Below are positions 1 through 64,000 of a DNA stretch of 64,000 nt, piece by piece. Position 1 is the first letter of the stretch. Each line of letters begins with the position of its first letter. The position numbers and the translations under genes were made by a program. The stretch lies in assembly GCF_035917995.1 (NCBI RefSeq), contig NZ_CP109131.1, positions 1,674,001 through 1,738,000 on the forward strand, given 5' to 3'. This stretch comes from Streptosporangium sp. NBC_01755 (GTDB lineage Bacteria; Actinomycetota; Actinomycetes; Streptosporangiales; Streptosporangiaceae). The notes below the pieces were generated by a model. That model searched no databases. It had not been told where the DNA came from and saw nothing but the letters and a program-made list of their open reading frames with translations.

Positions 1-1283
1 CCCGTCCCCGGCGGTGGAAGACCGACCTCGTCCCACTGCTGCCCGCCCTGGCCAACAACCCCGACGTGGCCAGGGGCCTGTTCAACGCCATGTCGCGCGA
101 GGACCTCAGAGACCTGCTCACCGAGCTCAACCGCCCAGAAACCTCAAAAATCTATAAAACACCCTGGTTTGGGCTGGAAACCCCCAAACATCCCTGGCGG
201 TGGCCGACGAGCGTGGACTTCGACATCGGCGCGGAGTTCGGCCGGATGCTCGCCGCCGGAGGCGGCGCCTACGAGAAGGGCCCGCACAGCCCCGAGGCCG
301 CGAAGTTCGCCTTCAATGTCATGACCATCATGGGCGACCTCAAGGACACCGACGGCACCGAGGACTCCCCGGCCACCCCGATGGAGGTCGCGCCGGCAGC
401 CAGGATCTACATGTCGACGCTGGCCGGCGCCTACGCCACCGAGATCACCGAGGGCGCGAACATCGGCGACGCCAACATGACCGAGGCGAGCACGCTCAAG
501 CCCTTCACCTCGGCCTTCGGCACCACGGCGGCGTTCACCCTGAGCCCGAAGGACACCTACAACTTCCTGAAGACCTTCGCCGACTCCGCGAAGAACCTCG
601 CCCCGTTCGACCAGGGCATGGGCCGTTTCTCCCAGCAGCTCATCGCCGACGCCTCGGCGACGGCCCGGCGCACCGGCGACGTCGAACACCTGGACAAGGC
701 GTTCACCGCCCTGGGCAACGTACGCGGCTTCGAACTGGCCGCCGTCGAGAAGGTCCAGGGCAACCTGGACATGATCGACAAGCAGCGCAAGGATACGGTG
801 AACTTCCTCCGCGACGCCGCCATCGGGCTGGCGAGCACGCTCTACGCACCGAACCTGGTGTGGGGGTTCGGCTGGCTGGCGCTAAGCACCTCCCTCTCCG
901 CCGAGGGCGCCTTCGGCAAGGAGGACGAGACCCGGATGGACAAGGCCAACAAGGACGACAGGGCGGCGACCCTCAGCCGCCAGCACACGTACGCGCAACT
1001 GCTGATGGCCAACGGCTTCACCCCGAAGGTGACAGCCGCCGAGTTCCAGGCCAGCTGCCCACCCGGCGTGTCCATCATCGACGCCAAGGGCAACCTCAGA
1101 CCGTTCGCCGAACTGATCAAACAGGGCAACAAGGGGTTGGAGTCCTTCGAGCGGTGGGCGGTGGCCAACGGCATGGGAAGCGAGGCCAAGCTTTCACTTG
1201 GAAGGCTGTCCAACGACACGGCGAGCTGGTTCGAAGGCAGCAACAAGCGAGGCCGGGAGCGCGCTCTGGCCTTCGACAGTTAG
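1..1283 (+). CDS. 3' part of a large hypothetical protein
   Basis: The frame is open from base 3 with no stop, so this is the C-terminal part of a longer protein whose start lies outside the window. The GTG at 66 is internal and has no convincing Shine-Dalgarno site. About 427 residues are visible. They are mostly helical, with a short alanine- and leucine-rich hydrophobic stretch near the middle (around base 850) and a charged region after it. I recognise no catalytic motif. A WXG-like small protein lies just downstream on the same strand (1814), and large helical proteins beside such genes are often type VII secretion substrates or tape-measure-like proteins. That link is inference only. 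The stop codon is one base away from the stop of the convergent lipoprotein gene. Confidence 0.75.
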   Translation, partial: RPRRWKTDLVPLLPALANNPDVARGLFNAMSREDLRDLLTELNRPETSKIYKTPWFGLETPKHPWRWPTSVDFDIGAEFGRMLAAGGGAYEKGPHSPEAAKFAFNVMTIMGDLKDTDGTEDSPATPMEVAPAARIYMSTLAGAYATEITEGANIGDANMTEASTLKPFTSAFGTTAAFTLSPKDTYNFLKTFADSAKNLAPFDQGMGRFSQQLIADASATARRTGDVEHLDKAFTALGNVRGFELAAVEKVQGNLDMIDKQRKDTVNFLRDAAIGLASTLYAPNLVWGFGWLALSTSLSAEGAFGKEDETRMDKANKDDRAATLSRQHTYAQLLMANGFTPKVTAAEFQASCPPGVSIIDAKGNLRPFAELIKQGNKGLESFERWAVANGMGSEAKLSLGRLSNDTASWFEGSNKRGRERALAFDS

Positions 1284-1284
1284 C

Positions 1285-1728
1285 TCACGAGGTTGGGAGA
1301 CACTCGGTTTCACCTCTGACCGCGTACTGCCCGTTACCTGGCGACTCCAAAGTCATCTTTGTCTTGTACTCGTCGTTGGCAAGCTTGATAGGAGCATCGC
1401 CACGGTCTTCAACGATGCGATAAGGAGCTACCCCAGAAAGTGAGCCCAGCAAGAGAGTGTTAAGACTGTCCGCCCCACGTTCTGTTGCCGGATCCCTGCC
1501 GACAGCAGCGAAGGTCCGCTTTTCTTTGCCCTCACCACATGAAATATCACGCCCACCGGAATCGGTGATTCGGACATCCAAAGCGTGGCGCTCCTTCATC
1601 AACTCGGTGATATGAGTTTTGAGGGTCTCGCCCGCTTCGGCCGCCGTAGGGCCGCTATCCCCACATCCGGCCACACCCAGTAACACCACCGTACAAACCA
1701 GGACACCGCGCCGCACAAAACGTCCCAT
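1285..1728 (-). CDS. small secreted lipoprotein, function unknown
   Basis: A 147-residue protein with a clear lipoprotein signal: MGRFVRRG, a hydrophobic stretch, then the lipobox GVAGC, with the cysteine as the lipid anchor. The mature part should sit on the outer face of the membrane. The ATG at 1728 was chosen because GGAGGA lies seven bases before it. The frame stays open further upstream, but that part lacks a signal peptide. The mature domain is short and mixed in charge, with two further cysteines (ISCGEG near residue 70 and ETECLP near the end) that could pair. It resembles small actinobacterial lipoproteins of unknown function, and I cannot name the family. Confidence 0.8.
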   Translation of the reverse strand: MGRFVRRGVLVCTVVLLGVAGCGDSGPTAAEAGETLKTHITELMKERHALDVRITDSGGRDISCGEGKEKRTFAAVGRDPATERGADSLNTLLLGSLSGVAPYRIVEDRGDAPIKLANDEYKTKMTLESPGNGQYAVRGETECLPTS

Positions 1729-1813
1729 GCATTCCTCCAGGGCTGGCCGATGTGCCGTAGACCCAATAATGTCCAATAGTCCGTCCGATGTATCCGCATC
1801 CGAAGAGGGATAA

Positions 1814-2104
1814 ATGAATTCTCGCCCGGAGGATCTGGTGCCCAACCCGCGGCGCCAACTGCTGGAACAGACGTTGACGGAGCTCAGGGCGCGGGTCGCC
1901 GTCCTGGAGGCCGCCCTCGACCCGGCCCACGGCCAACTCACCGGCCGGCCGACCTGGGTGGGGCCAAAGGCCCGGACGTTCGTCGAAGACCTCACCGCCC
2001 GCCGCGTACGGCTGCGCCAGGCGGCCAGGGCACTCGTCGACGCCCTCGAAGAGGAACTCCGCTCCGCCCCGGCCAAGATCCCGCCCGCCGCCGCGCGGTA
2101 CTGA
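1814..2104 (+). CDS. small helical WXG100-like protein
   Basis: A 96-residue, strongly helical, charged protein. A first helix (about residues 15-37, rich in L, E and R) is followed by the turn TWVGPKA near residue 47 and a second long helix. Two helices joined by a W-x-G turn is the architecture of WXG100/ESAT-6 proteins secreted by type VII systems. The length fits too. No secretion machinery is visible in the window, so the assignment is structural inference. The gene is divergent from the lipoprotein gene, with 85 bases between their starts. Confidence 0.6.
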   Translation: MNSRPEDLVPNPRRQLLEQTLTELRARVAVLEAALDPAHGQLTGRPTWVGPKARTFVEDLTARRVRLRQAARALVDALEEELRSAPAKIPPAAARY

Positions 2105-2269
2105 CCTGCAGCGCCCTCAACCCCGGAACCGGCCAGTTGCGTTCCCGGTCCAGGGTGAAGGCCTCGATCCGGCCATTGCGGAGCGACGTGCCGCATGTTC
2201 CCCTCGACGGGCGGACCGGACCGACGATCCAGATCACCTGACGTTCGGATCAGGGCGCAGCCGACCACC

Positions 2270-2560
2270 TCACAGGCGGTTGGCACCGACTCCGTTCCCG
2301 TCCTGCCCGGTCGTCGCGTTTGCGGCATTCAGCAGCGTCCAGATCTTCTCCGCGGTCAAGGGCACCGAAGTGATCTTGTCTGCTACCTCAGGCAGGGCCG
2401 CAGCCACGGCGTTCACGACCGTGGCGACCGAGACGATCGTGCCGCTCTCGCCGACCCCCTTCATCCCGCCGGGCGTGATCGGCGACGGGTGGGTGAGGTG
2501 GTCGACGACGATCGCCGGGATGTCGGCCGAACCGGGGAGCGAGCCGTAGCTGAAACAGGG
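2270..2560 (-). pseudogene. C-terminal remnant of a molybdenum hydroxylase large subunit
   Basis: In the minus frame ending at 2270 the translation reads LPGSADIPAIVVDHL, a THPSPITPGGMKGVGESG-type motif, and then a helix ending EKIWTLLNAA. This is the classic C-terminus of the CO/xanthine/aldehyde dehydrogenase molybdopterin subunit (CoxL/XdhA family, Ald_Xan_dh_C2), whose KGVGE motif lies near the active site. Only about 95 residues of an expected 750-800 remain. Upstream of about 2560 the similarity stops, and no partner subunits (FAD or 2Fe-2S) are present. It is a gene relic, probably left when the neighbouring defence genes arrived. Confidence 0.7.
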
Positions 2561-2663
2561 CTGTACACCACGGCCGTGGACGCAACCCGGCCGTATCTGA
2601 TCGACGGCTGCCTGGCCGAGACTGGCCTGGTCCGCAAATCTTCGTAACTCTACGAATTAAAGA

Positions 2664-4979
2664 TCAGCAGTGGTAGCCGAACTGGCCGAGGCGGTGGTGG
2701 GCGATCTCGATCTCGGCCGGCGTGAAGAGGTCCGCGAAGCGCGGCTGAACGACCAGCGCCTCGACGGTCAGGTCGAGACGCCCACGCTCCCAGAGAGCGG
2801 CGAAGCCGTCGGACACCGCGGGGGCGTGCAGCAGCTTGCGGGCCGTGGCGAGGCTGCCGTGCTCGGCGAGCATGCTCAGGAAGTACGTCGCATGGTAGTT
2901 CGCCTCGGCGCGCGCCCTGTCATAGACGGAGCGCATCGCCTCGTTGAACTCGGCGTCCACCGCCGTTCCGGCCTTCGGCTCGTCCCCGGTAGCAGGCTCC
3001 TCCGCCGAGGACCCCGAGGACCCCGAGAACCCGGAGACCCCGGAGACCCCGGAGACCCTGGAGACCCCGGAGGCGCTCTCGTTGCGACGGGTCACGTAAC
3101 CGAGCAGGGCGTCGACCGAGGTGAACACCTCGTACCCCAGCTCTTCCAGCCGGGGCAGATCCGCGACGTCCGGATCGAGCTCCAGGACCACGGGCCTGCC
3201 CTGCCCCGCCTGCAGCCCGTCCGGCCAGAAGGCCTCGGCGACGGCCAGCGCACGACCTGTGACGGGATCGGCGATCTCGCTGTCGAGCGCCGGTTCGGCG
3301 TACCCCAGTCGCACCAGTTCCTCGGCCATGGCCTTGACCTGGGCCGAACGGACGTCGTCCTGCTCGTCCGCGACCACCGTCACCGGCCGCAGCTCGGTGG
3401 CCGCCACCGCGGAGGCTCCGTTACGGAGTTCGGTCAGGAAGGACTGCACGGCCTGCGCCAGCAGTTCACGCCGGGCTGCGAGGAAGTCGGGGTAGCGCTC
3501 GACCCGCCATAGGTCGGGGTCGGCCGGGATCCACTGCGAGGCGAGCACGCCGGGGTGCCTCTCCTCCGCCTCCGCGAAATACTCCTGGGGAGAACGCTTC
3601 CCGATCATGAGGTTGGTGTCCTGGGTCAGGAAGCAGAAGTTCGCGACGGCGTTGACCTGCGACCGGTCGTAGCCGGCCCGGTAGAGCACTGCCTTGGGGA
3701 AGATGTGGTGCACCTGCAGAGAGGTGAGCCTGCCCAGCATCTCGGCGCGCAGTTCCAGTCCGCTGCCGAGGTCGCGGGCGCCCTTGACCCGGGTGAGCAT
3801 GTAGAGGAGCGGGTAGAAGCGTGAGCCCTTGGTGGAGCCGTCGAAGTCATGGGCCTGGATCTCCAGGTTTCCGCCGCGCCAGCGCTCCAGGGACGCGATC
3901 AGCCCGTCTATGCCGGACTCCTTGACGATCTCGTAGTCCTGGGCGAGCACCGTCTCGGTCGATCCGGCGAAGCGGCCCCAGAGCGCGGAGTGCACGTACC
4001 AGAACAGCACCTTGTCCCGATGGACGGCGTCGGCGAATCGGCCGCCCGGGCTGAGGTGGAGCAGCCGGGAGATGACGGGGATCGCGTAGCGGCCCATGAG
4101 CACCTGGTCGTGGTCCAGGCCGAGCCGCCCGGAGGCGGCTTCGAGGAAGTTGCCGACGTACCCGACGGACCTGGTCAGGGCGGTCTCGAAGTCGGTGGCC
4201 GACACGGCGTCGAGCGCGGTGAACACCGCCCGTCCGGTCGCCACCGCGGTGGTGTTGCGCAGCAGCCAGTCCAGGGAGAACTCGAATCCCACGCTCTCCC
4301 AGCGCTTCAGCTGGTCGCGCATGACCTGCCGGGCGGGAGACCAGTGCGCGCAGATCTTCGCCAGCGCGAGGTCGCCCTTGGACAGCGCGGTGCCGCCGGA
4401 GTTCACCCGGTTGAAGATGTCGACGACGACTTCCACGTCCTTGTCGGCCCCGGTGATCTTCTCCTCGTGGAACTCCCGGTCGAGAAGCTGCCGCAACCGG
4501 TTGAGCCGCTCAAGGTAGGTGGTGAACTCCGGAACGGAGCTGAAGTCCTTGATGAACGGCTCCAGCCCGTCGGTGAACAGCCGGGTCACGTCCACCCATC
4601 TGGGGTCGTCACGCATCTTCGCCGGGCCGTAGAACTCGAAGTTCTCGTCCTCGACGTTGAACCGGAGACCGGTGAACGCCGAGGCGTCTCCCTCGAAGAA
4701 CGCGGGCGCCTGGCCTCGGATCACCCCGTACAGGGAGGTGATGCGCTGCTGGCCGTCGAGCAGCAGCAGCCGTACGCCGCCGTCGGTCGCGCCGCCGCGT
4801 ACCGAGGCCTGGTCCGGTTCGGTCTCCCACATCAGCAGGCCGCCGACCGGGTATCCGCGATACAGCGAGCGCATCAACCCGCGGACCTGGTCACGGTTCC
4901 AGACGTACCCCCGCTGGAACTCCGGCAGCAGCACGGTGCCGTTGTCGATCTGGTGGAGGAGTACCGAGAGCTTGGCCAT
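2664..4979 (-). CDS. DUF262/HNH (GmrSD-like) defence protein
   Basis: A 771-residue protein. The N-terminal DUF262 domain carries DGQQR at residues 75-79, the nucleotide-binding and hydrolysis motif of GmrS and related ParB/Srx-fold proteins. A HHIFP motif near residue 422 marks an HNH-type (DUF1524-like) nuclease region. The family includes type IV restriction enzymes such as GmrSD and BrxU, which cut modified phage DNA. A low-complexity Ser/Gly/Val linker (about residues 635-660) leads to a helical C-terminal domain I do not recognise. The ATG at 4979 follows AGGCAGGAC. It is the last gene of the same-strand run that begins with the DISARM core, 74 bases after the UvrD helicase stop, so it may share that transcript. 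Confidence 0.85.
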   Translation of the reverse strand: MAKLSVLLHQIDNGTVLLPEFQRGYVWNRDQVRGLMRSLYRGYPVGGLLMWETEPDQASVRGGATDGGVRLLLLDGQQRITSLYGVIRGQAPAFFEGDASAFTGLRFNVEDENFEFYGPAKMRDDPRWVDVTRLFTDGLEPFIKDFSSVPEFTTYLERLNRLRQLLDREFHEEKITGADKDVEVVVDIFNRVNSGGTALSKGDLALAKICAHWSPARQVMRDQLKRWESVGFEFSLDWLLRNTTAVATGRAVFTALDAVSATDFETALTRSVGYVGNFLEAASGRLGLDHDQVLMGRYAIPVISRLLHLSPGGRFADAVHRDKVLFWYVHSALWGRFAGSTETVLAQDYEIVKESGIDGLIASLERWRGGNLEIQAHDFDGSTKGSRFYPLLYMLTRVKGARDLGSGLELRAEMLGRLTSLQVHHIFPKAVLYRAGYDRSQVNAVANFCFLTQDTNLMIGKRSPQEYFAEAEERHPGVLASQWIPADPDLWRVERYPDFLAARRELLAQAVQSFLTELRNGASAVAATELRPVTVVADEQDDVRSAQVKAMAEELVRLGYAEPALDSEIADPVTGRALAVAEAFWPDGLQAGQGRPVVLELDPDVADLPRLEELGYEVFTSVDALLGYVTRRNESASGVSRVSGVSGVSGFSGSSGSSAEEPATGDEPKAGTAVDAEFNEAMRSVYDRARAEANYHATYFLSMLAEHGSLATARKLLHAPAVSDGFAALWERGRLDLTVEALVVQPRFADLFTPAEIEIAHHRLGQFGYHC
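3010..3074. repeat. short tandem repeat inside the DUF262 gene
   Basis: Imperfect tandem copies of a 9-base unit of the CCGGAGACC type. They encode alternating V/S/G and S/S/G residues, a flexible linker between the nuclease part and the C-terminal domain. Copy number is likely to vary between strains. Confidence 0.75.
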
Positions 4980-5053
4980 GTCCTGCCTTCAGCGTGAGAG
5001 ACCGATGATCTTAACTGTCGCCGTACGGCTTGCACTTGATCTTTTACTGAAAG

Positions 5054-7159
5054 TCACGTGGCGAAGCCGGCCAGGAACGGGCTGGCCGTTCCGTGCCAGG
5101 AGAGGTGGAGCTGCTCCCGCGCCCGGGTGCACGCGACGAACACCAGGCAGCGCTCACGCTGCAGATCCTGCGCGTGCGTCAGGGGATCCTCCCGAACCGG
5201 GGTGACCGCGCTCGACGACGGCACCTGGTGTTCCGAAAGACCGATGATCGCCACGCAGCGGAACTCCAGCCCCTTCATCCGGTGCATGGTCCCGGACCGG
5301 ACCGCGTCCTCGGCGTCCGGGGCCTTGGCCAGCGACCGCGCCGGGATTCCGGCTCGCTCCAGCACGGTGATCGCCGAGTCGGAGAGCATGTTGGACCGGG
5401 CCGCGATGCCGATCTCCCCCGGTGCCACACCCGCGTCCAGCCACTCCCCGATCTTGCCCGCGAGCGCGTCCAGTTCGTCCTTCTGGGTGCGGAAACCGCG
5501 GAGCTCCGGCGGCCGGCCGTGCACCTGTGACCGATAGCCGGCCACCATGTCCAGGCCGGCGTCCAGACCGCCGTCCATGTCGTCGATCCGCTCGCCGCGC
5601 AGCATGCCCAGGCTCCAGGCGAGGATCTCGGCGGTCGTCCGGTAGTTGATGGTCAGCCGGGTGGAACGGCCCGCGACCCCGATGCCGAGCTCCCGCAGCG
5701 AGACCCGGCTCTGGTAGATCCGCTGGTGGGTGTCACCCGCGATGAACAGGTCGTCGGGCCCCTCGGACACGGCCGCGCGGAGCAGCCGCCACTGGACGGG
5801 GTGCAGGTCCTGCGCCTCGTCGACGACGATGTGCCGGTACGGCCGCTCCGGCCGCTCGCGGAGCAACCGGGCGGCCTCGACGCAGATCGTCTCGTATGTC
5901 CAGACGCGCCGCCGTCGCAGCTCCTCCTCGAACTCCCACACCGCCTGCCACACCTGGGCCTTCTGCCGGGAGCCCAGCCCTCGGCCCCGCCCCTCCCGCT
6001 TGGCCTTCAGGTATTCGGCGGCGCTGGTCACCTGCTGGGCGAGCACCACGTGCCGCCACTCCTCGGCGAGGAACGTCTCGGTGAAGGGCGCGTCGAGCTG
6101 CTTGACGATCCGCCGCCAGATGTCCTTCTCCTCCTTGTCCCGGAGGATGGCGGCGCGGCCGTGCCGTTCGGCGAAGACCTGGTAGGACAGCTGGTCGACG
6201 TGCCGCACGACGATGCGGTCGCGGACCTCGGGTGAGTCGGTCAGCAGTCGCACCCCGGCCTCCAGCGAGGCGGACAGCGTCGAGGTGAAGGTGGTCACCA
6301 GCACCGGGCCGGCGCCCTGGCGCGCGAGATGGCAGGCGCGGTGCAGGGCGACGACCGTCTTACCGGTACCGGGGCCGCCGGTGACGCGGGCCGGTCCGCC
6401 GAAGGCCGCGTACGCCACCCGGTGCTGCGCCGGATGGAGATAGACCTTCCAGAGCGCGAACGGGTGACGGAACACCTCCATCAGTTCATCCGGGCCGTCG
6501 ACGAGTACGACCTGCTCGGGGGTGCGCTCGACGGCCGCCGTGATGTCCTCGGTGTCATACGGCTCACGCCCGGCGCCGGCGCCGAGTTCGGCCCACACCT
6601 GTTCGGGGGTCATGCCCGCGGCCAGCCCGTAGAGGGCGTCCCACTGGTTCCGCGGCAGGAAGGACCTGGCGGCCTCCAGTTGCACCACGTCGGTCAGCGC
6701 CCTGGCGAAGGCCAGGGTCTGCTCGTCGACGCCGAGTCGCCTGAGGTCGGCGTCGCCCGCGTCGTCGAACAGCCGCCGCGGCGCCCGATCCGCCATCCTG
6801 GCCAGTTCCGGCAGGGTGGCGTCGATGGCCGCGCCATCCCTGATCTCGATGCGGCCGGTCGCCGTGTTCACCGATGCCCTGCGGCGCTGCGCCCAGGTGT
6901 AGGCATCGTCATGCGGCAGCACTTTCAGCAGCGTGAACGAGTCACCGGCCTCGGGCGCGAGCACGACCCCACGCCAGAATTTGTCGATGCGAATCGTCCG
7001 GAACCGGGGGTCACGCGCGTTGTTCGGCTTCTCCAGATGCAGTCCGGCATGGGTGGCCTGCTCGAATTTGGCGAAGATCTCCGTGACGCGGTCCTGGACG
7101 GATCGGTCGAGCTTTCCGAAGTCACGGAGAAAGTCCTTGTCGATTCCGAGCTTCGGCAC
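5054..7159 (-). CDS. UvrD/Rep-type helicase with RelE-like N-terminal domain
   Basis: A 701-residue protein. Residues 1 to about 95 (KLGIDKDFLRDFGKLD... to ...LPHDDAYTWAQRR) look like a RelE/ParE-fold toxin domain. The rest is a superfamily 1 helicase: Walker A GGPGTGKT near 260, DEAQDLHPVQW (motif II), GDTHQRIYQS (motif III), INYRT (motif IV), MHRMKGLEF (motif V) and CTRAREQL (motif VI). The GTG at 7159 was chosen because GGAGGA lies six bases upstream. Longer starts would overlap the kinase stop at 7218. It sits 58 bases after the kinase gene and reads in the same direction as DISARM. An ATP-driven 3'-5' translocase on DNA is the likely activity. The role of the RelE-like part is unknown; it could bind nucleic acid rather than act as a toxin. 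Confidence 0.85.
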   Translation of the reverse strand: MPKLGIDKDFLRDFGKLDRSVQDRVTEIFAKFEQATHAGLHLEKPNNARDPRFRTIRIDKFWRGVVLAPEAGDSFTLLKVLPHDDAYTWAQRRRASVNTATGRIEIRDGAAIDATLPELARMADRAPRRLFDDAGDADLRRLGVDEQTLAFARALTDVVQLEAARSFLPRNQWDALYGLAAGMTPEQVWAELGAGAGREPYDTEDITAAVERTPEQVVLVDGPDELMEVFRHPFALWKVYLHPAQHRVAYAAFGGPARVTGGPGTGKTVVALHRACHLARQGAGPVLVTTFTSTLSASLEAGVRLLTDSPEVRDRIVVRHVDQLSYQVFAERHGRAAILRDKEEKDIWRRIVKQLDAPFTETFLAEEWRHVVLAQQVTSAAEYLKAKREGRGRGLGSRQKAQVWQAVWEFEEELRRRRVWTYETICVEAARLLRERPERPYRHIVVDEAQDLHPVQWRLLRAAVSEGPDDLFIAGDTHQRIYQSRVSLRELGIGVAGRSTRLTINYRTTAEILAWSLGMLRGERIDDMDGGLDAGLDMVAGYRSQVHGRPPELRGFRTQKDELDALAGKIGEWLDAGVAPGEIGIAARSNMLSDSAITVLERAGIPARSLAKAPDAEDAVRSGTMHRMKGLEFRCVAIIGLSEHQVPSSSAVTPVREDPLTHAQDLQRERCLVFVACTRAREQLHLSWHGTASPFLAGFAT

Positions 7160-7217
7160 GCCGTGTCCTCCGGAGGTTCTCATTTGTGGAAGCGACCTAC
7201 AAGAATGCTCGCCCTGG

Positions 7218-8954
7218 TTATCGGCCATCAAGGCTTTCCAGGATTTCCCGGACCTTTTCGACGGTGGGGTGGCGGGAGCCGTATCTACCTTCGAGATCCC
7301 GCAGCAGGTCGCTCAGCGTGACCTTCGCCCGCGATCTCCTGCCGGAGCCGAGTTCGAGAAGCCCGATCTGGCGCCGCAACTCCAGCATCCGTTCCTCGTC
7401 GACGCCGAACCGTCTCTCGTCGTCCAGGAGCCCGCCGAGCTGGGCCAGGGCCAGGTTCGTCTCGCCGACCGCCGCGTGGCAGTTCGCCTCCATCAGGCGG
7501 CAGCGCAGTACGAGATCGTGCTCGGGCCCCTCCCGGTCGGCGAGGTCGGCCACCAGCCTGCCGAACTCGGGAGCGGCCCGCCGGTAGTCCCCGCCGAGGA
7601 ACAGCGCGTCGGCCAGTTCGATTCGCAGGTCGATCACACCTGAGTCCTTGGGCCCGAGGGCACGGACGGCCGGTTCCACCGCCTCCGCCAGCACGTCCGC
7701 GGCCTGGGTGAACCTCGACTCGGCCTTGAGCGCCTCGGCGTCTTTTCTGGCGGACGCGACGGCCTCCTGCCCGGCATCACGCTGCCCGGCCGCCGGCCCG
7801 GCGTCGCCCCGGCGACCCCCGGCGTCCCGGGGCGACCCGGGCCGGGGCGACTCGGCCCCGGCCCCGTCCCGGAGCCGCTCGGGCCGTGCCTTCCCGGTCA
7901 GCGGCCGATCGGCGGCGGGGCCGGTCGCCGATCCGACCGGCCTCACGCCGACCGACACCACCGCGACCGGCCCCGCTGCGGGCGGCTCGGCGGCGATCCG
8001 GCCCACGACGGCCGCGTACATCCGCACCGGGTGGGGTGCGCCGAGGTTCACATAACCGGGGAAGGCCGGCAGGTCGCGGCAGAAGTCCATCAGCCGCCGG
8101 TAGACCACGTCGGCACTGGGAGGCCGCTTCTCCGGCTCCTTCGCGAGCAGCCACAGGACGAGCCGCTCCAGCCCTTCCGGCACCTCTCGTCTCCTGGTAC
8201 GCAGCGGCCGGGGAGGAACGTCGGTGTGGTTGCGCATCGAGGCCAGCGCCGTGGGACCGGCGAACTGGTTCTTCCCACTGAGCATCTCGTCCAGGACCAC
8301 ACCGAGGGAGTACAGGTCACTCCGCCGGCTGGTGGCCTCGCCCATCGCCTGTTCCGGCGCCATGTAATCGGGGCTGCCCACCACGATGCCCGTCGCGGTG
8401 AGCTTCGTGACGGCGTTGGAACCGAGCGCGGCGACGATGCCGAAGTCCAGCACCTTCACCGTCCCGTCGGGGCAGAGCATCAGGTTGCTCGGCTTGAGGT
8501 CACGGTGGACCAGCGAGTTGGCGTGGGCCACGGCCAGCACCGAGCACACCTGGGCGGCGATCGCCACCGCCCAGGCGACGGGCACCTCGGTCTCGTCGAG
8601 CAGCGAGGAGACCGGGCAGCCGTTGACGAGCTGCATGACCAGGTACAGCTCTTCGCCATGCGATCCGCAGTCGTAGACGACGGGCACCCCGGGATGTTCC
8701 AGCCGGGCGGTGATCCGCGACTCGCGCACGAAGCGTTTGGTGAGTTCGTCATCGGGTCTGCCGTCGGTCTGCCTGTCGATCCGGATGAACTTGACCGCGA
8801 CCGGCCGATCCAGACGTTTGTCGTAGCCGAACCAGACCTCCCCCATACCGCCCGCCTGACGGGACACCGGGTCCAGTTCATAGCGATCTCCGACAATTGT
8901 CCGCCTGCCCACAACGGCCCGCCTTCCACGGAGAATTTTGGTATTTCCTAACAA
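7218..8954 (-). CDS. soluble serine/threonine kinase with TPR-like C-terminus
   Basis: A Hanks-type kinase of about 564-578 residues. The P-loop is degenerate (RQAGGMGEV). The ATP lysine lies in VAVKFIRID, the catalytic loop is HRDLKPSN (near residue 150), DFG follows at about 170, and the activation-loop end is GSPDYMAPEQ. No transmembrane segment follows the kinase, unlike PknB-type receptors. Instead a proline/alanine/glycine-rich linker leads to helical repeats (about 395-578) resembling TPRs. The start is uncertain. TTG at 8954 is the longest, and GTG at 8912 is a good alternative that begins just before the kinase domain. It lies directly downstream of drmC on the same strand. Kinases are known in other phage-defence systems (PglW, Stk2), so a signalling role in defence is plausible. 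Confidence 0.85.
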   Translation of the reverse strand: MLGNTKILRGRRAVVGRRTIVGDRYELDPVSRQAGGMGEVWFGYDKRLDRPVAVKFIRIDRQTDGRPDDELTKRFVRESRITARLEHPGVPVVYDCGSHGEELYLVMQLVNGCPVSSLLDETEVPVAWAVAIAAQVCSVLAVAHANSLVHRDLKPSNLMLCPDGTVKVLDFGIVAALGSNAVTKLTATGIVVGSPDYMAPEQAMGEATSRRSDLYSLGVVLDEMLSGKNQFAGPTALASMRNHTDVPPRPLRTRRREVPEGLERLVLWLLAKEPEKRPPSADVVYRRLMDFCRDLPAFPGYVNLGAPHPVRMYAAVVGRIAAEPPAAGPVAVVSVGVRPVGSATGPAADRPLTGKARPERLRDGAGAESPRPGSPRDAGGRRGDAGPAAGQRDAGQEAVASARKDAEALKAESRFTQAADVLAEAVEPAVRALGPKDSGVIDLRIELADALFLGGDYRRAAPEFGRLVADLADREGPEHDLVLRCRLMEANCHAAVGETNLALAQLGGLLDDERRFGVDEERMLELRRQIGLLELGSGRRSRAKVTLSDLLRDLEGRYGSRHPTVEKVREILESLDGR

Positions 8955-9013
8955 TCACCAAGGGGTTTCCGGAGAACGTACATGTTCACCGGTGAGACCG
9001 CGGAATCCCCGGC

Positions 9014-9778
9014 TCACCGCAACCGCTCCAGTACGCCCCTGACACGTAGTTCGGCGATGTGCTCGGCCGCCCGCGACGGTGTCGAACCGCCGTACACCAG
9101 CAGCCCGGCCTCGATGTTCCTGGCGACCCCGGACTGGGTGAGGTTGGCGCTCGACACGAGCAGCACCCGCCGGTCGGCGACGGCGAGCTTGGCATGCATC
9201 TTCGCCCCCTGCCCGTCCCGCCTGGCCGTCGGCCAGTGCCACAGCTCGACCCCGGGGACCGACGCGAACGCCGCCGCCGGCTCGGCGCCGCCCAGCGCGG
9301 AGCCCGCGCCCCGCAGGGTCTCGACGACGGCCATCACCGAGACTCCGCGCCGCACCGCCTCGGCCAGTGCGTCCAGCAGCGGCGGGTACGGCTTCGCGGA
9401 GTAGGTCATCAGAAGCAGTTCGTGCGACGCCTCGTTCACGACGTCCACCAGGACCTGCGCGGTGGACCGGACCGGCACAGAATGGGTGCCCGGCCCGCTC
9501 CACACCGCTTCGACCCGGTGGGCGGCGGCGTGCCGCGCGTACCCGTCGGCGACACCCCGCAGGTACGCCGCGGCCTCCCCGTCCGGTATCCCCTCGGCTT
9601 CCTGCGCCGCCAGTACGGCCCGCGCCACCTCGGCGAATCCGGGGGCCGGAACGGCCGAGGGGATCGCCGAGCGTGGTCCGTCCCCTGAGATCCGCTCGGC
9701 CAGCGTGCGAACTCGCACCGGTCCGAGCCGGGCGACGGCATCGGCCGCCACCTGGGCGAAGGGAGAGTCCGGCGTCAC
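9014..9778 (-). CDS. drmC: DISARM protein DrmC (phospholipase D-like)
   Basis: A 254-residue phospholipase D superfamily protein. One HKD motif is visible near residue 190 (MHAKLAVADRRVLLVSSANL, i.e. HxK with D further on). A degenerate first half (MTYSAKPYPPLLDALAEAVRRG) is also present. PLD-fold proteins of this size are the third core component of DISARM. The GTG start at 9778 overlaps the drmB stop as GTGA, a typical translational coupling. Much longer upstream frames are shadows of drmB. In studied DISARM systems DrmC is a core gene, yet it is not always essential for protection. Confidence 0.88.
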   Translation of the reverse strand: MTPDSPFAQVAADAVARLGPVRVRTLAERISGDGPRSAIPSAVPAPGFAEVARAVLAAQEAEGIPDGEAAAYLRGVADGYARHAAAHRVEAVWSGPGTHSVPVRSTAQVLVDVVNEASHELLLMTYSAKPYPPLLDALAEAVRRGVSVMAVVETLRGAGSALGGAEPAAAFASVPGVELWHWPTARRDGQGAKMHAKLAVADRRVLLVSSANLTQSGVARNIEAGLLVYGGSTPSRAAEHIAELRVRGVLERLR

Positions 9779-11706
9779 GGGATCTCGGGGTAGAGGGCCA
9801 GGTCTGGGTCGCCGATGGGCACGATGAACCTGCGGTCCAGGAAGCGGTTGCCGCGTTCGCAGGTCGTCTCGGAGACGAAGAGGCAGACGTGGCAGGCGGC
9901 GCCGTGCAGGAAGTCCTCGGGTGCCCGGGGCAGCCGCTCGGCGCAGAGCGGGTCGGAGGAGCAGTGCCTGGCCTCCGACAGCGCGCGGCGGGTCAGCCGG
10001 ACCAGTTCCTCGGGTTCGGCGAGCGAGACCAGCCCGCCCAGGGTGCCCTCTGCGTCCGGCACCGCCGTGTAGATCAGGATCCCGCTGCGCGGGTCGTCCT
10101 CGGTGCCGGCGTAGATCCGCTCGGACAGGCTGGCGGAGTTGTAGCCGCATTCCAGCGCGATCGTGCGGATCAGCAGGTGCGAGAGCGTGTGCAGGGCGTA
10201 GTAGCGCAGGTCCGGCCAGCCCCGGTACCTGTCGAACCCCAACGGGATCCGGTCGGAGTAGCGGTGGTCGCGGAACCGCCCGTACGCCTCCCGGTGCTCG
10301 TGTGGGACCGACCGCGTCTGGCCGCTGTGCTCATCCGTGAAGGAGGAGGCGCGTACCCGCCCCTCCCACGCCGTCAACAGGTCCTCGGACAGCTTCAGGA
10401 AGATGCCCTCGCCGCGTACCTCGCTCGCGGGCACCCAGGTGGGCTTGGAGCGGGCCAGCGGTGCCCGGGTCACCAGCTCGGGGTCCTCGAAGTCGGGGGC
10501 GTCCAGCCGGGTGAAACCGATCATCGCGCGGACCTCGCGCAGCCGCTCGGCCTGGATGACGTCGGCGAAGTAGCCCTTCAGCAGGCTGGGTACGCCGTCC
10601 GGGTGCCGGTGGAGGGTGAAGTCGTCGGTCGGCTCGGGGAGCGTGGGAGCGGAGAAGACCTGCCATTCGGGGGTGAGCAGGTCCAGCCGTCCCTGCACCT
10701 CACCGCTCGCTGCCTCCAGCTTGTCGCGGTGTCGCTCGATGGCCGCCCAGACCTCCTCGTTGTCGGGCCACTTCGCCAACTCGTGGGAGAGCGGCGCCAC
10801 GCGGCGCATGTACTCCAAGATCTCCACCCCGGGGGCATGCTGGAGGCTCTCCCAGAACTGCTCGACCCTGGCGTCCAGCTCGTCCGCGCCCGGCTTGGGT
10901 ACGGCGAGCGCGGAGAGGGGCTGCGCGAACCACTGGTTGGAGGCGCCCACCACGACGAGGTGCGGCTGCTGCTTGCAGCCGTTCTCGGCGAACGTGCCCA
11001 GGTGCGGGTGGCGGCCCCGGCAGCCCGGCAGTTCGGCCCTGCCCTTGCGCCCCATGGCCTCGCGGATGTTACGGTCCTCGCCGCAGCGCTGGCAGGTGAT
11101 CCGCACGTTGGCCCCGATGTTGCCGCCGAAGTCCTCCATACGCAGGTTGGGCTTGGGCGCCTTGGCGCACTTCTGGCCTCGGTGCACGAACTCCAGGTAG
11201 GGGAAGTCGTCCAGGTGCCCGGCCGTACAGGCCAGCACGAAACGGGCGCCGACCACCAGGCGTTCCTTGTTGCCGCGTCCGCACTCGTGGAAGAACCTGG
11301 CCTCGTGCGGCTTGCTCGGCTTGTCGTTCCTGAAGCCGAACGCCTGGGTGTCGATCGGCGCCAGCAGGTTGCAAGCGGTGCAGCGCATCCAGCTCGGGAA
11401 CGGCATGACCGGCACACCGACCCTGGCGGCCTCTCCCTTGGGTTTGGTATCGGTTCCGGGCAGCCAGGGAGCGGGCTTGAGCTCTCCGACGGTCTTGCCG
11501 AGGATCGCCTGCACGGCGGCGAGCAGCCGGGCTTCGATGATGACCTGCGGGGTGTCGCCGAGCCTGTCGTACCGCCAGTCGTCCAACCCTCTGACCAGCA
11601 CCGAGAAGTTCGGCAGGTCGACGATGGAGCCGACGCCGGAGGTGAACATCAGGTGGCTGGGGCGCACGGCCCCCACCCGGCGCAGGTACGGTGCGGAGTC
11701 GGCCAT
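9775..11706 (-). CDS. drmB: DISARM protein DrmB (DUF1998)
   Basis: A 643-residue protein with the DUF1998 signature in its C-terminal third: LHTLSHLLIRTIALECG, GILIYTAVPDAEGTLGGL, and then a zinc-type cysteine cluster (CAERLP, CHVCLF, CERGNRF). Further cysteine pairs occur in the N-terminal half (MRCTACNLL and CQRCGEDR). DrmB is one of the three DISARM core proteins and works with the DrmA helicase, forming a DrmAB complex on DNA. Its ATG at 11704-11706 overlaps the drmA stop by one base (TAATG), and its stop overlaps drmC, so drmA-drmB-drmC form a tightly coupled operon. Confidence 0.92.
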   Translation of the reverse strand: MADSAPYLRRVGAVRPSHLMFTSGVGSIVDLPNFSVLVRGLDDWRYDRLGDTPQVIIEARLLAAVQAILGKTVGELKPAPWLPGTDTKPKGEAARVGVPVMPFPSWMRCTACNLLAPIDTQAFGFRNDKPSKPHEARFFHECGRGNKERLVVGARFVLACTAGHLDDFPYLEFVHRGQKCAKAPKPNLRMEDFGGNIGANVRITCQRCGEDRNIREAMGRKGRAELPGCRGRHPHLGTFAENGCKQQPHLVVVGASNQWFAQPLSALAVPKPGADELDARVEQFWESLQHAPGVEILEYMRRVAPLSHELAKWPDNEEVWAAIERHRDKLEAASGEVQGRLDLLTPEWQVFSAPTLPEPTDDFTLHRHPDGVPSLLKGYFADVIQAERLREVRAMIGFTRLDAPDFEDPELVTRAPLARSKPTWVPASEVRGEGIFLKLSEDLLTAWEGRVRASSFTDEHSGQTRSVPHEHREAYGRFRDHRYSDRIPLGFDRYRGWPDLRYYALHTLSHLLIRTIALECGYNSASLSERIYAGTEDDPRSGILIYTAVPDAEGTLGGLVSLAEPEELVRLTRRALSEARHCSSDPLCAERLPRAPEDFLHGAACHVCLFVSETTCERGNRFLDRRFIVPIGDPDLALYPEIP

Positions 11707-14700
11707 TACTTGCCCTTCCCGTTCAGCTCGGACACGCCCATCTCGTCCCCTTCGGGGACCTCCACGCCCGTGCCGTCAGCGTCCGACGGCTGGAACGTCC
11801 AGGCCGGTGCCCCGTACGGCACGGCGAAGATGTCACCGCTGCCCGGCAACAGCAGGTTGAGCTCGTTCTCCGTCTCGCGCATCGAGTTGCCGACGGTCAG
11901 CGCGTCCCACCGGCCGTTGCCGGCCCGGTTCAGCAGGCCGAGCACGATCTCCTGCTTGGTGCTCTTGCGCTGTTCGTAGCCGAGCCGGGCCGCGCTGCCC
12001 TTGGCCTGCTCCCAGGAGTCGGTCACCACCTTGATCCGTTCGGCCAGGTAGTCGCGGGCGCGGACGTCGCCCGCCGCCTCGGCGCGGGTCAGCAGCCGGT
12101 CGACGATCCGGCCGACGACCGGCCCGGACAGCGGCACCTCCTCGGCGTCCCGGTTACGTGAGTACGACTCCTCGGCGTTGCGCACCGCGGCGACGAACAT
12201 GGCCGCGGTGCCCCGGTCCAGCGCCCGGCGAGTGTACGGGGTGACCGACAGCGCCTCGACCTGGCGGTAGAACGTGGCGTGGTAGTGCTCGAAGTCCTCG
12301 TAGTGCGCCAGGTCGCGGGGGCGCGACCAGTTGTAGAGCGTGATCACCAGACCGGGGCGTTCGGCGTCGCGGCCGACGCGGGAGGAGGCCTGGATGTACT
12401 CGGCGGTGTTCTTGGGCTGCCCGGTGACCACCATCAGCCCGAACCGGGAGACGTCCACACCGACCTGGAGCATGGAGGTGGCGAGCACCGCGTCCACCGG
12501 CTGGCGACCCGTGCCGCGCCGCCGCTGACGCTCGGCCAGCGGATGGGCGTTCCGGCGTTTCTCCTTGTTCTTCTCCTTCAGCACGTCGGCCCACTCCGCG
12601 CGGATCGCGTACCGGCGCCCCGAGGTGTCCGTCTCCTGGTCGAAGCCGATCTCCAGTTGCTTGAGCACCTCGCTGATGTCTCCTGAGGAGATCCGGGAGG
12701 TCAGCTCCACCACGGTGAGCAGGTCTGCCGGGGAGGAGAGCCGGTTGGCGATCCCCTTGCGCCTGCCGTGCGTCCGGATCCGCGTGGTCACGTCGTCGTC
12801 CAGATAGCGGCGCATGCCGGCCAGCTCGCGGGTGGCGTTGAAGTAGCCGACGACCGTCATATAGGGGTCGGCGGGCTCGCCGTACCGGTCGAACATGGTC
12901 TGCCCGGCCAGGAACAGGATCTCCGCCAGCCTGATCTCGGCGGACTTGAGCCTCGTCCCATGCGCGCAGACCCCGAGGTAGCGGCGGCCGGGCGTCTTCT
13001 CGGTGAGCGGCACCTGCCGGGAGAAGAAGGTGTCGGTGACGTCGATGACCTGCGGCGGGAACACCGCGAGCCGGCGACCGAAGACCCCGAGCACCTGGCG
13101 TTCGGCCCGTTTGGTGGTCGCGGTGGAGGCGATGATCTTCGGCCCGGTCAGGGTCCCGGGGCGGGGGCTCCAGGTGCAGAGCTCGTCCACGGCCGCCTCG
13201 AACAGGCCGACCGTGGTGCCGAGCGCGCCGGAGATCAGGTGCAGCTCGTCCTGGATGATCAGGTCCGGCGTGCGGAGCCGGAGGACCGGGCGACTGACCA
13301 CCTTGGGCAGCTTCCCCTTGGCGTGGTGCTTCGCACCGCATTTAACGTGCTCGTCCAGGTCGGTGTGGCGGTAGCCGTGCCGGGGGCACCGCTGGCTGAC
13401 CCGGCCGAACAGGTGACCGGCGAACCCCCGCCAGGGAAGCTGCGCCAGCTTGTCGACGGTGGCGATGACCAGGCTGGGGACCAGCCGGTAGATCTCCTCG
13501 TCGACGGTGAGGATCGGCATCCCGTCCCGGCGCGCGGCGATCTCCTCGGCGTCGTCCAGTTCGGAGGTGAGCATCCGGTCCTCGCCGATCCGGGAGAACG
13601 GGCAGGGGTCGGCCTCGCCCTCCCGGCCCCGGCCGCAGTAGAGCAGCACCCTCCTGCGGTCATCGTCGGTGAAGAGATTGCGATCCCCGGTCAACTTCTC
13701 TCCGCACCACGGGCAGGTCAGCGTCTGCAGCACGTTGGTCCTGCGGCCGGCCGGCGCCTCCCTGGCCTCGTGGATCTGGTCGGCCGCCTCGGTGAACCAG
13801 TTCGGGGAGACAGCACCGCCCACCCACAGGCCGATCCGGAACGGCTCCTCACCCCAGGTCGCCGGGTCCGCGCGGCGCTGCACCTCGGCGGCGCAGACCA
13901 GGGCGGCGGCCCGCTGGAACTGCTGCGCGGTGAGCAGCCGCAGGGTGTAGCGCATCAGCACCGACACCCCGGACCGACCGTCGCGGGCGTCGGCCCCGGA
14001 GCCGACCGTGCCCTGCAGGCGGCGGATCGCGAAGGTGTAGGCGGTCAGGCCGAGGTACGCCTCGGTCTTGCCGCCGCCGGTCGGGAAGAACAGCAGGTCG
14101 ACGGTGGCCGAGGCGTCGGCGGCCCGCTCGGCGTGCTCGGGGTCGGTCAGCGACGGCAGGTTGAGCAGCACGAACGCGAGCTGGAACGGCCGCCACGACG
14201 CGGCGCTCTCCCCCTGTGCCTCCACCTTGGCCATGGCCTGCGGGTAGCTCAGCCCCAGCTCGTCGCGGAGCTTCCCGACCGTGGTTCGGCGGCGCTGCGC
14301 GGCCATCGCGGTGTTGGCGAACCGGAACGCGGCCAGCGCCTGGTCGTGGCGGTCCCGCCCGGGGTCGGTGAGCAGCTCGACCCCGTCGCGGATCCGTCTC
14401 GCGGCCTGCTCCGCCTTGTACACCGCGTTCTTGGCCACCTCGCGAAGCGGCTCGGGCAGATCCGGGATCCGGTTCCGCTGCCCGTCCAGCCAGGCGGCGT
14501 ATCCGTCCGCGAGCGGGTGCAGCCCGGCTGCGAGATCCTCCGGCGAGGCCATGGCCAGGACGTCCATGGAGAGCTCGACCTCGGCCAGTGCGGTCCCCTT
14601 GCCGACCGGGGCGACGGTGGCGGGCACGTCGTAGGCGGGCAACCAGGTGGTACGCAGCTCCCGCGCGCACCGCTCCCCTTGGGCGACCTCGGCGTGTACG

Positions 14701-15728
14701 GCGACGTTGCGACCGGAGGCGTAGCGGCGCTCGTGCCGGTAGAGCAGCCGCAGATGCCGCTCCTCCAGGTCGTCGCCGACCGCCTCCAGGTCGTCCACCG
14801 GGTCATCGATCGGCAGGAAGACATCGGCGGCCTGGGTGGCGTGGGGATCGGCGGCGGTGGCGGCGGTGGCGGCGGCGGCCGTGGCGGCCGTGATGTTGCC
14901 GCTCGCGGCGTCGCCGTCGGCGGGGACGAGGACATCGGTGCCGGGTGCGGTCACGGTCAGTCCGGCCTGGAACAGCCAGGCGACGTCGGGGGTGCGTTCC
15001 GGCTCGATCTGCTGGTTGATCAGCGTCAGCTCGACGACCCGGCGGCCGTCCCGCTGCGGCCGGACCGCCACCGCCAGCAGGACACCCGGGTCTTCGGCAC
15101 GTTCCATGGTGAGCGGAATCCGCTGCGACGGCTCACCGTCGAGCCGGACCGTTTTCCGGTGGTCCACCTGCTTGCGCGTCCAGGTCGAGGCGGTGCGTTC
15201 CCTGCCTTTGGCATCCTCGATCATGGTCTCGGTCTTGGTGTAGCGCCCCCAGGAGGCGACGACGGCGAGTGCGTCGACCTCGCCGGGCACCGCGAAGGAC
15301 AGTCCCATGGACGAGGCCCAGATCCGGCCGAGGTTCTGCGGGGTGAGCACCTCCGGCAGCTCACCCTCGGCGCCGTCACCCTCGACCCCGATCTCGGTCT
15401 CCGGCATCTCTCCCGCGTCCTCCCGGGCCGACCGGTGCGAGGGTTTCGGGCCGAGCATTCCGACGAGGTAGCGCTCCCGCGGCCCGGACGTCCCACGCGG
15501 TAGTTCCTCGCCGTCGCCGTCCCACGGACCGAGCAGGTCACGCCGTACGAGCTCCTCGAACGCGTCACGCACCTGGAAGGACGTGCCCTGCTCGAACGCC
15601 TGCGAGGTGTCCAGACCAGGAGGCACCTGTTCCTTTTTAACCGGTTTATCCGATTTTTCGACTACAAAGTCGAGCCCTTGCTGTTTGTCACCTAAATCCG
15701 GAAAAAGGTCTTCCTGGTCGTTGATCAC
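11706..15728 (-). CDS. drmA: DISARM helicase DrmA
   Basis: A 1340-residue superfamily 2 helicase. Motif I is FFPTGGGKTEAYLGL (near 556) and motif II is IIQDELHLISG (near 828). Motif III is ASTATTKRAERQ. The C-terminal lobe has SMLQVGVDVSRFGL and QASSRVGRDAERPG. Cysteine pairs (CPWCGEKL, then CGRGREGEADPCPF) suggest a zinc-bound insert. This matches DrmA, the core DISARM ATPase that with DrmB binds and probably unwinds or translocates DNA with 5' single-stranded ends. The GTG start at 15728 gives an N-terminus MINDQEDLFPDL whose QEDLF resembles a sliding-clamp-binding peptide. An alanine/threonine-rich stretch lies near residues 275-300. It is separated from drmMI by 12.3 kb, which is unusual for DISARM. 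Confidence 0.92.
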   Translation of the reverse strand: MINDQEDLFPDLGDKQQGLDFVVEKSDKPVKKEQVPPGLDTSQAFEQGTSFQVRDAFEELVRRDLLGPWDGDGEELPRGTSGPRERYLVGMLGPKPSHRSAREDAGEMPETEIGVEGDGAEGELPEVLTPQNLGRIWASSMGLSFAVPGEVDALAVVASWGRYTKTETMIEDAKGRERTASTWTRKQVDHRKTVRLDGEPSQRIPLTMERAEDPGVLLAVAVRPQRDGRRVVELTLINQQIEPERTPDVAWLFQAGLTVTAPGTDVLVPADGDAASGNITAATAAAATAATAADPHATQAADVFLPIDDPVDDLEAVGDDLEERHLRLLYRHERRYASGRNVAVHAEVAQGERCARELRTTWLPAYDVPATVAPVGKGTALAEVELSMDVLAMASPEDLAAGLHPLADGYAAWLDGQRNRIPDLPEPLREVAKNAVYKAEQAARRIRDGVELLTDPGRDRHDQALAAFRFANTAMAAQRRRTTVGKLRDELGLSYPQAMAKVEAQGESAASWRPFQLAFVLLNLPSLTDPEHAERAADASATVDLLFFPTGGGKTEAYLGLTAYTFAIRRLQGTVGSGADARDGRSGVSVLMRYTLRLLTAQQFQRAAALVCAAEVQRRADPATWGEEPFRIGLWVGGAVSPNWFTEAADQIHEAREAPAGRRTNVLQTLTCPWCGEKLTGDRNLFTDDDRRRVLLYCGRGREGEADPCPFSRIGEDRMLTSELDDAEEIAARRDGMPILTVDEEIYRLVPSLVIATVDKLAQLPWRGFAGHLFGRVSQRCPRHGYRHTDLDEHVKCGAKHHAKGKLPKVVSRPVLRLRTPDLIIQDELHLISGALGTTVGLFEAAVDELCTWSPRPGTLTGPKIIASTATTKRAERQVLGVFGRRLAVFPPQVIDVTDTFFSRQVPLTEKTPGRRYLGVCAHGTRLKSAEIRLAEILFLAGQTMFDRYGEPADPYMTVVGYFNATRELAGMRRYLDDDVTTRIRTHGRRKGIANRLSSPADLLTVVELTSRISSGDISEVLKQLEIGFDQETDTSGRRYAIRAEWADVLKEKNKEKRRNAHPLAERQRRRGTGRQPVDAVLATSMLQVGVDVSRFGLMVVTGQPKNTAEYIQASSRVGRDAERPGLVITLYNWSRPRDLAHYEDFEHYHATFYRQVEALSVTPYTRRALDRGTAAMFVAAVRNAEESYSRNRDAEEVPLSGPVVGRIVDRLLTRAEAAGDVRARDYLAERIKVVTDSWEQAKGSAARLGYEQRKSTKQEIVLGLLNRAGNGRWDALTVGNSMRETENELNLLLPGSGDIFAVPYGAPAWTFQPSDADGTGVEVPEGDEMGVSELNGKGK

Positions 15729-15927
15729 GCCCGCCGATACCTCTCGCAGAGCTCATTCTTTAGCCGTTCATTAGAACAGATTTAGCTCGGCTTTTGGCAT
15801 GACACTCAGAAGAAAACAGACACAAATCGCGATAACCGACACCTGACGGCATTCTCCATGGACCGTCGTCGCATGCATCCGATCAGACCGGACGAGAACG
15901 ATATAACCGGCAGAAAACCGGACAGGA

Positions 15928-16497
15928 TCAGTCGGCCATCAGATCAAGGCAGTAGATATCCCAGAACGGCGGCACAGCCCCTGGTATCGGACCTTTTCTA
16001 CCAATCAGCTGCCAGCCCAAAGCTACATAGAAGGCGTGCGCCTGAGCCGCGTCCGGCTGCACCGAAAGCACCGCGCGGGATTCCGATCTCGGACCGAGCA
16101 GGGAGTCGACCAGGCGACGGCCGATGCCTCTCCCCCTCCACCGCTCGCTCACCCCGATGTCGATCAGCGCGAAGGTCCGCCCATCCCACTCTCGCGTGAC
16201 CTCGGAGGGTACGGGAGTCGTGAACCTCTCCCACCACCTGTGGTCTGTCAGCAGGCGATGTCCGTACGTGAAACCCACGACGTCCGTACCGGACAGCGCG
16301 ACGGAGATCCCGAAGGTGAGGTCTTCCCGGATCGTGGTCAGCATGTCCTCATGCTCCTGCGCCGCCCGCTCCCCAAAGAGAAAGGGGGGCCGGAGGAAGA
16401 TCTCGTCATGCAGCCTCCGGATGGAGGCGTGCCAGGAAACAGCCAGTTCTCTGCCACCGGCACGGAGGGAGGCCGCCGACTCGTGCGGTCCTGTCAT
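15928..16497 (-). CDS. GNAT-family acetyltransferase
   Basis: A 189-residue protein from the ATG at 16497 (a TTG at 16533 gives 201). The acetyl-CoA pyrophosphate-binding loop is visible as ERWRGRGIGRRL near residue 120, preceded by the strand FALIDIGV and followed by AHAFYVALGWQLIG, the usual C-terminal GNAT strand. It should transfer an acetyl group from acetyl-CoA to an amine; the substrate cannot be told. The start codon overlaps the stop of the NB-ARC/TPR reading frame as ATGA. Before the IS insertion, this gene was therefore translationally coupled to the NB-ARC sensor gene. The IS now separates it from that gene's promoter. Confidence 0.85.
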   Translation of the reverse strand: MTGPHESAASLRAGGRELAVSWHASIRRLHDEIFLRPPFLFGERAAQEHEDMLTTIREDLTFGISVALSGTDVVGFTYGHRLLTDHRWWERFTTPVPSEVTREWDGRTFALIDIGVSERWRGRGIGRRLVDSLLGPRSESRAVLSVQPDAAQAHAFYVALGWQLIGRKGPIPGAVPPFWDIYCLDLMAD

Positions 16498-16748
16498 AAG
16501 CCGGAGTCGTTCAACGGGCCGATCCTCTCCCAAAGGTCAGCGGCATCCGAATCGCCCAGATTCTCAAGGAGCGCAGCCGCTCTGCCGAAATAAGCTCGGG
16601 CCTCTCCCCGCTGCCCCATTCCTTGGTACGCCTCCCCGACACCGATCAGGGCACGCGACTCGTTGAGCCTGTCTTCGAAGGTGCCGAACGTTGCCAGCGC
16701 GAGCCGGTAGCTGGCCCGTGACTCCTCATACGAGCCTGACTCCTTCAG
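16494..16748 (-). pseudogene. severed 3' end of the NB-ARC/TPR gene
   Basis: The minus strand here encodes a TPR segment (KESGSYEESRASYRLALATF, then ALIGVGEAYQGMGQRGEARA, ending LNDSGL) with no start of its own. Removing the IS and one copy of its TTCAG duplication joins this frame exactly in phase to the NB-ARC gene at 18492: ...ALGLAL joins KESGSYEE. It is therefore the missing C-terminal 85 or so residues of that protein. The stop overlaps the GNAT start as ATGA. Confidence 0.9.
16744..16748. repeat. target site duplication, left copy (TTCAG)
   Basis: TTCAG directly outside the left inverted repeat. The identical second copy is at 18492-18496. Collapsing the two copies restores the NB-ARC reading frame. 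Confidence 0.9.
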
Positions 16749-18491
16749 CCTGGATCCACCGAGCCGATTCTGAACTGAAGATCCTGAAATGAGAGGAGGT
16801 GCCCTCCGACCTGGGATGATGGGAGTTCTTCAGGCTTCCGCCACCTTGATCGAGAGGACACCTCTCAAGTGCAATTGTTCCACGACTCTGCCAAGACCCA
16901 TGCGATCTTCGATGAGGAGCGTGTAGTCGCGTACGGCGGGCTGGGGCCGGTGATGCGGTTGGCCGAGCGGTGCGGCCTGAGCGACCTGGCGGGCGAGCAC
17001 GTCACTCCCACCGGCCGGGACGGCGTGAACCCGGCGGCGAAGATCGGCTCGATCGTAGCCGGGATGGCCTGCGGGGCCGACAGCATCGATGATCTGGACG
17101 CACTGCGCCACGGCGGCATGGACACGTTGTTTACCGGTATCCGCGCACCGTCCACGCTGGGATCGTTCCTGCGGTGCCTGGCCTGGGGCAACGTCCGGCA
17201 GATCGAGAAAGTGGCCCGCCTGCTGCTGGCCCGGCTGGCCGCCCATACGCCGTTGCTGCCCGGCGCGGACGTGCTCGCCTTCCTCGATGTGGACTCGATG
17301 CAGCGACGTACCTACGGCTACAAGAAGCAAGGATCGGGGTTCGGCCACACCAAGATCGGCGGCAAGGGCGTGCTGGTGCGCGGACTGAACGTGCTGGCCT
17401 CCACACTGTCCACACCGCTGGCCGCCCCGGTGGTGACCGGCACCCGGCTGCGCGGCGGAAGCGCGAACTCCGCCCGCGGCGCGGCCTGGTTCGTGCGTGA
17501 GTCGATCGGCGCGGCACGATCAGCGGGCGCGAGCGCCACCCTGATGATGCGCGGGGACTCGGCGTTCTACACCGCAGGCGTGATCAACGCCTGCCACACG
17601 AACGACGTGCGCTTCTCCGTCACCGCCAAAATGGACCCCAAGATCAAGCCGCGATCGCGGCGATCGACGAAACCGCCTGGACAGCGATCAAATACCCCAA
17701 CGCCATCTTCGACGAACAAGCAGGGGGCTGGATCTCCGACGCCGAGATCGCGGAGGTCGCCTACACGGCGTTCGCCGCGAAGAAGGGCCAGGCCATCACC
17801 GCCCGGCTGATCGTGCGCCGGGTCAAACGGCTCAACTCGCAGACCGGGCTCCGGCCAGAGGAACCGTTCCCGCTCTACCGCTATCACGCGATCTTCACCG
17901 ACAGTCCGTACGCCCTCGGGCAGGCCGAGGAACAACACCGTGATCACGCGGTCATCGAGCAGGTCAACGCGGACTTGATCGACGGGCCATTAGCGCACCT
18001 GCCCTCGGGCGTGTTCACCGCCAACGCCGCCTGGCTGACCTTGGCGGCGATCTGCCACAACCTGCTGCGCGCGGCCGGCTGCCTGGCCGGAACCTTTCAC
18101 GCCAAGGCGCGCGGCGCCACCCTGCGCCGCCATCTCATCGGCGTGCCCGCCCGCATCGCCCGGCACGGCCGGGGCCACCTCACCCTGCATCTTCCCCGGT
18201 ATTGGCACTGGCGGCACGCATGGATGAACCTCTTCCAAGCCGTCCACCGGCTGCCACCGATCCGCGCGGCTTGACCCGTCCCCGCCCTGCCACCACTCTT
18301 CCCTCGACCTCCACGGTCACCCGCGCCCTCGCGCACGAACCCCGCCCCCGAGCCCGTGAACGCCTGGACAATCCGTGACCCGCGCACGGCGGGTTCTCCA
18401 CACCCCAAATCAGACCCCCGTCAGGCAAAACGGTCCTGGTGAAGGAATCGAACCGAAGAATGATCACCAGAATTCACGCCGTGGATCCAGG
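16749..18491 (+). mobile_element. IS1380-type insertion sequence, 1743 bp
   Basis: The ends carry inverted repeats that begin CCTGGATCCAC; 11 of the first 11 and 19 of the first 24 bases match between left end and inverted right end. The element is flanked by perfect 5-bp direct repeats TTCAG (16744-16748 and 18492-18496), the size expected for the family. It carries one transposase gene on the plus strand, opposite to the gene it interrupts. The transposase is frameshifted, so the copy is probably immobile unless another copy supplies the enzyme. Confidence 0.92.
16869..18274 (+). pseudogene. IS1380-family transposase, frameshifted
   Basis: The first 257 or so residues give a good IS1380-type DDE transposase: FLDVDSMQRRTYGYKKQG and MRGDSAFY are family landmarks. 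The frame breaks at about 17640, where AAG ATC AAG is followed by CCGCGATC instead of GCCGCGATC: one G appears to be missing. After a one-base shift the family sequence continues (AAIAAIDETAWTAIKYPNAI through TLAAICHNLLRAAGCLAG) to the stop at 18274. IS1380 transposases are normally one continuous frame, so this is an inactivating deletion or a sequencing error. GTG at 16869 is the likely start. Confidence 0.85.
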
Positions 18492-20452
18492 TTCAGGGCT
18501 AGCCCGAGAGCACATCTGCCCCAGGCGAGGCTCCACTCGTCCTCGATCTCTGCGAATATGCCGAGTGCCGCGCGGCAGTAGTCAGCCGCTTCGGCATGCA
18601 TCCCGAGCAGTCCGTAGCATTTTCCAAGACTGAGCCAGGCCATCCCCTCCCCCCTTTTCTCCCCGATCGCCTGGAAAACATTGATCGCCTCTTGGGTCAC
18701 CTCTATCGCCTGGTCCAGTTGCCGGGTCTCCTGGAGAACGACTCCTATCTGCCGCAGCGAGAAGCCCTCGACCCAGCCGTCTCCCACCTCATGTCCTGCC
18801 TCGGCACTGTTCTGGTAACACACGAGTGCTTCGTCGAGGCGTCGTAGCAACCAGTTCGCATCACCGAGCCCCAGGTAGTTGCAGGCCTCTCCGTATCGGT
18901 CACCGATCGACTTGGCGGCCTCCACTCCGACGGTGTGGATCTCACGCCAGTCCGACCAGTACGAACGGAGCTCGAAAAAGCCGTACATCACGGCCGGGAG
19001 TCTCCACGCTATGTCGAACTGTTCGGTTTTCACCGCCATCGCCAGGGCGTCGAGCAGGTTTCCTCTCTCCCGCTCGAACCACTGCATGGCCCTGTCCACG
19101 TCATCGAACAGAAGAGGAGTGATCGGCACACCGTCAATGTCGATGGGAACGCTGTGAAATCCCGGCAGAATGACCTTGTGTCCGTTGTAGACACTCATGA
19201 GATACCAGAGAAGGCAGCTTCTTACGGCTGTGACACGCACCGAAACGGTCTCTTCGACATTCACCCGCTCAACGACATAAACCCGTAAAAGATCATGTAG
19301 ATGATATCTTTCCGGCGCCACAGGTTGCACCAGATTTCTGCTCACAAGCGCGTCGATCAGCCGCCGCGCGGTCCTCTGATCCGCTCCGATCAGGGCTGCC
19401 GCGGCGGCCACGCTGAATTCGGAGCCCGGGTGCAGGCCAAGGAGTCTGAACATTCGCGCCAGGTCCGGATTGAGCGCCTTGTATGATGACGAGAACACTG
19501 CCCGCACATTGCTTAGTTCGTCATCCTCGATGCCCAGCGCGTCAAGCCTGGCATGCTCGTCCGCGAGTTCCGCCGCGAACTCCGCCAGACTGGTGTATGG
19601 GTGACTTGTTATGCGTTCGGCTATTATGCGTAACGCTAACGGTAGATAGGCGCAATGTGCTGCCAACTTCTCCGCGTCATCCCGCTCCGCATCGATCCGT
19701 TCCGCTCCCACTATGTTCCTGAGCAGTTCCAACGATTCAGCCGGTGAGAGAGCATCTATGACCATACGTACCGCACCCTCCCGAATAACAAGACCTTGCA
19801 GCGTGCTACGGCTGGTCACAAGTGTCGTACACATCGGAGAGCCGGGTAGGAGATTCCTCACCTGATCGACGGACGATGCATTGTCGATGACCACAAGAAC
19901 ACACTTACCGTTCAACACGGAGCGATATATCGCCGCCCGCTCCTCGAAGTCCGCGGGTATCCGGTCCGGAGCGACGTTCAGCGCACGCAGGAAGGAGTCA
20001 AGGGCCTGGCCGACACTTACCGCAGGGCCTGGGCCGTACCCCTTCATATTGATGTAGAGATCTCCGTCCGGGTAGTGGTGACGCACACGGTGGGCCCAGT
20101 GGACCGCCAGGGCGGTCTTACCAACCCCCGGGGTTCCCGCGATCGCCGAGATGACGGCCGACGCGCTCGCCGACTGGCCGTTCTCCGGTGAGTCGCGTGG
20201 CAGGAGAGCGTCCAACCTGGCCATCTGTTCTTCCCGGTTGACGAACTCGGTGACGTCCATGGGCAGCTGGCGGGGCCCGGGGAATATCCCCTTGGCTACC
20301 GGGCCGACATGGATGCCGCCGTGCACGGTCCCCGCCTGTACGGCCGCTCCCGACTCACCGCTGATCTCGTTGTGCGTGGTGCCCGACGCCTGCCCGTCCT
20401 TCAACCCGACTCCCACTGTCCGAAGACGACCGACCACGGATCTCCGGCACAC
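18464..20452 (-). CDS. NB-ARC/TPR protein with amyloid-type N-terminal motif, interrupted by IS
   Basis: 662 residues as it stands; about 740 before the IS insertion. Residues 28-50 (NEISGESGAAVQAGTVHGGI) match the RHIM-like bacterial amyloid signalling motif found at the N-termini of actinobacterial NLR-like proteins (BASS3 type). An NB-ARC ATPase follows: P-loop GTPGVGKT at 106-113, CVLVVIDNASS as Walker B, LPLALRIIAERI as the GxP/MHD-side helices, and HLHDLLRVYV. TPR-like helices run from about 480 to the end. The last nine residues (NLDPRREFW and stop) are encoded by the IS end. The GTG at 20452 is weakly supported; a TTG with GGGAG five bases upstream, nearer the motif, is possible. It lies 30 bases after the DUF6879 gene. 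It is likely an STAND sensor that oligomerises and nucleates amyloid signalling. Confidence 0.85.
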   Translation of the reverse strand: MCRRSVVGRLRTVGVGLKDGQASGTTHNEISGESGAAVQAGTVHGGIHVGPVAKGIFPGPRQLPMDVTEFVNREEQMARLDALLPRDSPENGQSASASAVISAIAGTPGVGKTALAVHWAHRVRHHYPDGDLYINMKGYGPGPAVSVGQALDSFLRALNVAPDRIPADFEERAAIYRSVLNGKCVLVVIDNASSVDQVRNLLPGSPMCTTLVTSRSTLQGLVIREGAVRMVIDALSPAESLELLRNIVGAERIDAERDDAEKLAAHCAYLPLALRIIAERITSHPYTSLAEFAAELADEHARLDALGIEDDELSNVRAVFSSSYKALNPDLARMFRLLGLHPGSEFSVAAAAALIGADQRTARRLIDALVSRNLVQPVAPERYHLHDLLRVYVVERVNVEETVSVRVTAVRSCLLWYLMSVYNGHKVILPGFHSVPIDIDGVPITPLLFDDVDRAMQWFERERGNLLDALAMAVKTEQFDIAWRLPAVMYGFFELRSYWSDWREIHTVGVEAAKSIGDRYGEACNYLGLGDANWLLRRLDEALVCYQNSAEAGHEVGDGWVEGFSLRQIGVVLQETRQLDQAIEVTQEAINVFQAIGEKRGEGMAWLSLGKCYGLLGMHAEAADYCRAALGIFAEIEDEWSLAWGRCALGLALNLDPRREFW
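18492..18496. repeat. target site duplication, right copy (TTCAG)
   Basis: TTCAG directly outside the right inverted repeat, matching the copy at 16744-16748. Confidence 0.9.
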
Positions 20453-20482
20453 GGTGTGCGCCGCCCGTGGAGTGAGGAAAAA

Positions 20483-21076
20483 TCATCCCGGTCGAGAGCA
20501 CGCACGCTTCCGTCGCCCGAGCATCAGATCGTCGTAACCGGCTGCATATTCCAAGAACGGAACGGACAGCCCGACGGCCCGGTCACGCCAGTAGTTCGCC
20601 TCCACGATCCTTCGTGGATCCTCGACCAGCTCAGCGGAGAGAAAGGTCCCCTCCGGGGTGTAGTTCATGATGAGCAGCCGGACGGAGTCGAAGAGCCAGT
20701 AGTCGACTCTGGGCAGGCCTTCCGGCCATTCATGCTCATCGACCGGGATGACCCTGACGTCCTCGCCGGCCGCAACCGTATGCCGATAAGACCATGCGCA
20801 TTCGAAGCGAATGTAATCCGACAGCGGTTCCATCAACACATGAACGCGATGGAATCGCTTTCCTTCCTCGACCCCTGCCCTGACCATGTCAACCCAGTCT
20901 TCGATTCCCGAGAACCGGCCACGCGGCCCGCCGACGAGAAAGCGATCAAACGCCTCCTGCTCGTACGAGACGTCGTAGGCCTGCAGAGTTTCCAGACGAT
21001 AGGCCGTGTGGCGAAATTCAACGAAAAGGCTGTTGAATCGGGGATCGCTCAGTGACAGAAACGTTGTGGCCGACAC
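20483..21076 (-). CDS. DUF6879 family protein (module copy A)
   Basis: A 197-residue protein from the GTG at 21076, ten bases after the preceding small gene; a longer frame to 21157 would overlap that gene. The segment FHRVHVLMEPLSDYIRFECAW followed by AGEDVRV matches the second copy at 61219 (FHRVRVVETPLTPYMRWELY, then CGERVRVV). This is the conserved core of DUF6879 proteins, which are common in actinomycetes beside small helix-turn-helix or NLR-type genes. The C-terminal half contains a conserved aromatic pattern (YWLFDSVRLLIMNY). The biochemical role is unknown. It is the second gene of the small-protein/DUF6879/NB-ARC operon. Confidence 0.8.
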   Translation of the reverse strand: MSATTFLSLSDPRFNSLFVEFRHTAYRLETLQAYDVSYEQEAFDRFLVGGPRGRFSGIEDWVDMVRAGVEEGKRFHRVHVLMEPLSDYIRFECAWSYRHTVAAGEDVRVIPVDEHEWPEGLPRVDYWLFDSVRLLIMNYTPEGTFLSAELVEDPRRIVEANYWRDRAVGLSVPFLEYAAGYDDLMLGRRKRACSRPG

Positions 21077-21086
21077 GAGTCCGCCG

Positions 21087-21302
21087 TCACCGGTCGGCCT
21101 GGTAGCGCCGAATCGCACCGAGAATGACTTCGGGATCGATTCGTACAGCGGTCTCACCGGGCAGCAGGTTCGCCAGCTCCCCCATTGTGGCCTCGTCCAC
21201 CTGGACGCCCTGCACGACCATCTCGCCGCTGTCCGCTAAGTAGACACTTGGGCAGCCCTGCCCTCCGGAGTTAGAATCTTTGCAGAGCATGGTCAGTTTC
21301 AC
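21087..21302 (-). CDS. small CP-motif protein, first gene of the NB-ARC module (copy A)
   Basis: A 71-residue protein. GTG at 21302 was chosen because AGGAG lies five bases before it; a longer frame to 21368 lacks a good site. The motif CPSVYLADSGEMVVQG followed by LLPGETAVRIDPEVILGA is matched by the small protein at 60957 (CPDIWQLDNGDIAVIG, then LAPDERLVVIPGIMLSA). Each lies directly before a DUF6879 gene. I know no function for it. The pattern suggests a small beta-rich partner of the DUF6879 protein. Confidence 0.72.
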   Translation of the reverse strand: MKLTMLCKDSNSGGQGCPSVYLADSGEMVVQGVQVDEATMGELANLLPGETAVRIDPEVILGAIRRYQADR

Positions 21303-21784
21303 GACCACTCCTCTTCTCGCCACTCCCGTGGCAGCTATATGCAAATTGAACTTAAAATAACATGGCAATCACGAGAGGTCAACAGTAAAGACAAAATTCG
21401 CATGGCACATTTAAACGCAACCCTAACGCATTATTACGGCCATTCGCACCAGGATCTTCCACTCAACGAAATCGCCAATTTCGCTCTGTTACATATTCAA
21501 TGTCCTGGTTGAGCACACCGGCAACGCAGGTTGAGTGTGCGGTGCCTCCATCCTTGGCGGGCACTCGGACAACGCCTCCGTACAGACCGGAGCACGCCCC
21601 GACACCCAATCGAAAATCAATTCGATGGAGGGCGGACACAACTTCACAAAGGCGTGACCCTGGCGATGTCGACCGCCAACGGTACGAGCGAACACAGAAC
21701 AAGCGCTGCCGACTCACGGCGAGGTAGGAAACTCTGCCGTGCGCTGTTCTGGTCGCGGTCCGGTGACCTCTGTACGGTCCCGGC
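21303..21784. other. intergenic region, no gene seen
   Basis: About 480 bases between the divergent NB-ARC module and the next plus-strand gene. It is AT-richer than its surroundings near 21340-21500 and holds the module's promoter, but I cannot point to clear -35 and -10 boxes. Short frames here lack coding character. Confidence 0.5.
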
Positions 21785-22126
21785 ATGGGCGCTACGCGCT
21801 GGACCTGGGTCAACGGCCATTACCGGAATCAGAACGGCAAGAGGGTCTGGGTGCGTGGGCATCCACGCCGGTTGCCCGGCGGTCCGGGTGCCGACGAGGT
21901 CGGTGCGGGCCTAGTGGCGGTCGTCGGGTTCATCCTCGTGCTCGCAGCCATGATCCCGGCAAGCGGCAGCTCACCAGCTGAGCTGCGTGAACCGATACCG
22001 GCGACCTCGCTCCCCGCCGACCTTCCCGGGACGGAGTCACCACCCGAACCGATCGAGAGCGAGCCTCCCCCGGAGCCCACGGAGAACGAGATCCCTCCAG
22101 AACCGACGGGTACCGGTTGGCCATAG
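21785..22126 (+). CDS. small membrane protein with proline/glutamate-rich tail
   Basis: A 113-residue protein. A basic, aromatic N-terminus (WTWVNGHYRNQNGKRVWVRG) is followed by one membrane helix (about residues 40-60, GAGLVAVVGFILVLAAMIP) and a tail of PPEP/ESEP repeats. The tail is acidic and proline-rich, probably extended outside the membrane. The ATG has only a weak Shine-Dalgarno site. No family recognised. Confidence 0.6.
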   Translation: MGATRWTWVNGHYRNQNGKRVWVRGHPRRLPGGPGADEVGAGLVAVVGFILVLAAMIPASGSSPAELREPIPATSLPADLPGTESPPEPIESEPPPEPTENEIPPEPTGTGWP

Positions 22127-22337
22127 ATCACGAGAGTTCAGGTCGCCCCGGTTGTTCTGATGCCACGTACTGATCACGAGCCCGTGAGCCTTGTTCCGGG
22201 TCGCCGCAGCCGGAATGTACGAGGTGTGATGAGCAGCGAATAGTCTGGCCACTTGTCATAAATCATGACAAGTGCAATAGGAAGGCATCCGTGACTGACG
22301 ATCAGCGACATGGCCGTCGACGGCAGGACCGCCACGT

Positions 22338-23057
22338 ATGACTCGCCTCGCTAAAGTCCTGGTCAGCGCGCTGCTGATCGGAACGGGGTTCGGCGCGGCG
22401 ACCTCCCTGGTCAACGCCGTCTCCCACCACTATGCGGACCTCGAAAGTCGGATCGCCACGACCAGCGGGGCGTCGGTCATAGAGATCATGAGCGTGCTGC
22501 TGGACTCCGGCTGGGCCTGGGCGGGATCGGCGGTCGCCGTGGGGTGGCTGGTCACCCGCGCCGGGGAGAGCCGTCCTGCGGCACTGGCCCAAGGCGCTGT
22601 CGCCGGCGCACTGTCCCTGCTCGCGGCCACGGCGGCCTACAGCGTCGTGGAAACCATCCGCAGCGACGGGTCCCTGTCCTCCTGGTACGAGTCCGAGCCG
22701 CTCGTGTGGTGGATCACCAGCGTCATCTTCGGGGCGCCCCTTGGGGCCGTGGGTGCGTGCGTCAAGCGGCCGGGAGTGATCGGTCTCCTCGCGAGATTGA
22801 CCGTGCCGGTCGGCGCCGCCGTACAGATGATCGTGCTCCCACCTGGTAGGAACGAGGTGATCGCGGCCATCGGGAAGACGGTCGTGTGGGTGGCGGCTGC
22901 CATGAGTATCGGCTTCGTCGTCTTCCGCTTCCTCAGCGTGAAGCGGCGCCGGCCCTCTCCGATAGGCACGGAGTCAACGCAGGACGGACGATTCACACTA
23001 TTGGCCGAGGAGCGGATCACCACCAGCGAGACCGCGAGGCATCCACCGTTGACCTAG
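22338..23057 (+). CDS. multi-pass membrane protein, unknown
   Basis: A 239-residue protein with about five predicted membrane helices (residues 6-27, 47-70, 82-102, 120-140 and 150-200), then a charged cytoplasmic tail beginning KRRRPSP. No catalytic motif is visible. It lies alone on the plus strand between the NB-ARC module and the VapBC45-like pair. Confidence 0.65.
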   Translation: MTRLAKVLVSALLIGTGFGAATSLVNAVSHHYADLESRIATTSGASVIEIMSVLLDSGWAWAGSAVAVGWLVTRAGESRPAALAQGAVAGALSLLAATAAYSVVETIRSDGSLSSWYESEPLVWWITSVIFGAPLGAVGACVKRPGVIGLLARLTVPVGAAVQMIVLPPGRNEVIAAIGKTVVWVAAAMSIGFVVFRFLSVKRRRPSPIGTESTQDGRFTLLAEERITTSETARHPPLT

Positions 23058-23127
23058 TCCGGTCGAGTTCCTCCGCTGGTAGGAGAACAACGGCAAGACG
23101 GCTGCGAACTGGCGCAATATCCGATCT

Positions 23128-23661
23128 TCACGCCAATCTTTCAGAGAGGGTTTCGCGGCAAGACCCACAACCAATCGTCTTTGGACGCTGCGCTCGCTTC
23201 TTCTTGGCAGCCGGAGCCTCGTAGGGGTCCAGACCATGCACGGTCAGTCGCCACACTCCTGATCGAAGCTGGCTGGCCTCGCTGCACATCGCCGAGAGAT
23301 TGCAGGCGATCAGTCCCTTGCGTTCCTCGATCTTCGACTCGCCCGGCAGCAGGAACACCGCGACCTTGGCCTTGAGATATGCCTCGTATTCGTGCGGGCG
23401 CTCGAATATACGGATGTCACAGGCGATCACCAGCCAACCTCGCTGCCCGACCAGAGGTAGCCAGCGCTCATCGGCGGCCCCCAGCGCCTCATCTCGCGAG
23501 CCGAACAGTTCCGCGGGAGTGTGCACCAGGTAACCCAGCCCGGCCAGCAGCTTACGGACACTGCGGCTCACACTGTTCTCATCGAGGTAGAACTCAGGCG
23601 GCGTGGCCCAGGAGGATGCGGGTGGCGGTTCTGACATCGTCGAGGGTGACTCCGAGCTCAT
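23128..23661 (-). CDS. VapC45-like PIN-domain toxin
   Basis: A 177-residue protein. The core begins FYLDENSVSRSVRKLL, where the aspartate would be a metal ligand of a PIN-like nuclease, followed by ADERWLPLVGQRGWLVIACD and the later acidic/basic strand AKVAVFLLPGESKIEER. This matches VapC45 PIN-like proteins, predicted ribonucleases. The ATG at 23661 lies inside the upstream antitoxin gene and is preceded by GGAGGTGATC, so the pair overlaps by 68 bases and is translationally coupled. The C-terminal tail is basic (AAKKKRAQRPK). Toxicity is inferred from family and pairing. Confidence 0.75.
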   Translation of the reverse strand: MSSESPSTMSEPPPASSWATPPEFYLDENSVSRSVRKLLAGLGYLVHTPAELFGSRDEALGAADERWLPLVGQRGWLVIACDIRIFERPHEYEAYLKAKVAVFLLPGESKIEERKGLIACNLSAMCSEASQLRSGVWRLTVHGLDPYEAPAAKKKRAQRPKTIGCGSCRETLSERLA

Positions 23662-24259
23662 CGGCGATCACCTCCGGCTCCTCGCCGGCCTTCATCATGG
23701 CCGCCACCTCGGACACCCGCGTGCGCGTCTCCGCGAAGATCGGCTGCCCGAACGCCCGATGCGGATCGACCACCACATTCGACGGCAGACAGCTCCGCAG
23801 TCGCAGGCTGGCAGGAAATCCGTCCTCGGCACGGACCACATAGTCCAGATAGTCGGCGACGATCTCCCGGATGACGTGCTGGCCCGTCCGCGCCTCGATG
23901 AGTCCCGCACCGGCCTCCGTCCGCGAGAAATCCCACAGCACGTCGATGCCATCCGTCGCCAGTTCGGGAGCGAGAAGGACATACTCGTGACCGAACTCCT
24001 GCTGAAGCCGCTGGAGTGCGGGCCGGATCCTGTTCGGCTTCACCCCGGCCCGTTTGAGCGCGTCCAGCACATAGGCCTCGGCCATGGCGACAAATGGCAC
24101 GGTCGCCTGCCGGGAGCCGCCGGGGGGAAGAACGTGCAGCAGCGGACGCCCCCGCTCGTAACCTCTGGCCCAGCGGTTGAAGGTCTGCTGCCGGATATCG
24201 AGGAAGCGGGCAGCGTCGCTCTGATTCAGCAGACCCCTCCGAGTCCGGATGTCGTCCAC
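23594..24259 (-). CDS. DUF433 (VapB45-like) antitoxin
   Basis: A 221-residue protein with a helix-turn-helix-like start (LLNQSDAARFLDIRQQTFNRWARG) and a C-terminal DUF433 domain: HRAFGQPIFAETRTRVSEVA followed by EEPEVIADELGVTLDDVRTA. DUF433 proteins pair with VapC45-type PIN toxins. The GTG start follows GGAGGAGG. As the first gene of the pair it probably binds the operon promoter and represses it together with the toxin. Confidence 0.78.
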   Translation of the reverse strand: MDDIRTRRGLLNQSDAARFLDIRQQTFNRWARGYERGRPLLHVLPPGGSRQATVPFVAMAEAYVLDALKRAGVKPNRIRPALQRLQQEFGHEYVLLAPELATDGIDVLWDFSRTEAGAGLIEARTGQHVIREIVADYLDYVVRAEDGFPASLRLRSCLPSNVVVDPHRAFGQPIFAETRTRVSEVAAMMKAGEEPEVIADELGVTLDDVRTATRILLGHAA

Positions 24260-24537
24260 GTCGCTCGCCTCCTCCCGTTGTCGTGCCTGCTGTCATCATC
24301 GCCGATCGGCCTATCACCGGGCAGGGGGCCTCGCCGCTTTCGCAATCATTGCGACCGGCAGCAAGGAGATCATGATGGGGCGAACCGACGGGCAGAACCC
24401 GCCCACCGGTCGGTCGCGGCACAGTTTCGCACGTGATCAGGCCGCGAGTCCGTGGTTCAGACGATCGCGGCCCTCGTGATCCGGCATGCTGTCGCCGTAC
24501 GGCTCAAGCCGGTCAGCGAACAATCGATCGCTCCTTT

Positions 24538-24993
24538 TCAGGGCTCAGCGGCTTCTCGGGGTGGCGGTGGGGCTGCCAGGGTGCACCAGACGATCTTGCC
24601 GCCGGGGGTTGGGCGGTAGTAGCCCCAGTCGGCGGCGAGGAGGTCGATGAGGTGGAGGCCTCGGCCGCTCTCGTCGTCCGGGGCGGGGGTGCGCAGGACG
24701 GGCGGGGTGCGGGCGGCGTCCCAGACGCGGAGCACCACCGTCTCGCCGACCAGGTAGAGGTCCATCCAGATTCGGTCCGGGTCGGCATGGGCCGCTTCGA
24801 CGTCGGCAGGGTACGAGGTGTGCGCCTTGACGGCGTTGGAGACCAGCTCGGAGACGACGAGCTGGGCCGTCTCGATCAGGTCGTCCCGTCGCCAGCCCTC
24901 CAGCACCCGCTGGACGTGCACCCGAGCGTAGTAGGGCGAGGTCGGGAAGACGGAGAGTTCCAGGTAGTGCTCTGTGGTGGCGACACCGGTCAT
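24538..24993 (-). CDS. anti-sigma-like ATP-binding protein
   Basis: A 151-residue HATPase_c_2 protein (RsbW/SpoIIAB fold): VVSELVSNAVKAH is the N-box, LRVWDAAR the G1 region, and ESGRGLHLIDLLAADWGY the G2 region. Start ATG at 24993, with AGGAG about ten bases upstream; the longer frame to 25089 adds a cysteine-containing stretch without family similarity. Actinomycetes have many such single-domain proteins, often next to DUF5753/DUF397 pairs as here (divergent at 25353). They are thought to form part of regulatory switches. Confidence 0.85.
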   Translation of the reverse strand: MTGVATTEHYLELSVFPTSPYYARVHVQRVLEGWRRDDLIETAQLVVSELVSNAVKAHTSYPADVEAAHADPDRIWMDLYLVGETVVLRVWDAARTPPVLRTPAPDDESGRGLHLIDLLAADWGYYRPTPGGKIVWCTLAAPPPPREAAEP

Positions 24994-25352
24994 TTTCACC
25001 CGCTCCTGGTCAGTACGTCGGGCATAGGACCGGCACCGTTCGCAGACGGGGGACGCCGCGCTCTCCCCCACGGGGGACGAGGGGAGCACGGTGCCGGTCC
25101 TACGAGGAAGTACGGCCGGGGAGCGTCGCAGATGTGTCGCCGGTCGTACCGCTGAGGCCGGACGGACACCCGGTACGGGGTGGGCCGCCTCGGGAGGGAA
25201 GATCGTCCGCCCGGCCGTCTGGGGAAATCATGCGTTTCGCCTTCCAGCGGGGAGCCCGCCTGGAAAGCTTACGGAGTGAGCATGCACCATCACCATGAGT
25301 AAATGCAATGCAGGTTCTTACACTGCCCGCATAGTCCAGAGAGGTGCTGAAG
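24994..25352. other. divergent promoter region
   Basis: About 360 bases between the ATP-binding protein gene and the DUF5753 regulator gene. It should contain both promoters. I see no strong box or inverted repeat that I would name. Confidence 0.4.
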
Positions 25353-26246
25353 ATGCAGGAGAAGGATGAGTTGGGGGCAGTTGCACCCCTGCCACGGATC
25401 AAGCGTCAACCGCCAACGGTGCGCCTGCGGCGTCTGGCAGCCGAGCTACGCCGCCTCCGCCAGGAGGCCGGACTCTCCCAGGCCGAGGTGACCGAGAAGA
25501 CCGACGTCAACCTCGCTACGCTCCACCGAATCGAAACGGCCAAGACCAAGCCGCAGCTCCGGACACTCAACGCCCTGCTCGACGCTTACAGCGTCACCGG
25601 CAGCCAGCGCACCGACCTGGTGACGCTACAGAAGGAGGCCAAGCAGCGCGGGTGGCTGCACGGCCTCGAAGCAGACCTCCCCGACAAGTACAGCGCCTAT
25701 ATCGGCCTGGAGGCCGAGGCCCATCAGGCCATAAATTACGAGTCGCTGTTCATCCCCGGCCTGCTACAGACCGAGGACTACATGCGGGCGATGATTCGCG
25801 GTGTCCGTCCGACCGTTACCGATGACGAAATCGAGGATCGTGTCGCTGCCCGGATGCAGCGACAGGCTCTCCTGGAGGGAGACACACCGCTGCACCTATG
25901 GGCGATCCTGGATCAGGCCGCCCTGTTCCGGGCGGTGGGCGGTGATCTCATCATGCGCGCTCAGCTCAAACATCTGGCCCAGCAAGCCAAGCGCCCGCAT
26001 ATCACCGTCCAGGTCATCCCGTTCTCCGCTGGAGCCCACCCAGGTATGCCCGGCAGCTTCATCGTCTTGAAGTTCGCTGCGGACAACCCCGATGTGATTC
26101 ACATCGACAGCATGGCCGGCGACCTTTTCCTTGAGGAAGAAACAGATATCCAGCGGTATAACGATATGTGTCAGCATCTTCGCGCGGTAGCGCTCAGCCC
26201 CGCCGACACAGCAGCGCTACTCGCATCTCTACACAGAGATCACTAG
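25353..26246 (+). CDS. XRE-family regulator with DUF5753 domain
   Basis: A 297-residue protein. The N-terminal helix-turn-helix reads LRRLRQEAGLSQAEVTEKT then NLATLHRIE (about residues 30-75). The DUF5753 sensor region follows: YIGLEAEAHQAINYESLFIPGLLQTEDY, then LWAILDQAALFRAVGG and QVIPFSAGAHPGMPGSF. ATG at 25353 has AGAGAGG eight bases upstream; the GTG at 25344 would bury that site. These regulators are usually encoded directly before a DUF397 protein, as here. In Streptomyces such pairs (for example BldB-related and WhiJ-like) affect development and antibiotic production. Confidence 0.9.
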   Translation: MQEKDELGAVAPLPRIKRQPPTVRLRRLAAELRRLRQEAGLSQAEVTEKTDVNLATLHRIETAKTKPQLRTLNALLDAYSVTGSQRTDLVTLQKEAKQRGWLHGLEADLPDKYSAYIGLEAEAHQAINYESLFIPGLLQTEDYMRAMIRGVRPTVTDDEIEDRVAARMQRQALLEGDTPLHLWAILDQAALFRAVGGDLIMRAQLKHLAQQAKRPHITVQVIPFSAGAHPGMPGSFIVLKFAADNPDVIHIDSMAGDLFLEEETDIQRYNDMCQHLRAVALSPADTAALLASLHRDH

Positions 26247-26260
26247 CGGAAGGAACCGAG

Positions 26261-26467
26261 ATGCAACCAGATCTATCCGGTGCACGCTGGCGCAAGAGCA
26301 GCCTCAGCGCCGACGGCCCGAGCTGCGTCGAGATGGCGTTCGTCGGCAACGACGTCGCCGTCCGCGACACCAAGAACCGCGACGGCGGCACCCTCATCTT
26401 CCGCCGCACCGACTGGACCACCTTCATCAACGGCATCAAGAACGGCGACTTCGCCCCCCTCTCCTGA
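26261..26467 (+). CDS. DUF397 protein
   Basis: A 68-residue protein typical of DUF397: ARWRKSSLSADGPSCVEMAF, then VAVRDTKNRDGGTLIF and WTTFINGIKNGDF. Start ATG at 26261 after GGAAGGAACC, 14 bases after the regulator's stop, so the two genes are an operon. DUF397 proteins act as partners, possibly antagonists, of DUF5753 regulators. Confidence 0.92.
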   Translation: MQPDLSGARWRKSSLSADGPSCVEMAFVGNDVAVRDTKNRDGGTLIFRRTDWTTFINGIKNGDFAPLS

Positions 26468-26546
26468 CCACCCCGAAGAACTCCAAAACCGACAGGACCG
26501 AGTCCCGCGAGGAGAAGATCCGAGGCCGCCAGCCTGCCACAAAAAA

Positions 26547-26670
26547 GCGAGGTCCCGCCCAGTGGGCGGGACCTTCAACCAACGGCGCATGTCCGATGGC
26601 GTGGTCAAGGTCGACAAACAGGCCCATTTCCATGCCCGGCAACTCACTTGGAGTAATAGGCGCACCCACG
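26547..26670. repeat. repeat A, copy 1, starting with a strong hairpin
   Basis: About 124 bases that recur as a diverged copy at 27875-28000. Common landmarks are the opening hairpin followed by CTTCAACCA, then GGCG(C/T)-type segments, and the end ACTCAC(T/C)(T/C)GGAGTA. On the minus strand both copies can be read as a short peptide with TPSEL and VEGPAHW, but start codons and length differ, so coding is doubtful. Confidence 0.7.
26551..26573 (+). terminator. hairpin downstream of the DUF397 gene
   Basis: GGTCCCGCCC and GGGCGGGACC form a 10-bp perfect stem with a 3-base loop, 84 bases after the DUF397 stop. There is no T-run, as is common for actinobacterial terminators. The equivalent hairpin at 27879 keeps the pairing despite changed bases. 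Confidence 0.65.
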
Positions 26671-26708
26671 CGGCCACCGCCTCGGGGCCGGACAGCGCGA
26701 AGGCCGGA

Positions 26709-26818
26709 CGCCCGATTCCATCGGGAGGCCCGGCCTCACTTCCGCACCCCAAGGGGTGCGGCACAGCCCGTCTCGCCAAGAATGACCAGGCAAGCATGTT
26801 GAGCCATAAAAGGCGCGA
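26709..26818. repeat. repeat B, copy 1
   Basis: About 110 bases, from GCCCGATTCCATCGG to GAGCCATAAAAGGCG, which recurs at 26826-26940. It contains a small hairpin (GCACCCC, AA, GGGGTGC at 26744-26759). No gene is convincing here. Confidence 0.65.
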
Positions 26819-26825
26819 GAGCCGG

Positions 26826-26940
26826 GTGCCCGATTCCATCGGTGGTCCCGGCCTCACTTCCAACGCCCACCGGGGGCGCGGCACACCCAGCCTGCCTCAC
26901 CAAAAGCGACCGAGCAAGCACTTTAAGCCATATGGCGGCC
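26826..26940. repeat. repeat B, copy 2
   Basis: Direct repeat of 26709-26818, beginning GCCCGATTCCATCGG and ending AAGCCATATGGCGG. The hairpin in the same place has a different sequence (CGCCC paired with GGGCG), which suggests the structure is kept rather than the bases. Confidence 0.65.
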
Positions 26941-27208
26941 GATCCCACGCACCCGCCTTCGGCTCCCAGCCGGCACAGACGGCCACGGCCATCCAGCAAC
27001 GCCACCGTTCCCCGTACGGCGGACACCTCCGCGTCCTGTCAATCTACCATGACCGCGACCGCAACGGCCCGGCTCCACGCCATCGCCGCAGCGCCGCCCG
27101 CTCAAGGCATGGTGCTGCCTCGCGGCGAAAGAGCGGGGTCGTTCCCAGTCCCCGTACTCCCGTTCGAGCGGCGCGCGAAACCCGCACCTCTTTAACTTTG
27201 CGTGACGA
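26941..27208. other. non-coding stretch before the NYN gene
   Basis: With the two repeat B copies this makes about 750 bases between the DUF397 and NYN genes without a supported gene. Long open frames here run across the repeats and into the NYN gene and have no family character. Confidence 0.5.
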
Positions 27209-27220
27209 TATATTCACTCT
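27209..27220 (+). promoter_or_regulatory. -10 box of a probable leaderless promoter
   Basis: TATATT at 27209-27214 is followed by only six bases before the GTG start of the NYN gene. No Shine-Dalgarno site is present. A -10 box at this distance is the pattern of leaderless transcripts that begin at the start codon, common in actinobacteria. Confidence 0.55.
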
Positions 27221-27874
27221 GTGCTTACGAACGTCTATGTTGACGGGCTCAACCTCTTCTACGGCCGTCTCAAGGGCAGCCCGTACAAGTGGTTGGACCT
27301 CGATGCTTTCACCCGGCGCCTACTACCGGAACATGAGATCCACCGCATCCGCTACTTCACCGCCAATGTCATGGCATGGCCGGATGACCCCGACAAGCCA
27401 AACCGGCAGGACTTCTACCTCAGAGCCCTGGCCACGATTCCACATCTCAGCATCCACCTCGGGCGCTTTCAGGTCAGCACAGTCCGGATGCGCCTGGCCC
27501 ATCCTCCCCCGGTCGGCCCGAAGACGGTGGAGGTGATCAAAGTGGAAGAGAAGGGAACGGACGTCAACATCGGCGCCTACCTGCTCTCCGACGCTCTCGG
27601 CGGTGACTGCGAATTCACTGTCGTGATCAGCAATGACGCCGATCTCGCGGAACCCATCCGGATGGTCTGCCATGACCATGGCCTGCCGGTGGGCATCCTC
27701 AACCCCGGCCGACGCTCCAAGGGCAGTTGGCAACTGCAGCAGATTCCGCCGACCTTCTTCCGCCAGATCAAGACAAGCGCCTTCGAAGCCTGTCAGTTCC
27801 CTGAGAGGCTCAAAGATCACGAGGGAGACATCGAGCGTCCGGCGTTGTGGCACCCGGACCTCTGGCGGAAATAA
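27221..27874 (+). CDS. NYN-domain (PIN-like) ribonuclease family protein
   Basis: A 217-residue protein with the NYN pattern: VYVDGLNLFYG at the N-terminus, EKGTDVNIGAYLLSDAL near 112, and TVVISNDADLAEPIRMV near 135. The aspartates of these three motifs would bind the metal. NYN proteins are predicted RNases (LabA/YacP-like). The gene starts with GTG and probably has a leaderless message. A hairpin follows four bases after the stop. It lies in the DISARM interruption but reads in the opposite direction. Confidence 0.85.
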   Translation: MLTNVYVDGLNLFYGRLKGSPYKWLDLDAFTRRLLPEHEIHRIRYFTANVMAWPDDPDKPNRQDFYLRALATIPHLSIHLGRFQVSTVRMRLAHPPPVGPKTVEVIKVEEKGTDVNIGAYLLSDALGGDCEFTVVISNDADLAEPIRMVCHDHGLPVGILNPGRRSKGSWQLQQIPPTFFRQIKTSAFEACQFPERLKDHEGDIERPALWHPDLWRK

Positions 27875-28000
27875 GTGAGGCCCCGTCCAATGGGCGGGGC
27901 CTTCAACCACCGGCACGTGTCCGGCGGCGTGGTTGGAACCAGTAAACCGGTCCACCTCCGTGTCTGTCAACTCACTCGGAGTAGCAGGCGTATCCGTCAC
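27875..28000. repeat. repeat A, copy 2
   Basis: Diverged direct copy of 26547-26670, again immediately downstream of a plus-strand gene and again opening with a 10-bp hairpin followed by CTTCAACCA and closing with ACTCACTCGGAGTA. Confidence 0.7.
27879..27901 (+). terminator. hairpin downstream of the NYN gene
   Basis: GGCCCCGTCC and GGGCGGGGCC form a 10-bp stem with one G-T wobble and a 3-base loop, four bases after the NYN stop. Compared with copy 1 at 26551, a T-A pair has become C-G on both sides of the stem, a compensated change. Confidence 0.7.
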
Positions 28001-28076
28001 GCTCCTTCCCAACGGCGCTCGGGGTGAGCCGAGTGCCACGCTCAGCTCATCCCGGGCCCCCTCGCCTTGCCCCCTG

Positions 28077-31000
28077 TCAGAACAGGTCCTCCTGGTCGGT
28101 GTTCGCCTTGGCCTTGGGCTTGCCCCGGGTGTTCTTCTTGGCCCCCTTGTCGTGCAGGCCCTGGGCGACCTCTTCGGCATAGCGGGCATGGTTGAGCTCC
28201 AGCAGCCGGTCTACCAACTCCCGCTGCACGCCGGGGCCGACCGTGTAGCGGGTCTCCCGGGCTACGGGGTGGTGACCGTGGTCAAGCTTGTCAATCAGGT
28301 CGTCCCAGCCATAGGCGCGGCAGACCGCCTCGTCGATAGCCCGGTGGATACGGCGAAGCTCGACGATGTCCTCGTCCTCGCACTTGGGGTCGTTAACCAG
28401 GTTGTAGGTGGCGGTGAGACCGGCTTGGCGGGCAAGCATGAGGCGGCGGCGGAAAGTGTCGAGCCGGTTGCCGAGATCACGCATCTCCTGGGTGAGTTCG
28501 GGGAGGGGCAGCGTCTCGAACACGTCTGATGGCGTGTAGCGCAGGTCCGCCTTCATTGACGACGCGCGTGCACGCGCCCACCAGTAGTGCGGCGCGCTCG
28601 ACAGCAGCCCCAGCATCGCCATGTCATCTGTCGCGAAGACGCCAAGCATGTGCGAGAACACCTGCCCAGTCGGCACCATCACCGGCATCACGACCTTGCT
28701 CACGAGTGTGATCACAATGATCTGTTTCAGCCCAGCAATAGCTTTTAGCATCCCAGGACGCTTTTCGGCATAGTGCCACCAGTAATCACGGTAAACTTTA
28801 CGGTTATTAGTTTCCCGTTGCGGCTTCACTAATCGAATCACTTGATCATACGGCCCCACATAGGTCCTAGCAATATCTTCTGGCCAGTCATGGAAGTTAA
28901 TAACCCAACGACTCCCAGAAAAATCTGGACGGGAATTTAGATCTTGCCCATTAACGTAGGGGAACAGAACTTCGGCATTCTGTGAATCATCCTTAATCAT
29001 AGCCATAGCAACATTGGATTCGACCGTGAACCCAATGGCATCCAGCTTTGATCCAGTAAACGAAATCCCTTGACTCCCAAAAAGTCGATAGGGGTTCCCG
29101 GTTAAACGAGATACCGGATCAAGAGACGGGGTGATTCCTGCGACAGGCACGTCATCGGCAATCCGCTTGACATCTTCACCGAGCGCCATGCGGCTGATCC
29201 AGACTGCACAATACTCCAGTACCGCACTCTTCGACGGCCACGGACGACTCTTTACAGATTTGCGAATCACGGCCCCATCGGCCACAAGTTGATCGAGTCC
29301 GACCTCACGAGTGTCGCCTTGAGCGAGGGTATTAGTAGCAATTAAGCCAGCTTGACCACCCTTATCAAGAACTGCATGAGAACGTAAAGTGAAATAGGCT
29401 ACTAGATCCGCATTTCCGCGCTTACTATAACCGATCGATTCAACCAAGTACTCGCGATACAGCAACCCAAACGCACCGGTAATTTTAGAACCTCCAAGGA
29501 ACGGCGGGTTACCGATGACGGCGTCGAACCCTGCTCCTTCGAAGACCTCAGGAAACACCAATGGCCAATGGATAGGCTGCCGGTCAAAGTTTCCTTCCAA
29601 TTGATCGGTAGCGAGCCACTCCTTGCGTAGCTCCCGAGCCTCTAGCTCCCCTCTACCCTCAAATACGTCATTTGCCACCTTCGCCGCGTGCTCCGAACCA
29701 ACCTTGAGAGCCCGGTCCCCCTTGCCTGCATATGCCAGCGCTGCCCCCACTGTCAGGTCAGCAAAAAGCCGCAACTGCGCCGAGGCAATACCTATCTCTT
29801 CGAGCCGTGCCCGCTTCCTGGCCAAACCTGCCAGTGGGTCCTCTCCCAACTCGATATCCGCGATTCCCCGACGCCTATCGGCCAGTTCGGCGACCTTGGA
29901 GCGAACCCCTGCCGTCCAGTCGAACAGGTCCTCATGGACCTTCCGACCCTTCGCCGGGTCCATGTGCATGACCTCAAGCTGCTCAAGAGACGTGATCCCC
30001 AGCAGCGAGTCCCCCGCCACCAACCGGTCGTCCACGAAAGTGAACGGCCGAGCCGGGTCCATCGAGACCAGCCATAGCGACAGCTTGGCCATCTCCACGG
30101 CCATCGGGTTGATGTCCGCGCCGTACAGGCAGTGCTCGATGATCTGCCGTCGGGCCTCGATGACCAGCGGGTCGGCCTCGGCGTCGACGGTGCGTACCCG
30201 GTCGTCCTCGCGGCCGTCCAGGTAGGCGACCGCGCGCTCGTCGCCCTCGCGGGACCAGGCTTCGACCAGGGCCTCGCCCAGGTAGCGGGCCGCGGCGACC
30301 AGGAAGGCGGCCGAGCCCATCGCGATGTCGGCGACCTTGAGCTTCAGGATCTCCTTGGCCGTCTTCGGCTTCCACTGCGACCGGTCGGCGGTCTGCAGCG
30401 GGCCGACCGTGTAGATCAGCGGCTCCAGGGCCCCCTCGACGACCTCCTCGGCGAGCTTCCTCGGCGTGTAGTGGGTGCCGGTGTTCTTCCGCAGCGCCGA
30501 CTCGGTGACGTACAGCGTGCCGGGCAGGATGACCAGCGGCAGGCCGCGCAGGTCGTCGCGGATGATCCCGGCGAACGGCAGCAGCCGCCGGGCCAGCTCG
30601 GCTTCCCCTCCGGTGGCCGCGAGCAGTTTCCGGGTCGCCTCCAGCTCACCGGCCGCGTCCAAGGGGGTCAGTTTTCGGGCGACGGCGCCTGCCGTACCGA
30701 GCCCGGTGTCCCGGTACAGCTCGGCGAGTTTGGCGGCGAAGCCGTCGCCCGTCGTACCGCCGAATCCCGCGGCGAGGCTCTCCAGGTCGGTCAGCTCGAC
30801 CTCGGCCTCCTTACCGGCCTTGCCGATCAGGCCGACGACGGTGTCCGCCGCGCGGAAGCCCTCGAAGGAGAGCAGGCCCTCGTAGACGTAGCCGATCTGC
30901 TCGACGTCCAGGGAGCGGAAGCTGAGCTTGCGGCGCTCGCGGTTCTTCCCGGTGCCGACCTCGACGTACTGCACCGCCTTGAGCATGTGCAGGACGGTCC

Positions 31001-32252
31001 GGTCGTCGATGTTCAGCGGCATCCAGGAGAAGGTGTCCGGGTCGAAGAGCGAGCCGTCGTGCGGGTGCATGCTGAGCCGGGGGTGGTCGACGCCCCGGTA
31101 GACGGCCTTGAAGACGGCGAGCAGCCGGTGCCAGGCGGCGTTGCCGTTCTCCAGCTCGGTCTCGGAGCCGTCGATGGCGAGCTGCTCCAGCTCGGCGCAG
31201 AGCCGGCCCGCGGAGTAGGCGGTGGCGTAGACCTCGTTGTCGGCGGGGAGCAGGCCGCGCTCCTCGGCGAAGAGCAGGAAGACGATCCGCATCATCACGG
31301 TCACCGAGCCCCGGTAGACCTCGTGCGCCTTGATGTCGTCGCGTACCCCGGCCCGGCCGATCGCGGTGACGAGCAGCTCGACGGCCTGGCGGACCTGGAC
31401 GCCGAGGGCCTCGGTGATCTCCTCCTGGTTGTCCAGGCTGGCGGCCAGCAGCGCGGGCAGCCGCTCCGCCTGGGGTACGGAGAAGAAGCGGTCGAGTTTG
31501 AGCAGCGAGACGAACGCGCGGAGGACGTCGCGCTCGGCGGCCTCCGGCCAGGGGATCGCGTCGAAGACCGCGGTGGTGGTGACGCCGCCCTTCGGCGCCC
31601 AGACCAGGGTCCACCAGCGGCCGTCGGTGACCAGGCCGAGTTCGACGCCGTGGTGGCGGCAGAGCTGGGCCATCCGGTCGACGGGGGTGGCGGCCCAGGT
31701 GGAGGTACGCATCCGGGCCATCGGGTGATCGTTGCTGATCATGCCGAGCAGCCGTACGTCCCCTGCCGCGATCGGGCGCGGCGTACCGCCGATCGCATCC
31801 GAGTCCGGTGCGGTGCCGATCGCACCCGGGTCCGGTGCGGTGCCGATCGCACCCGGGTCCGGTGCGGGACCGGCCCCGGCGCCCGAGCCCGGCACGGTCA
31901 GGGCGAAGTGCGGGGTGAGGGAGGTGTCGTGCTCGGGGACCTGGATGGTCAGCTCGTCGATGCCGCCGATCCGTACCGCGTCGTCCCAGCCGAGCAGCTC
32001 GCGCAGCACGTGGCCGATCCAGGCCCGGCGGACGGCGGCGGTCTGGTCCCTACGGTCGCGGCCGGCCAGCCAGGTGGCGTGCGCGAGGCGGAGCCGGTCG
32101 ACCTCCGTCCTGTTCAGCGAGTCGAGCTCCGGCCAGGCCGACCTGAGCACCGGCACGCTGAGGAACGGGCCGGAGACCTCGACGAGACTCAGCCACTCCT
32201 GGTGCCGGCGTACCGCGTCCCGCTCCCTGCCGAACGTCCTGCCCCGGCTCAT
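28077..32252 (-). CDS. drmMI: DISARM class 1 adenine methyltransferase DrmMI
   Basis: A 1391-residue N6-adenine DNA methyltransferase of the PglX/Eco57I-like type. The SAM-binding motif reads DIAMGSAAFLVAAARYLGEA near 640 and the catalytic NPPF lies near 911 in FDAVIGNPPFLGGSKI. The C-terminal third should hold the target recognition domain. In class 1 DISARM this enzyme marks self DNA. The ATG overlaps the drmD stop as ATGA. A 9-residue repeat (PDPGAIGTA type) sits near residues 128-154. The part between about 28690 and 29870 is visibly lower in GC than the rest, as if the recognition domain came from another source. The protein ends TDQEDLF, resembling a clamp-binding peptide. The next DISARM gene, drmA, is 12.3 kb away. 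Confidence 0.92.
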   Translation of the reverse strand: MSRGRTFGRERDAVRRHQEWLSLVEVSGPFLSVPVLRSAWPELDSLNRTEVDRLRLAHATWLAGRDRRDQTAAVRRAWIGHVLRELLGWDDAVRIGGIDELTIQVPEHDTSLTPHFALTVPGSGAGAGPAPDPGAIGTAPDPGAIGTAPDSDAIGGTPRPIAAGDVRLLGMISNDHPMARMRTSTWAATPVDRMAQLCRHHGVELGLVTDGRWWTLVWAPKGGVTTTAVFDAIPWPEAAERDVLRAFVSLLKLDRFFSVPQAERLPALLAASLDNQEEITEALGVQVRQAVELLVTAIGRAGVRDDIKAHEVYRGSVTVMMRIVFLLFAEERGLLPADNEVYATAYSAGRLCAELEQLAIDGSETELENGNAAWHRLLAVFKAVYRGVDHPRLSMHPHDGSLFDPDTFSWMPLNIDDRTVLHMLKAVQYVEVGTGKNRERRKLSFRSLDVEQIGYVYEGLLSFEGFRAADTVVGLIGKAGKEAEVELTDLESLAAGFGGTTGDGFAAKLAELYRDTGLGTAGAVARKLTPLDAAGELEATRKLLAATGGEAELARRLLPFAGIIRDDLRGLPLVILPGTLYVTESALRKNTGTHYTPRKLAEEVVEGALEPLIYTVGPLQTADRSQWKPKTAKEILKLKVADIAMGSAAFLVAAARYLGEALVEAWSREGDERAVAYLDGREDDRVRTVDAEADPLVIEARRQIIEHCLYGADINPMAVEMAKLSLWLVSMDPARPFTFVDDRLVAGDSLLGITSLEQLEVMHMDPAKGRKVHEDLFDWTAGVRSKVAELADRRRGIADIELGEDPLAGLARKRARLEEIGIASAQLRLFADLTVGAALAYAGKGDRALKVGSEHAAKVANDVFEGRGELEARELRKEWLATDQLEGNFDRQPIHWPLVFPEVFEGAGFDAVIGNPPFLGGSKITGAFGLLYREYLVESIGYSKRGNADLVAYFTLRSHAVLDKGGQAGLIATNTLAQGDTREVGLDQLVADGAVIRKSVKSRPWPSKSAVLEYCAVWISRMALGEDVKRIADDVPVAGITPSLDPVSRLTGNPYRLFGSQGISFTGSKLDAIGFTVESNVAMAMIKDDSQNAEVLFPYVNGQDLNSRPDFSGSRWVINFHDWPEDIARTYVGPYDQVIRLVKPQRETNNRKVYRDYWWHYAEKRPGMLKAIAGLKQIIVITLVSKVVMPVMVPTGQVFSHMLGVFATDDMAMLGLLSSAPHYWWARARASSMKADLRYTPSDVFETLPLPELTQEMRDLGNRLDTFRRRLMLARQAGLTATYNLVNDPKCEDEDIVELRRIHRAIDEAVCRAYGWDDLIDKLDHGHHPVARETRYTVGPGVQRELVDRLLELNHARYAEEVAQGLHDKGAKKNTRGKPKAKANTDQEDLF
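31791..31868. repeat. 27-bp tandem repeat inside drmMI
   Basis: Nearly three copies of a 27-base unit beginning GATCGCACCCGGGTCCGGTG. It encodes a 9-residue repeat in a flexible part of DrmMI. The unit length keeps the frame, so copy number can change without harm. Confidence 0.85.
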
Positions 32253-35200
32253 CGGGTGGCCTCCCGCTTCGGCACGACGAAGACCACGGCCACCGGGAAC
32301 CGGTGCGACTGCGGGTCGCGGTAGCGGGCCGCGATGGTGGCGAGCTCGCGGTCGCGCTCCTCGGCAAGGCGGGACAAGCGGTCCTCCCAGGATCTGCGGT
32401 CTCTTCGGTACTGGTCGAGCTCTTCCTTGTTCCGGCTCGCCTCGATCCGGCTGAACAGGGCGTCCTCATCGGTGTTCTCGGCGAGCTTGGCGCGGAGCGT
32501 GCTCTCGAACCGGGCCAGGTTGGCGGTCAGCCGGGCCTGCTCGGCCTCCATCCGCTGGGCGAGCTTGCGCTCCAGTTGGTCGCGTTTCTGGTCCTTGCCG
32601 TTGACCCGCCAGTCGATCGACTGCAGAACGGCCTCGCCGACCTTCGGCCAGAGCGCGGCCAGGCGGTGCCGTACCGGGGCGGAGGCGGGGGTGCCGCCGG
32701 CGAGCGCCCGGCCCAGCAGGGTGCCGAGCGCGGTCACGCTGTCCAGCCGCCGGAACCGGCCGCTCTCCGGGATCCAGCCTCCGGCGTGCAGCACCTCCTC
32801 GTGCAGCCGGATACCGTCGCCGCCGACCAGGACGAACCGGAAGAACGCGCCGACCAGTGTGGTCTCCAGCGCGGGGTCGTCGCTGACCATCGCGGTCACC
32901 CGGTGCAGGTCGATCTCGGGGTTGGAGACGGCGGCGCGGAGCAGCCGGGTGGACATGGCGACGAGCGGGTGGTTCAGGTGGGCGAGGACCACGTCGTCGC
33001 GTACCCGGCCCTGCGGGTCGAGGGTGGCCCGCTCGTCGAAGGTGACCGGGCGCTGCCTGGGCACCTCGTCCTTCCTGCGGAGTTTCTCGGCGAGTCCGGC
33101 GGTGGCGCGCTCCCAGGAGCCGGTGAGCGGCGGCACGTCGTACAGGCCCTCGGCGAGGTGCTTGTCGTCGGTGTGCCTGCGGAGCGGCTGCTGGCGGGCC
33201 AGGCCGAGCGCGGTGTCGACCACCCGTTTCACCTTGACCGGGTTGAGGTCCAGCTCGCGTTTCGTGTCGTCGAGGTTGGCGCGGAGCCTGCGCACCTGCT
33301 CGCCTACGTCGGTCTCGGCCTGCACGGTCTGCTTCTGCGGTGCGCGCTCCACGTCGTAGTCGGGGATGCCGCCCAGCATCCGCTTCTGTACGGCGTCGGC
33401 CAGCACCGCGTTGACCGAGCCGAGGTCGTCCTCCATCCGGGCGACCTTCTTCGCGATCCGGGAGAGGAACTCCAGGTCGGCCTCGAAGGAGTCGACCGCA
33501 CTGTCCCAGCCGGTGCCGACGAAGTGGCGGATGTCGGGGTTGTGCTTCTGGCCCCACCGGTCGACCCGGCCGATCCGCTGTTCCAGCTTGTTGGGGTTGA
33601 ACGGGATGTCGTAGTTGATCAGCCGGTGGCAGTGGTTCTGCAGGTCGATGCCCTCGCTGGCGGCGTCGGTGGCCAGCAGGATCCGTACCGGGTGCTCGGC
33701 CGGGTCGGTCTGGAAGGCGACCCGGAGCTGCTCGCGGTCGTCGGCGGCGATCCCGCCGTGCAGGATGGCGAGCCGGTCCCCGGCCAGGTCCTCCTGGCGG
33801 AGCAGTTCGGTGAGCCAGCGCTGGGTGTCGCGGTACTCGGTGAAGACGACGACCCGCTCGTTGGTCCAGTGCCGGTCCGGGCGGCAGACCGCCTTGAGGT
33901 AGGTGATCAGCTCGCGGGCCTTGGCGTCGGGGGCGCCCGCGTAGTCGAGCGCCCAAGCGCGCATCCGGTTGAGCAGCTCGACCTCGGCCTCGGTGGCGGC
34001 GCCCTGGAGCGGCGCGGCCATGCCGATCGCGTCGTCCTCGGCCTCGGCCAGCGGCTCGTCGTCGAGGGTGGCGGTGTTCTCCCAGAACTCCTCCGCCCAC
34101 TCGGGGATCTCGTCATCGTCGTCGTCCGTCTCGACCGCCCGATCAGTGACGTTGCTCAGGTAGACGCCGACGGTGTGCGCGAACGCGGCCGGGCTGGAGA
34201 AGAGCCGCTTCTTCAGCAGCAGCGTCACCAGGTCGGCGGCCTTGCGGCCCTTCCGGCTCCGGTTGAGCCGGTTCCGGCGGAGTTCCGCGAACTCCTTGAG
34301 CAGCCCGTGGGCCTCGCGCTCGTCCTCCGGGTAGTGCACCGGGATGGCCTGTGCGGCGCGCTCCAGGAAGCGCTTGCTGCCGTCCTTGTTGACGATGTGC
34401 CGCTTGAGCCTGCGTACCATCACCTCGCCGACGGCGGCCTTCGCGGGTTCGACGCCCCTGGCGAAACGCTGGTCGTCGAGGATCTCCAGCAGCGCGGTGA
34501 AGCTCGCGTCGTAGCCGTTGTGCGGGGTGGCGGAGAGGAAGAGCCGGTGGGTGAAGTGCGGGGCGAGGTGGCGGATCAGCTTGGTCTGCTGGGAGTCGAC
34601 CGCGTAGACCTGCTTGGGCGCGGCGGGTGCGACGTGGTGGGCCTCGTCCAGGATGAGCAGGTCGAAGCGGCGCTCCAGCCCGGATGAGTCGAGCACCTCG
34701 TTCAGCAGCCGCTGCGCCTTCGGGCCGCGCAGCCAGGGCAGGCTGACGATGGTCAGCGGGTAGACCTTGAACGGGTTGGCGGCGCTGCCGTGGGTGCGGC
34801 GGACCACCGCGCAGCGCTCGGTGTCGACGATGGTGAAGTCCAGGCCGAACTTCTCCGCCATCTCGTCGCGCCACTTGAGGGTCAGCCCCGCCGGGCAGAC
34901 GATCATGATGCTGCGGGCGCGGTTGCGGAGCAGCAGTTCCTGGGCGACGAGCCCGGCCTCGATGGTCTTGCCGAGGCCGACGTCGTCGGCGAGCAGCAGG
35001 TTCACCCGGGGCGCGTCCAGGGCGCGGGCCACCGGCTCCAGCTGGTAGTCCTCGATGGCGACGCCGGAGCGGAACGGCGCCTGGAGCGTCTTGACGTCGG
35101 CGCTGGCCACCGCGGACCAGCGGATCGCGTCCAGAAAGGCGGCCAGCCGCTCGGGCGGGTCGAACCCGTCGGGGGTCACCTCGGGCAGCGAGCCGCTGGG

Positions 35201-35407
35201 CAGCACCCGGCGGCCGGGCTCGATCTCCCAGACGACGTCGAGCCGGTCGCCGTACCGGCCGTCCTCGACGCTCTGCAGGCCGACCAGGGTGCTGGGCTCG
35301 CCGGCGTCGACCTCGCTGACCACCCAGCGCTGCCCTCGGATCTCCACCAGGGCTCCGATGCCCGGTCGTTGCTGGGTCGCGCTCAGGGGGGTCGCGCTGG
35401 TCACCAT
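32249..35407 (-). CDS. drmD: DISARM class 1 SNF2-type helicase DrmD
   Basis: A 1052-residue SNF2/RapA-like ATPase. Motif I is LLADDVGLGKTIEAGLVAQE (near 150), motif II is LILDEAHHVAP, and the C-terminal lobe has LLATDAASEGIDLQNHCHRL and EQRIGRVDRWGQ. A coiled, charged region follows near the C-terminus (residues about 960-1030). DrmD defines class 1 DISARM together with DrmMI. It probably moves along double-stranded DNA and drives remodelling. ATG at 35407 is preceded by GAGGAG. It is the first gene of the operon. The motif GTGAACTAAG lies 215 bases upstream, pointing towards it. Confidence 0.92.
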   Translation of the reverse strand: MVTSATPLSATQQRPGIGALVEIRGQRWVVSEVDAGEPSTLVGLQSVEDGRYGDRLDVVWEIEPGRRVLPSGSLPEVTPDGFDPPERLAAFLDAIRWSAVASADVKTLQAPFRSGVAIEDYQLEPVARALDAPRVNLLLADDVGLGKTIEAGLVAQELLLRNRARSIMIVCPAGLTLKWRDEMAEKFGLDFTIVDTERCAVVRRTHGSAANPFKVYPLTIVSLPWLRGPKAQRLLNEVLDSSGLERRFDLLILDEAHHVAPAAPKQVYAVDSQQTKLIRHLAPHFTHRLFLSATPHNGYDASFTALLEILDDQRFARGVEPAKAAVGEVMVRRLKRHIVNKDGSKRFLERAAQAIPVHYPEDEREAHGLLKEFAELRRNRLNRSRKGRKAADLVTLLLKKRLFSSPAAFAHTVGVYLSNVTDRAVETDDDDDEIPEWAEEFWENTATLDDEPLAEAEDDAIGMAAPLQGAATEAEVELLNRMRAWALDYAGAPDAKARELITYLKAVCRPDRHWTNERVVVFTEYRDTQRWLTELLRQEDLAGDRLAILHGGIAADDREQLRVAFQTDPAEHPVRILLATDAASEGIDLQNHCHRLINYDIPFNPNKLEQRIGRVDRWGQKHNPDIRHFVGTGWDSAVDSFEADLEFLSRIAKKVARMEDDLGSVNAVLADAVQKRMLGGIPDYDVERAPQKQTVQAETDVGEQVRRLRANLDDTKRELDLNPVKVKRVVDTALGLARQQPLRRHTDDKHLAEGLYDVPPLTGSWERATAGLAEKLRRKDEVPRQRPVTFDERATLDPQGRVRDDVVLAHLNHPLVAMSTRLLRAAVSNPEIDLHRVTAMVSDDPALETTLVGAFFRFVLVGGDGIRLHEEVLHAGGWIPESGRFRRLDSVTALGTLLGRALAGGTPASAPVRHRLAALWPKVGEAVLQSIDWRVNGKDQKRDQLERKLAQRMEAEQARLTANLARFESTLRAKLAENTDEDALFSRIEASRNKEELDQYRRDRRSWEDRLSRLAEERDRELATIAARYRDPQSHRFPVAVVFVVPKREATR

Positions 35408-36483
35408 TCACTCCTCGCCGACGGCTCCCCGCCGCTCCCGCGCTCGGGCCGTCGTTCCGTGATCGAGGGGATGTGATCATCGGGGGGAAGGTTTACCGGG
35501 CGGGGGCCAATGGGGGTAAAGGACCTGCAAAGTCGATCGCCCAGGAGCCGTTCCGTCAAGGGCGCGAACTGGACTGTATGCCACACATGTGTCCCATGTC
35601 CACAGAAAAAATATTCGTGCGCTTAGTTCACATATAATCAGGAACGATCTAGTATCTCTCAGTGTGACGCGGCACACCCCCGATCGGGTTACCAACCGGG
35701 TGCCGCTTCCCACCCCCCAACTCCGGCCGTACGAGCACAGGCGTGTGGCCGTCCCCGGAGAGTTCGATGACGCCACATCTACGGCGACCGCCGGACGACA
35801 GGGGAAGCGACAGGAAGCAGAGTTCGCCGCTCATCCACGTTCTCAGCCTGCCCTCCTCCCTGGATTCGGAAATCACGACGAGCTCACCACGGACACCTGC
35901 GCGAGGTTGCTACGGCCGGGTTCCGCCGCCGAGGCGATAGCCGAGGATTCGGATCCCGACGCGATCGAAGCGCCCGACCACTACGAGCCCGAAGAGTTCG
36001 AGTTGACGACAGAGCCAGAAGAATCCGCGACGAGTACACCCCCCTGCCGCCGAGGACTCCGTCGAGGCGTTACAGGAGGAGGTGAGCCGTCTGCGCCAGA
36101 CGCCGCTGAGGGCCGCCGAGGCCACCGGAAACGTGCAACGAGCATGCGCGGACGCACGCCGGCCCCTTGACCGCGACCTCGAAATGATCGCGCGGAGCGT
36201 CACCGGCTTCGACGGACTGCGGGACCGGCTCGCATCGGCGGCCAACTCCACGATCACCGATGGCACGATGGCCGCCCTTCAGCAGACTCTCGACCATGTC
36301 GTGGCGGCGAGTTCCCAACGTCGCCAGATACTCGCGCCGGCTCACCTTGAGGGCCGACCTGTCCCTGAAAGAGGTCGCCGACTCCCCTGGCATCGACATC
36401 AAAGAACCATCACCTTCAACACCAAACGGGTCTCAAAAACAAACTTCAACCGAATCCATCAGCCAACCACAGAAAGATCACAA
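35408..36483. other. intergenic region with decayed coding sequence
   Basis: About 1.08 kb upstream of drmD. The first 250 bases contain the drmD promoter region, including an AT-rich patch near 35605-35645. From about 35900 to 36420 the plus strand shows broken, coding-like segments: an acidic stretch (DAIEAPDHYEPEEFELTTEP), then in another frame a helical one (EALQEEVSRLRQTPLRAAEA to TMAALQQTLDHVVAAS). They look like pieces of one frameshifted gene. I do not recognise it. Confidence 0.45.
35622..35631 (-). promoter_or_regulatory. GTGAACTAAG motif upstream of drmD
   Basis: Reads GTGAACTAAG on the minus strand, towards drmD. On the plus strand it is CTTAGTTCAC followed three bases later by TATAAT. 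The same 10 bases lie upstream of the methylase gene (44157) and in the kinase/pPIWI-RE divergent region (48151). A regulator-binding site is the simplest reading. Confidence 0.5.
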
Positions 36484-36714
36484 CTAACCCGAAATGGCAT
36501 TGTCGCCATTTGCCATACAGAAGTCAATGACCTGCAGTACACATAGGAGGCCATAGGTATCATTTGACTTATACTGGCTCGCGGTCGCCAATTTAGCATA
36601 TTCCAGGCTTGGCGACAGCCCGAAACGGCCTTCCGGCTCCAGGACCACCAAAAGTGACTTTACCGCGTAATATTTTATGTACAGCCGCCCCCAGCCAGCG
36701 TCAGTGGGCGGCAT
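36484..36714 (-). CDS. small hypothetical protein
   Basis: 76 residues from the ATG at 36714: a compact, aromatic sequence (GWGRLYIKYYAVKSLLVVLE, later YGLLCVLQVIDFCMANGD) with protein-like composition and lower GC than its neighbours. The frame stays open upstream to the stop of the DUF6461 gene at 36786, so a longer form with a rare start, coupled to that gene, is possible. Family unknown. Its position after a toxin-like gene and a DUF6461 gene would suit a second immunity protein, but that is a guess. Confidence 0.45.
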   Translation of the reverse strand: MPPTDAGWGRLYIKYYAVKSLLVVLEPEGRFGLSPSLEYAKLATASQYKSNDTYGLLCVLQVIDFCMANGDNAISG

Positions 36715-36785
36715 GAGAACGTCGACGCCATCTTCCAGAACGGCAGTGGCCGCTGCCAGAAAAAACGTCCCCGGCTCGCAGTTAC

Positions 36786-37835
36786 TCAGGAGTCGAGGTA
36801 GGTGACAACCCTTCCGAGCGCGTAGTGGCGGTCGATGTCCCTGTTCTCCTCGCTGAGGTAGGTGCCGCCGGACTGGTTGACGACCTGCTGGGCCCGCCAG
36901 AACAGATCCATGTCCGGGTTCACCGCCGTCATCAACGCCTCGGCGGCGGCCCCCTTCACCATCCATCGGCCATAGTCGGTGTCATGGCCCGGCGAGGGGT
37001 ACCGCTCCCGGGCGCTGTCGGGCGAGGCCTGAAACGCCCCCGACGCCCGTCGCGCGAACTCCGCTCGGAAGACGCCCAGCCGCCCGGCCAGCTCGGCGGA
37101 GCACGCGCCGGCCGCGATCAGGCCCAGCGCCTCCTCGACCAGAGGGCCGTCGATGCCCGCCGTGGCCACGGCCAGACCGGCCGCGATGCCGACGATCTCC
37201 GGCAGCCGGTCGGGCGTGGGTTCGGCGATGATGCGGGCGATGCGGGGGTCGATGGCCGCGATGGCCCGCATGCGCCCGTCGACTCGGAGGGCCGGGCGCG
37301 CGCCGACGGTCACCGGGCGTAACCAGTGGAGGGCGTGGGGCCGGGCCGTCCAGTCGTCGTCGATGACGACTCCGGACAGGTGCTCCGCCACGGCGAACGC
37401 GGTGGCCTTCCAGTCGGCGCGCCAGTCGGCCTCACTCACCGGCAGGCCGTCGAGCCACTCCCGGCCACGAGCGCCGTCGAGATCCAGGGCGTCAAACGAC
37501 GCGACGACCTCGCCGTCACGGACGTAGCTGACGAAGGTGGCCATGTTGATGGTCCACGCCACCCGGAACGCCTCGCCCTTGGCCGCGACCTGGCCCAGCA
37601 ACGTCTCGCTCAGCCCGCGGAACGCGAACGGCTCGACGATCACGGCCCACTCCCCGTGGCGAGCCACCAGGGCCACGCCGGTGGCGTCGTCGGGCAGGTC
37701 CTCTGCGGCGATGCCGAACAGGCCGTCGAAGGTCTCCGGTTCGGCCACGAGGGGGTGTCCGCCGAACGCCCGGACCGCCTGGTCGAGATCGCCGGTCCTG
37801 ATCCAGGTGAGGCAGGCGGTCTCGATCTCGATCAT
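36786..37835 (-). CDS. DUF6461 protein, possible immunity protein
   Basis: A 349-residue protein. The N-terminal half has the DUF6461 pattern: a short start leading to CLTWIRTGDLDQAVRAFGG, then GEWAVIVEPFAFRG and AWTINMATFVSYVRDGEVVA. The C-terminal half is helical, alanine-rich and unlike any family I know. DUF6461 proteins are found as single cytosolic proteins in actinomycetes and some sit next to toxin genes. Here the gene directly follows a secreted nuclease-type protein, separated by a strong hairpin. An immunity role is inferred from position only. Confidence 0.65.
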   Translation of the reverse strand: MIEIETACLTWIRTGDLDQAVRAFGGHPLVAEPETFDGLFGIAAEDLPDDATGVALVARHGEWAVIVEPFAFRGLSETLLGQVAAKGEAFRVAWTINMATFVSYVRDGEVVASFDALDLDGARGREWLDGLPVSEADWRADWKATAFAVAEHLSGVVIDDDWTARPHALHWLRPVTVGARPALRVDGRMRAIAAIDPRIARIIAEPTPDRLPEIVGIAAGLAVATAGIDGPLVEEALGLIAAGACSAELAGRLGVFRAEFARRASGAFQASPDSARERYPSPGHDTDYGRWMVKGAAAEALMTAVNPDMDLFWRAQQVVNQSGGTYLSEENRDIDRHYALGRVVTYLDS

Positions 37836-37855
37836 GTGAACGCTCCAGAAAATAG

Positions 37856-37891
37856 CAGGGTGAGGGCGGTGAACAATCCGCCCTCACCCTG
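37856..37891 (-). terminator. 14-bp hairpin between the nuclease and DUF6461 genes
   Basis: CAGGGTGAGGGCGG and CCGCCCTCACCCTG form a perfect 14-bp stem with an 8-base loop, nine bases beyond the stop of the nuclease gene and 20 bases before the DUF6461 start. It should end or weaken transcription after the nuclease gene. The DUF6461 gene may therefore be expressed at a different level. Confidence 0.75.
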
Positions 37892-37899
37892 GTCATCTA

Positions 37900-40800
37900 T
37901 CAGGCGGGGGGAATGGGGCCGATGATGTTGGCTCCTATTCCGTCGACCGTACAGGTGCCGTGATCGAGTTCCGGAAGTTCCTCCGGAAGCGGATCGGTGA
38001 CGACGACGCCGGGCGCGCCACCCGTCGGCGCCGTTTTACCCTTCTCGATGATATCCATCCAGAACGAGAAATTGTCACGGATACGGTGACGCTGGTAGAA
38101 CACGCTCGTCCGCGACCCGGAAGAACAGTTGTCCGAGCCCTTGATGGTGCGCACGGAATAGTCGTAGCTCGTGTTCGCAGCCCCCTCGACCGTTGACGCG
38201 AAGGGGAACTCGTCACAGTGGCCGCTGTATCCCGGCCAAGCTCTTCGGCATTCCGGAATCGACACGCCGCGGTTCCTGTTGATGGTGGCCGTGTCCCGGG
38301 TGCGATGCAGGCAGACGGGAGCCTGACCCTGCGTGCAGCCGGGGTCCTGCCAGTTGAACCGGCCGGGGATCTTCTTGGCCGTTCCTCTGCCAGGGTCGGT
38401 GGCGGCGGGGCGGAAGAGCGCGTCCGCCCAGTGCGCGGCCGACTCCTTCACCTTGGCGTCATTGCCGTTGAGGATGAAGACCGGACGCACGGTGTTGACG
38501 ATGCAGCCACCGGTGTAGGCCTTGATCCAGTCAGCGCTGTCGCAGATGAAGTTCTGCACCCACGCCTTGCCGTTGAACTGCGGATTGAGCGTCTTGTAGC
38601 TGTCCATCAACTCGGGGTTATGGGTGTACTTGATAGACGGCTTGATGCTGCACGTATTCCCCTTGTCCGGGCTTGTCGACCGCACGTTCTCCGGCACGCT
38701 CAGCTTGATCTCGATCGGCCCGCGGTTGCGCCACTGTGCGACCGTGAGCTCCTTGCCGTATCCCCACGGCTTGGTCTGGCCGTCGGTGTCGACGAAGGTG
38801 GCGGCGCAGTCCGCCGACTCGCCCAGGCTGACCCGGAACGCGCGGTCGTCCCAGTCGGCGTTGACGAGGTTGATGTCGGTGACGGCGAGTTTGACCTTGA
38901 TGTCCCGGCTGTTGTAGCCCGCAGGGCCGTTTCTGGCGATCCTGGGGGTGGCGGCATTGTGGCCCTTGCCGACATAACTGTTCAACAGGATCGTCAGCCG
39001 CCCGTACCAGTTGGTGTCGCTGAACAGCGGGTCGTCGCGGTTGACGCTGGAGTCTTCGTCGCGTTCACCGATCCACATCGCGTAACACATGCTGTAGGAG
39101 TTCTTGGAGTACCAGCCCCGTCGGTGCATGGAACTGACCAGGTCCGGTCGGTTGATCGCGGCGATCGCGTCCTGGCACTCCGACTCGGTCATGTGGTTGT
39201 AGGGGAACGTCCTGGCTGCGGCGACGTTACGGACCTCCTGCTTATCCACGGAGGGTCGGACGAGCGGAGCCGCCAGGAGGGCGGCGGATAACGGCTGCCA
39301 GGCCGACCACTTACCGGTCGTGGTCCGGGCCCGCCAGCGCACCTCCTGCCGGTTGGCGAGCAGACCGGACGGGATGCTGACCGTGGCGGTGGCGCTCCCG
39401 GCGGAATCGGTCGTGCCGGACCAAATCGGCTTCTTACGCTTGGCTGGCTGGGCCGACTTGGCCGACTTGGGGGCGACCTCGAACTCCACCTTCGCCCGGT
39501 GGTCCTGCGGGCCGGTCAGCCAGGCCTTGAGCCGGGGCGCGCCAACGGAGCCGGACACCGACAGTTTCGCGATTTCCGGTGCGGAGTCGGCCGCCTTCGC
39601 CGTGCTGAGTGCCGACGCCGCGAGGGCCCCGGCCGGAGCCGCGCCGACCTGGGTGGTCATGTCCGCCTGGATCTGCGCCTGGGTCTGGGCCATGTTGTAG
39701 ATCCGGACCTCGTCGATGAGGCCGCTGAAGTGCTCGCCCCAAATGGCATTGCCGCCGATGTGCAGGTCGCCGTCGACGTCCAGCAGGCCGCCGGTAGCGG
39801 GGGTCTGGCTGATCTGGGCGCCGTCGATGTACAGGTGGGCGGTGGTGCCGTTGTAGGTGACGGCCACATGCCGCCAGGCGTTGGTGGGCAACGCCGTGCC
39901 GCCGTTGACCGTCACCATCTCCTCAAGGCCGGTGGCCAGCCATCCGGAGGGGACGACGGTGTTGGACGCGTACAGGCCGTAGGACAACATCTCGGCCTGA
40001 TTGTCGTCCTTCATCAGGATGGTGCGCCAGCTGGTGAGGTTCGTCGGCCTGACCCAGGCCGACAGCGTCACCCCGGTCGTCAGTCGCAGCGACGGAGAAT
40101 CGGCGACCGTGACCAGGCTGGTGGTGCCGTTGAACGACAGCGCCTTGCCGTGCCGGCCGTCATTGGACCAGCCGGTGTCCAGGGCCAGGCCGGTGTTGCC
40201 CTTGCCGGAGGAGTCGCCGACCACGGTGCCGTTGCCCTCCTCCATGCCGTAGGCCGCGACCAGTCCCGGGACTGGGGACGGCGTGAGGGTCGGAGACGGG
40301 CTCGGCGAGGGCGAAGGGCTGGGGGACGGGTTGGGGGACGAGCCGCCGATCTGGGTGGTCATGTCGGCCTGGATCTGAGCGGCAGTCTGGGCGACGTTGT
40401 AGATCCGGACCTCATCGATGAGGCCGCTGAAGTATTCGCCCCAGATCGTGTTGCCGCCGATGTGCAGGTCGCCGTCGACATCCAGCAGGGGGCCGGTGGT
40501 GGTGGTCTGGCCGACCTGGCTGCCGTCGACGTAGAGGCGGGCGGTGGTGCCGTTGTAGGTGACGGCCACGTGCCGCCAGGCGTTGGCGGGCAAGGGCGCC
40601 GTGCCGTTGACCGTCACCTCTGCCGTGTTCTCGGTCGAGAACCACGCGGACGGGGTGGTGCCGTTGGAGGCGTACAGGCCGTAGGACAGTTCCTCGTTCT
40701 CGCCGTCGTCCTTCATCAGGATGGTGCGCCAGCCGTCGACGGTTGTCGGACTTACCCAGGCCGACAACGTCATGGCCGTCGTCAGGCCCAGCGACGGGGA

Positions 40801-43380
40801 ATCGCCGACGGTCACCAGGCTGGTGGTGCCGTTGAACGACAGCGCCTTGCCGTGCCGGCCGTCATTGGACCAGCTGGTGCCCTGCGCCAGGCCGGTGTTG
40901 CCCTCACCGGAGGAGTCGCCGACCGTGGTGCCGGTGCCCTCCTCCATGCCGTAGGCCGCCACCAGGCCGACGCTGTTGGTGGTGAACGACCAGCTGTCGG
41001 GCGTCATGGCGTTGCCTGCGGCATCCTTGGCGCCGCTGACCGTTACGGTGTAGCGGGTGCCGCGCGGGAATGCCTGGGTGGGCGTGAAGGTCAGCACCGT
41101 GTTCGCAGCGTCCATCGCCGCGCTGCCCGCGACCGCGACGCCCGCGGCGTTCTTCACCGAGACCTGGGCCTCCTGCACGGCCTCACTGAACACGGCCTGC
41201 ACCGGGGTGGTGGCGGCGACCCCGGTGGCGTCCCTGGCGGGAACGGTCTGCACGATCGTCGGCGCGGTGCTCTCCACGATCGTGGTGAACGACCAGACGT
41301 GCGGAGCCGCCATGACGTTGCCCGCGGCGTCCTTTGCGCCGCTCACCTCGGCGGTGTACCGGATGTTGGCCGCCAGCGCCGCGCCGGGCGTGAATATGAG
41401 CACCCGGCCTGCGTCGTCCGTGGTCGTCGTGCCGGTGGCCGGGGTGCCGTCGGGGCCCTTCACCACGATCACGCCGTCGGTGACCGGCTCGCTGAACCCG
41501 GCGCGCACCGGCTCGCCCACCGGGGTGCCGATCGCGTCGGCCTCCGGGTAGGTGCCGCTCACTGTGGGCGGCGTGGTGTCGGGGCCGGTCGGCGGCTCGG
41601 GATCGGGGTCGGTCGGGTGCACCGCCTCGATCGCGTCGAGCCACTCCTCGGCGCTCATATCGTCGGGCACGCCCACGCCGAGCGTGGAGTCCTCCATGAC
41701 ATAGTCCGGCGACTCCTCACGCTGCCGCAACGCCTGCGTCTCGGTGATCTCCGGGGCCGAGGGCCACGTGTCGACGCCGAAACTGTGGTCCAGGTCGTCG
41801 CCGACCGTGGGGTTGGCGAAGTAGGGCAGGAACATGCCCTTGGTCTCCGGCTCTGGCGCGGGTTCTTCGTACTTGACGAAGAGGTGTGGGGGGTGGCCGT
41901 CGAAGTCGGTGTAGTTGGCCGAGCGGAACTCGCGCCAGTTGATGACGCCGCCCTCCTGCAGGGCGCTGATCCGCAGACCGTGGTTGGGCTGGCCGGCGGC
42001 CCAGTCCCGGACGATGCCCTCGATGGTGTAGTACACATCCCGAGAAGTCAGGTCGCCGGAGCAGTGGTCTCCTACCGCGCTGCCCTTGATGCCCTGCCCG
42101 CTGGTGGTCACCGACGGCTGACTGCTCCAGCTCAGCGAGTTGACACTCCAGCTGCTGGTGATGCGGCGGACGACGATGTCGCCCTTGGCGTCGCCACAGG
42201 CGTGGGAGCGGTAGTTCCACGGCCGCAGGTCGGCGTTGAGGATCGGCCGGCCCATGAACGGGGCGCCGGTCAGGTCGAAGCGCAGATAGCTGCGCCAGAC
42301 CGTGCTCGGATCGTTGGTGTCGCCGTTGGAGATGGCATTGCCGCCGTTGCCCACCAGCAGCTTGAACATGCCCTGGTTGGGGCCGCCGGTGCCCCAGGTC
42401 TTGTTGTTGATGAACGTGTCGTCGGGATAACCGGCGCCGTACCAGTCCGAGCCGGCCGCGGCCAGCGTCACCGGATAGGTGACCTGCGGATCGGCGAGGA
42501 ATCCCTCGTCCGGAGACAGCACCACGACCGGCCCGCTCGACTTGTCCTGAACAGTGGTCGTCGCCGCACCCATGCGACCGGACCCGGGAGCTTCGGCCGC
42601 CGTGGCGTCCAGCATCCGCACCGAGGCCAGATCAGCCACCGGCCTGTCTCCCGCCAGTACGGCGGCCTTGCCCGCGGAGGTCTTTCCGTACTCCATCCCC
42701 GCGGGCAGATCGACGGAGATCGGCAGTTTCAGCTGTTTGGCGGGCCGTTCCCGGATCACGATCTCCTGGTGGAAACCGGTCGGGGTCACGGTGACCACCA
42801 AGTCGACGCCGCGACCGTAGGCGGACTCGTACACCGCTCTGTTGCCCGACAACTTCGGCGCGGGCAGTTCGCTCGGCGCGGAGATCTTCACCTCTCCGGC
42901 CTTGTCCTTCTCGGCACCCAGCGTCTCGCCCCTGGCGGTCAGCAGAGCGGTGTCACCACCGTCGGACAGGCTGATGTCCAGCTTGGCCACCCGAGGCCTG
43001 ACGACCCCGTTCTCCGCGACCAGCGTCGTGTCGACCTTCTTCCAGACGCCGTCTCGTTTGACGCGGACGGGCTGGCTGTAGACATAGGTGCCCAGCGTCT
43101 TACCGTCGCCTGTGGCGACCGTCGTCGAGTTCTCGGTGTGCAGGGTTTCGATCTCGACCTGCTTGTTCTGCCGTTTCGCCTCCTGCTGGGCCGCCTTCAC
43201 CGGATCAGGAGTGGCGGCCGGTCGCGACACGGGAACGGCAGAGGTGGGGGCAGGCGTGGGGGTGGGGGCGGCTGCGGCGGGGGTCACGAGGAGCGAGGTG
43301 GACACCCCTACCGCGACTATCAGTGAGGCTCGGCGATGGTTACGGAACAGAACGCCAGGTCTTGGTTTCTGCGGTTTCAC
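37900..43380 (-). CDS. secreted multidomain protein with NucA/NucB-like nuclease end
   Basis: A 1826-residue protein. GTG at 43380, after GGAAAGGTCGGA, puts a signal peptide at the N-terminus (KPQKPRPGVLF then ASLIVAVGVSTSLLVTP, cut after AAA). Domains in order: an N-terminal region, a DNRLRE-type domain (about 340-510, TFINNKTWGTGGPN to LRISALQEGG), two Ig-like Big_5 domains (about 610-800), and two LamG domains (about 805-1015 and 1040-1245) joined by a PS-repeat linker. A long region with a cysteine-containing end follows. Residues about 1700-1775 read IPECRRAWPGYSGHCDEFPF followed by ASTVEG, the signature of NucA/NucB DNases. The architecture suggests a surface-anchored or released toxin or a DNA-degrading enzyme. 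The active site rests on motif recognition only. Confidence 0.82.
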   Translation of the reverse strand: MKPQKPRPGVLFRNHRRASLIVAVGVSTSLLVTPAAAAPTPTPAPTSAVPVSRPAATPDPVKAAQQEAKRQNKQVEIETLHTENSTTVATGDGKTLGTYVYSQPVRVKRDGVWKKVDTTLVAENGVVRPRVAKLDISLSDGGDTALLTARGETLGAEKDKAGEVKISAPSELPAPKLSGNRAVYESAYGRGVDLVVTVTPTGFHQEIVIRERPAKQLKLPISVDLPAGMEYGKTSAGKAAVLAGDRPVADLASVRMLDATAAEAPGSGRMGAATTTVQDKSSGPVVVLSPDEGFLADPQVTYPVTLAAAGSDWYGAGYPDDTFINNKTWGTGGPNQGMFKLLVGNGGNAISNGDTNDPSTVWRSYLRFDLTGAPFMGRPILNADLRPWNYRSHACGDAKGDIVVRRITSSWSVNSLSWSSQPSVTTSGQGIKGSAVGDHCSGDLTSRDVYYTIEGIVRDWAAGQPNHGLRISALQEGGVINWREFRSANYTDFDGHPPHLFVKYEEPAPEPETKGMFLPYFANPTVGDDLDHSFGVDTWPSAPEITETQALRQREESPDYVMEDSTLGVGVPDDMSAEEWLDAIEAVHPTDPDPEPPTGPDTTPPTVSGTYPEADAIGTPVGEPVRAGFSEPVTDGVIVVKGPDGTPATGTTTTDDAGRVLIFTPGAALAANIRYTAEVSGAKDAAGNVMAAPHVWSFTTIVESTAPTIVQTVPARDATGVAATTPVQAVFSEAVQEAQVSVKNAAGVAVAGSAAMDAANTVLTFTPTQAFPRGTRYTVTVSGAKDAAGNAMTPDSWSFTTNSVGLVAAYGMEEGTGTTVGDSSGEGNTGLAQGTSWSNDGRHGKALSFNGTTSLVTVGDSPSLGLTTAMTLSAWVSPTTVDGWRTILMKDDGENEELSYGLYASNGTTPSAWFSTENTAEVTVNGTAPLPANAWRHVAVTYNGTTARLYVDGSQVGQTTTTGPLLDVDGDLHIGGNTIWGEYFSGLIDEVRIYNVAQTAAQIQADMTTQIGGSSPNPSPSPSPSPSPSPTLTPSPVPGLVAAYGMEEGNGTVVGDSSGKGNTGLALDTGWSNDGRHGKALSFNGTTSLVTVADSPSLRLTTGVTLSAWVRPTNLTSWRTILMKDDNQAEMLSYGLYASNTVVPSGWLATGLEEMVTVNGGTALPTNAWRHVAVTYNGTTAHLYIDGAQISQTPATGGLLDVDGDLHIGGNAIWGEHFSGLIDEVRIYNMAQTQAQIQADMTTQVGAAPAGALAASALSTAKAADSAPEIAKLSVSGSVGAPRLKAWLTGPQDHRAKVEFEVAPKSAKSAQPAKRKKPIWSGTTDSAGSATATVSIPSGLLANRQEVRWRARTTTGKWSAWQPLSAALLAAPLVRPSVDKQEVRNVAAARTFPYNHMTESECQDAIAAINRPDLVSSMHRRGWYSKNSYSMCYAMWIGERDEDSSVNRDDPLFSDTNWYGRLTILLNSYVGKGHNAATPRIARNGPAGYNSRDIKVKLAVTDINLVNADWDDRAFRVSLGESADCAATFVDTDGQTKPWGYGKELTVAQWRNRGPIEIKLSVPENVRSTSPDKGNTCSIKPSIKYTHNPELMDSYKTLNPQFNGKAWVQNFICDSADWIKAYTGGCIVNTVRPVFILNGNDAKVKESAAHWADALFRPAATDPGRGTAKKIPGRFNWQDPGCTQGQAPVCLHRTRDTATINRNRGVSIPECRRAWPGYSGHCDEFPFASTVEGAANTSYDYSVRTIKGSDNCSSGSRTSVFYQRHRIRDNFSFWMDIIEKGKTAPTGGAPGVVVTDPLPEELPELDHGTCTVDGIGANIIGPIPPA
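39644..40266. repeat. LamG repeat, copy 2 (C-terminal)
   Basis: About 620 bases encoding a LamG domain (GLVAAYGMEEGNGTVVGDSS to QIQADMTTQVG), a close copy of 40344-40972. Most differences are in surface positions. It arose by duplication within the gene. Confidence 0.85.
40267..40343. repeat. proline/serine linker between the LamG domains
   Basis: Simple (PS)n-type coding repeat, a spacer typical of secreted actinobacterial proteins. Confidence 0.8.
40344..40972. repeat. LamG repeat, copy 1 (N-terminal)
   Basis: About 630 bases encoding the first LamG domain (GLVAAYGMEEGTGTTVGDSS to QIQADMTTQIG). Compare 39644-40266. Confidence 0.85.
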
Positions 43381-43887
43381 TCCGACCTTTCCGGTAAACG
43401 CTCTTGGGCCGAAGTGATCTTCACATGGAACCGGCAAGAAAGTAAAGACATAATCGCGGACGCCGGACAGCTCTCACAATCATGAGCGTAACGGGAACAC
43501 CACATTCTGCATCTTCAATGGCGTTCAACGCCCAAAGAAACCCGCCGCCAAAATAAAAGCAAAACCAAGGAAGATCCCCTGTTTTTGCAGCTCAAACGCC
43601 TAAGGAAACCAGCAACCTGACGCATCGACCGTGAGGCGAAGAACAACCTCGGCGAGAAGTGTCAGTGGCCCTGTCTATACTCCCCGTCCGCGAATGATTC
43701 GGTCGGCAACACTGACATTTTACGGATGGTAAACATACATCCACCACCCGGCGCCCATGCTTTCTTCCGTCACGTCTCCGACGCTTCCAGAAATGTGACG
43801 CGGTCTTCACACAGGGTCCACCATCGCCGATCCCCGTCCAGCCTCCCGGCCACGATCCTCGCGACGACAAAGGGACCGGAAGGGACC
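43381..43887. other. divergent intergenic region
   Basis: About 500 bases between the nuclease gene and the next plus-strand gene, AT-richer than average between 43430 and 43740. It holds the nuclease promoter. No convincing gene, repeat or operator was seen. Confidence 0.45.
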
Positions 43888-44160
43888 ATGCTGTACGAGG
43901 TCCTGGAAAAGGGCGGGCACACCTACGAGCGCATGCGCGAGGCCGTACTCCGAATCAGGGAGGTCGAGCACGTCGGCGGGGACCGGGCCGGGCACCTGTT
44001 CCTCGTACTCCCCCAGGCTCCCGAGCCCGCGTGGGCTCCGGGGGTGCTGTCCGCCGCCTTCACCGTCACGACGATCTGGAGAGACGGCACCGGGTGGGCC
44101 GGAGAGGACCTCGACATCGCCCTTGGTCAAGCCTCCACGGCCGGGCCGGCTCCACGGTGA
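43888..44160 (+). CDS. small hypothetical protein
   Basis: A 90-residue protein from the ATG after GGAAGGGACC: MLYEVLEKGGHTYERMREAV, then DRAGHLFLVLPQAPEPAWAP and FTVTTIWRDGTGWAGEDL. Longer starts add residues without coding character. I know no family. It precedes the methylase gene, but its last four bases overlap the GTGAACTAAG motif, so the two are probably separate transcripts. Confidence 0.6.
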   Translation: MLYEVLEKGGHTYERMREAVLRIREVEHVGGDRAGHLFLVLPQAPEPAWAPGVLSAAFTVTTIWRDGTGWAGEDLDIALGQASTAGPAPR

Positions 44161-44170
44161 ACTAAGTCAA
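44157..44170 (+). promoter_or_regulatory. 14-bp motif upstream of the methylase gene
   Basis: GTGAACTAAGTCAA, pointing towards the methylase gene and 116 bases before its start. The same 14 bases occur inverted at 48147-48160, upstream of the kinase, and the first 10 occur upstream of drmD (35622-35631). Confidence 0.55.
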
Positions 44171-44285
44171 CGGATAGGCTGCCGAAAGGACCTTCTCGGG
44201 AAGCTAGGGTGCCTGCCCACCTGGGCACACGCCGTCGTCGTGCCTTCCGGGGTCGTCACCTTTCTGTCCCCTACCCGGAGACACA

Positions 44286-46418
44286 ATGCCTCCTTCTGCC
44301 GACCTTTCCGTCTCCGTCACTCTGGCGGAGATAGCCAGGATCGCCGGTGTCGGGCGCGCGGCCGTCAGCAACTGGCGCCGTCGCCACGACAGCTTTCCCG
44401 CGCCGGTCGGCGGCACGGACACCAGCCCGCAGTTCGCGCTGTCCCAGGTGGAGGAGTGGCTGAGACAGCAGGGGAAGCTTGACGAGGTCGGCGACAGGGA
44501 ACGGCTGTGGCCGGAGTTCGAGGCACTTGGGGACCGCGACGCGATGGGGACGGCGATCGCCGTGGTCGGTGCCCGGCTCGTCCGGGAGGAGACGGGCTCC
44601 TCAGGCTCCGCTTCCCCTCCCCGGCCCGGCTCGGCAATGGAGTTCCCGGACGGCACCGGCCTCTCCGACGCTCAGCGGTCTCTGGTGGAACGCGCGGTCG
44701 GCCTGGCGAGGAAACACGGGGCACGGGAGACCTTCGACTTCCTGCTCGGCCGCTGGCTCGACACCCACGTCCGGCAGATCGGCGTCACACCACGCCCGCT
44801 GGCGGCCCTGATGGCCAAGGTCGCCGAGCTGTCACGCGACGACGAGGCCGGTGACGTCGGCACCGTGCTCGACCCCGCGTGCGGCACCGGCGGTCTGCTG
44901 CTCGCCGCCGCCCGGCAGTGGGCCGGCAAGGTGGACGCGCACGCCTCGGGCATCCCGCTGAAACTGCTCGGCCAGGATGTCGACCCGACCCAGGCGGCGC
45001 TGGCCGCCGTACGAATCCTGCTCGCCATGCATCCGCCGGAGCATGAGATCGGGCGGGAGGTGGACATCCGGGCCGGGAACACGCTGCGCGCCGACCCCCA
45101 TCCCGGCGTCCGTGCCCACGTGGTGCTGTGCAACCCACCGTTCAACGAGCGCGACTGGGGATACGAGGAGCTTGCCACCGATGCCCGCTGGACGTACGGC
45201 CTGCCTCCCCGCACCGAGCCGGAGCTGGCCTGGGCACAGCACGCGCTGAGCCGCCTGGCGCCCAGCGGGACGGCGGTGCTGCTGTTGCCGCCCGGCGTCG
45301 CCTCCCGCAGAGCGGGGCGCCGGATCCGGGCAGGGCTGCTCCGTACCGGCGTACTGCGCGCGGTGATCGCCCTGCCGCCGGGGGCCGCGCCCCCGCACAG
45401 CGTCGCGCTGCACCTGTGGGTCCTGCGAGCACCGGCCGAAGACGGAACGAGGCCGGGTGCCGGGGTACTCCTGGTCGATGCGGCCGATATGCAGCCGGAG
45501 TTGTCAAAAGGAGCTCAGAGGACCGGCAGGGCGGCGATCGACTGGCCTCTCCTGCACAGGCGCGTGGTTTCGGCCATCCGAGCAGAAGACGGGGGTAGGG
45601 ATCTACCGGCCGACCACACCGTGGTTCCGGTGATCGACCTTCTGGACGACGAGGTGGACCTCACCCCGGCGCGGCACATCCCGAAGGCGGTGGCCTCCGC
45701 GGACCTGGGCCTGCGGCGCTCGTGGAACCGGTTCGGCACCCTGCTCCACGAACTGCGGGATCTGACCGCGACCCTGTCCGCGCTCGAACTGAGCGGCGAG
45801 GAACCGACAGGTCAGGGCACGGTGACCGTGGGCGACCTGGTCCGGGCGGGCGCGATGACGCTGCGGACCGGGCAGCAACCGGCGGACGAGGCGGTGCGTA
45901 CCGGTGACGCCCCCGATGACGCCGTGCCCTTGCTGACCGTCACCGACGTGCTGGTCGGAGGTAGGCCGTCCGGCTGGCTACCTGGGCGCGAGGCCTGGGC
46001 GGGTGAGACGGCGGGCACCCTCACCGTGACCGTCCCGGAGGAGGTGGTGGTCGTCGGGGCCTACCGGGCGTTCGGCGCCTGGGTCGACATCGATGCCCCC
46101 ACGGTGCTGGGCTCGCAGCTGTTCGCCCTTCGGGTGGATCCGGCACTGCTCGACCCGTGGTTCCTGGCCGGTTGCCTGCGGGCCCCGGCCAACGCGAGGC
46201 AGGCGGGAACCCACGCCTCGACGTCCTCCCGTATCGATGTCCGCAGGCTGCAGGTGCTGCGGCTTCCTCTCGAGGAGCAGCGCCGCTACGGCGAGGCCTT
46301 CCGGCGACTCACCGCCTTTGAAAGGTCGTTGCGGGAGGCGGGGACGATCGGCAGGGAACTGGTCAACGGGCTGACCGACGGCATCGCCGCCGGAAGGCTT
46401 CCGGGGAGCCGGGCATGA
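44286..46418 (+). CDS. N6-adenine DNA methylase with N-terminal helix-turn-helix
   Basis: A 710-residue HsdM-like methylase. A short helix-turn-helix opens the protein (LAEIARIAGVGRAAVSNWRR). The SAM motif DPACGTGGLLLAAARQ lies at 196-211 and the catalytic NPPF at about 283 in VVLCNPPFNERDW. The C-terminal 170 residues resemble a single type I specificity (S-subunit-like) half, with a conserved LRLPLEEQRRYGEAFRRL helix. No restriction subunit or separate HsdS is present. Such fused methylases are common as lone genes in actinomycetes. Here it sits 4 kb before the pPIWI-RE nuclease genes, and the two share an upstream motif. It could provide self-marking for them, although that is inference. 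Confidence 0.85.
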   Translation: MPPSADLSVSVTLAEIARIAGVGRAAVSNWRRRHDSFPAPVGGTDTSPQFALSQVEEWLRQQGKLDEVGDRERLWPEFEALGDRDAMGTAIAVVGARLVREETGSSGSASPPRPGSAMEFPDGTGLSDAQRSLVERAVGLARKHGARETFDFLLGRWLDTHVRQIGVTPRPLAALMAKVAELSRDDEAGDVGTVLDPACGTGGLLLAAARQWAGKVDAHASGIPLKLLGQDVDPTQAALAAVRILLAMHPPEHEIGREVDIRAGNTLRADPHPGVRAHVVLCNPPFNERDWGYEELATDARWTYGLPPRTEPELAWAQHALSRLAPSGTAVLLLPPGVASRRAGRRIRAGLLRTGVLRAVIALPPGAAPPHSVALHLWVLRAPAEDGTRPGAGVLLVDAADMQPELSKGAQRTGRAAIDWPLLHRRVVSAIRAEDGGRDLPADHTVVPVIDLLDDEVDLTPARHIPKAVASADLGLRRSWNRFGTLLHELRDLTATLSALELSGEEPTGQGTVTVGDLVRAGAMTLRTGQQPADEAVRTGDAPDDAVPLLTVTDVLVGGRPSGWLPGREAWAGETAGTLTVTVPEEVVVVGAYRAFGAWVDIDAPTVLGSQLFALRVDPALLDPWFLAGCLRAPANARQAGTHASTSSRIDVRRLQVLRLPLEEQRRYGEAFRRLTAFERSLREAGTIGRELVNGLTDGIAAGRLPGSRA

Positions 46419-46546
46419 TCTCCACCGGAAACTTCCCAGAACAGGACGCGAGCGATCGCCCGGCCGGTCTTGGCGTCGCGCGATCGGGCGCGGGTGACAC
46501 CCATACCCGACGCACCTTTCCTGGGTGACCGCTCACCTGACGAGGA

Positions 46547-48064
46547 TCACGCCCCGCGGCGCCTGATCGGCGCGAGGATCTCGTTCACCTCCGTCTCACG
46601 GCGCAGCTCGGACAGCTCGACACCGAGGTCCTCGCAGAGGACGACGATCGGCTCGGCGAGTTCGGCGGGCAGCGCGACGACCTCGCCCATCACGTCGCGC
46701 AGGCCGTCCAGCGCGGCGTCGATCTCTCCGGACGGGATGCGGCACTCGGCGACCCTGAGCAGGGCGACGAGCCTCTCGGCCCGGGCCGCCGGATCGGACG
46801 CCCGGCCGAGGTCGTCGGCCTGCTGCCGGTAGAGGTCACCGGCTCGGCCGCAGTCTCCCGCGATACGCAGGCTGTCGGCGCACGCCCTCCGCGCCCTCCG
46901 GACCAGCGGGTCGGCACCGAACTCACGCCGCGCGGCGGGAAGTATCTCGGCGAGGCGCTCGGTGGCGGGGCCGGCCCGTCCCTCGGCCAACTCCTCGCCG
47001 ACCTCGGCCAGGACCTCCTCGACGTTGCGGCGACTCACCCAGGTGACCGCGCGACGTGAGCGGGCGAACCGCAGGGCCACCTGGGGGTGGCGTACGGCAA
47101 TTGCGGGCGATCCGTCCGGCTCCCTGAACCCGAGTGTCGGGTCGGGGTCGACGCTCGGGGCCGGAGCAGGATCACCGGGAGCGGGGAGGTAGGGCTTCAA
47201 CACCTTCAGAACAGTCTGGATGTCAGCAGGCCGGTTATCTGGCTCTTTGGCGAGGAGTCTCAGGATGAGTTCGGCGATGTCGTCCGGCACCCAGGGGGCG
47301 AACTCCTGGACCGACGGCGGGGCGCTCTCTAGGTGTTGCAGGACAAGGTCCAGCTCTGTATCGGTCTCAAAGGGCCGCCGGCCGGTGAAGAGTTTGAAGA
47401 TCACACACCCGTAGGCGTACAGATCGGTGTGCAAGGTGAGCGGCTTTACCCTGAGCTGCTCGGGCGCCATGTACCCCTTGCTACCGACCGACTTTCCCTG
47501 CTCGGTGTAGCGGGTGACGCCGGGATACAGGGGCAACGCGATCCCGAAGTCGACAAGGAAGACAGCACCGCCGTGGTCGATGAGTACGTTGTCTGGTTTG
47601 AGATCGCGATGGACCAGTTGGGCCGCGTGAGCGCAGGCAAGAGCGTCAGCGATCTGGTAGGCGATCGCGACCACCACGGGCAGCGTGAGCGTTCGCCTCT
47701 TCAGGAAGTCATGGAGTGATATGCCCTTCACCAACCGCATCGCGATGTAGGGGCGGTCTCCGTGGGTGCCCCTGCCGTACAGCTCCGGGATGCCGCGGTG
47801 CCTCAGGCCGGCCAGCACCTCCCCCTCCCGCCGAAATCGGTTGTGCAGCTCCATCCGGCCTTGGTTCATGTTCTCGGTGTCGAACCAGTGGCCGACGAGG
47901 TCCTGGACGAGGCGGACGACCTTGACGGCAACCTCGTGGTCGTCCTGCGTGTCGTAGGCCTCCCAGACCTCGGCCATGCCGCCCTTGCCGAGAGGCCTCT
48001 CCAGCCGATAGCGACTGTCCAGCATGTCCCCAGGCTCCATGTCCACCTTCCGAGCGGCGTTCAC
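46547..48064 (-). CDS. soluble serine/threonine kinase with helical C-terminus
   Basis: A 505-residue Hanks-type kinase. Glycine loop LGKGGMAEVWEAYD, lysine in VAVKVVRL, catalytic loop HRDLKPDNVLID near 150, DFGIAL near 170, and GSKGYMAPEQ as the activation-loop end. All key residues are present. After a proline-rich linker (PAPGDPAPAPSVDPDP) the last 160 residues are helical repeats resembling TPRs; there is no membrane segment. A GTG at 48064 and an ATG eight codons later are both possible starts; the ATG has GGAAGGTGG before it. It is divergent from the pPIWI-RE operon and shares its promoter region. The design matches the kinase next to DISARM (7218). Confidence 0.88.
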   Translation of the reverse strand: MNAARKVDMEPGDMLDSRYRLERPLGKGGMAEVWEAYDTQDDHEVAVKVVRLVQDLVGHWFDTENMNQGRMELHNRFRREGEVLAGLRHRGIPELYGRGTHGDRPYIAMRLVKGISLHDFLKRRTLTLPVVVAIAYQIADALACAHAAQLVHRDLKPDNVLIDHGGAVFLVDFGIALPLYPGVTRYTEQGKSVGSKGYMAPEQLRVKPLTLHTDLYAYGCVIFKLFTGRRPFETDTELDLVLQHLESAPPSVQEFAPWVPDDIAELILRLLAKEPDNRPADIQTVLKVLKPYLPAPGDPAPAPSVDPDPTLGFREPDGSPAIAVRHPQVALRFARSRRAVTWVSRRNVEEVLAEVGEELAEGRAGPATERLAEILPAARREFGADPLVRRARRACADSLRIAGDCGRAGDLYRQQADDLGRASDPAARAERLVALLRVAECRIPSGEIDAALDGLRDVMGEVVALPAELAEPIVVLCEDLGVELSELRRETEVNEILAPIRRRGA

Positions 48065-48118
48065 ACCTGTCTCACAAATCGCTCATGTCGCCTTCTGTAA
48101 CGACGGAAGCAGTGTAGC

Positions 48119-48160
48119 GTGAACTTGAGAGACAAGAGTTCATCACTTGACTTAGTTCAC
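48119..48160. promoter_or_regulatory. cluster of GTGAACT half-sites between the kinase and pPIWI-RE operon
   Basis: Three half-sites in 42 bases: GTGAACT at 48119-48125 (pointing to the pPIWI-RE operon), AGTTCAT at about 48137-48143 (its inverted partner), and TTGACTTAGTTCAC at 48147-48160, the exact inverse of the 14-bp motif at 44157 and pointing to the kinase. It looks like an operator serving both directions. Confidence 0.55.
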
Positions 48161-48216
48161 AGTAGATGCTCTCCTGAGACCACTCACTGCCGCTCCGCCA
48201 CAGGAGCCTCACTCAC

Positions 48217-49944
48217 ATGCCGCGATCGAACAGAGGGGTTCAGATGACCGCCTGGGTTCCCCCCTTGGGCACCGCCGGCGATGGCTCACTCGTGCGCACC
48301 GGGCTGCCCTCGGCACGGGAAGACGCCCGGGACTGCCCCGTCGCCGTAGCGGTCAAGGCCCGTCCCTGGATCCAGGCCACTCCCGGGTCGCCACGCCGCT
48401 ACGAGCGGCTGCAGGGCTTCACCCTGAAACCGCTGATGGACATGCTCGACCTCATTGAACATCAGGGAGTGACGATCACGCAGGCGATGGAGGACCTTCG
48501 CCGAACCCGTGGCACCTTCGGCCGGAAAGGCCGCCCTCCCGCCCATCCCGGACTGGTCGAGTGGACCGCCGTCGCGGCGTCCCGGTATCTGGCCGCCCGC
48601 GCGGCCGAGGAGGCCGAAGGGGCGGCGCGCGCCCACCCCGTCCGGGACGAGTGGGTGACAGGGCAGGTTCTCAGGTCACCCGACCATCGCGGCGCGACGC
48701 GCTATGAGCAGACCGCCTGGGGACGCCGGTACGCCTCCTCCGACGGAAGTGTCCGCGAACTGTGGCTGCTGTCCTTCGGCACCGTCAACGAGGAACGTTC
48801 CAAGGCGGAGCTGGCGGCCGCGGCCCACACCGTCGCCTTCGGCGTCCCGAGCACGGCGGAATACGGCGAGCCCTACAGACCGACGGAAGGGCTGCCCTCC
48901 GCTCGTACGACCCGTCCCCGGCGAGTTCGGGTCGTGGGCGTCGGCTGTGGCGACGGCGGCAGCGCCGTCTTGATCGACTGGGACGTGGAGGAGGTCCGCG
49001 AACGCTATGCCGAGCATGCCGCACCCGCCCTGGGCCGGGCGGTGGACGGCGCCGAGCACGTTCCCGGCTCCGGCTGTGTCGGGTGCAAGGCTCTGAACGG
49101 ATGTACGGCGCTGCACAGGGCTCCCGGCGTGCTGGCCCTCTCTCCCGGCAGGCCGCGCCCACGGCGCAGCGTGTCCGCCAGCGACCTGCGAGCCCACCAC
49201 GAGTGCCCGGCCCGCTTCCATCTCACCCGGCAGCTGAAGCTGAGGTCCCCGCGTCCGGAGAGTGCCGCGATCCTGAGAGGGCGTGCCGTAGACGCCTGGT
49301 TGAACGAGCGGCACGCCGCCCTTCCCGCCCGGGGATGCCGGCACGTGGCGGGCCCTGAGGACCCGGGCGACTGGTCCGCCGGCGGGCACATCCTCAGCGG
49401 CGACGAGGCCAGAGCGGGTGCCCGCATGATCGCCGAGCATGCGGCCCTGTGCCCGCTCGACGGGCTCGGCCCCGGCGAGCAGGTGCGCCTACAGCCGCAG
49501 CTGACCTGCTACGACCCCGAACTCGACGTCGTCGTCATCGCCACCCCCGACCTCCTGCACACACGCGGAGGCGGGTGGATCTGGCGGGAGACGAAGACCT
49601 CGGGCAACCACCTGTGGGAGGGAAGGCCGCTGATGCGCACCTACCCCCAGCTCGCCCTCGCCGTCCTCATGATGGCCTCCGGGGTGCTCGGCGGGGACAT
49701 GCGCCGGTCCCGGATCGAGCTGGAAATGCTCTACCCGGACGACGGAGGCCTGGAGGAACTGGACCCCGGACTCCCCTCCGTCGTCGACGAGGCTCGCGCG
49801 GTTGTCGCGGAGATGGCCGGCCCCTGGCTGCGGGACACCTCCTACCCCCCGAACCCCGGTCGGCACTGCGGCGGCTGCGAGGCCCTCGACTGGTGCCGCC
49901 CCGGTCGCGAGCACCTCGGCACGCCGCCTGCTTCCTCCCGCTGA
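48217..49944 (+). CDS. Cas4/RecB-like PD-(D/E)XK nuclease, first gene of the pPIWI-RE operon
   Basis: A 575-residue protein. The C-terminal half is a PD-(D/E)XK nuclease of the Cas4/RecB type: SASDLRAHHECPARFHLTRQ, the catalytic aspartate in VVVIATPDLLH, and WRETKTSG (E-x-K). It ends with an iron-sulphur type cysteine set (CGGCEALDWC). The N-terminal half has a similar cysteine set (CVGCKALNGC) and strands like a second, degenerate copy of the fold. ATG at 48217 has AGGAG ten bases upstream; a second ATG at 48244 is also possible. It is the first gene of a four-gene run that ends with the PIWI protein. Family members act on DNA ends in repair and CRISPR adaptation. Confidence 0.8.
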   Translation: MPRSNRGVQMTAWVPPLGTAGDGSLVRTGLPSAREDARDCPVAVAVKARPWIQATPGSPRRYERLQGFTLKPLMDMLDLIEHQGVTITQAMEDLRRTRGTFGRKGRPPAHPGLVEWTAVAASRYLAARAAEEAEGAARAHPVRDEWVTGQVLRSPDHRGATRYEQTAWGRRYASSDGSVRELWLLSFGTVNEERSKAELAAAAHTVAFGVPSTAEYGEPYRPTEGLPSARTTRPRRVRVVGVGCGDGGSAVLIDWDVEEVRERYAEHAAPALGRAVDGAEHVPGSGCVGCKALNGCTALHRAPGVLALSPGRPRPRRSVSASDLRAHHECPARFHLTRQLKLRSPRPESAAILRGRAVDAWLNERHAALPARGCRHVAGPEDPGDWSAGGHILSGDEARAGARMIAEHAALCPLDGLGPGEQVRLQPQLTCYDPELDVVVIATPDLLHTRGGGWIWRETKTSGNHLWEGRPLMRTYPQLALAVLMMASGVLGGDMRRSRIELEMLYPDDGGLEELDPGLPSVVDEARAVVAEMAGPWLRDTSYPPNPGRHCGGCEALDWCRPGREHLGTPPASSR

Positions 49945-50019
49945 GAACACCGGCCCAGACAGGCCTTCACCCGATCCGCCGAACGCCCTTCTCCGAGGAA
50001 CCCATCAGGAGGCCGTCCC

Positions 50020-51216
50020 ATGCCATCGCCCCAGCCTTCCGCCTCCCTCGCGGACTGGTCCACGCACGCCGGTGTCACGCTTCTGCACACGATCGCGACG
50101 GCCGTGGTCCAGCTCGCGGAGATCACCGACCTCGAGGCGTTCGCCCTTCCCTATCCCGCCGAGGCGCAGCGCGCCCTGGATCGTACGGTGCTCGCCTGCC
50201 TCTTGAAGGAAGCCCGCCCGCCTCGGAGCCTGCCGGAACTCCTCGCCTGGTGTCGCACCCGCCCGATCGAGGACTGGCCGCTGGACCTGCCCCTGGACGC
50301 CTTCGGCCCTGACGACCTCCTCATCGATCCCGACTCCGCCAAGCCCACCCAACTGTGCCACGAGTGGTGGATCCGCGCCCGTGACAGCGCGGCGGAACAG
50401 TACGACCGCACGGTGATCCACACCGCGATGCGGCTCTGCCGTGAGAGTGAGGCCCCCGAGTCCTACACCGCCTTCCGCCGACTGCTGGTGGAACGTCCCG
50501 CCCTCACCGGTAACGACATGTTCGAGGTCGCCACTGATCTCTACCTGGATCCGGTCAGGGAGCTCGTCGAGCAGATATATCACCGCGTCCCCGACAGCTT
50601 CTGCAGCGACGGCGCGTACGTCACGTGTGCCCGCTGCCTGACCCTGCTCGTCCCTCTCACCGACGGCGGGTGGTGGTGCGAGCGCGACCGCTGCCGACGG
50701 CAGGGGCAGCCCCCGCTGGGACGGACACTACGCGCCGACGAGATCGGCACGCTGTGGCAACTCAACCGGCCGCTGCGGCAGTTCGTCACCGGCCCCGGCC
50801 GGGCGGAGGCCGACCTGGAAAGGGAACTGCGGGCCCTGCACCTCCCGGTTGAGATGTGGCCCGGTTTCGACGCCTATGACCTGCGGATCACCTTCCCCGA
50901 CGGCTGGGTCTGGGCGGTTGACGTCAAGGACTGGGCCCACCCGGGCCTTCTCGGGCAGGCCGCGACCGAGGTCCGGCAGCAACCTCCGTACGACGAGGCG
51001 TGCTGGGTGGTCCCCCGGTACCGCGTCGATGCCCGCCCGAACTATCTGGAGGTGTACGCCCGCAACCGCGCGCACGCGGCGGGCGGCCTCCCCCTGCTCA
51101 CCGATCGGCGGCTGGTCGCGGCCGCGCGTGCCCGACTGCGCGGCGACACCGGCCCCGCCGCCCGCCTCGTGCAGGAGAACGGCGACACACTCGCGAACAG
51201 AGCCTTCGATGCGTGA
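50020..51216 (+). CDS. restriction-endonuclease-fold protein of the pPIWI-RE system
   Basis: A 398-residue protein. A CxxC...C..CR zinc-type set is seen in YVTCARCLTLL and WWCERDRCRRQ (residues 205-226). After it, the nuclease core reads FDAYDLRITFPDGWVWAVDV followed by KDW: D...VDVKDW is the D-(D/E)xK site of a restriction fold. This fits the REase partner encoded in the three-gene pPIWI-RE systems. The N-terminal half is helical and unassigned. The stop overlaps the next gene's ATG by eight bases (ATGCGTGA), so the two are translationally coupled. There are 75 bases between it and the nuclease gene before it. Confidence 0.82.
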   Translation: MPSPQPSASLADWSTHAGVTLLHTIATAVVQLAEITDLEAFALPYPAEAQRALDRTVLACLLKEARPPRSLPELLAWCRTRPIEDWPLDLPLDAFGPDDLLIDPDSAKPTQLCHEWWIRARDSAAEQYDRTVIHTAMRLCRESEAPESYTAFRRLLVERPALTGNDMFEVATDLYLDPVRELVEQIYHRVPDSFCSDGAYVTCARCLTLLVPLTDGGWWCERDRCRRQGQPPLGRTLRADEIGTLWQLNRPLRQFVTGPGRAEADLERELRALHLPVEMWPGFDAYDLRITFPDGWVWAVDVKDWAHPGLLGQAATEVRQQPPYDEACWVVPRYRVDARPNYLEVYARNRAHAAGGLPLLTDRRLVAAARARLRGDTGPAARLVQENGDTLANRAFDA

Positions 51217-54200
51217 CGCGGAAAGCTGGTACCAACCCCTTGTCCCCGGCATCTCGGGATTCCTGTCCCGGGAGCAGGTTGGGATCAGGCCGTCCCTGCT
51301 GTTCCAGGTGGAGCTCGGCCTCCGGCTCATGGAACGCCTCGATCCCGAGCGGCCCGCCGACGGCGTATGGGTGCTCCTCGGCGGCTACCCATTCGCCCGC
51401 GCCGACGGCCTCACCACCACCGAGGACGAGGAAAGACTGCTCGTCTCCGCTCGCCACCTGCTGTGGACCCTGCGCCGCCGCCGGATGTGGCTGCAGTCCC
51501 TGGAGGCGTACCAGGAAGTGCAGGAGCGGCTGCGCGGTTACCGCCTGCCGTCGGCGGGCGCTCCCGCCCGGCGAATGGAACCCTTCGTCGCAGCCGGTCG
51601 CTTCGCGACGTACGACGCCGTATTAGAGGGTACGCCCGGTTTCGCCCGGCGCAAGCTGACCCTCGCGGGTCCCGGCTCGCACCGTTTCGTCGAGCGCCGT
51701 CGGCACACATCCGTCACCCTGCCCGAGTCACCACGCCCGGCACCCGCTCCAGGCCACGAACTCACCGCGAAGAACACCTGGGAAGACCGGCCTCTGCAGG
51801 TGCCTCTGGCGGAACTCGCGGACACCGCACGCTGGATGGACGACAGCGAACGACAACTCGGCCGACGCCCCGGCGACTGGGAGCGGCGCCTCACCGTCTT
51901 GGAGCTGGACACACGCACCGACGACGGCCTGAGGTTCGCCCCCGCCGAGGTGCTCAGCCTCGACGGGATGCTGCACCTGGTCGGCATGGTCGGAGCGGGC
52001 AAGAGCACGTTGATGTCACTGATCGCGGTCTGGGCCGCAAGACAGGGAATGCGGACCACCCTGGTGGTCGGCGACGTCGCCGAGCAGCTCACGCTGACCG
52101 CCCTCTTCCGCGATCTCGGCCTGGACGCGGCCCCCGTGCTGGGCACCACCACCCGGGAGACCCACGTGCAGCGGCTGCACCGTCGCCTCGCCGCCCGCAC
52201 TCCCGGATCCCTGCTGACCCACGACGACCCGGGCTTCGACGACCTGAGCACCGTCTGCGTCGTGGACGCTCTGCGCGGCAACGAGGCCGTCGAACCGCTC
52301 CGTTACGCGGACGCCCCGTGCACCCGCCTCCATCCCGCCCGCAAGACACCGGAGCCCGCCTCCGGCCGGATACTGCCCGACCTCTACCCGATCGGCGAGC
52401 CGATCCGGAGCGAGGAGCCTCCGGACGCGCTCGGCCCGGCACACGGCTGCCCGATCTGGAGCGCCTGCCCCCGGCACAGCGCCGCCCGGGAACTGGTCGA
52501 CGCGCTGATCTGGGTGGCGAACCCCGCCAGCCTGGTGCAGAGTCCCGTGCCGAACCACCTCAACGAGGAACGGCTGCGTTATCTGGAGCTGGCCTGCCTG
52601 CGCAGCGACATCGTGATCGTGGACGAGGCCGACCGGGTGCAGATGCAGCTGGACACCATGTTCGCCCCGTCGGCGACCCTGGTGACCAGGGGGCCGGAGT
52701 CCTGGCTCGACAAGCTGCACACCCACAAGATCGACGAGTTGGCCCGGCAAGGGAGACTGCCGCTGTCCGAGCGTGACGTCGAACGCTGGGCCGTCTCGCT
52801 CGACGTGGTGAGCGCCGCCACCAACCGGCTGTACGCCATGCTGATGAGTGACGAGGACCTGCGTACCTGGGCCGACATCGAGTACTTCAGCGCCTGGACC
52901 CTGCAGGAGAAACTGATCGCCGCCTGGTATCCGACTCCCGGCGAGACCTCCGGAACCACGCTCCTCGCCGATGACGTGCCCGACGAGAAGATCCTCTACG
53001 AGGACGAGGAAAAACTCGCACGAGCCGAAGCAGAGCAACGGCCGACCCCGCAGGAAGCCTTCCCCTGGGCCGACCGTAGGCAGGAGGTGACCTCCGTCTT
53101 CGACACCTTCCGCGACGACCCGCTCGGCGACCGAGGCCCCTACGGAACGGACACCGACCGCCTCATCCAGGCCACCCACGACCTGCTGCACACCTTGAAT
53201 GAGAAGGGCACGCGGCAGCGGGTGCGCGGGGTCCTGGACCTACTCCTCAACGGCTCCCCGCTACTCGACGGCTCCGTGCCGCCGCCTGCCCGCCGGCACA
53301 ACGGCGAACCCGACCCGGCCGACGTCCCCGGCAGCCCCCCCTGGTACGACCGCACCACCAAGCGGCTGGAGTTCACCCTCCTGCTCTCCGCGCTGCACCA
53401 GCGTCTCGACCGGCTCACCTTCCTGTGGCCGCAGGTGGAGGCCGCGCTCAACCTCGACTCGACCGACAACGAACTCTCCAGGCGTCCACCGCTCGACTAC
53501 GCCCCGATCGTCCCCGAAGCCCCGATGGGCAATGTCATCGGTTTCCAGTATCTCCCCGAGGAGCAGGATCGCGACCCCGAGGGCCGCCTCAGCGGCACCC
53601 TGCGGTTCTTCCGCTGCGCCGGGGTCGGCCGGGAGCTGCTGCTGTCGCTGCCCAGCCTGGGTGCCGTCCCCTCCACCGGGCGCCTGGGGCCCCACGTGCT
53701 GCTGATGTCGGGCACCAGCTGGGCGGGCACGTCCACGCGCGCCCACGTTCTGGCCCCCGTCAAGGCGGTGCTCAAGCCGGATCCCCGTGCTCTCGACGCC
53801 ATCCGGGACACCGTCTTTCGCACGCACTTCCTCTACGACGACGACAACACCCCGCTGAGCCTGTCCGGTCAGGATCAGACCGTGCGACCGGCGGTGCTGC
53901 GCCGGATGATCGCGTGCCTGGGCCGTCCCGGCCGGGGTGGGTTGCCCAGCCCGCTCGAACAGGAGCTCTCCCTGATCGGCGACGACGGCCGCCGCAGGGC
54001 TCTGCTGCTGGTCGGCAGTTACCGGGAGGCGAACGCCGCCGCCGACGCCCTGCAGGAAACGGAGCGCTGGCGCGGCCGGGTCCGGGTGCTCGCCGCCGAC
54101 GACGCCGACCTGGAACAGGCCGTGCGAGGCGGGAGGGTCGGCTCCGACGGTCGCACCCACGCCGCCGCCATACGCCGGGGAGACCTGGCATCCTTCGCCG

Positions 54201-54883
54201 AGGACCCGGACGCCGAGCTTCTGGTCGCCCCACTCATGGCGATCGAACGCGGCCACAACATCCTCAACGCGCAGCGCACCGCCGCCTTCGGGACCGTGCT
54301 GTTCCTCGCCCGTCCGCATCCGCGCCCCGACGACCTGTCCCTGGCCATCTTCGCGATCAACGACTGGGTGACCCGCTTCGTCCGTGACCATCCCGACCTG
54401 AAAGGGGCCACCTTCGGCGAGCTGATGGCCGAGGCCGACGGCCTCGACGCGGCAGGCCTCGCGTTCCGCCACGAGGCCCGTCGTGAGTGGCGACGGCTGC
54501 TCTCCCGCCGTTACGTCTACTCCCGGCTCGGCCCCGAGGAGAAGCGGTCCTTCGCCTGGGACCAGCTGGTCGCGATCTGGCAGGTCATTGGGCGCCTGGT
54601 GCGCGGCGGCGTCCCGGCCAGAGTGGTCTTCGTGGACGCCAGGTTCGCCCCGCGGTACGCGGCGGCGACCGCACCGGGAGTCAGTACGGCGCGAACCGCT
54701 CGTCTCAGCAGCCCTGGCGACGGCCTGCTGGCCGAGCTGCGGGCCGTTCTCGCCCCCTATTTCGCCGCCGATGCCGACCCCGGCCTCTTCGCCGACCCGG
54801 CGGACCCCGCCCTCGTCCAGATGCTCTACCGACCGCTCTACGACGCGCTCCGCGGCATGACCGCCGGGCCGACACGTCCCTGA
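51209..54883 (+). CDS. DinG/XPD-like helicase of the pPIWI-RE system
   Basis: A 1224-residue protein from the ATG at 51209. Longer frames upstream are shadows of the nuclease gene. Walker A GMVGAGKSTLMSLIAVW near 260; four cysteines (DAPC near 370, then GCPIWSAC) placed as in the iron-sulphur domain of DinG/XPD helicases; Walker B IVIVDEADRVQMQLD near 470. The C-terminal lobe contains LLMSGTSWAGTS, PLMAIERGHNILN and QVIGRLVRGGVPARVVF, the typical SF2 arginine motif. It should unwind 5'-3' with ATP. In pPIWI-RE systems this helicase is thought to present DNA or R-loops to the PIWI protein. It is followed after 26 bases by the PIWI gene. Confidence 0.85.
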   Translation: MRDAESWYQPLVPGISGFLSREQVGIRPSLLFQVELGLRLMERLDPERPADGVWVLLGGYPFARADGLTTTEDEERLLVSARHLLWTLRRRRMWLQSLEAYQEVQERLRGYRLPSAGAPARRMEPFVAAGRFATYDAVLEGTPGFARRKLTLAGPGSHRFVERRRHTSVTLPESPRPAPAPGHELTAKNTWEDRPLQVPLAELADTARWMDDSERQLGRRPGDWERRLTVLELDTRTDDGLRFAPAEVLSLDGMLHLVGMVGAGKSTLMSLIAVWAARQGMRTTLVVGDVAEQLTLTALFRDLGLDAAPVLGTTTRETHVQRLHRRLAARTPGSLLTHDDPGFDDLSTVCVVDALRGNEAVEPLRYADAPCTRLHPARKTPEPASGRILPDLYPIGEPIRSEEPPDALGPAHGCPIWSACPRHSAARELVDALIWVANPASLVQSPVPNHLNEERLRYLELACLRSDIVIVDEADRVQMQLDTMFAPSATLVTRGPESWLDKLHTHKIDELARQGRLPLSERDVERWAVSLDVVSAATNRLYAMLMSDEDLRTWADIEYFSAWTLQEKLIAAWYPTPGETSGTTLLADDVPDEKILYEDEEKLARAEAEQRPTPQEAFPWADRRQEVTSVFDTFRDDPLGDRGPYGTDTDRLIQATHDLLHTLNEKGTRQRVRGVLDLLLNGSPLLDGSVPPPARRHNGEPDPADVPGSPPWYDRTTKRLEFTLLLSALHQRLDRLTFLWPQVEAALNLDSTDNELSRRPPLDYAPIVPEAPMGNVIGFQYLPEEQDRDPEGRLSGTLRFFRCAGVGRELLLSLPSLGAVPSTGRLGPHVLLMSGTSWAGTSTRAHVLAPVKAVLKPDPRALDAIRDTVFRTHFLYDDDNTPLSLSGQDQTVRPAVLRRMIACLGRPGRGGLPSPLEQELSLIGDDGRRRALLLVGSYREANAAADALQETERWRGRVRVLAADDADLEQAVRGGRVGSDGRTHAAAIRRGDLASFAEDPDAELLVAPLMAIERGHNILNAQRTAAFGTVLFLARPHPRPDDLSLAIFAINDWVTRFVRDHPDLKGATFGELMAEADGLDAAGLAFRHEARREWRRLLSRRYVYSRLGPEEKRSFAWDQLVAIWQVIGRLVRGGVPARVVFVDARFAPRYAAATAPGVSTARTARLSSPGDGLLAELRAVLAPYFAADADPGLFADPADPALVQMLYRPLYDALRGMTAGPTRP

Positions 54884-54909
54884 CAAGATCCTCGCACCCA
54901 GGAGCCCCG

Positions 54910-57876
54910 ATGGGATTCACCTACAACGAGATCCGCCGCGCCGCCTACCTCCTCGCCCCAGGCACCGCCCCGCTGACCGCCCGGTACCGCGCCCTGCCCT
55001 TTCCCGAGCAGTGGCGCGACAGCCTGCTCGCGCTGTGCGACGCCGGCCGGGACGCCGAGGCGGAGCCGTACCGTACTGTTCCCACCTACCGTATGGACGG
55101 CGTGCTGCAGAGCCTCGCCCCCGACCTGGTGGTGCGAGGGCGAGGCTCGGAGAAGCACGGCGACGAGAAGGATTTCTGGCTGTACGCCCCCGCCGACATC
55201 CCCCACCCGCTGCCGGACGCGGCGTTCGAGCGGCTGCTCACCGCCTGGGTGCGTAATCTGCGCCCGGAACCGGAACACCGCGGGCGGGTCGTCGAGACCC
55301 TCGCCGAACTACGCGCCGATCCGCCGCGCTGGCGCGAGGTGGAGGTGGACCTGCTCGGCTGCGACACCACCGACGGAGGCACCGCGCTCCCGCTCGGCAG
55401 GCAGTTCCAGCTCGCCACCGACCATCTGGCGCGCCGCGTCCTCTCCCTGGAGCCCTACGACACGGGAGCCGGCTTGCTGAGGTTCAGGGCCGTTCCGCGT
55501 GGTCCTCGGCAGCAGGGCGCGGAGCTGATGTCGCAACCTCTGCCGCACGAGGTCAAGAACCGCACCTGGTGGTTCTCAGTCGTCATCAACATCTCACTGC
55601 ACACCGCCCCGTTCTCGCCGCACCTCCGGCTGCACGTCCACACAGGCCTGAGGCGGTGGGCCACCCACCCCGCCGCGAACGGCCGCCTCCACCTGCCCTT
55701 CCGCCGCGACACCTCGGTCTACTTGCGCCCGACCGTGCCCTGGCTTCCCGGAACACCCACCAGTGAGCGTTACGCCGTGGCCCGGCTCACCTGGGACCGC
55801 ACCGAGCGAGCCCATGACTGGCGCGAGACGAGCCCCGCCGGAATCCTGCGGGGCATCGCCCTCGGGCAGCCCTTCCCCGACCCCGCGGAGCTGCTCACCG
55901 AACCCGAATGGTGGATCGGCGAGGGGCCCGGCGTGCGCGCCTCCGTGGTGCACAGCAACCACATGGGCCAGCACGGTGTCAAGGCCGGCCTGATGTCCCA
56001 TCAGCGCTCACAGATCGTCGAGTGGGCCGAACAGGCGCTTCCCGAAGGGCTGACGCGCGCCCCCGACCTGAGGCGCAGCAGGATCTCCCCCAACACGCCC
56101 GCCAACCCGCGGCCCAAGACGCAGGGGGACGCCAAGAAGGCCGAGGAGGTGCGGACCACCCATGCCCGCCGCGCCGCACTCGCGGTCGCCGTACGAGCCA
56201 TCTCGGACGAGGAAACGGCGTCCACCGGCGTCCCGGTCATGGAGGCCCGTCTCCTGTGGCAGACCGCCACCATGCGTGACACGGCCATCGCGGCCCTCGC
56301 CGAGGTGCTCGCCCTGGACGGGGACGGCGGCGCGCCCGTGGCCGAGGCCTTCGACACGGCCAAGCCCGGAGTTCCGGTTCTCCTCCGCTGGGAAACCCCC
56401 GAACTCGCCATCCTGCTGCGGTGCCTGCCGTTGTCGGGAGGCCTCGCCGACTCCCTCGACATCGACCCGGCGCCCCGCGGCAGGGGGCGGGCTCTCGCCG
56501 CGGCCATCACCGCCCGCCGCACCGCCGTCACCGACTTCCTGACTGCCGACGGCGCCGACCTGGAAGCCGCCGCCCTCGCCCTGGTCGAGATCGACCGGCG
56601 GATCGACTTCCGGACGCCTCTCCACGATCCCAAGTTCGCGCTGCGGCTGGGTTGCGCCGACGCCGGGGTGGTCACCCAGTTCACCGCCGTCCCTCGAAAG
56701 GCCAGGGGCTACAACTCCGAGAAGAACGCGGCGTACCGCGCCCGTTCGGCCTGGCTGGACGGACTCCGCCAGCTCGGCGTGCGGGTCGTGCCCGAGCACA
56801 CGCTGGGGGATCGGCTGCCCGCCGACCTCCACTACGCGGCCGTGTGGATGGTAAAGCGCCGTGCCGACGGCCCCACCCGGGTGGCCAGGCACGCCCCGGT
56901 CACCGTCCTGGTCGGTCCTTCGGATCCGGGATCGGGCCAGGCCGTGATCCGCGGCTGGGACCCGGAACAGCGCGCCTGGATTCCCTACCCGAAGTTCCTG
57001 CTACGGCTGACCAGGATCGCCGAGCTCCCCGACGCGCCGGACGAGATCGAGGGGGACCGCGCGCCCGGCACGTCGAACGAGGTCGACGAGGGCTACGCAC
57101 CCGGCATGGAGATACCCCTGTCGCCGCCGCCCACCGACGGGCAGCCGTACCCTCGCGTTACCTTTCAGGAGCGACACCACAAGAGAGAGGAACAGCGCGC
57201 CAAGACCGCCCGCTACCTGCAGAAGATGCTCCGCTCCCTGCACGGGCACCCCACACTGTTGCTCGCCCACTCCCAGAACGGCCGGGCGCACTGGCCCTGG
57301 CTCCAGGACGGTCAGGTCATAGCGGACCTGATCAGAACGGGCCACGCGTCGGCCGGTCGGCTCGACCCCGATCTGCGGCTGGTCAGGGTACGTGACGCGA
57401 GCGGGCGCGAGACACCCCAGTGGTGGGGGATCGGCAACCCCTCCGGGGTCAACGGCCTCGCCGCGGGTCTGTGGACCGAGACCTCTGATTCGCGGGTCTT
57501 CTACAGCACCACCGACAAGGCCGGGACCTTCCGCGCCTCCGCGGTGGAGGCCGACAAGCTCGCCCCTCGTGCTCTGCGAATGGGAAAGCGCAAGGGTGAG
57601 CCGACCATCGACACCGAGATCCCCGCCTGGAACCCCGCCCTCATGGAGGTCACCGTTCTGGGCTGCCACCCGGCCTCCCTCGGTGAGGAAGGAGACACTC
57701 CCGAGGCCCTGGCCATGGCAGTCCATCAATTGCGCCAGGCGGCCGACTATCTCGACGCCCTGTCCCTACCGCTTCCTTTGCACCTGGCTGCACTCGCCCA
57801 GGAGTACGTGCTTCCCACCGTCGCGGAGGAAGATGACGGATCCGACGATCCCATCACCACTGACGATCGGGGGTAG
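54910..57876 (+). CDS. pPIWI-RE family prokaryotic Argonaute-like protein
   Basis: A 988-residue protein, ATG at 54910 after AGGAG. The C-terminal third has the RNase H-fold PIWI-RE pattern: TLLLAHSQNGRAHWPWLQDG, LRLVRVRD, WWGIGNPSGVNG, then AWNPALMEVTVLGC followed by MAVHQLRQAADYLDALSLPL and PLHLAALAQEY. The family takes its name from an invariant arginine and glutamate; a glutamate in LMEVTV and a conserved arginine in HQLRQ are present. The usual catalytic DDE set of active Argonautes is not obvious. The N-terminal two thirds correspond to the pPIWI-RE X/MID-like modules. Systems of this type (PIWI + DinG helicase + REase) were predicted to act on plasmids and phages by nucleic-acid guides. 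Confidence 0.87.
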   Translation: MGFTYNEIRRAAYLLAPGTAPLTARYRALPFPEQWRDSLLALCDAGRDAEAEPYRTVPTYRMDGVLQSLAPDLVVRGRGSEKHGDEKDFWLYAPADIPHPLPDAAFERLLTAWVRNLRPEPEHRGRVVETLAELRADPPRWREVEVDLLGCDTTDGGTALPLGRQFQLATDHLARRVLSLEPYDTGAGLLRFRAVPRGPRQQGAELMSQPLPHEVKNRTWWFSVVINISLHTAPFSPHLRLHVHTGLRRWATHPAANGRLHLPFRRDTSVYLRPTVPWLPGTPTSERYAVARLTWDRTERAHDWRETSPAGILRGIALGQPFPDPAELLTEPEWWIGEGPGVRASVVHSNHMGQHGVKAGLMSHQRSQIVEWAEQALPEGLTRAPDLRRSRISPNTPANPRPKTQGDAKKAEEVRTTHARRAALAVAVRAISDEETASTGVPVMEARLLWQTATMRDTAIAALAEVLALDGDGGAPVAEAFDTAKPGVPVLLRWETPELAILLRCLPLSGGLADSLDIDPAPRGRGRALAAAITARRTAVTDFLTADGADLEAAALALVEIDRRIDFRTPLHDPKFALRLGCADAGVVTQFTAVPRKARGYNSEKNAAYRARSAWLDGLRQLGVRVVPEHTLGDRLPADLHYAAVWMVKRRADGPTRVARHAPVTVLVGPSDPGSGQAVIRGWDPEQRAWIPYPKFLLRLTRIAELPDAPDEIEGDRAPGTSNEVDEGYAPGMEIPLSPPPTDGQPYPRVTFQERHHKREEQRAKTARYLQKMLRSLHGHPTLLLAHSQNGRAHWPWLQDGQVIADLIRTGHASAGRLDPDLRLVRVRDASGRETPQWWGIGNPSGVNGLAAGLWTETSDSRVFYSTTDKAGTFRASAVEADKLAPRALRMGKRKGEPTIDTEIPAWNPALMEVTVLGCHPASLGEEGDTPEALAMAVHQLRQAADYLDALSLPLPLHLAALAQEYVLPTVAEEDDGSDDPITTDDRG

Positions 57877-58205
57877 GGCTAGCCGTCGAGACGCTGGCCG
57901 CCCGCCTGGCCGACTTCTCCGCTGCGGCCTCAGTGCTCAACGAACCGACACGTCTTCTGGTCCGGTGACCGGGGCGGTCGTCCTGACTGCTTGAACCTGC
58001 CTGCACCGGGGTGCGGCAACACATGCGCTCCGGGGTATCTGCCGCGACTTGAGTGCGATCCAATCAGATGTGAACGAGATACATCAATTAGTGATGATAC
58101 ACGCATACATGGCAGTCACGAGATTTAATCTTGTGCATCGTATTCACACTATGATTCACTGGCGTCGCACAATCGCCCCCACCCCCTGGAAAGCGAGGTC
58201 CCGCC
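57877..58205. other. intergenic region
   Basis: About 330 bases, AT-rich near 58060-58160. It separates the pPIWI-RE operon from the DUF4352 gene and probably holds that gene's promoter. No gene seen. Confidence 0.45.
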
Positions 58206-58850
58206 ATGTACGGAAACCCGCAACCCCCGCAGCACGGCTACCCCCAGCCCCCTCCACAGACCGTGATCGTGCAACGGAGGGGAGGCGGCTGCCTGCGCGC
58301 GTTCCTCATCGGCGCCACCGTACTGATCGGCCTGGTGGTGATCGGCGCCCTTCTCAGCGGAGGCGACAAGGACGGCGGGAACTCAGCGAGCTCGGACGAC
58401 ACCGCGGCCACCGACACCTCCGCCCCCGCGAAGAAGACCGAACCCAAGTCGGCGGGAATCGGCGACACCGTCAAGGACGGCAAGTTCGCCTTCAAGGTCG
58501 CCAAGGTCGAGAAGGGCGTCGCGCGGGTCGGCGACGAGTACGTCGGATCCGATGCCCAGGGGCAATACGTCCTGGTGCACGTCACCGTGAAGAACATCGG
58601 TGAGGAGTCCCAGCTGTTCAGCGACTCCTCACAGAAGCTCATCGACACCAAGGGCAGGCAGTACGACCCCGACTCCGGCGCCGCCGCCCTCGGGCTGAAG
58701 AATTCCAACGCCTTCCTCAACACCATCAACCCCGGCAACGCGGTCAACGGGATCCTGCTCTTCGACGTCCCGAAGAACTTCAGGATCAAGGCGATCGAAC
58801 TACACGACTCCATCTTCTCCGACGGTGTCACCGTCGCCCTGAACGACTGA
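58206..58850 (+). CDS. membrane-anchored DUF4352 protein
   Basis: A 214-residue protein. A proline-rich cytosolic start (QPPQHGYPQPPPQ) precedes one membrane helix (about residues 30-52), a serine/aspartate linker, and an outer DUF4352 domain: VKDGKFAFKVAKVEKGV, YVLVHVTVKNIGEESQLF, SSQKLIDTKGRQYDPDS, GNAVNGILLFDVPKNFR. DUF4352 has an immunoglobulin-like fold and is found in secreted and anchored proteins of Gram-positive bacteria. A link to the defence genes is not apparent. Confidence 0.88.
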   Translation: MYGNPQPPQHGYPQPPPQTVIVQRRGGGCLRAFLIGATVLIGLVVIGALLSGGDKDGGNSASSDDTAATDTSAPAKKTEPKSAGIGDTVKDGKFAFKVAKVEKGVARVGDEYVGSDAQGQYVLVHVTVKNIGEESQLFSDSSQKLIDTKGRQYDPDSGAAALGLKNSNAFLNTINPGNAVNGILLFDVPKNFRIKAIELHDSIFSDGVTVALND

Positions 58851-58957
58851 CCACGCACCCCTTATCGGACCGATCCACCGGCACCATCGGTAAGATCCGG
58901 ATCCGGCTATCTCCCCAACGGGCGGCCGATGCCCCAACCTCTGACAATCGGAGTCCC

Positions 58958-59120
58958 ATGTTGGTCGCGCAGCGCTACGAGCTACAGCAGCCGATAGGCC
59001 GGGGCGGTATGGGGGAGATCTGGCAGGGCGTCGACCTTCACCTGAACCGCAGGGTGGCCGTCAAGCGTGTCCGGCACGACAGGCTCACCGAGGAGACTGT
59101 CCGGCGGTTCATTCGCCGAT
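58958..59120 (+). pseudogene. truncated serine/threonine kinase (N-terminal 53 residues)
   Basis: The frame opens like a Hanks kinase: MLVAQRYELQQPIGRGGMGE, then VAVKRVRHDRLTEETVRRFI. It loses all similarity after residue 53, at about 59115. Beyond this point the frame runs on to 59437 antisense to another gene. ATG has GGAG eight to nine bases upstream. The first part resembles the kinase at 7218 (DELTKRFVRE). It was cut off by the same rearrangement that truncates the opposing gene. Confidence 0.8.
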
Positions 59121-59780
59121 CTTCTGGCCCAGCCGGTACGGCCCGATGCTGCCGAAGGGAGGAGAACCGGACGCGGTGTCTGCCGGGTACCACTGAGACA
59201 GGGAGGATGGCGGTATCGGGGTCGGTATCGATGACGCCTGGTAAGGCTGGGATGCGGATGGCAGACCGTCGCCATCTCGGAAGGCCCGAGCTCCATGGTG
59301 AGGCGCGGGAGCCTGGTAAGGCAGGGTCGGCGGCATCGGAGCCCGGTAGTGAGGCGGCGGCATGGGATTGTACTGCCAGGCCCCCGAAGGGAAGGGAACC
59401 GTCGGCCGAGTCCGGAAGACGGATGACCGAAGGATGAGCGCGTGCACCGTGCCGCCCAGCCAGCCCACGAGGATCAAGACTCCCGCGATCGCATCGACTT
59501 CCGGCTCCTTGGTCGTGGGGTCATTGTCGCTATAAATTCCGGAAATGATGGCGAACGCCAGCAGAAGAACGCTGTAGACACAGGTCGTGAATCCGGCGAA
59601 CCGGCTTTTCAGCCGCACCGCGGCATGTCCGATGATGAAGGGGGTCGTGAGTCCGAGGGTGTAAAGCGGGGCCAGCGCCCAGATCAGGCTGAGCGGGAAG
59701 TTCCACCAGGGAGGCCGGCCGGAAACACGCCCATCGGTGTTGTAGTGATAGTGAGGGGCAGGACCACCGGCTGGGAACAC
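59109..59780 (-). CDS. membrane protein ending in a truncated kinase domain
   Basis: A 223-residue protein. Four membrane helices fill about residues 25-115, followed by a proline-rich segment. It then ends SIGPYRLGQKIGE and stop. GPYRLGQKIGE is the usual first strand of an actinobacterial serine/threonine kinase, and the expected glycine loop GGMG does not follow. The gene is therefore probably the front part of a membrane protein-kinase fusion, cut at the same point as the opposing kinase at 58958. GTG at 59780. The remaining protein could still be made. Confidence 0.65.
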   Translation of the reverse strand: MFPAGGPAPHYHYNTDGRVSGRPPWWNFPLSLIWALAPLYTLGLTTPFIIGHAAVRLKSRFAGFTTCVYSVLLLAFAIISGIYSDNDPTTKEPEVDAIAGVLILVGWLGGTVHALILRSSVFRTRPTVPFPSGAWQYNPMPPPHYRAPMPPTLPYQAPAPHHGARAFRDGDGLPSASQPYQASSIPTPIPPSSLSQWYPADTASGSPPFGSIGPYRLGQKIGE

Positions 59781-60020
59781 AACACGAATAATACGGACCC
59801 GCCACCGTCACCGAGGAGGACAACGCCTACGGAGACTCCATCTCGGAAGCCATCTCGGAAGCCCCCTCGAAACCGTTGGACGACGAAGCAGCGCCTGCCA
59901 TGGACGAACGGATGCCTGCTCGCGAGGGACGGAGCATCGCGGTCAACGCACCGGGGCGCCGGACGCGATGAGTTTCGCGGCGGGCTTCCCCCATTTTGAA
60001 ACCTGGCCGACACTGAACGC

Positions 60021-60374
60021 ATGTCGAAACGCACACTGATCTGGTTGGGCGTAACCGTGGCGCTGGCGGCACTGGCCGCGCTGGGGTGGTATTTCATCGC
60101 GGTCGGCCTGGATCGTGCCGACAAGCTCGCCAGCGTGCTCGGCGCCTTCGTCGGGCTGCTGGGGCTGGGGCTGGCGGTTTTCGGCGTTGTTTCCTCACCT
60201 CCCAAGGACACCGTTTCCTCACCTCCCAAGGACACCGAGCCTGAACCCGAGCCCGGCGGTGTCCACAACGAGATCAGTGGCACCGTGCACGGTAGCGCCG
60301 TGCAGGCCAGGGACATCGAAGGCGGGATCACCTTCGGCACTCCAAAACCTCACAGAGCACAGGAGATGGACTGA
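60021..60374 (+). CDS. two-helix membrane protein with amyloid-type motif, putative effector
   Basis: A 117-residue protein. Two hydrophobic helices (residues 5-29 and 35-58) are followed by a linker with a duplicated 8-residue unit (VSSPPKDT twice) and a C-terminal motif at 83-106: NEISGTVHGSAVQARDIEGG followed by ITFG. This is the same RHIM-like motif found at the N-termini of the two NB-ARC proteins in the window: NEISG is shared with copy A, VQARD with copy B. In known bacterial NLR/amyloid pairs the effector carries the motif opposite the sensor and kills through its other domain. Membrane disruption is the natural guess. Confidence 0.7.
   Translation: MSKRTLIWLGVTVALAALAALGWYFIAVGLDRADKLASVLGAFVGLLGLGLAVFGVVSSPPKDTVSSPPKDTEPEPEPGGVHNEISGTVHGSAVQARDIEGGITFGTPKPHRAQEMD
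60189..60236. repeat. 24-bp perfect tandem duplication
   Basis: Two identical 24-base units (60189-60212 and 60213-60236) encode VSSPPKDT twice in the linker of the motif-bearing membrane protein. Being perfect, the duplication is recent. Confidence 0.9.
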
Positions 60375-60956
60375 CCATCCTGCGACAGACGACCGGCAAT
60401 CCCGATCAGCTGCCCTTGTATCGGCCCGCACTCCAGCCGTAGATCGTGAATTGTGCGCACGTGAATCTGCCGTGATCGGCAGTTCGGGCGCCGCCACTGG
60501 AGTCCTGATCGGCGATGACACCGGCATTTCTGCCCCCTTCTCATTAAATATGAGACTTTCTGGCAGCAGAGAATCCCGCACGCACTGTTCCTGGCGCGAT
60601 GTTCTCGACGTCTCCGAAGTCCACTGACAACCAGAATCAAGCACCGACGTGCTGGATGTCGGAATGCGCGGCCGTAGCACGGATCCGGAAAATATCCGCT
60701 GCGGCCCGAACCCGATCGATGACCGGCAGGCCGAGGCCGGTTCGGTGTCAAACCTTCGTCACCCTACGCACCGAAAATCGGTGCGTAGGTGCTGTGAACA
60801 CCTTCCGTTCAGCTCGTTTGTCCACTGTTTCGGACAGGCGGTTTGTTTTTTTCGGCCACGTTCGCGCGATAATCCACCCATTCCGTTGTCCCGGAGTGCC
60901 GTCCAACATATGCTCCGCACAGGTAGAACGCACAGCCAAGCCGAGTGGAGGCGGGC
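60375..60956. other. intergenic region with one hairpin
   Basis: About 580 bases between the membrane protein and the second NB-ARC module. Apart from the 12-bp palindrome at 60763 I see no gene. It should carry the module promoter. Confidence 0.5.
60763..60789. terminator. 12-bp palindrome upstream of module B
   Basis: CCTACGCACCGA and TCGGTGCGTAGG form a perfect 12-bp stem with an AAA loop. It could be a terminator or an operator for the module, which begins 168 bases further on. Confidence 0.5.
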
Positions 60957-61226
60957 ATGGCTCGTTCCTGGGAGGCTGACCCTTCCGCGTTGTTCGAGCG
61001 GCGATTAGGGAAGTCGGCCAAAGAGTTAGACCGTTCGGACGGCCGCGACGAATGCCCAGATATCTGGCAACTCGACAACGGTGACATCGCGGTGATCGGC
61101 AGGGACCTCACCGCCGCCTACAGCCCTCGCCTGCCGGAGGGCGTGTCCCTCGCCCCGGATGAACGACTGGTCGTCATCCCGGGCATCATGCTCAGCGCGG
61201 CGAAGGCGGACATCGCCGATGCTTGA
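60957..61226 (+). CDS. small CP-motif protein, first gene of the NB-ARC module (copy B)
   Basis: An 89-residue protein. ATG at 60957 follows GTGGAGGCGGGC. The motif CPDIWQLDNGDIAVIG, then APDERLVVIPGIMLSAAK, corresponds to the small protein at 21087 (CPSVYLADSGEMVVQG, then PGETAVRIDPEVILGAI). This copy has a longer N-terminus (FERRLGKSAKELDRSDGRDE). The stop overlaps the next gene's ATG by eight bases (ATGCTTGA). Confidence 0.75.
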   Translation: MARSWEADPSALFERRLGKSAKELDRSDGRDECPDIWQLDNGDIAVIGRDLTAAYSPRLPEGVSLAPDERLVVIPGIMLSAAKADIADA

Positions 61227-61848
61227 TCCCCGCGCGCCCTTCCTTGTTCCCGCGCAGGGCGAAAGACTCGTCAGGGACGCCTACCGACGCGACTTCCGGC
61301 AACGGGATGCGCAGATTCGCAACCGGGACTCCTGGAAGTTCGAGCGGCGGCAGCACTTCGAGGAACAGGGCAGTCCCAGCCGTGACGCGTTTCGCCGAGG
61401 TGACTGGGAGGAAGCGCTGCGGCTTCTCGATGAAAGGCGAGACGACCTGCTCGCGGTCACCCGGGAGGACGAGCGCCGCGGTTCCTTCTTCCACCGGGTA
61501 CGCGTGGTCGAGACGCCGCTCACGCCATATATGCGGTGGGAGCTGTACTCGCTGCGGCTGCGTGCCGAATGCGGTGAGCGGGTCCGCGTGGTCGGCGTGG
61601 AAAAGGTGGCGGCCTCGGAGAGGACCACTCCACTGCCGGAAGTGGTCATCCTCGGCGGCCGAACTCTCTACCACGTTCTCTACACCGAAACCGGCGTCCC
61701 GAACGGCGCGGTTCGCTACACCGACCCCGGCCTCATCGGAGGCTGGGAGAAATACATCAAAAGCCTCTACGAGGCCGGTGAAGATGTGATGTCCTACTTC
61801 GACCGCGAGGTGGCACACCTTCCCTCGCCCACGACGAAGACGGAGTAG
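61219..61848 (+). CDS. DUF6879 family protein (module copy B)
   Basis: A 209-residue protein from the ATG at 61219, overlapping the small gene by eight bases. The core FHRVRVVETPLTPYMRWELY followed by ECGERVRVVGVE is that of the copy at 20483. The N-terminal half is long, charged and helical (AYRRDFRQRDAQIRNRDSWK). The C-terminal half ends with aromatic and acidic residues (WEKYIKSLYEAGEDVMSYFD). Function unknown. The NB-ARC remnant begins a few bases after the stop, so the gene order equals copy A. Confidence 0.82.
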   Translation: MLDPRAPFLVPAQGERLVRDAYRRDFRQRDAQIRNRDSWKFERRQHFEEQGSPSRDAFRRGDWEEALRLLDERRDDLLAVTREDERRGSFFHRVRVVETPLTPYMRWELYSLRLRAECGERVRVVGVEKVAASERTTPLPEVVILGGRTLYHVLYTETGVPNGAVRYTDPGLIGGWEKYIKSLYEAGEDVMSYFDREVAHLPSPTTKTE

Positions 61849-61854
61849 GCGTAA

Positions 61855-62465
61855 AAAAAGCCCGGAGAAGACGAGAAGAACCCCGGCGGTTCGCATTCCG
61901 AACTGTCGGGGTCCTCGCGTGATGTCGTACAGGCCAGGGACGTCAGTGGCGGAGTCCATTTCCACGAACATGGCAGACCGGACCGGAGCGGCCCCGCGAA
62001 CCTCACCCCACGGCAGCTACCGGCCGATGTGCGCGGGTTCGTCAACCGTACCGGTGAGTTCGAAGAGCTGAACACTGTCCTGATCGGTGAAGACGGCGAT
62101 CCGCGCGTCATCTCGGTGTGCGTGATCGCCGGGACCGCGGGCGTGGGGAAGACGTCGCTCGCGCTGCGCTGGGCGTATCAGGTCCAAGACCGCTTTCCCG
62201 ACGGGCAGCTCTACATCAATCTCCGCGGCTACGACCCGGGAGAGCCGGTCACCGCCCAGGAGGCCCTGCACCGTTTCCTGGTCGCTCTCGGCGTCCGCGC
62301 CCATTCCGTGCCGCAGGACCCCGACGCCGCCGCCGCGCTCTACCGCTCGCGGCTGGCCGGCCGCCGGATGCTGATCGTCCTGGACAACGCGGCGACGCCG
62401 GACCAGGTCCGTCCCTGCTGCCCGGGAGCGCGGGCTGTCTGACCGTACGACGGCCGCCTTCCTGA
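61855..62465 (+). pseudogene. degraded NB-ARC gene with amyloid-type motif (module copy B)
   Basis: The open frame begins after the TAA at 61852 and has no proper start. It encodes SELSGSSRDVVQARDVSGGV then HFH (the same RHIM-like motif), PRQLPADVRGFVNRTGEFEE, and an NB-ARC P-loop GTAGVGKTSLALRWAYQVQD with the strand MLIVLDNAATPDQV. At about 62411 one C seems to be missing (CGTCCCTGCTG for CGTCCCCTGCTG). The shifted frame continues LLPGSAGCLTV for a few residues and stops at 62465. The rest of the ATPase and any TPR part are absent. Only the first third of the gene remains. Confidence 0.8.
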
Positions 62466-62758
62466 GCCCTGTCATGAATTATCACCCACGAAAACATGGG
62501 ACCCTTGATGGGCTTTAGCAGGAAATAAATAATTATTCGGCGGATTGTCCGCCTATGTTCGTGAATCGCAGATCGAGCAGCTATCGAAACGCCGCCGATA
62601 ATTCTTTTTCCATTGACACGGCAGAGCGTAAATGACACGTTTACCAATGTCTGGCGCCATCACGTGAGATCAGCACCGTGCACATTTCCAACCGCCGGAC
62701 AAGATTCACACAACGGCCTCTGCCCCCGCTCGACTCGACTCAGCACGGAGGTACGATC
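62466..62758. other. AT-rich intergenic region
   Basis: About 290 bases following the NB-ARC remnant, AT-rich near 62510-62610. It probably holds the promoter of the secreted protein. No gene seen. Confidence 0.45.
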
Positions 62759-63316
62759 ATGCGTCAATCACTCCGCAAGATCTCCATGACGGCCGGCATC
62801 GTAAGCGCAGCGCTCCTCGGGATGTCGCAGACCGCGGCGATCGCGGTTCCGTCGAAATCCGTCCTCGCACCCCCTCCCGCCCCCGCTCCGGCTCCCGATA
62901 CCGGTCGGGCTCCCGCGGGGGGCGAGGCGACCCTGGAGAACACCGGTTCCACCGCGAACACCCGGGCGCTGTGCGTCTTCAACACCGCGGGGGACTACGT
63001 CCACGTCTCCTCGTCCGCCTTCGAGGCCTCCGGGCACGGCTGGTGGGTCAACGGCAACTGCAACGCCACCCTGGCGGTCGTCACGGTGCAGCTGCAGCAG
63101 TACTACTCCGACGGCAGCTGGAGAAACGCCGGCACGGTGGGCCGTGCGACGGTGCGATCCGGCGGCGGCGCCGGCAACCGCGCGACCGGACGCGGCGGCT
63201 GTAACAGCAACAGCCTGACGGGATGGCGTAGCGTCGTCGACGTGGACCTGGTCGGTCTGGCCGACGACCCGGGCAAGCTCTACACACCGAGCCGGAACAT
63301 CTACTGCAGGCGATAG
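62759..63316 (+). CDS. secreted protein of unknown function
   Basis: A 185-residue protein. ATG at 62759 follows CACGGAGG. The signal peptide is MRQSLRKISMTAGIVSAALL, ending near AIAVPSKS. A proline/alanine linker leads to a domain with four cysteines (CVFNTAG, NGNCNATL, RGGCNSNS and YCRR at the end), probably two disulphides. A glycine- and asparagine-rich, beta-type composition suggests a small extracellular domain. No enzyme motif seen. Confidence 0.82.
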   Translation: MRQSLRKISMTAGIVSAALLGMSQTAAIAVPSKSVLAPPPAPAPAPDTGRAPAGGEATLENTGSTANTRALCVFNTAGDYVHVSSSAFEASGHGWWVNGNCNATLAVVTVQLQQYYSDGSWRNAGTVGRATVRSGGGAGNRATGRGGCNSNSLTGWRSVVDVDLVGLADDPGKLYTPSRNIYCRR

Positions 63317-63330
63317 CGGAAGAGGGCGAC

Positions 63331-64000
63331 GTGAGCATCAGACCCGACAGCACCATGTTCGCGGCTCTGCACGGCGAGCTGGTGTCACATCCGTGGCGAG
63401 ATCCTCACGTCGCCTCCTCGGACGCGTACAGCCTGTTCGTCGCGCGGTCGTCCGCGATGGGATGGCTCACCGAAGCCACCGAGAACGCGTCCGGCGGCCT
63501 CTGGGGGATGAACGACGCCGGGCAGGGTCCGGATTCCGGGTCGGATCCGTCACGTATCGCGTGGTTTCAGGTGTCGTTGACCGAACCGGTTCCCGACGGC
63601 CGGCCGTTGCCGGTTCAGGCGTTCCTCTCATGTGCGGGGGACGTGGTGGCGCGTATCGGCACTCCGCGCCTGCGAGCGGTTCAGCTCCTGCTGCCGGTGC
63701 AGAGCCTCGACGCGTCGTCGCGGGTGAGGGGTGTGATACCCCTGCTCCAGGAGGCCGGCTGGTTCGCCGACGTTGACCCGCGGCTGAGAACGCCGGTGCG
63801 GGTGACGTTGGACGGCGGACAGGAGCCGTCCATCCGCTCGGCGGCGCCCGAGATGCTCCGGTGGATGCGGGGTTTCACGCAGGACGTCTTCTCGTGCGAC
63901 TCGTTCTCCCTGACCGACGACGACACGGTCCTGAAACCCGCCGTCATCGACGAGCTGTGGCGCGGGCCCGCCCGGCACCGGGCCACATTCAGCGGCGTCC
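63331..64000 (+). CDS. hypothetical protein, 5' part
   Basis: A GTG start 15 bases after the previous stop, preceded by GGAAGAGGGC, opens a frame that runs to the end of the window without a stop. About 223 residues are visible, beginning MSIRPDSTMFAALHGELVSH, followed by an acidic, beta-rich sequence (RIAWFQVSLTEPVPDGRPLP, then VVARIGTPRLRAVQLLLPVQ). I recognise no family. It probably shares a transcript with the secreted protein. Confidence 0.7.
   Translation, partial: MSIRPDSTMFAALHGELVSHPWRDPHVASSDAYSLFVARSSAMGWLTEATENASGGLWGMNDAGQGPDSGSDPSRIAWFQVSLTEPVPDGRPLPVQAFLSCAGDVVARIGTPRLRAVQLLLPVQSLDASSRVRGVIPLLQEAGWFADVDPRLRTPVRVTLDGGQEPSIRSAAPEMLRWMRGFTQDVFSCDSFSLTDDDTVLKPAVIDELWRGPARHRATFSGV

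Follow-up and report, generated by a model that had tools for sequence, protein, structure and literature searches.

A pair of adjacent genes, coding for a small protein (CP) and a DUF6879 protein, probably acts as an input module, that is, a sensor or gate coupled either with a transcription factor or with a death pathway of the amyloid-NLR type (rough probability, 0.55). In the window, a stretch of 64,000 nucleotides from Streptosporangium sp. NBC_01755, this pair is found twice just ahead of an NB-ARC NLR, and the evidence suggests that in this setting it is the input side of a cell-death device for phage defence. The earlier note on this DNA had proposed an undescribed system, which applies to one half of it: the CP–DUF6879 half appears to be undescribed, and the amyloid NLR and effector half is of a known kind (BASS). 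A literature search on DUF6879 gave no paper, and none was found that brings NB-ARC and phospholipase D into connection with conflict systems. In PADLOC-DB 2.0.0, no family corresponds to CP or DUF6879, and the NLR obtains generic TPR/STAND matches only. The position of the pair makes it a concrete and conserved candidate for what amyloid NLRs sense or for how they are held off.

Two copies of the module and their surroundings

As the earlier note had stated, the same gene order (CP, DUF6879, NB-ARC NLR) occurs on opposite strands, with copy 1 at 21302–18464 (minus strand) and copy 2 at 60945–62442 (plus strand). The CP protein of copy 1 (21087–21302, minus strand; 71 amino acids, GTG start at 21302) scores 76 bits with the CP family HMM, and that of copy 2 (60945–61226, plus strand) scores 38 bits; the pattern said to be common to both is indeed present, as CPSVYLADSGE and CPDIWQLDNGD, respectively. 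The DUF6879 protein of copy 1 (20483–21076, minus strand; PF21806, E 2e-51) starts with the GTG at 21076, within a listed open reading frame that reaches 21157, and its counterpart in copy 2 extends from 61159 to 61848 (plus strand; PF21806, E 1.9e-34). Both contain the FHRV core already noticed (KRFHRVHV and SFFHRVRV), and the PF21806 scores of the window DUF6879s, 174 and 119 bits, exceed the curated Pfam cut-off of 23.9 bits.

The recurrence of the module has to be qualified with regard to the NLRs, both of which are broken. In copy 1, the 5′ part of an NB-ARC and TPR NLR (18464–20452, minus strand; Pfam NB-ARC, 8.8e-12) starts with the GTG at 20452 or the TTG at 20404, carries the motif NEISGESGAAVQAGTVHGGIH near 20310–20371 (N-terminal VQAGTVHGG), and is 53–57% identical to intact NLRs of 711–728 amino acids. 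Position 18464 is not the true end of this gene, because an insertion sequence splits it (16747–18485, right end approximate; plus strand; Pfam DDE_Tnp_1_4). This element of about 1.73 kb has imperfect terminal inverted repeats, a transposase in two open reading frames (16869–17810 and 17813–18274) and eight near-identical copies genome-wide. The last approximately 90 codons of the NLR lie beyond it (16470–16757, minus strand), as detected by tblastn with intact NLRs, including residues 631–721 of the L103 protein (E 1e-12). In copy 2, the NLR remnant (about 61855–62442, plus strand) consists of the motif SELSGSSRDVVQARDVSGGVHF, with VQARDVSGG heading the fragment, and part of the NB-ARC domain; its frame is in phase with DUF6879 after TAG GCG TAA and is lost past about 190 residues, so that the C-terminus is missing, and it has no in-frame start codon. 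The claim of an RHIM-like motif on both NB-ARC N-termini is thus borne out. In fact, all three copies found in this strain have a broken NLR together with CP and DUF6879 genes that are still open. Copies 1 and 2 do not derive from a recent duplication, because their DUF6879s fall in different clades, and a tandem repeat has been ruled out on the same grounds.

Both copies have defence genes nearby. Copy 1 sits inside a DISARM system, with DrmB (9775–11706) and DrmA (11706–15728, minus strand; PADLOC, E 2.3e-291) on one side and DrmMI (28077–32252, minus strand) and DrmD (32249–35407, minus strand) on the other (both PADLOC, E 0), and a pPIWI_RE protein is encoded upstream of copy 2 (54487–57876, plus strand; PADLOC and Pfam).

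The N-terminal motif and its effectors

Across the six frames of the window, the motif has three occurrences only: one near the N-terminus of each NLR and one at the C-terminal end of a 2-TM effector-like protein beside copy 2 (60021–60374, plus strand; HNEISGTVHGSAVQARDIEGGITFG), an open reading frame absent from the earlier note. Genome-wide, the motif written as a DNA pattern matches at 6 places, versus 2 for the reversed pattern, and 4 of the 6 lie in NLR or effector genes. Homologues of the 2-TM protein occur in 62 of the 151 genomes of the order, and a search with this protein also hits, through its motif region, NLR N-termini in frames of 700–1150 amino acids. In accordance with the earlier expectation of a conserved N-terminal motif, VVQAGxVHG[DG] is present on almost every NLR behind a CP–DUF6879 pair. 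Motif-matched small neighbour proteins have been found in the window and at twelve further loci (L134, L135, L136, L140, L142, L143, L149, L153, L155, L270, L013, and L082); effector C-termini score 9–20 bits by motif HMM, versus a maximum of 8.5 for reversed open reading frames. A linked effector is present in about 12 of approximately 75 NLR loci and was not found in most of those examined; in clade I loci, searched over about ±6 kb, it stands only beside window copy 2 and at L270. Two loci (L013 and L082) are four-gene operons of the form CP–DUF6879–Bell–NLR, with a second matching motif pair. In Streptomyces sp. NRRL S-37 (L153), the operon is intact and runs effector–CP–DUF6879–NLR.

Dyrka and colleagues reportedly described BASS amyloid NLR signalosomes in 2020. 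According to two papers that summarise them, BASS comprise an NLR with a short N-terminal motif and a small nearby membrane-type protein whose C-terminus repeats this motif (PMC7889193, PMC8086366). The window and related loci are alike in the NLR motif and in the nearby motif-bearing Bell-like or 2-TM protein, and the protein at 60021–60374 has the usual effector layout. On the other hand, the present operons have two added genes, CP and DUF6879, and the likes of these are not mentioned in those papers. The published BASS3 peptide VDLRDAKGVQVGDGNVQINRF (PMC8086366) has only the V-Q-x-G core in common with the present motif. Moreover, the window effector is a 2-TM hairpin, whereas those of L134, L143, and L153, compared with the published wording on the N-terminal Bell domain (small and helical, with a hydrophobic helix), fit it. 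The 2-TM proteins add a family of effectors in which the C-terminal motif can be exchanged. Many motif-bearing NLRs (L252–L261) are found without CP–DUF6879; amyloid NLRs as a class can therefore do without the pair.

Partners and descent of the CP–DUF6879 pair

The family occurs in 138 of the 151 genomes and on plasmids, and was found once in a phage collection. CP lies upstream of 167 of 190 DUF6879 domains, and the gene that follows DUF6879 codes for an XRE-DUF5753 regulator in 94 cases and for an NLR in 75. CP also accompanies 73 of the 75 NLR-adjacent DUF6879 genes, and the three genes are thus regular neighbours elsewhere, as the earlier proposal required. The assignment of the two small genes to an NLR module has to be relaxed, however: the NLR is a recurrent partner, but the pair is not NLR-specific, and the XRE regulator is the commoner one downstream. 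A similar arrangement is that of the XRE-DUF397 systems of Streptomyces (WhiJ/BldB, Scr1/Scr2): many paralogous copies exist of a small protein adjoining an XRE-DUF5753 regulator, and XRE-DUF5753 likewise follows the majority of CP–DUF6879 pairs. The differences are that DUF6879 is an added gene, that CP is unrelated to DUF397, and that in both window copies the NLR occupies the place of XRE, with no XRE regulator immediately adjacent. CP as a distant DUF397 has been ruled out (hhalign probability between profiles, 0.5%; no hits in common).

The DUF6879s linked to NLRs form three separate clades, and the starred branches of the tree force 3 changes of the NLR/XRE slot, versus a mean of 14.3 after shuffling; a tree with all 190 domains likewise has few changes of the slot. 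The NLRs of clade III nest with those of clade I, but their CP–DUF6879 stems from an XRE-linked clade; this conflict between trees implies that the association outlasted an exchange of partner, in one lineage of three genomes. Gene spacings are tight or overlapping, down to −4 bp, and CP::DUF6879 fusions exist in nature (L065, L117, L120, and L124). The earlier proposal that the operon acts as one unit is well supported, because of the spacing, the three NLR-linked clades, the partner replacement and the fusions. These overlaps, fusions and the replacement, as well as the few changes of the slot, make it very improbable that the neighbours merely co-travel in mobile or defence islands without joint function, even if such islands are rich in insertion sequences and defence genes and effectors are frequently unlinked.

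Predicted folds, proposed role, and rival explanations

Single-chain AF2 models of the copy 1 proteins have pLDDT values of 91 (CP) and 94 (DUF6879). The DUF6879 model is predicted to adopt a phospholipase-D (PLD) fold, resembling PLD nucleases, FAM83 and TrmBL2 (Foldseek E 2e-6; VIA Z 11.7–10.8), and its sequence gave zero matches to solved structures. The conserved residues, in copy 1 numbering, include E29, R77, Y88, G104-E105, D125, W127 and D130. The catalytic HKD motif (HxKxxxxD) is present in 0 of the 190 domains, and an active PLD enzyme has been ruled out accordingly. The same motif is lacking in two comparable proteins, the DUF1669 domain of FAM83 (VIA Z 11.0) and the C-terminal domain of TrmB/TrmBL2 (10.8), which differ in that their sequence similarity to DUF6879 is undetectable and in that DUF6879 belongs to a bacterial two-gene setting. 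CP has only weak, non-credible sequence matches to solved structures, and its fold gave nothing credible in the PDB with Foldseek and no VIA Z of at least 2, a non-match that proves nothing.

A role of the pair as sensor or gate for the NLR is an inference that fits the predicted PLD fold without HKD residues. CP, as a small obligate partner of DUF6879, would act jointly with it, probably as a complex, in which the catalytically dead DUF6879 may bind a ligand or partner. The pair would control the downstream XRE-DUF5753 transcription factor in most genomes and an NB-ARC–TPR NLR in a minority of them. By sensing infection or damage, or by freeing the NLR from inhibition, it would lead the NLR to oligomerise; the RHIM-like motif of the latter might then template the identical C-terminal motif of a small effector active on membranes (2-TM or Bell-like), and this effector would kill or arrest the cell. 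That the pair is a portable two-protein receptor cassette, in which the dead PLD-fold protein is the receptor for a signal of infection or damage and which was repeatedly attached to XRE or to an amyloid NLR driving cell death through membrane effectors, is plausible at somewhat less than even odds. If true, this cassette would be a common input module joining bacterial transcriptional regulation and NLR immunity. As the same pair fronts XRE regulators, insight into its ligand would extend to the family in 138 of the 151 genomes. In one NLR lineage, the pair, a predicted non-enzyme with a PLD fold, was exchanged and not lost.

Another explanation is a guard or toxin–antitoxin-like logic, in which CP–DUF6879 is an inhibitory or guarded pair, the NLR or XRE protein monitors it, and the trigger is a phage attack on the pair, not a ligand bound by it. 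The NLR is broken in 10 of 69 loci versus 1 of 92 for XRE, with CP and DUF6879 retained, as this logic would have it; XRE-DUF397 pairs, of analogous layout, were earlier predicted to be toxin–antitoxin systems (PMC10364602); and a CP–DUF6879 pair in phage Kromp, where a further gene takes the place of XRE, and a lone DUF6879 on a viral-type contig (L206) are compatible with decoys. Nevertheless, such a logic is unlikely, as the PLD fold without HKD residues speaks against an enzymatic toxin and overexpressed DUF397 proteins of the analogous pairs are not toxic (PMC10364602). Distinctly unlikely is a regulatory rather than defensive NLR operon, in which an AfsR-like NB-ARC–TPR switch governs physiological or developmental processes, as in the XRE versions. 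The copy 1 NLR shares its NB-ARC–TPR core with AfsR/SARP proteins and matches that part of AfsR (NCBIfam) with 377 bits where the cut-off is 1430, XRE regulators are the main companions of the pair, and the similarly laid-out WhiJ/BldB systems control sporulation and antibiotics. However, the NLR has no SARP or other DNA-binding domain detectable with Pfam and carries instead, at its N-terminus, an amyloid-type motif in common with membrane effectors. Defence genes also flank the NLR-type and not the XRE-type loci: besides the DISARM and pPIWI context, NLR-type flanks hold 62 PADLOC families, including PglX, AbiLi, Cas56g, PprPIWI, and MTase_I, versus 6, mostly generic, in XRE-type flanks. As a point against the input-module reading itself, the CP and DUF6879 genes that stay open beside broken NLRs in this strain would also fit a pair with a function of its own.

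Gene sets of this genome and their linkage across actinomycetes

The gene order CP-DUF6879-NB-ARC, which the earlier note had reported twice on opposite strands, is present in both copies of the window, which spans positions 1674001-1738000 of its contig. In copy 1, on the minus strand, the tiny CP protein (21302-21087) is followed by DUF6879 (21076-20483) and by an NB-ARC/TPR NLR from 20452, whose frame ends at 18464 because an IS has been inserted there; the remainder of this NLR is still recognisable past the IS at 16757-16470, and the IS itself has eight near-identical copies genome-wide. In copy 2, on the plus strand, CP (60945-61226) and DUF6879 (61159-61848) precede an NLR remnant (about 61855-62442) that lacks a start codon and stops after ~190 residues. 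A third set (L013), around 5.957 Mb of this 8.15-Mb genome, reads CP-DUF6879-Bell-like-NLR, and its NLR frame stops where IS3-type transposase frames start. All three sets keep open CP and DUF6879 frames, whereas 3/3 NLRs of this type found in the genome are broken. More generally, 10/69 loci have a broken or truncated NLR (L016, L013, L096/L147, L127, L138, L141, L145, L149, L150, L154), some cases perhaps reflecting draft-assembly errors or contig edges, vs a short XRE in the same slot in 1/92.

It is likely that CP, DUF6879 and the NLR form one unit, as the earlier note had proposed. The neighbourhood recurs among the actinomycete relatives searched: in a pooled set of 190 distinct full DUF6879 domains, CP is present at 167/190 and accompanies 73/75 of the NLR-linked ones. 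DUF6879 is followed by an XRE in 94 cases, is linked to an NLR in 75 and has another setting in 21, in a pool enriched for NLR types by search choice. Among 80 loci sampled from an order-wide DUF6879 search, CP lies almost always ahead of DUF6879; what follows is in most cases an XRE-DUF5753 regulator, and a neighbouring NLR, codirectional or divergent, occurs in 11/80. In a named collection, the DUF6879s nearest copy 1 almost all stand in CP-DUF6879-NLR order and more distant ones in CP-DUF6879-XRE order; hosts of the former include Thermobifida, Actinomadura, Micromonospora, Salinispora, Saccharothrix, Herbidospora, Nocardiopsis, Streptomyces, Actinokineospora and Glycomyces. Counted in reverse, CP-DUF6879 is found at 33/50 related NLR loci, NLRs without the pair being mostly more distant. 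Four sampled loci encode CP and DUF6879 as a single fused protein, and four ORFs (L062, L066, L067, L076) carry two tandem CP repeats, the second often without the C of CP.

A careful ML tree with 97 DUF6879s gives 3 changes for NLR linkage (forced by starred branches) vs a shuffled mean of 14.3. In a quick tree of 190 rows, NLR linkage is found in 19/20 rows of clade I (copy 2 and the Bell type), in 53/60 of clade II (copy 1) and in three rows, clade III, nested in an XRE-linked clade. The NLRs of clade III join those of clade I (support 99) while their DUF6879s group with the XRE-linked ones; therefore, one NLR lineage has swapped its CP-DUF6879, and the XRE-type pair swapped in is now divergent from the NLR. 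Of the sequence evidence, this association, kept despite partner replacement in one event, argues most strongly for the NLR using CP-DUF6879. Behind CP-DUF6879, and codirectional with it, two clade III loci (L047, L049) have a formyltransferase-like gene (L049, 5077-5961, Formyl_trans_N, 5e-24; L047 similar).

A shared motif on NLRs and small effector-like proteins

The RHIM-like N-terminal motif of the earlier note is conserved among relatives, as N-x3-G-x4/5-V-V-Q-[AIVT]-x-x-[VM]-x-G-[DGS]-[IV]-[HN] occurs in nearly all NLRs of CP-DUF6879 operons. A six-frame scan of the window found it in three stretches only. Two of these are the N-termini of the two NLRs; the third lies at the C-terminus of a 117-aa protein (60021-60374) predicted to have two TM segments, which the earlier note had not reported. 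The same placement is known from bacterial amyloid signalosomes, in which the motif is N-terminal on the NLR and C-terminal on a small membrane-type effector (PMC7889193). A search of 151 genomes with this protein returned homologous TM hairpins with diverse C-terminal motifs, and its last 35 residues match the N-termini of 700-1150-aa NLR frames; in one genome (G084, L280), a 65%-identical homologue is divergent from a motif-bearing NLR. These homologues (L280-L308) are small 2-TM proteins whose membrane hairpin is conserved and whose C-terminal motifs are quite different (VQARDIHGG, SVAIGGDNSGxISTGD, VYQAGGDI), possibly representing a single effector domain whose amyloid motifs can be exchanged.

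An HMM built from the NLR motifs detected small proteins with a C-terminal motif at 9-20 bits (8.1 in L155, below the reversed-ORF maximum of 8.5), located downstream (L134, L136, L142, L143), divergent (L135, L140) or upstream on the same strand (L149, L153, L155). Several start with MDP(I/V)(T/S)LA or alike, consistent with how Bell domains have been described. The effector and NLR genes of L013 and L082 lie behind CP-DUF6879, and their products share another, slightly variable motif (QQAVQ-x2-GVQ-x-NTF). A linked effector is seen in just about a dozen of the ~75 NLR loci.

Predicted structures and a proposed switch

The AF2 model of DUF6879 (pLDDT 94) has a PLD fold by Foldseek (E 2e-6, probability 1.00), with VIA Z values of 11.7 for the SauUSI N-domain, 11.5 for NucT, 11.1 for Nuc, 11.0 for FAM83B and 10.8 for TrmBL2. 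The catalytic HxKxxxxD is present in 0/190 DUF6879 domains, so the model makes binding or scaffolding likelier than PLD-type catalysis, although the protein may have an unrelated activity. The CP model (pLDDT 91) has no credible match to known folds, and its identification with DUF397 was ruled out. The most likely reading, to which we assign a probability of roughly 0.55, is that CP-DUF6879 would be a sensor or gate over whichever switch comes next, acting on transcription where this is an XRE and on amyloid-triggered effector death where it is an NLR. XRE-DUF397 systems are a useful analogue; their small protein, which is not a toxin, modulates the XRE partner or is needed together with it (PMC10364602, PMC10294661).

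Defence and mobile context

Copy 1 lies within a DISARM locus (drmD, drmMI ... drmA, drmB; 9775-15728 and 28077-35407, all on the minus strand), where it is part of a ~12-kb block separating drmMI from drmA that also holds the IS, an XRE gene, and PIN_10/HTH and NYN (HEC-09) genes. A pPIWI_RE gene precedes the effector-like gene near copy 2, the latter beginning ~2.1 kb downstream. With further defence-type genes at 2664-8954, 44286-48064 and 54487-57876, the window forms a dense defence island; these genes include HEC-05, GajB/UvrD-like, two Ser/Thr kinases that match PD-T4-6 models, an N6-MTase and pPIWI_RE. NLR-type flanks (24 loci, 117 proteins) matched 62 PADLOC families at 1e-15, among them PglX, type IIG R-M, MTase_I, Cas56g, AbiLi, PprPIWI and MzaC, whereas XRE-type flanks (20 loci, 104 proteins) matched six, mostly generic; this contrast is supportive, not quantitative, because genera differ partly between types and PADLOC families overlap on single proteins.

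DUF6879 is also found on 95 plasmid records and in the temperate Streptomyces phage Kromp (L309), where gene 30 (DUF6879) stands behind the small gene 31, which occupies the CP position, and ahead of gene 29 (855 bp) in the XRE position; all three are annotated as hypothetical and lie near integrase and lysis genes. Another example is a Herbidospora galbida contig (L152/L206; also in IMG/VR, classed viral), whose DUF6879, 59% identical to that of copy 1 and without CP or NLR, could be a decoy.

Follow-up and report, generated by a model that had tools for sequence, protein, structure and literature searches.

A GC-poor block that takes in TRD-N of a Streptosporangium DISARM methylase, and its probable exchange by recombination

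The drmMI gene of Streptosporangium sp. NBC_01755 (referred to here as Q, with homologue loci carrying L-numbers such as L009) encodes a DISARM adenine methylase of MmeI-like fold and contains a sharply bounded block of low GC3 that takes in the first half, TRD-N, of its recognition domain (TRD). The best explanation, to which we assign a probability of about 0.72, is that a block with TRD-N was exchanged in this methylase, probably altering part of its target. The gene would be a mosaic in which a block of about 1.2 kb has a history unlike that of its flanks. From a helical insertion this block would run through the catalytic region at motif IV and on through TRD-N, starting near a GDSLLG motif and stopping close to the joint with the second half, TRD-C. 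Across the family, recombination among drmMI genes has apparently replaced such blocks time and again, with breakpoints near conserved motifs (GDSLLG, NPPF and RYTPSDVFET) and sometimes near the half-domain joint. Given breakpoints of both kinds, each TRD half would be reshuffled on its own, and TRD-C would often travel with the C-terminal part. If MmeI is a guide, replacement of TRD-N should alter the first bases of the methylated site and spare those read by TRD-C. The data establish the block with its edges, the valley across the family, the pattern of exchange and the absence of correlation between the two halves; we infer that it was the strain's own copy that changed, through a donor, and that its target changed with it.

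The drmMI gene and its DISARM locus

The window, that is the whole stretch of 64,000 nucleotides that was analysed, belongs to a genome of 8.15 Mb and carries all five DISARM components as matched by PADLOC, namely drmMI, drmD, drmA, drmB and drmC (Table 1), a combination that we take to be DISARM class 1. The drmD and drmMI genes lie upstream, and drmA, drmB and drmC follow on the same strand about 12 kb downstream of drmMI; the start of the drmC ORF as drawn is probably too early. The insertion of about 12 kb that parts the two groups (window 15729-28076) carries a DDE transposase spread over two ORFs (16869-18274), next to it an NB-ARC/TPR gene (18464-20452) and, further along, an HTH-DUF5753 gene (25344-26246). 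Varied cargo is also encountered in the stretch after drmMI on cyanobacterial plasmids (L160, L162, L164, L165 and L170), including XisH/XisI, GIY-YIG, a PIN domain and an ATP-binding protein, and in four of these five loci it is shown between drmMI and drmA, like the insertion at the Q locus. At L168, the drmMI gene of the Nostoc sp. C057 plasmid p057_A is apparently broken by an IS4 transposase.

Defence-like genes surround the DISARM locus (window 2664-8954 and 44286-49944); they comprise two PD-T4-6-like genes, a UvrD-type helicase, a HEC-05-like protein, a PD-(D/E)XK protein and a Type I-like methylase with a specificity-like C-terminus. A very large ORF of 1845 aa (37900-43437) combines laminin-G and Ig-like repeats with a NucA/NucB DNase domain at its C terminus and may encode a secreted polymorphic nuclease.

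DrmMI matches the PADLOC model DrmMI PDLC02643 with 1713 bits, and the Pfam families Eco57I, MmeI_Mtase and MmeI_TRD, the latter two above cut-offs. Pfam detected no nuclease domain in the protein, including the PD-(D/E)XK domain that would be expected at the N terminus of MmeI-like enzymes. The predicted fold covers the C-terminal 817 residues and was obtained with 32 relatives (mean pLDDT 87). L090, a locus from the same family, has a protein identical to that of L009 of Sphaerisporangium melleum JCM 13064. DISARM methylases are considered to mark the host's own DNA (PMC9142583).

Table 1. Features of the drmMI gene and of the DISARM locus, in window coordinates
Feature	Position	Strand	Basis
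drmC	9014..10150	-	PADLOC DrmC 370 bits; match from residue 130
drmB	9775..11706	-	PADLOC DrmB 213 bits
drmA	11706..15728	-	PADLOC DrmA 967 bits
drmMI, DISARM adenine methyltransferase, MmeI-like, 1391 aa/codons	28077..32252	-	PADLOC, Pfam, fold
drmD	32249..35407	-	PADLOC DrmD 1390 bits; DrmA-labelled model also 1357
Low-GC3 block, codons 781-1182	28707..29912	-	Maximum-likelihood GC3 scan
GDSLLG motif, residues 747-752; 5′ breakpoint cluster 740-790	29997..30014	-	Breakpoint fit
Helical insertion ahead of motif IV, residues ~783-880	29613..29906	-	Helices at model residues 209-306
Catalytic motif IV NPPF, residues 915-918; 5′ breakpoint cluster 900-930	29499..29510	-	
TRD-N, residues ~1046-1177, within block	28722..29117	-	Hand count, profile alignment to MmeI 621-745
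TRD-C, residues ~1178-1253, beyond block	28494..28721	-	Hand count, profile alignment to MmeI 746-825
RYTPSDVFET motif, residues 1238-1247; 3′ breakpoint cluster 1235-1262	28512..28541	-	

Extent and content of the low-GC3 block

The composition of drmMI is far from flat along the gene, as a maximum-likelihood scan places GC3 at 0.51 within the block and at 0.93 elsewhere. The log-likelihood gain of this partition is 147, against 8.7 for the best of 20 shuffles of the gene's own codons. Both edges are sharp: the first low codon is 781 (2-lnL interval 755-792) and the last is 1182 (1172-1185). The segment of 28690-29870 claimed in an earlier note on this DNA, made from the sequence alone, was right within about 45 bases. 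Among 14 genes of the window scanned alike, drmMI ranks first, with a gain of 38.7 for the runner-up; some of the other gains sit at an ORF start (for example, drmA codons 6-40), perhaps as the result of a wrongly chosen start, which is a guess.

The block contains the helical insertion, NPPF and TRD-N, and codon positions 1 and 2 are likewise GC-poorer within it. The earlier note had described a segment around NPPF and the recognition domain, of which NPPF and TRD-N do lie inside and TRD-C lies outside. In Q the GC3 of TRD-C is near that of the flank (a drop of just -0.08), and among 125 genes Q ranks second deepest for the drop in TRD-N and tenth smallest for that in TRD-C.

A GC valley across homologues

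For the alignment, 15 of 114 loci were omitted (own-genome copies, truncated or gapped genes and one duplicate), followed by identical proteins, which left Q and 96 homologues. Among 18 loci added later two were duplicates of proteins in the set, L176 (identical to L020) was dropped, and the final set holds 125 genes.

TRD-N has a lower GC3 than the flank in 124 of these 125 genes, Q among them. Averaged over 84 GC-rich homologues, GC3 runs at 0.86-0.94 up to residue 780, at 0.79-0.83 in the insertion, at 0.62-0.72 over residues 901-1260 and at 0.78-0.81 beyond. Restriction to fourfold sites gives the same picture: over codons 1021-1182, 108 of 109 genes (flank values from 0.23 to 0.99) have a lower GC4 than in the flank, and amino-acid-standardised GC3 is lower in the TRD in 106 of 109 (109 of 110 rows were counted, the remaining one, probably L168 with its gene cut by an IS, being under the length limits). 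In variable regions elsewhere in the gene, 80 of 109 genes are also lower than the flank, with a median difference of just -0.05 to +0.01 across five GC bands. The valley is present at flank GC3 values from 0.25 to above 0.95, and extends to drmMI copies on cyanobacterial plasmids (flank GC3 0.25-0.64), where TRD GC3 is lower in 13 of 13 analysed; these derive from 14 fetched loci (L171, annotated in several pieces, was omitted), and several of them are close relatives of one another. In three Planktothrix copies the TRD alone, and not the motif IV part, is lower in GC3.

The GC valley is therefore a family trait and not evidence of one recent event, since a dip found in nearly all homologues means that low GC alone shows no recent event in the Streptosporangium strain. 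The earlier note had taken low GC as the mark of an event specific to this strain, and had named a low-GC segment common to all homologues as grounds for giving up that idea; with 108 of 109 genes dipping at fourfold sites, that idea largely falls.

Dips were also seen outside the drmMI family, in few genes only. Two related methylase genes of the Q genome (L002 and L004, at 5.72 Mb and 4.77 Mb) dip too, and a methylase gene at 4.59 Mb has no clear dip. The hsdS gene L120 has a GC3 of 0.77 over its recognition regions, and its neighbour has 0.92. For hsdS of E. coli K-12 (L192), most of the stretches that we take to be TRDs have a GC3 of 0.15-0.25 versus 0.66 in hsdM.

Exchange of the recognition block

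Pairwise identities of the two flanks follow each other across the family (rank correlation 0.76 for the N versus the C flank), and those of the N flank and the TRD hardly do (0.18). Both hallmarks of exchange, conserved flanks around a diverged TRD and a common TRD on diverged flanks, are encountered. N-flank, TRD and C-flank identities are 0.97, 0.34 and 0.97 for L105/L109, 0.98, 0.42 and 0.84 for L013/L018, and 0.98, 0.43 and 0.81 for L095/L098; conversely, L052 and L183 share a TRD at 0.81 on N and C flanks that are both at 0.45. The separate comparison of segment and flanks that the earlier note had proposed shows flanks of 97-98% identity around TRDs of 34-43% identity.

A three-segment fit of codon identity was applied to 33 disjoint pairs with N identity above 0.80, and a low-identity middle was found in 25. 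Their 5′ breakpoints fall at 900-930, around NPPF, in 14 cases and at 740-790, around GDSLLG, in eight; the 3′ breakpoints fall at 1235-1262 in eight pairs, at 1263-1315 in eight, at 1160-1190 in four and elsewhere in five. If breakpoints were placed uniformly, clustering at NPPF would have p ~1e-8 and clustering at RYTPSDVFET p 0.004, for ranges that were picked after looking at the data. Q and L089 form one of the eight pairs without a low middle: the fit breaks at 780, after which identity is 0.41 and does not recover. Where these two proteins have the same residue, the share of codons that are also the same is 0.58-0.93 in the N flank, 0.32-0.57 over codons 776-1200 and 0.58-0.73 thereafter.

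The position of the valley was compared with that of the breakpoint in 23 of the 25 pairs (L057/L061 and L044/L066, with 5′ breakpoints at 1180 and 1182, were omitted). The GC3 drop of the helical insertion relative to that of the TRD has a median of 0.55 in eight early-breakpoint pairs versus 0.22 in 14 late ones broken at NPPF (p 1.4e-4), and the insertion is GC-poor in Q and in most genes of the early-breakpoint class. The position of the GC3 edge itself also differs with breakpoint class (p 0.005), a rule that some pairs break (L191, L104, L106 and L108). The GC-poor stretch thus begins earlier where the breakpoint is earlier, which ties the valley to the exchanged block. Exchange of the recognition part by recombination, as proposed in the earlier note, has the support of the family data and agrees with what is seen in Q; low GC, from which the note set out, does not by itself point to a recent event in Q, and of the TRD only TRD-N lies in its block. 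A change in the methylated sequence, also proposed there, would probably follow for part of the target.

Trees of the TRD and of the flanks gave mixed results. In AU tests on quick trees, all six N-flank clades withstood the TRD data, and the N-flank data rejected both TRD clades tested (p < 1e-49). Of four N-flank clades put to the TRD data on a careful tree of 28 rows, three were rejected, namely Q+L089 (p 0.009), L095+L098 (p 0.001) and L030+L183+L038 (p 0.008), the last group having been named after the trees were inspected. In the TRD tree L089 departs to join L098 (support 100/99), and Q adjoins L009 (90/54), which is a near relative in the N tree too. The event of Q itself is unpolarised, and the copy that changed may be Q or L089.

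Two halves of the recognition domain

In MmeI, the first two base pairs of the site are read by TRD-N (residues 621-745) and the others by TRD-C (746-825), the two halves making up its TRD (PMC4833311). By hand count along a 57-bit domain match, in which an error of some residues is possible, D745 of MmeI falls on DrmMI residue 1177, and the mapped joint at 1177/1178 falls inside the interval of the 3′ edge in Q (1172-1185). The TRD-C of Q is 92% identical to those of L009, L091 and L097, and its TRD-N is 44-66% identical to the same three (66% for L009). For L011 of Micromonospora noduli GUI43, identity to Q is 88% in TRD-C and 48% in TRD-N.

In 41 disjoint pairs the identities of TRD-N and TRD-C are uncorrelated (rho -0.23, p 0.14); as controls, the two halves of the N flank (N1 and N2) give rho 0.91 and two parts of the C-terminal region 0.61. 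TRD-C identity follows that of the adjoining C-terminal part (rho 0.48, p 0.002). Of the 41 pairs, seven retain TRD-N next to a replaced TRD-C, three show the reverse, two retain both halves, two have both replaced, and 27 are intermediate; in five of the seven, the C-terminal part is also at most 67% identical. The Planktothrix plasmid copies L162 and L163 have a codon identity of 0.89 and 0.88 on the two sides of residues 1136-1257 and of 0.31 inside, a replaced stretch that starts about 30-40 residues ahead of the mapped joint. Among plasmids of Planktothrix agardhii, L163 is unlike both L162 and L164 mainly around TRD-C, and the last two are annotated under different names, MmeI and PglX.

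A tentative extension, which we hold to be possible and on balance doubtful, is a recognition code of two cassettes. Each TRD half would be a mobile module of its own, TRD-N along with what precedes it and TRD-C often along with what follows, and would recombine without the other, in a pool that is AT-richer than its hosts at every host GC, so that specificity would evolve by the combination of half-sites and not by point change.

Origin of the low GC3 and alternative explanations

No AT-rich donor of the block was found on plasmids, on phages, among viral contigs or in 180 genomes of the family. Its nearest relative in the 180 genomes is 67% identical and lies within another drmMI copy; the best plasmid match is at 49%, one phage record is at 30%, and viral contigs gave no match to the block (an extra viral scan used the whole DrmMI protein). 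A pull of TRDs towards one average composition was rejected, as it predicts a higher GC3 in AT-rich hosts and all 13 plasmid copies go lower.

The strongest alternative, which falls somewhat short of an even chance, accepts that blocks are exchanged and denies that AT-richness is a mark of import: the TRD region would have its own lower equilibrium GC3 in every host. This might come about, for example, if the lack of a similar allele to recombine with leaves GC-biased conversion or weak selection for GC idle inside the TRD. Such an equilibrium agrees with a valley at all flank GC levels, with nearest TRD relatives that are other drmMI copies and not an AT-rich donor, and with a TRD GC3 that shows no association with TRD similarity (Mantel p 0.51) and a weak one with flank similarity (p 0.014). 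Equilibrium GC3 was estimated with a two-state model in nine triplets from GC-rich hosts. Four of the nine fit within 0.05 of present GC3 (fitted/present 0.80/0.77, 0.75/0.73, 0.75/0.76 and 0.80/0.76), below the 0.90-0.95 of pooled flank sites, which again suits a lower equilibrium; single triplets range over 0.05-0.95. The common fit for TRD sites speaks against it, lying at 0.80-0.85 and so above the present 0.60-0.77, with values of 0.75 or less costing 7-10 lnL; stationary simulations return 0.50-0.70 when rates vary and 0.60-0.80 when they do not (12 runs per setting). A fit with a shared root was bimodal, and a second form of it over the nine triplets was ambiguous. The GC-poor stretch, moreover, shifts with the breakpoint, so that allelic recombination would have to be lost in the whole block. 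As sources of the AT-richness, import from an AT-richer pool followed by incomplete amelioration and an equilibrium that is lower locally are about equally likely.

It is very unlikely that the low GC3 is functional, with AT-rich codons slowing translation or shaping the mRNA while the recognition domain folds. Its conserved position across the family would fit; the start of the valley, however, moves with the breakpoint, TRD-C of Q is nearly normal, and rare-codon pausing is disfavoured by the AT-rich hosts of the cyanobacterial plasmids, where all 13 copies go down although AT-ending codons are common at such low GC3.

Equally improbable is a recognition domain that was never exchanged and just evolves fast under diversifying selection. 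The quick-tree tests, which left flank clades unrejected by TRD data, are in its favour, but it is at odds with an 81% identical TRD on 45% identical flanks, with the clustered breakpoints and with the rejections on the careful tree, and fast protein evolution alone is disfavoured by the little valley seen in other variable regions. The valley might also be an artefact of amino-acid composition, for which the GC-poorer codon positions 1 and 2 in the recognition domain might speak; this is ruled out by the fourfold sites and the standardised GC3.

Significance

Exchange of the block with TRD-N thus being the preferred reading, an edge in synonymous composition may mark where recognition modules swap, which makes a local oddity testable. 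Should methylomes confirm it, combinations of half-sites could serve to predict what DISARM methylases target. The results also bear on why hypervariable defence genes are AT-rich, where the pull to a common average is unsupported, and an AT-rich mobile pool and a lower local equilibrium remain. In titles and the beginnings of abstracts, a scope with subscription journals mostly outside it, no report was found of a GC valley over TRDs (older hsd work could hold one), of TRD-N and TRD-C being exchanged separately in methylases of MmeI-like or DISARM type, or of a valley whose edge follows a breakpoint, which is no proof of absence.

Comparison with known systems

The closest solved relative of DrmMI is MmeI, a Type IIL restriction-modification enzyme (PDB 5hr4), both by fold (Z 24.6, rmsd 4.4, 546 aligned residues) and by profile (1e-22 with an alignment of 46 rows and 5.9e-18 with 33); a single-sequence search of the PDB with DrmMI gave nothing useful. 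Both proteins have an adenine methylase followed by a two-part TRD, and the NPPF motif at 915, the MmeI-type Pfam domains and the 5hr4 fold place DrmMI among MmeI-like enzymes. DrmMI differs in its DISARM locus, its longer N-terminal part and the helical insertion before NPPF, and the two are 18% identical in the fold alignment. PglX/BrxX of BREX (8c45, 8q56, 9ewz and 8zek) has the same overall fold class (Z 17-20), yet its profile match is weaker (2e-6 to 6e-5), and drmMI lies in a DISARM and not a BREX locus.

Movement of TRDs is already known for Type I and Type III systems (PMC3983042): in those of Helicobacter pylori, recognition domains move within and between genes (PMC3983042 and PMC3077401). 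Here, in contrast, the halves of one TRD vary separately in a single-chain DISARM methylase, and a composition valley is tied to the breakpoints. Type I HsdS, as in E. coli K-12, has a similar dip in GC3, but is a separate specificity subunit with two TRDs.
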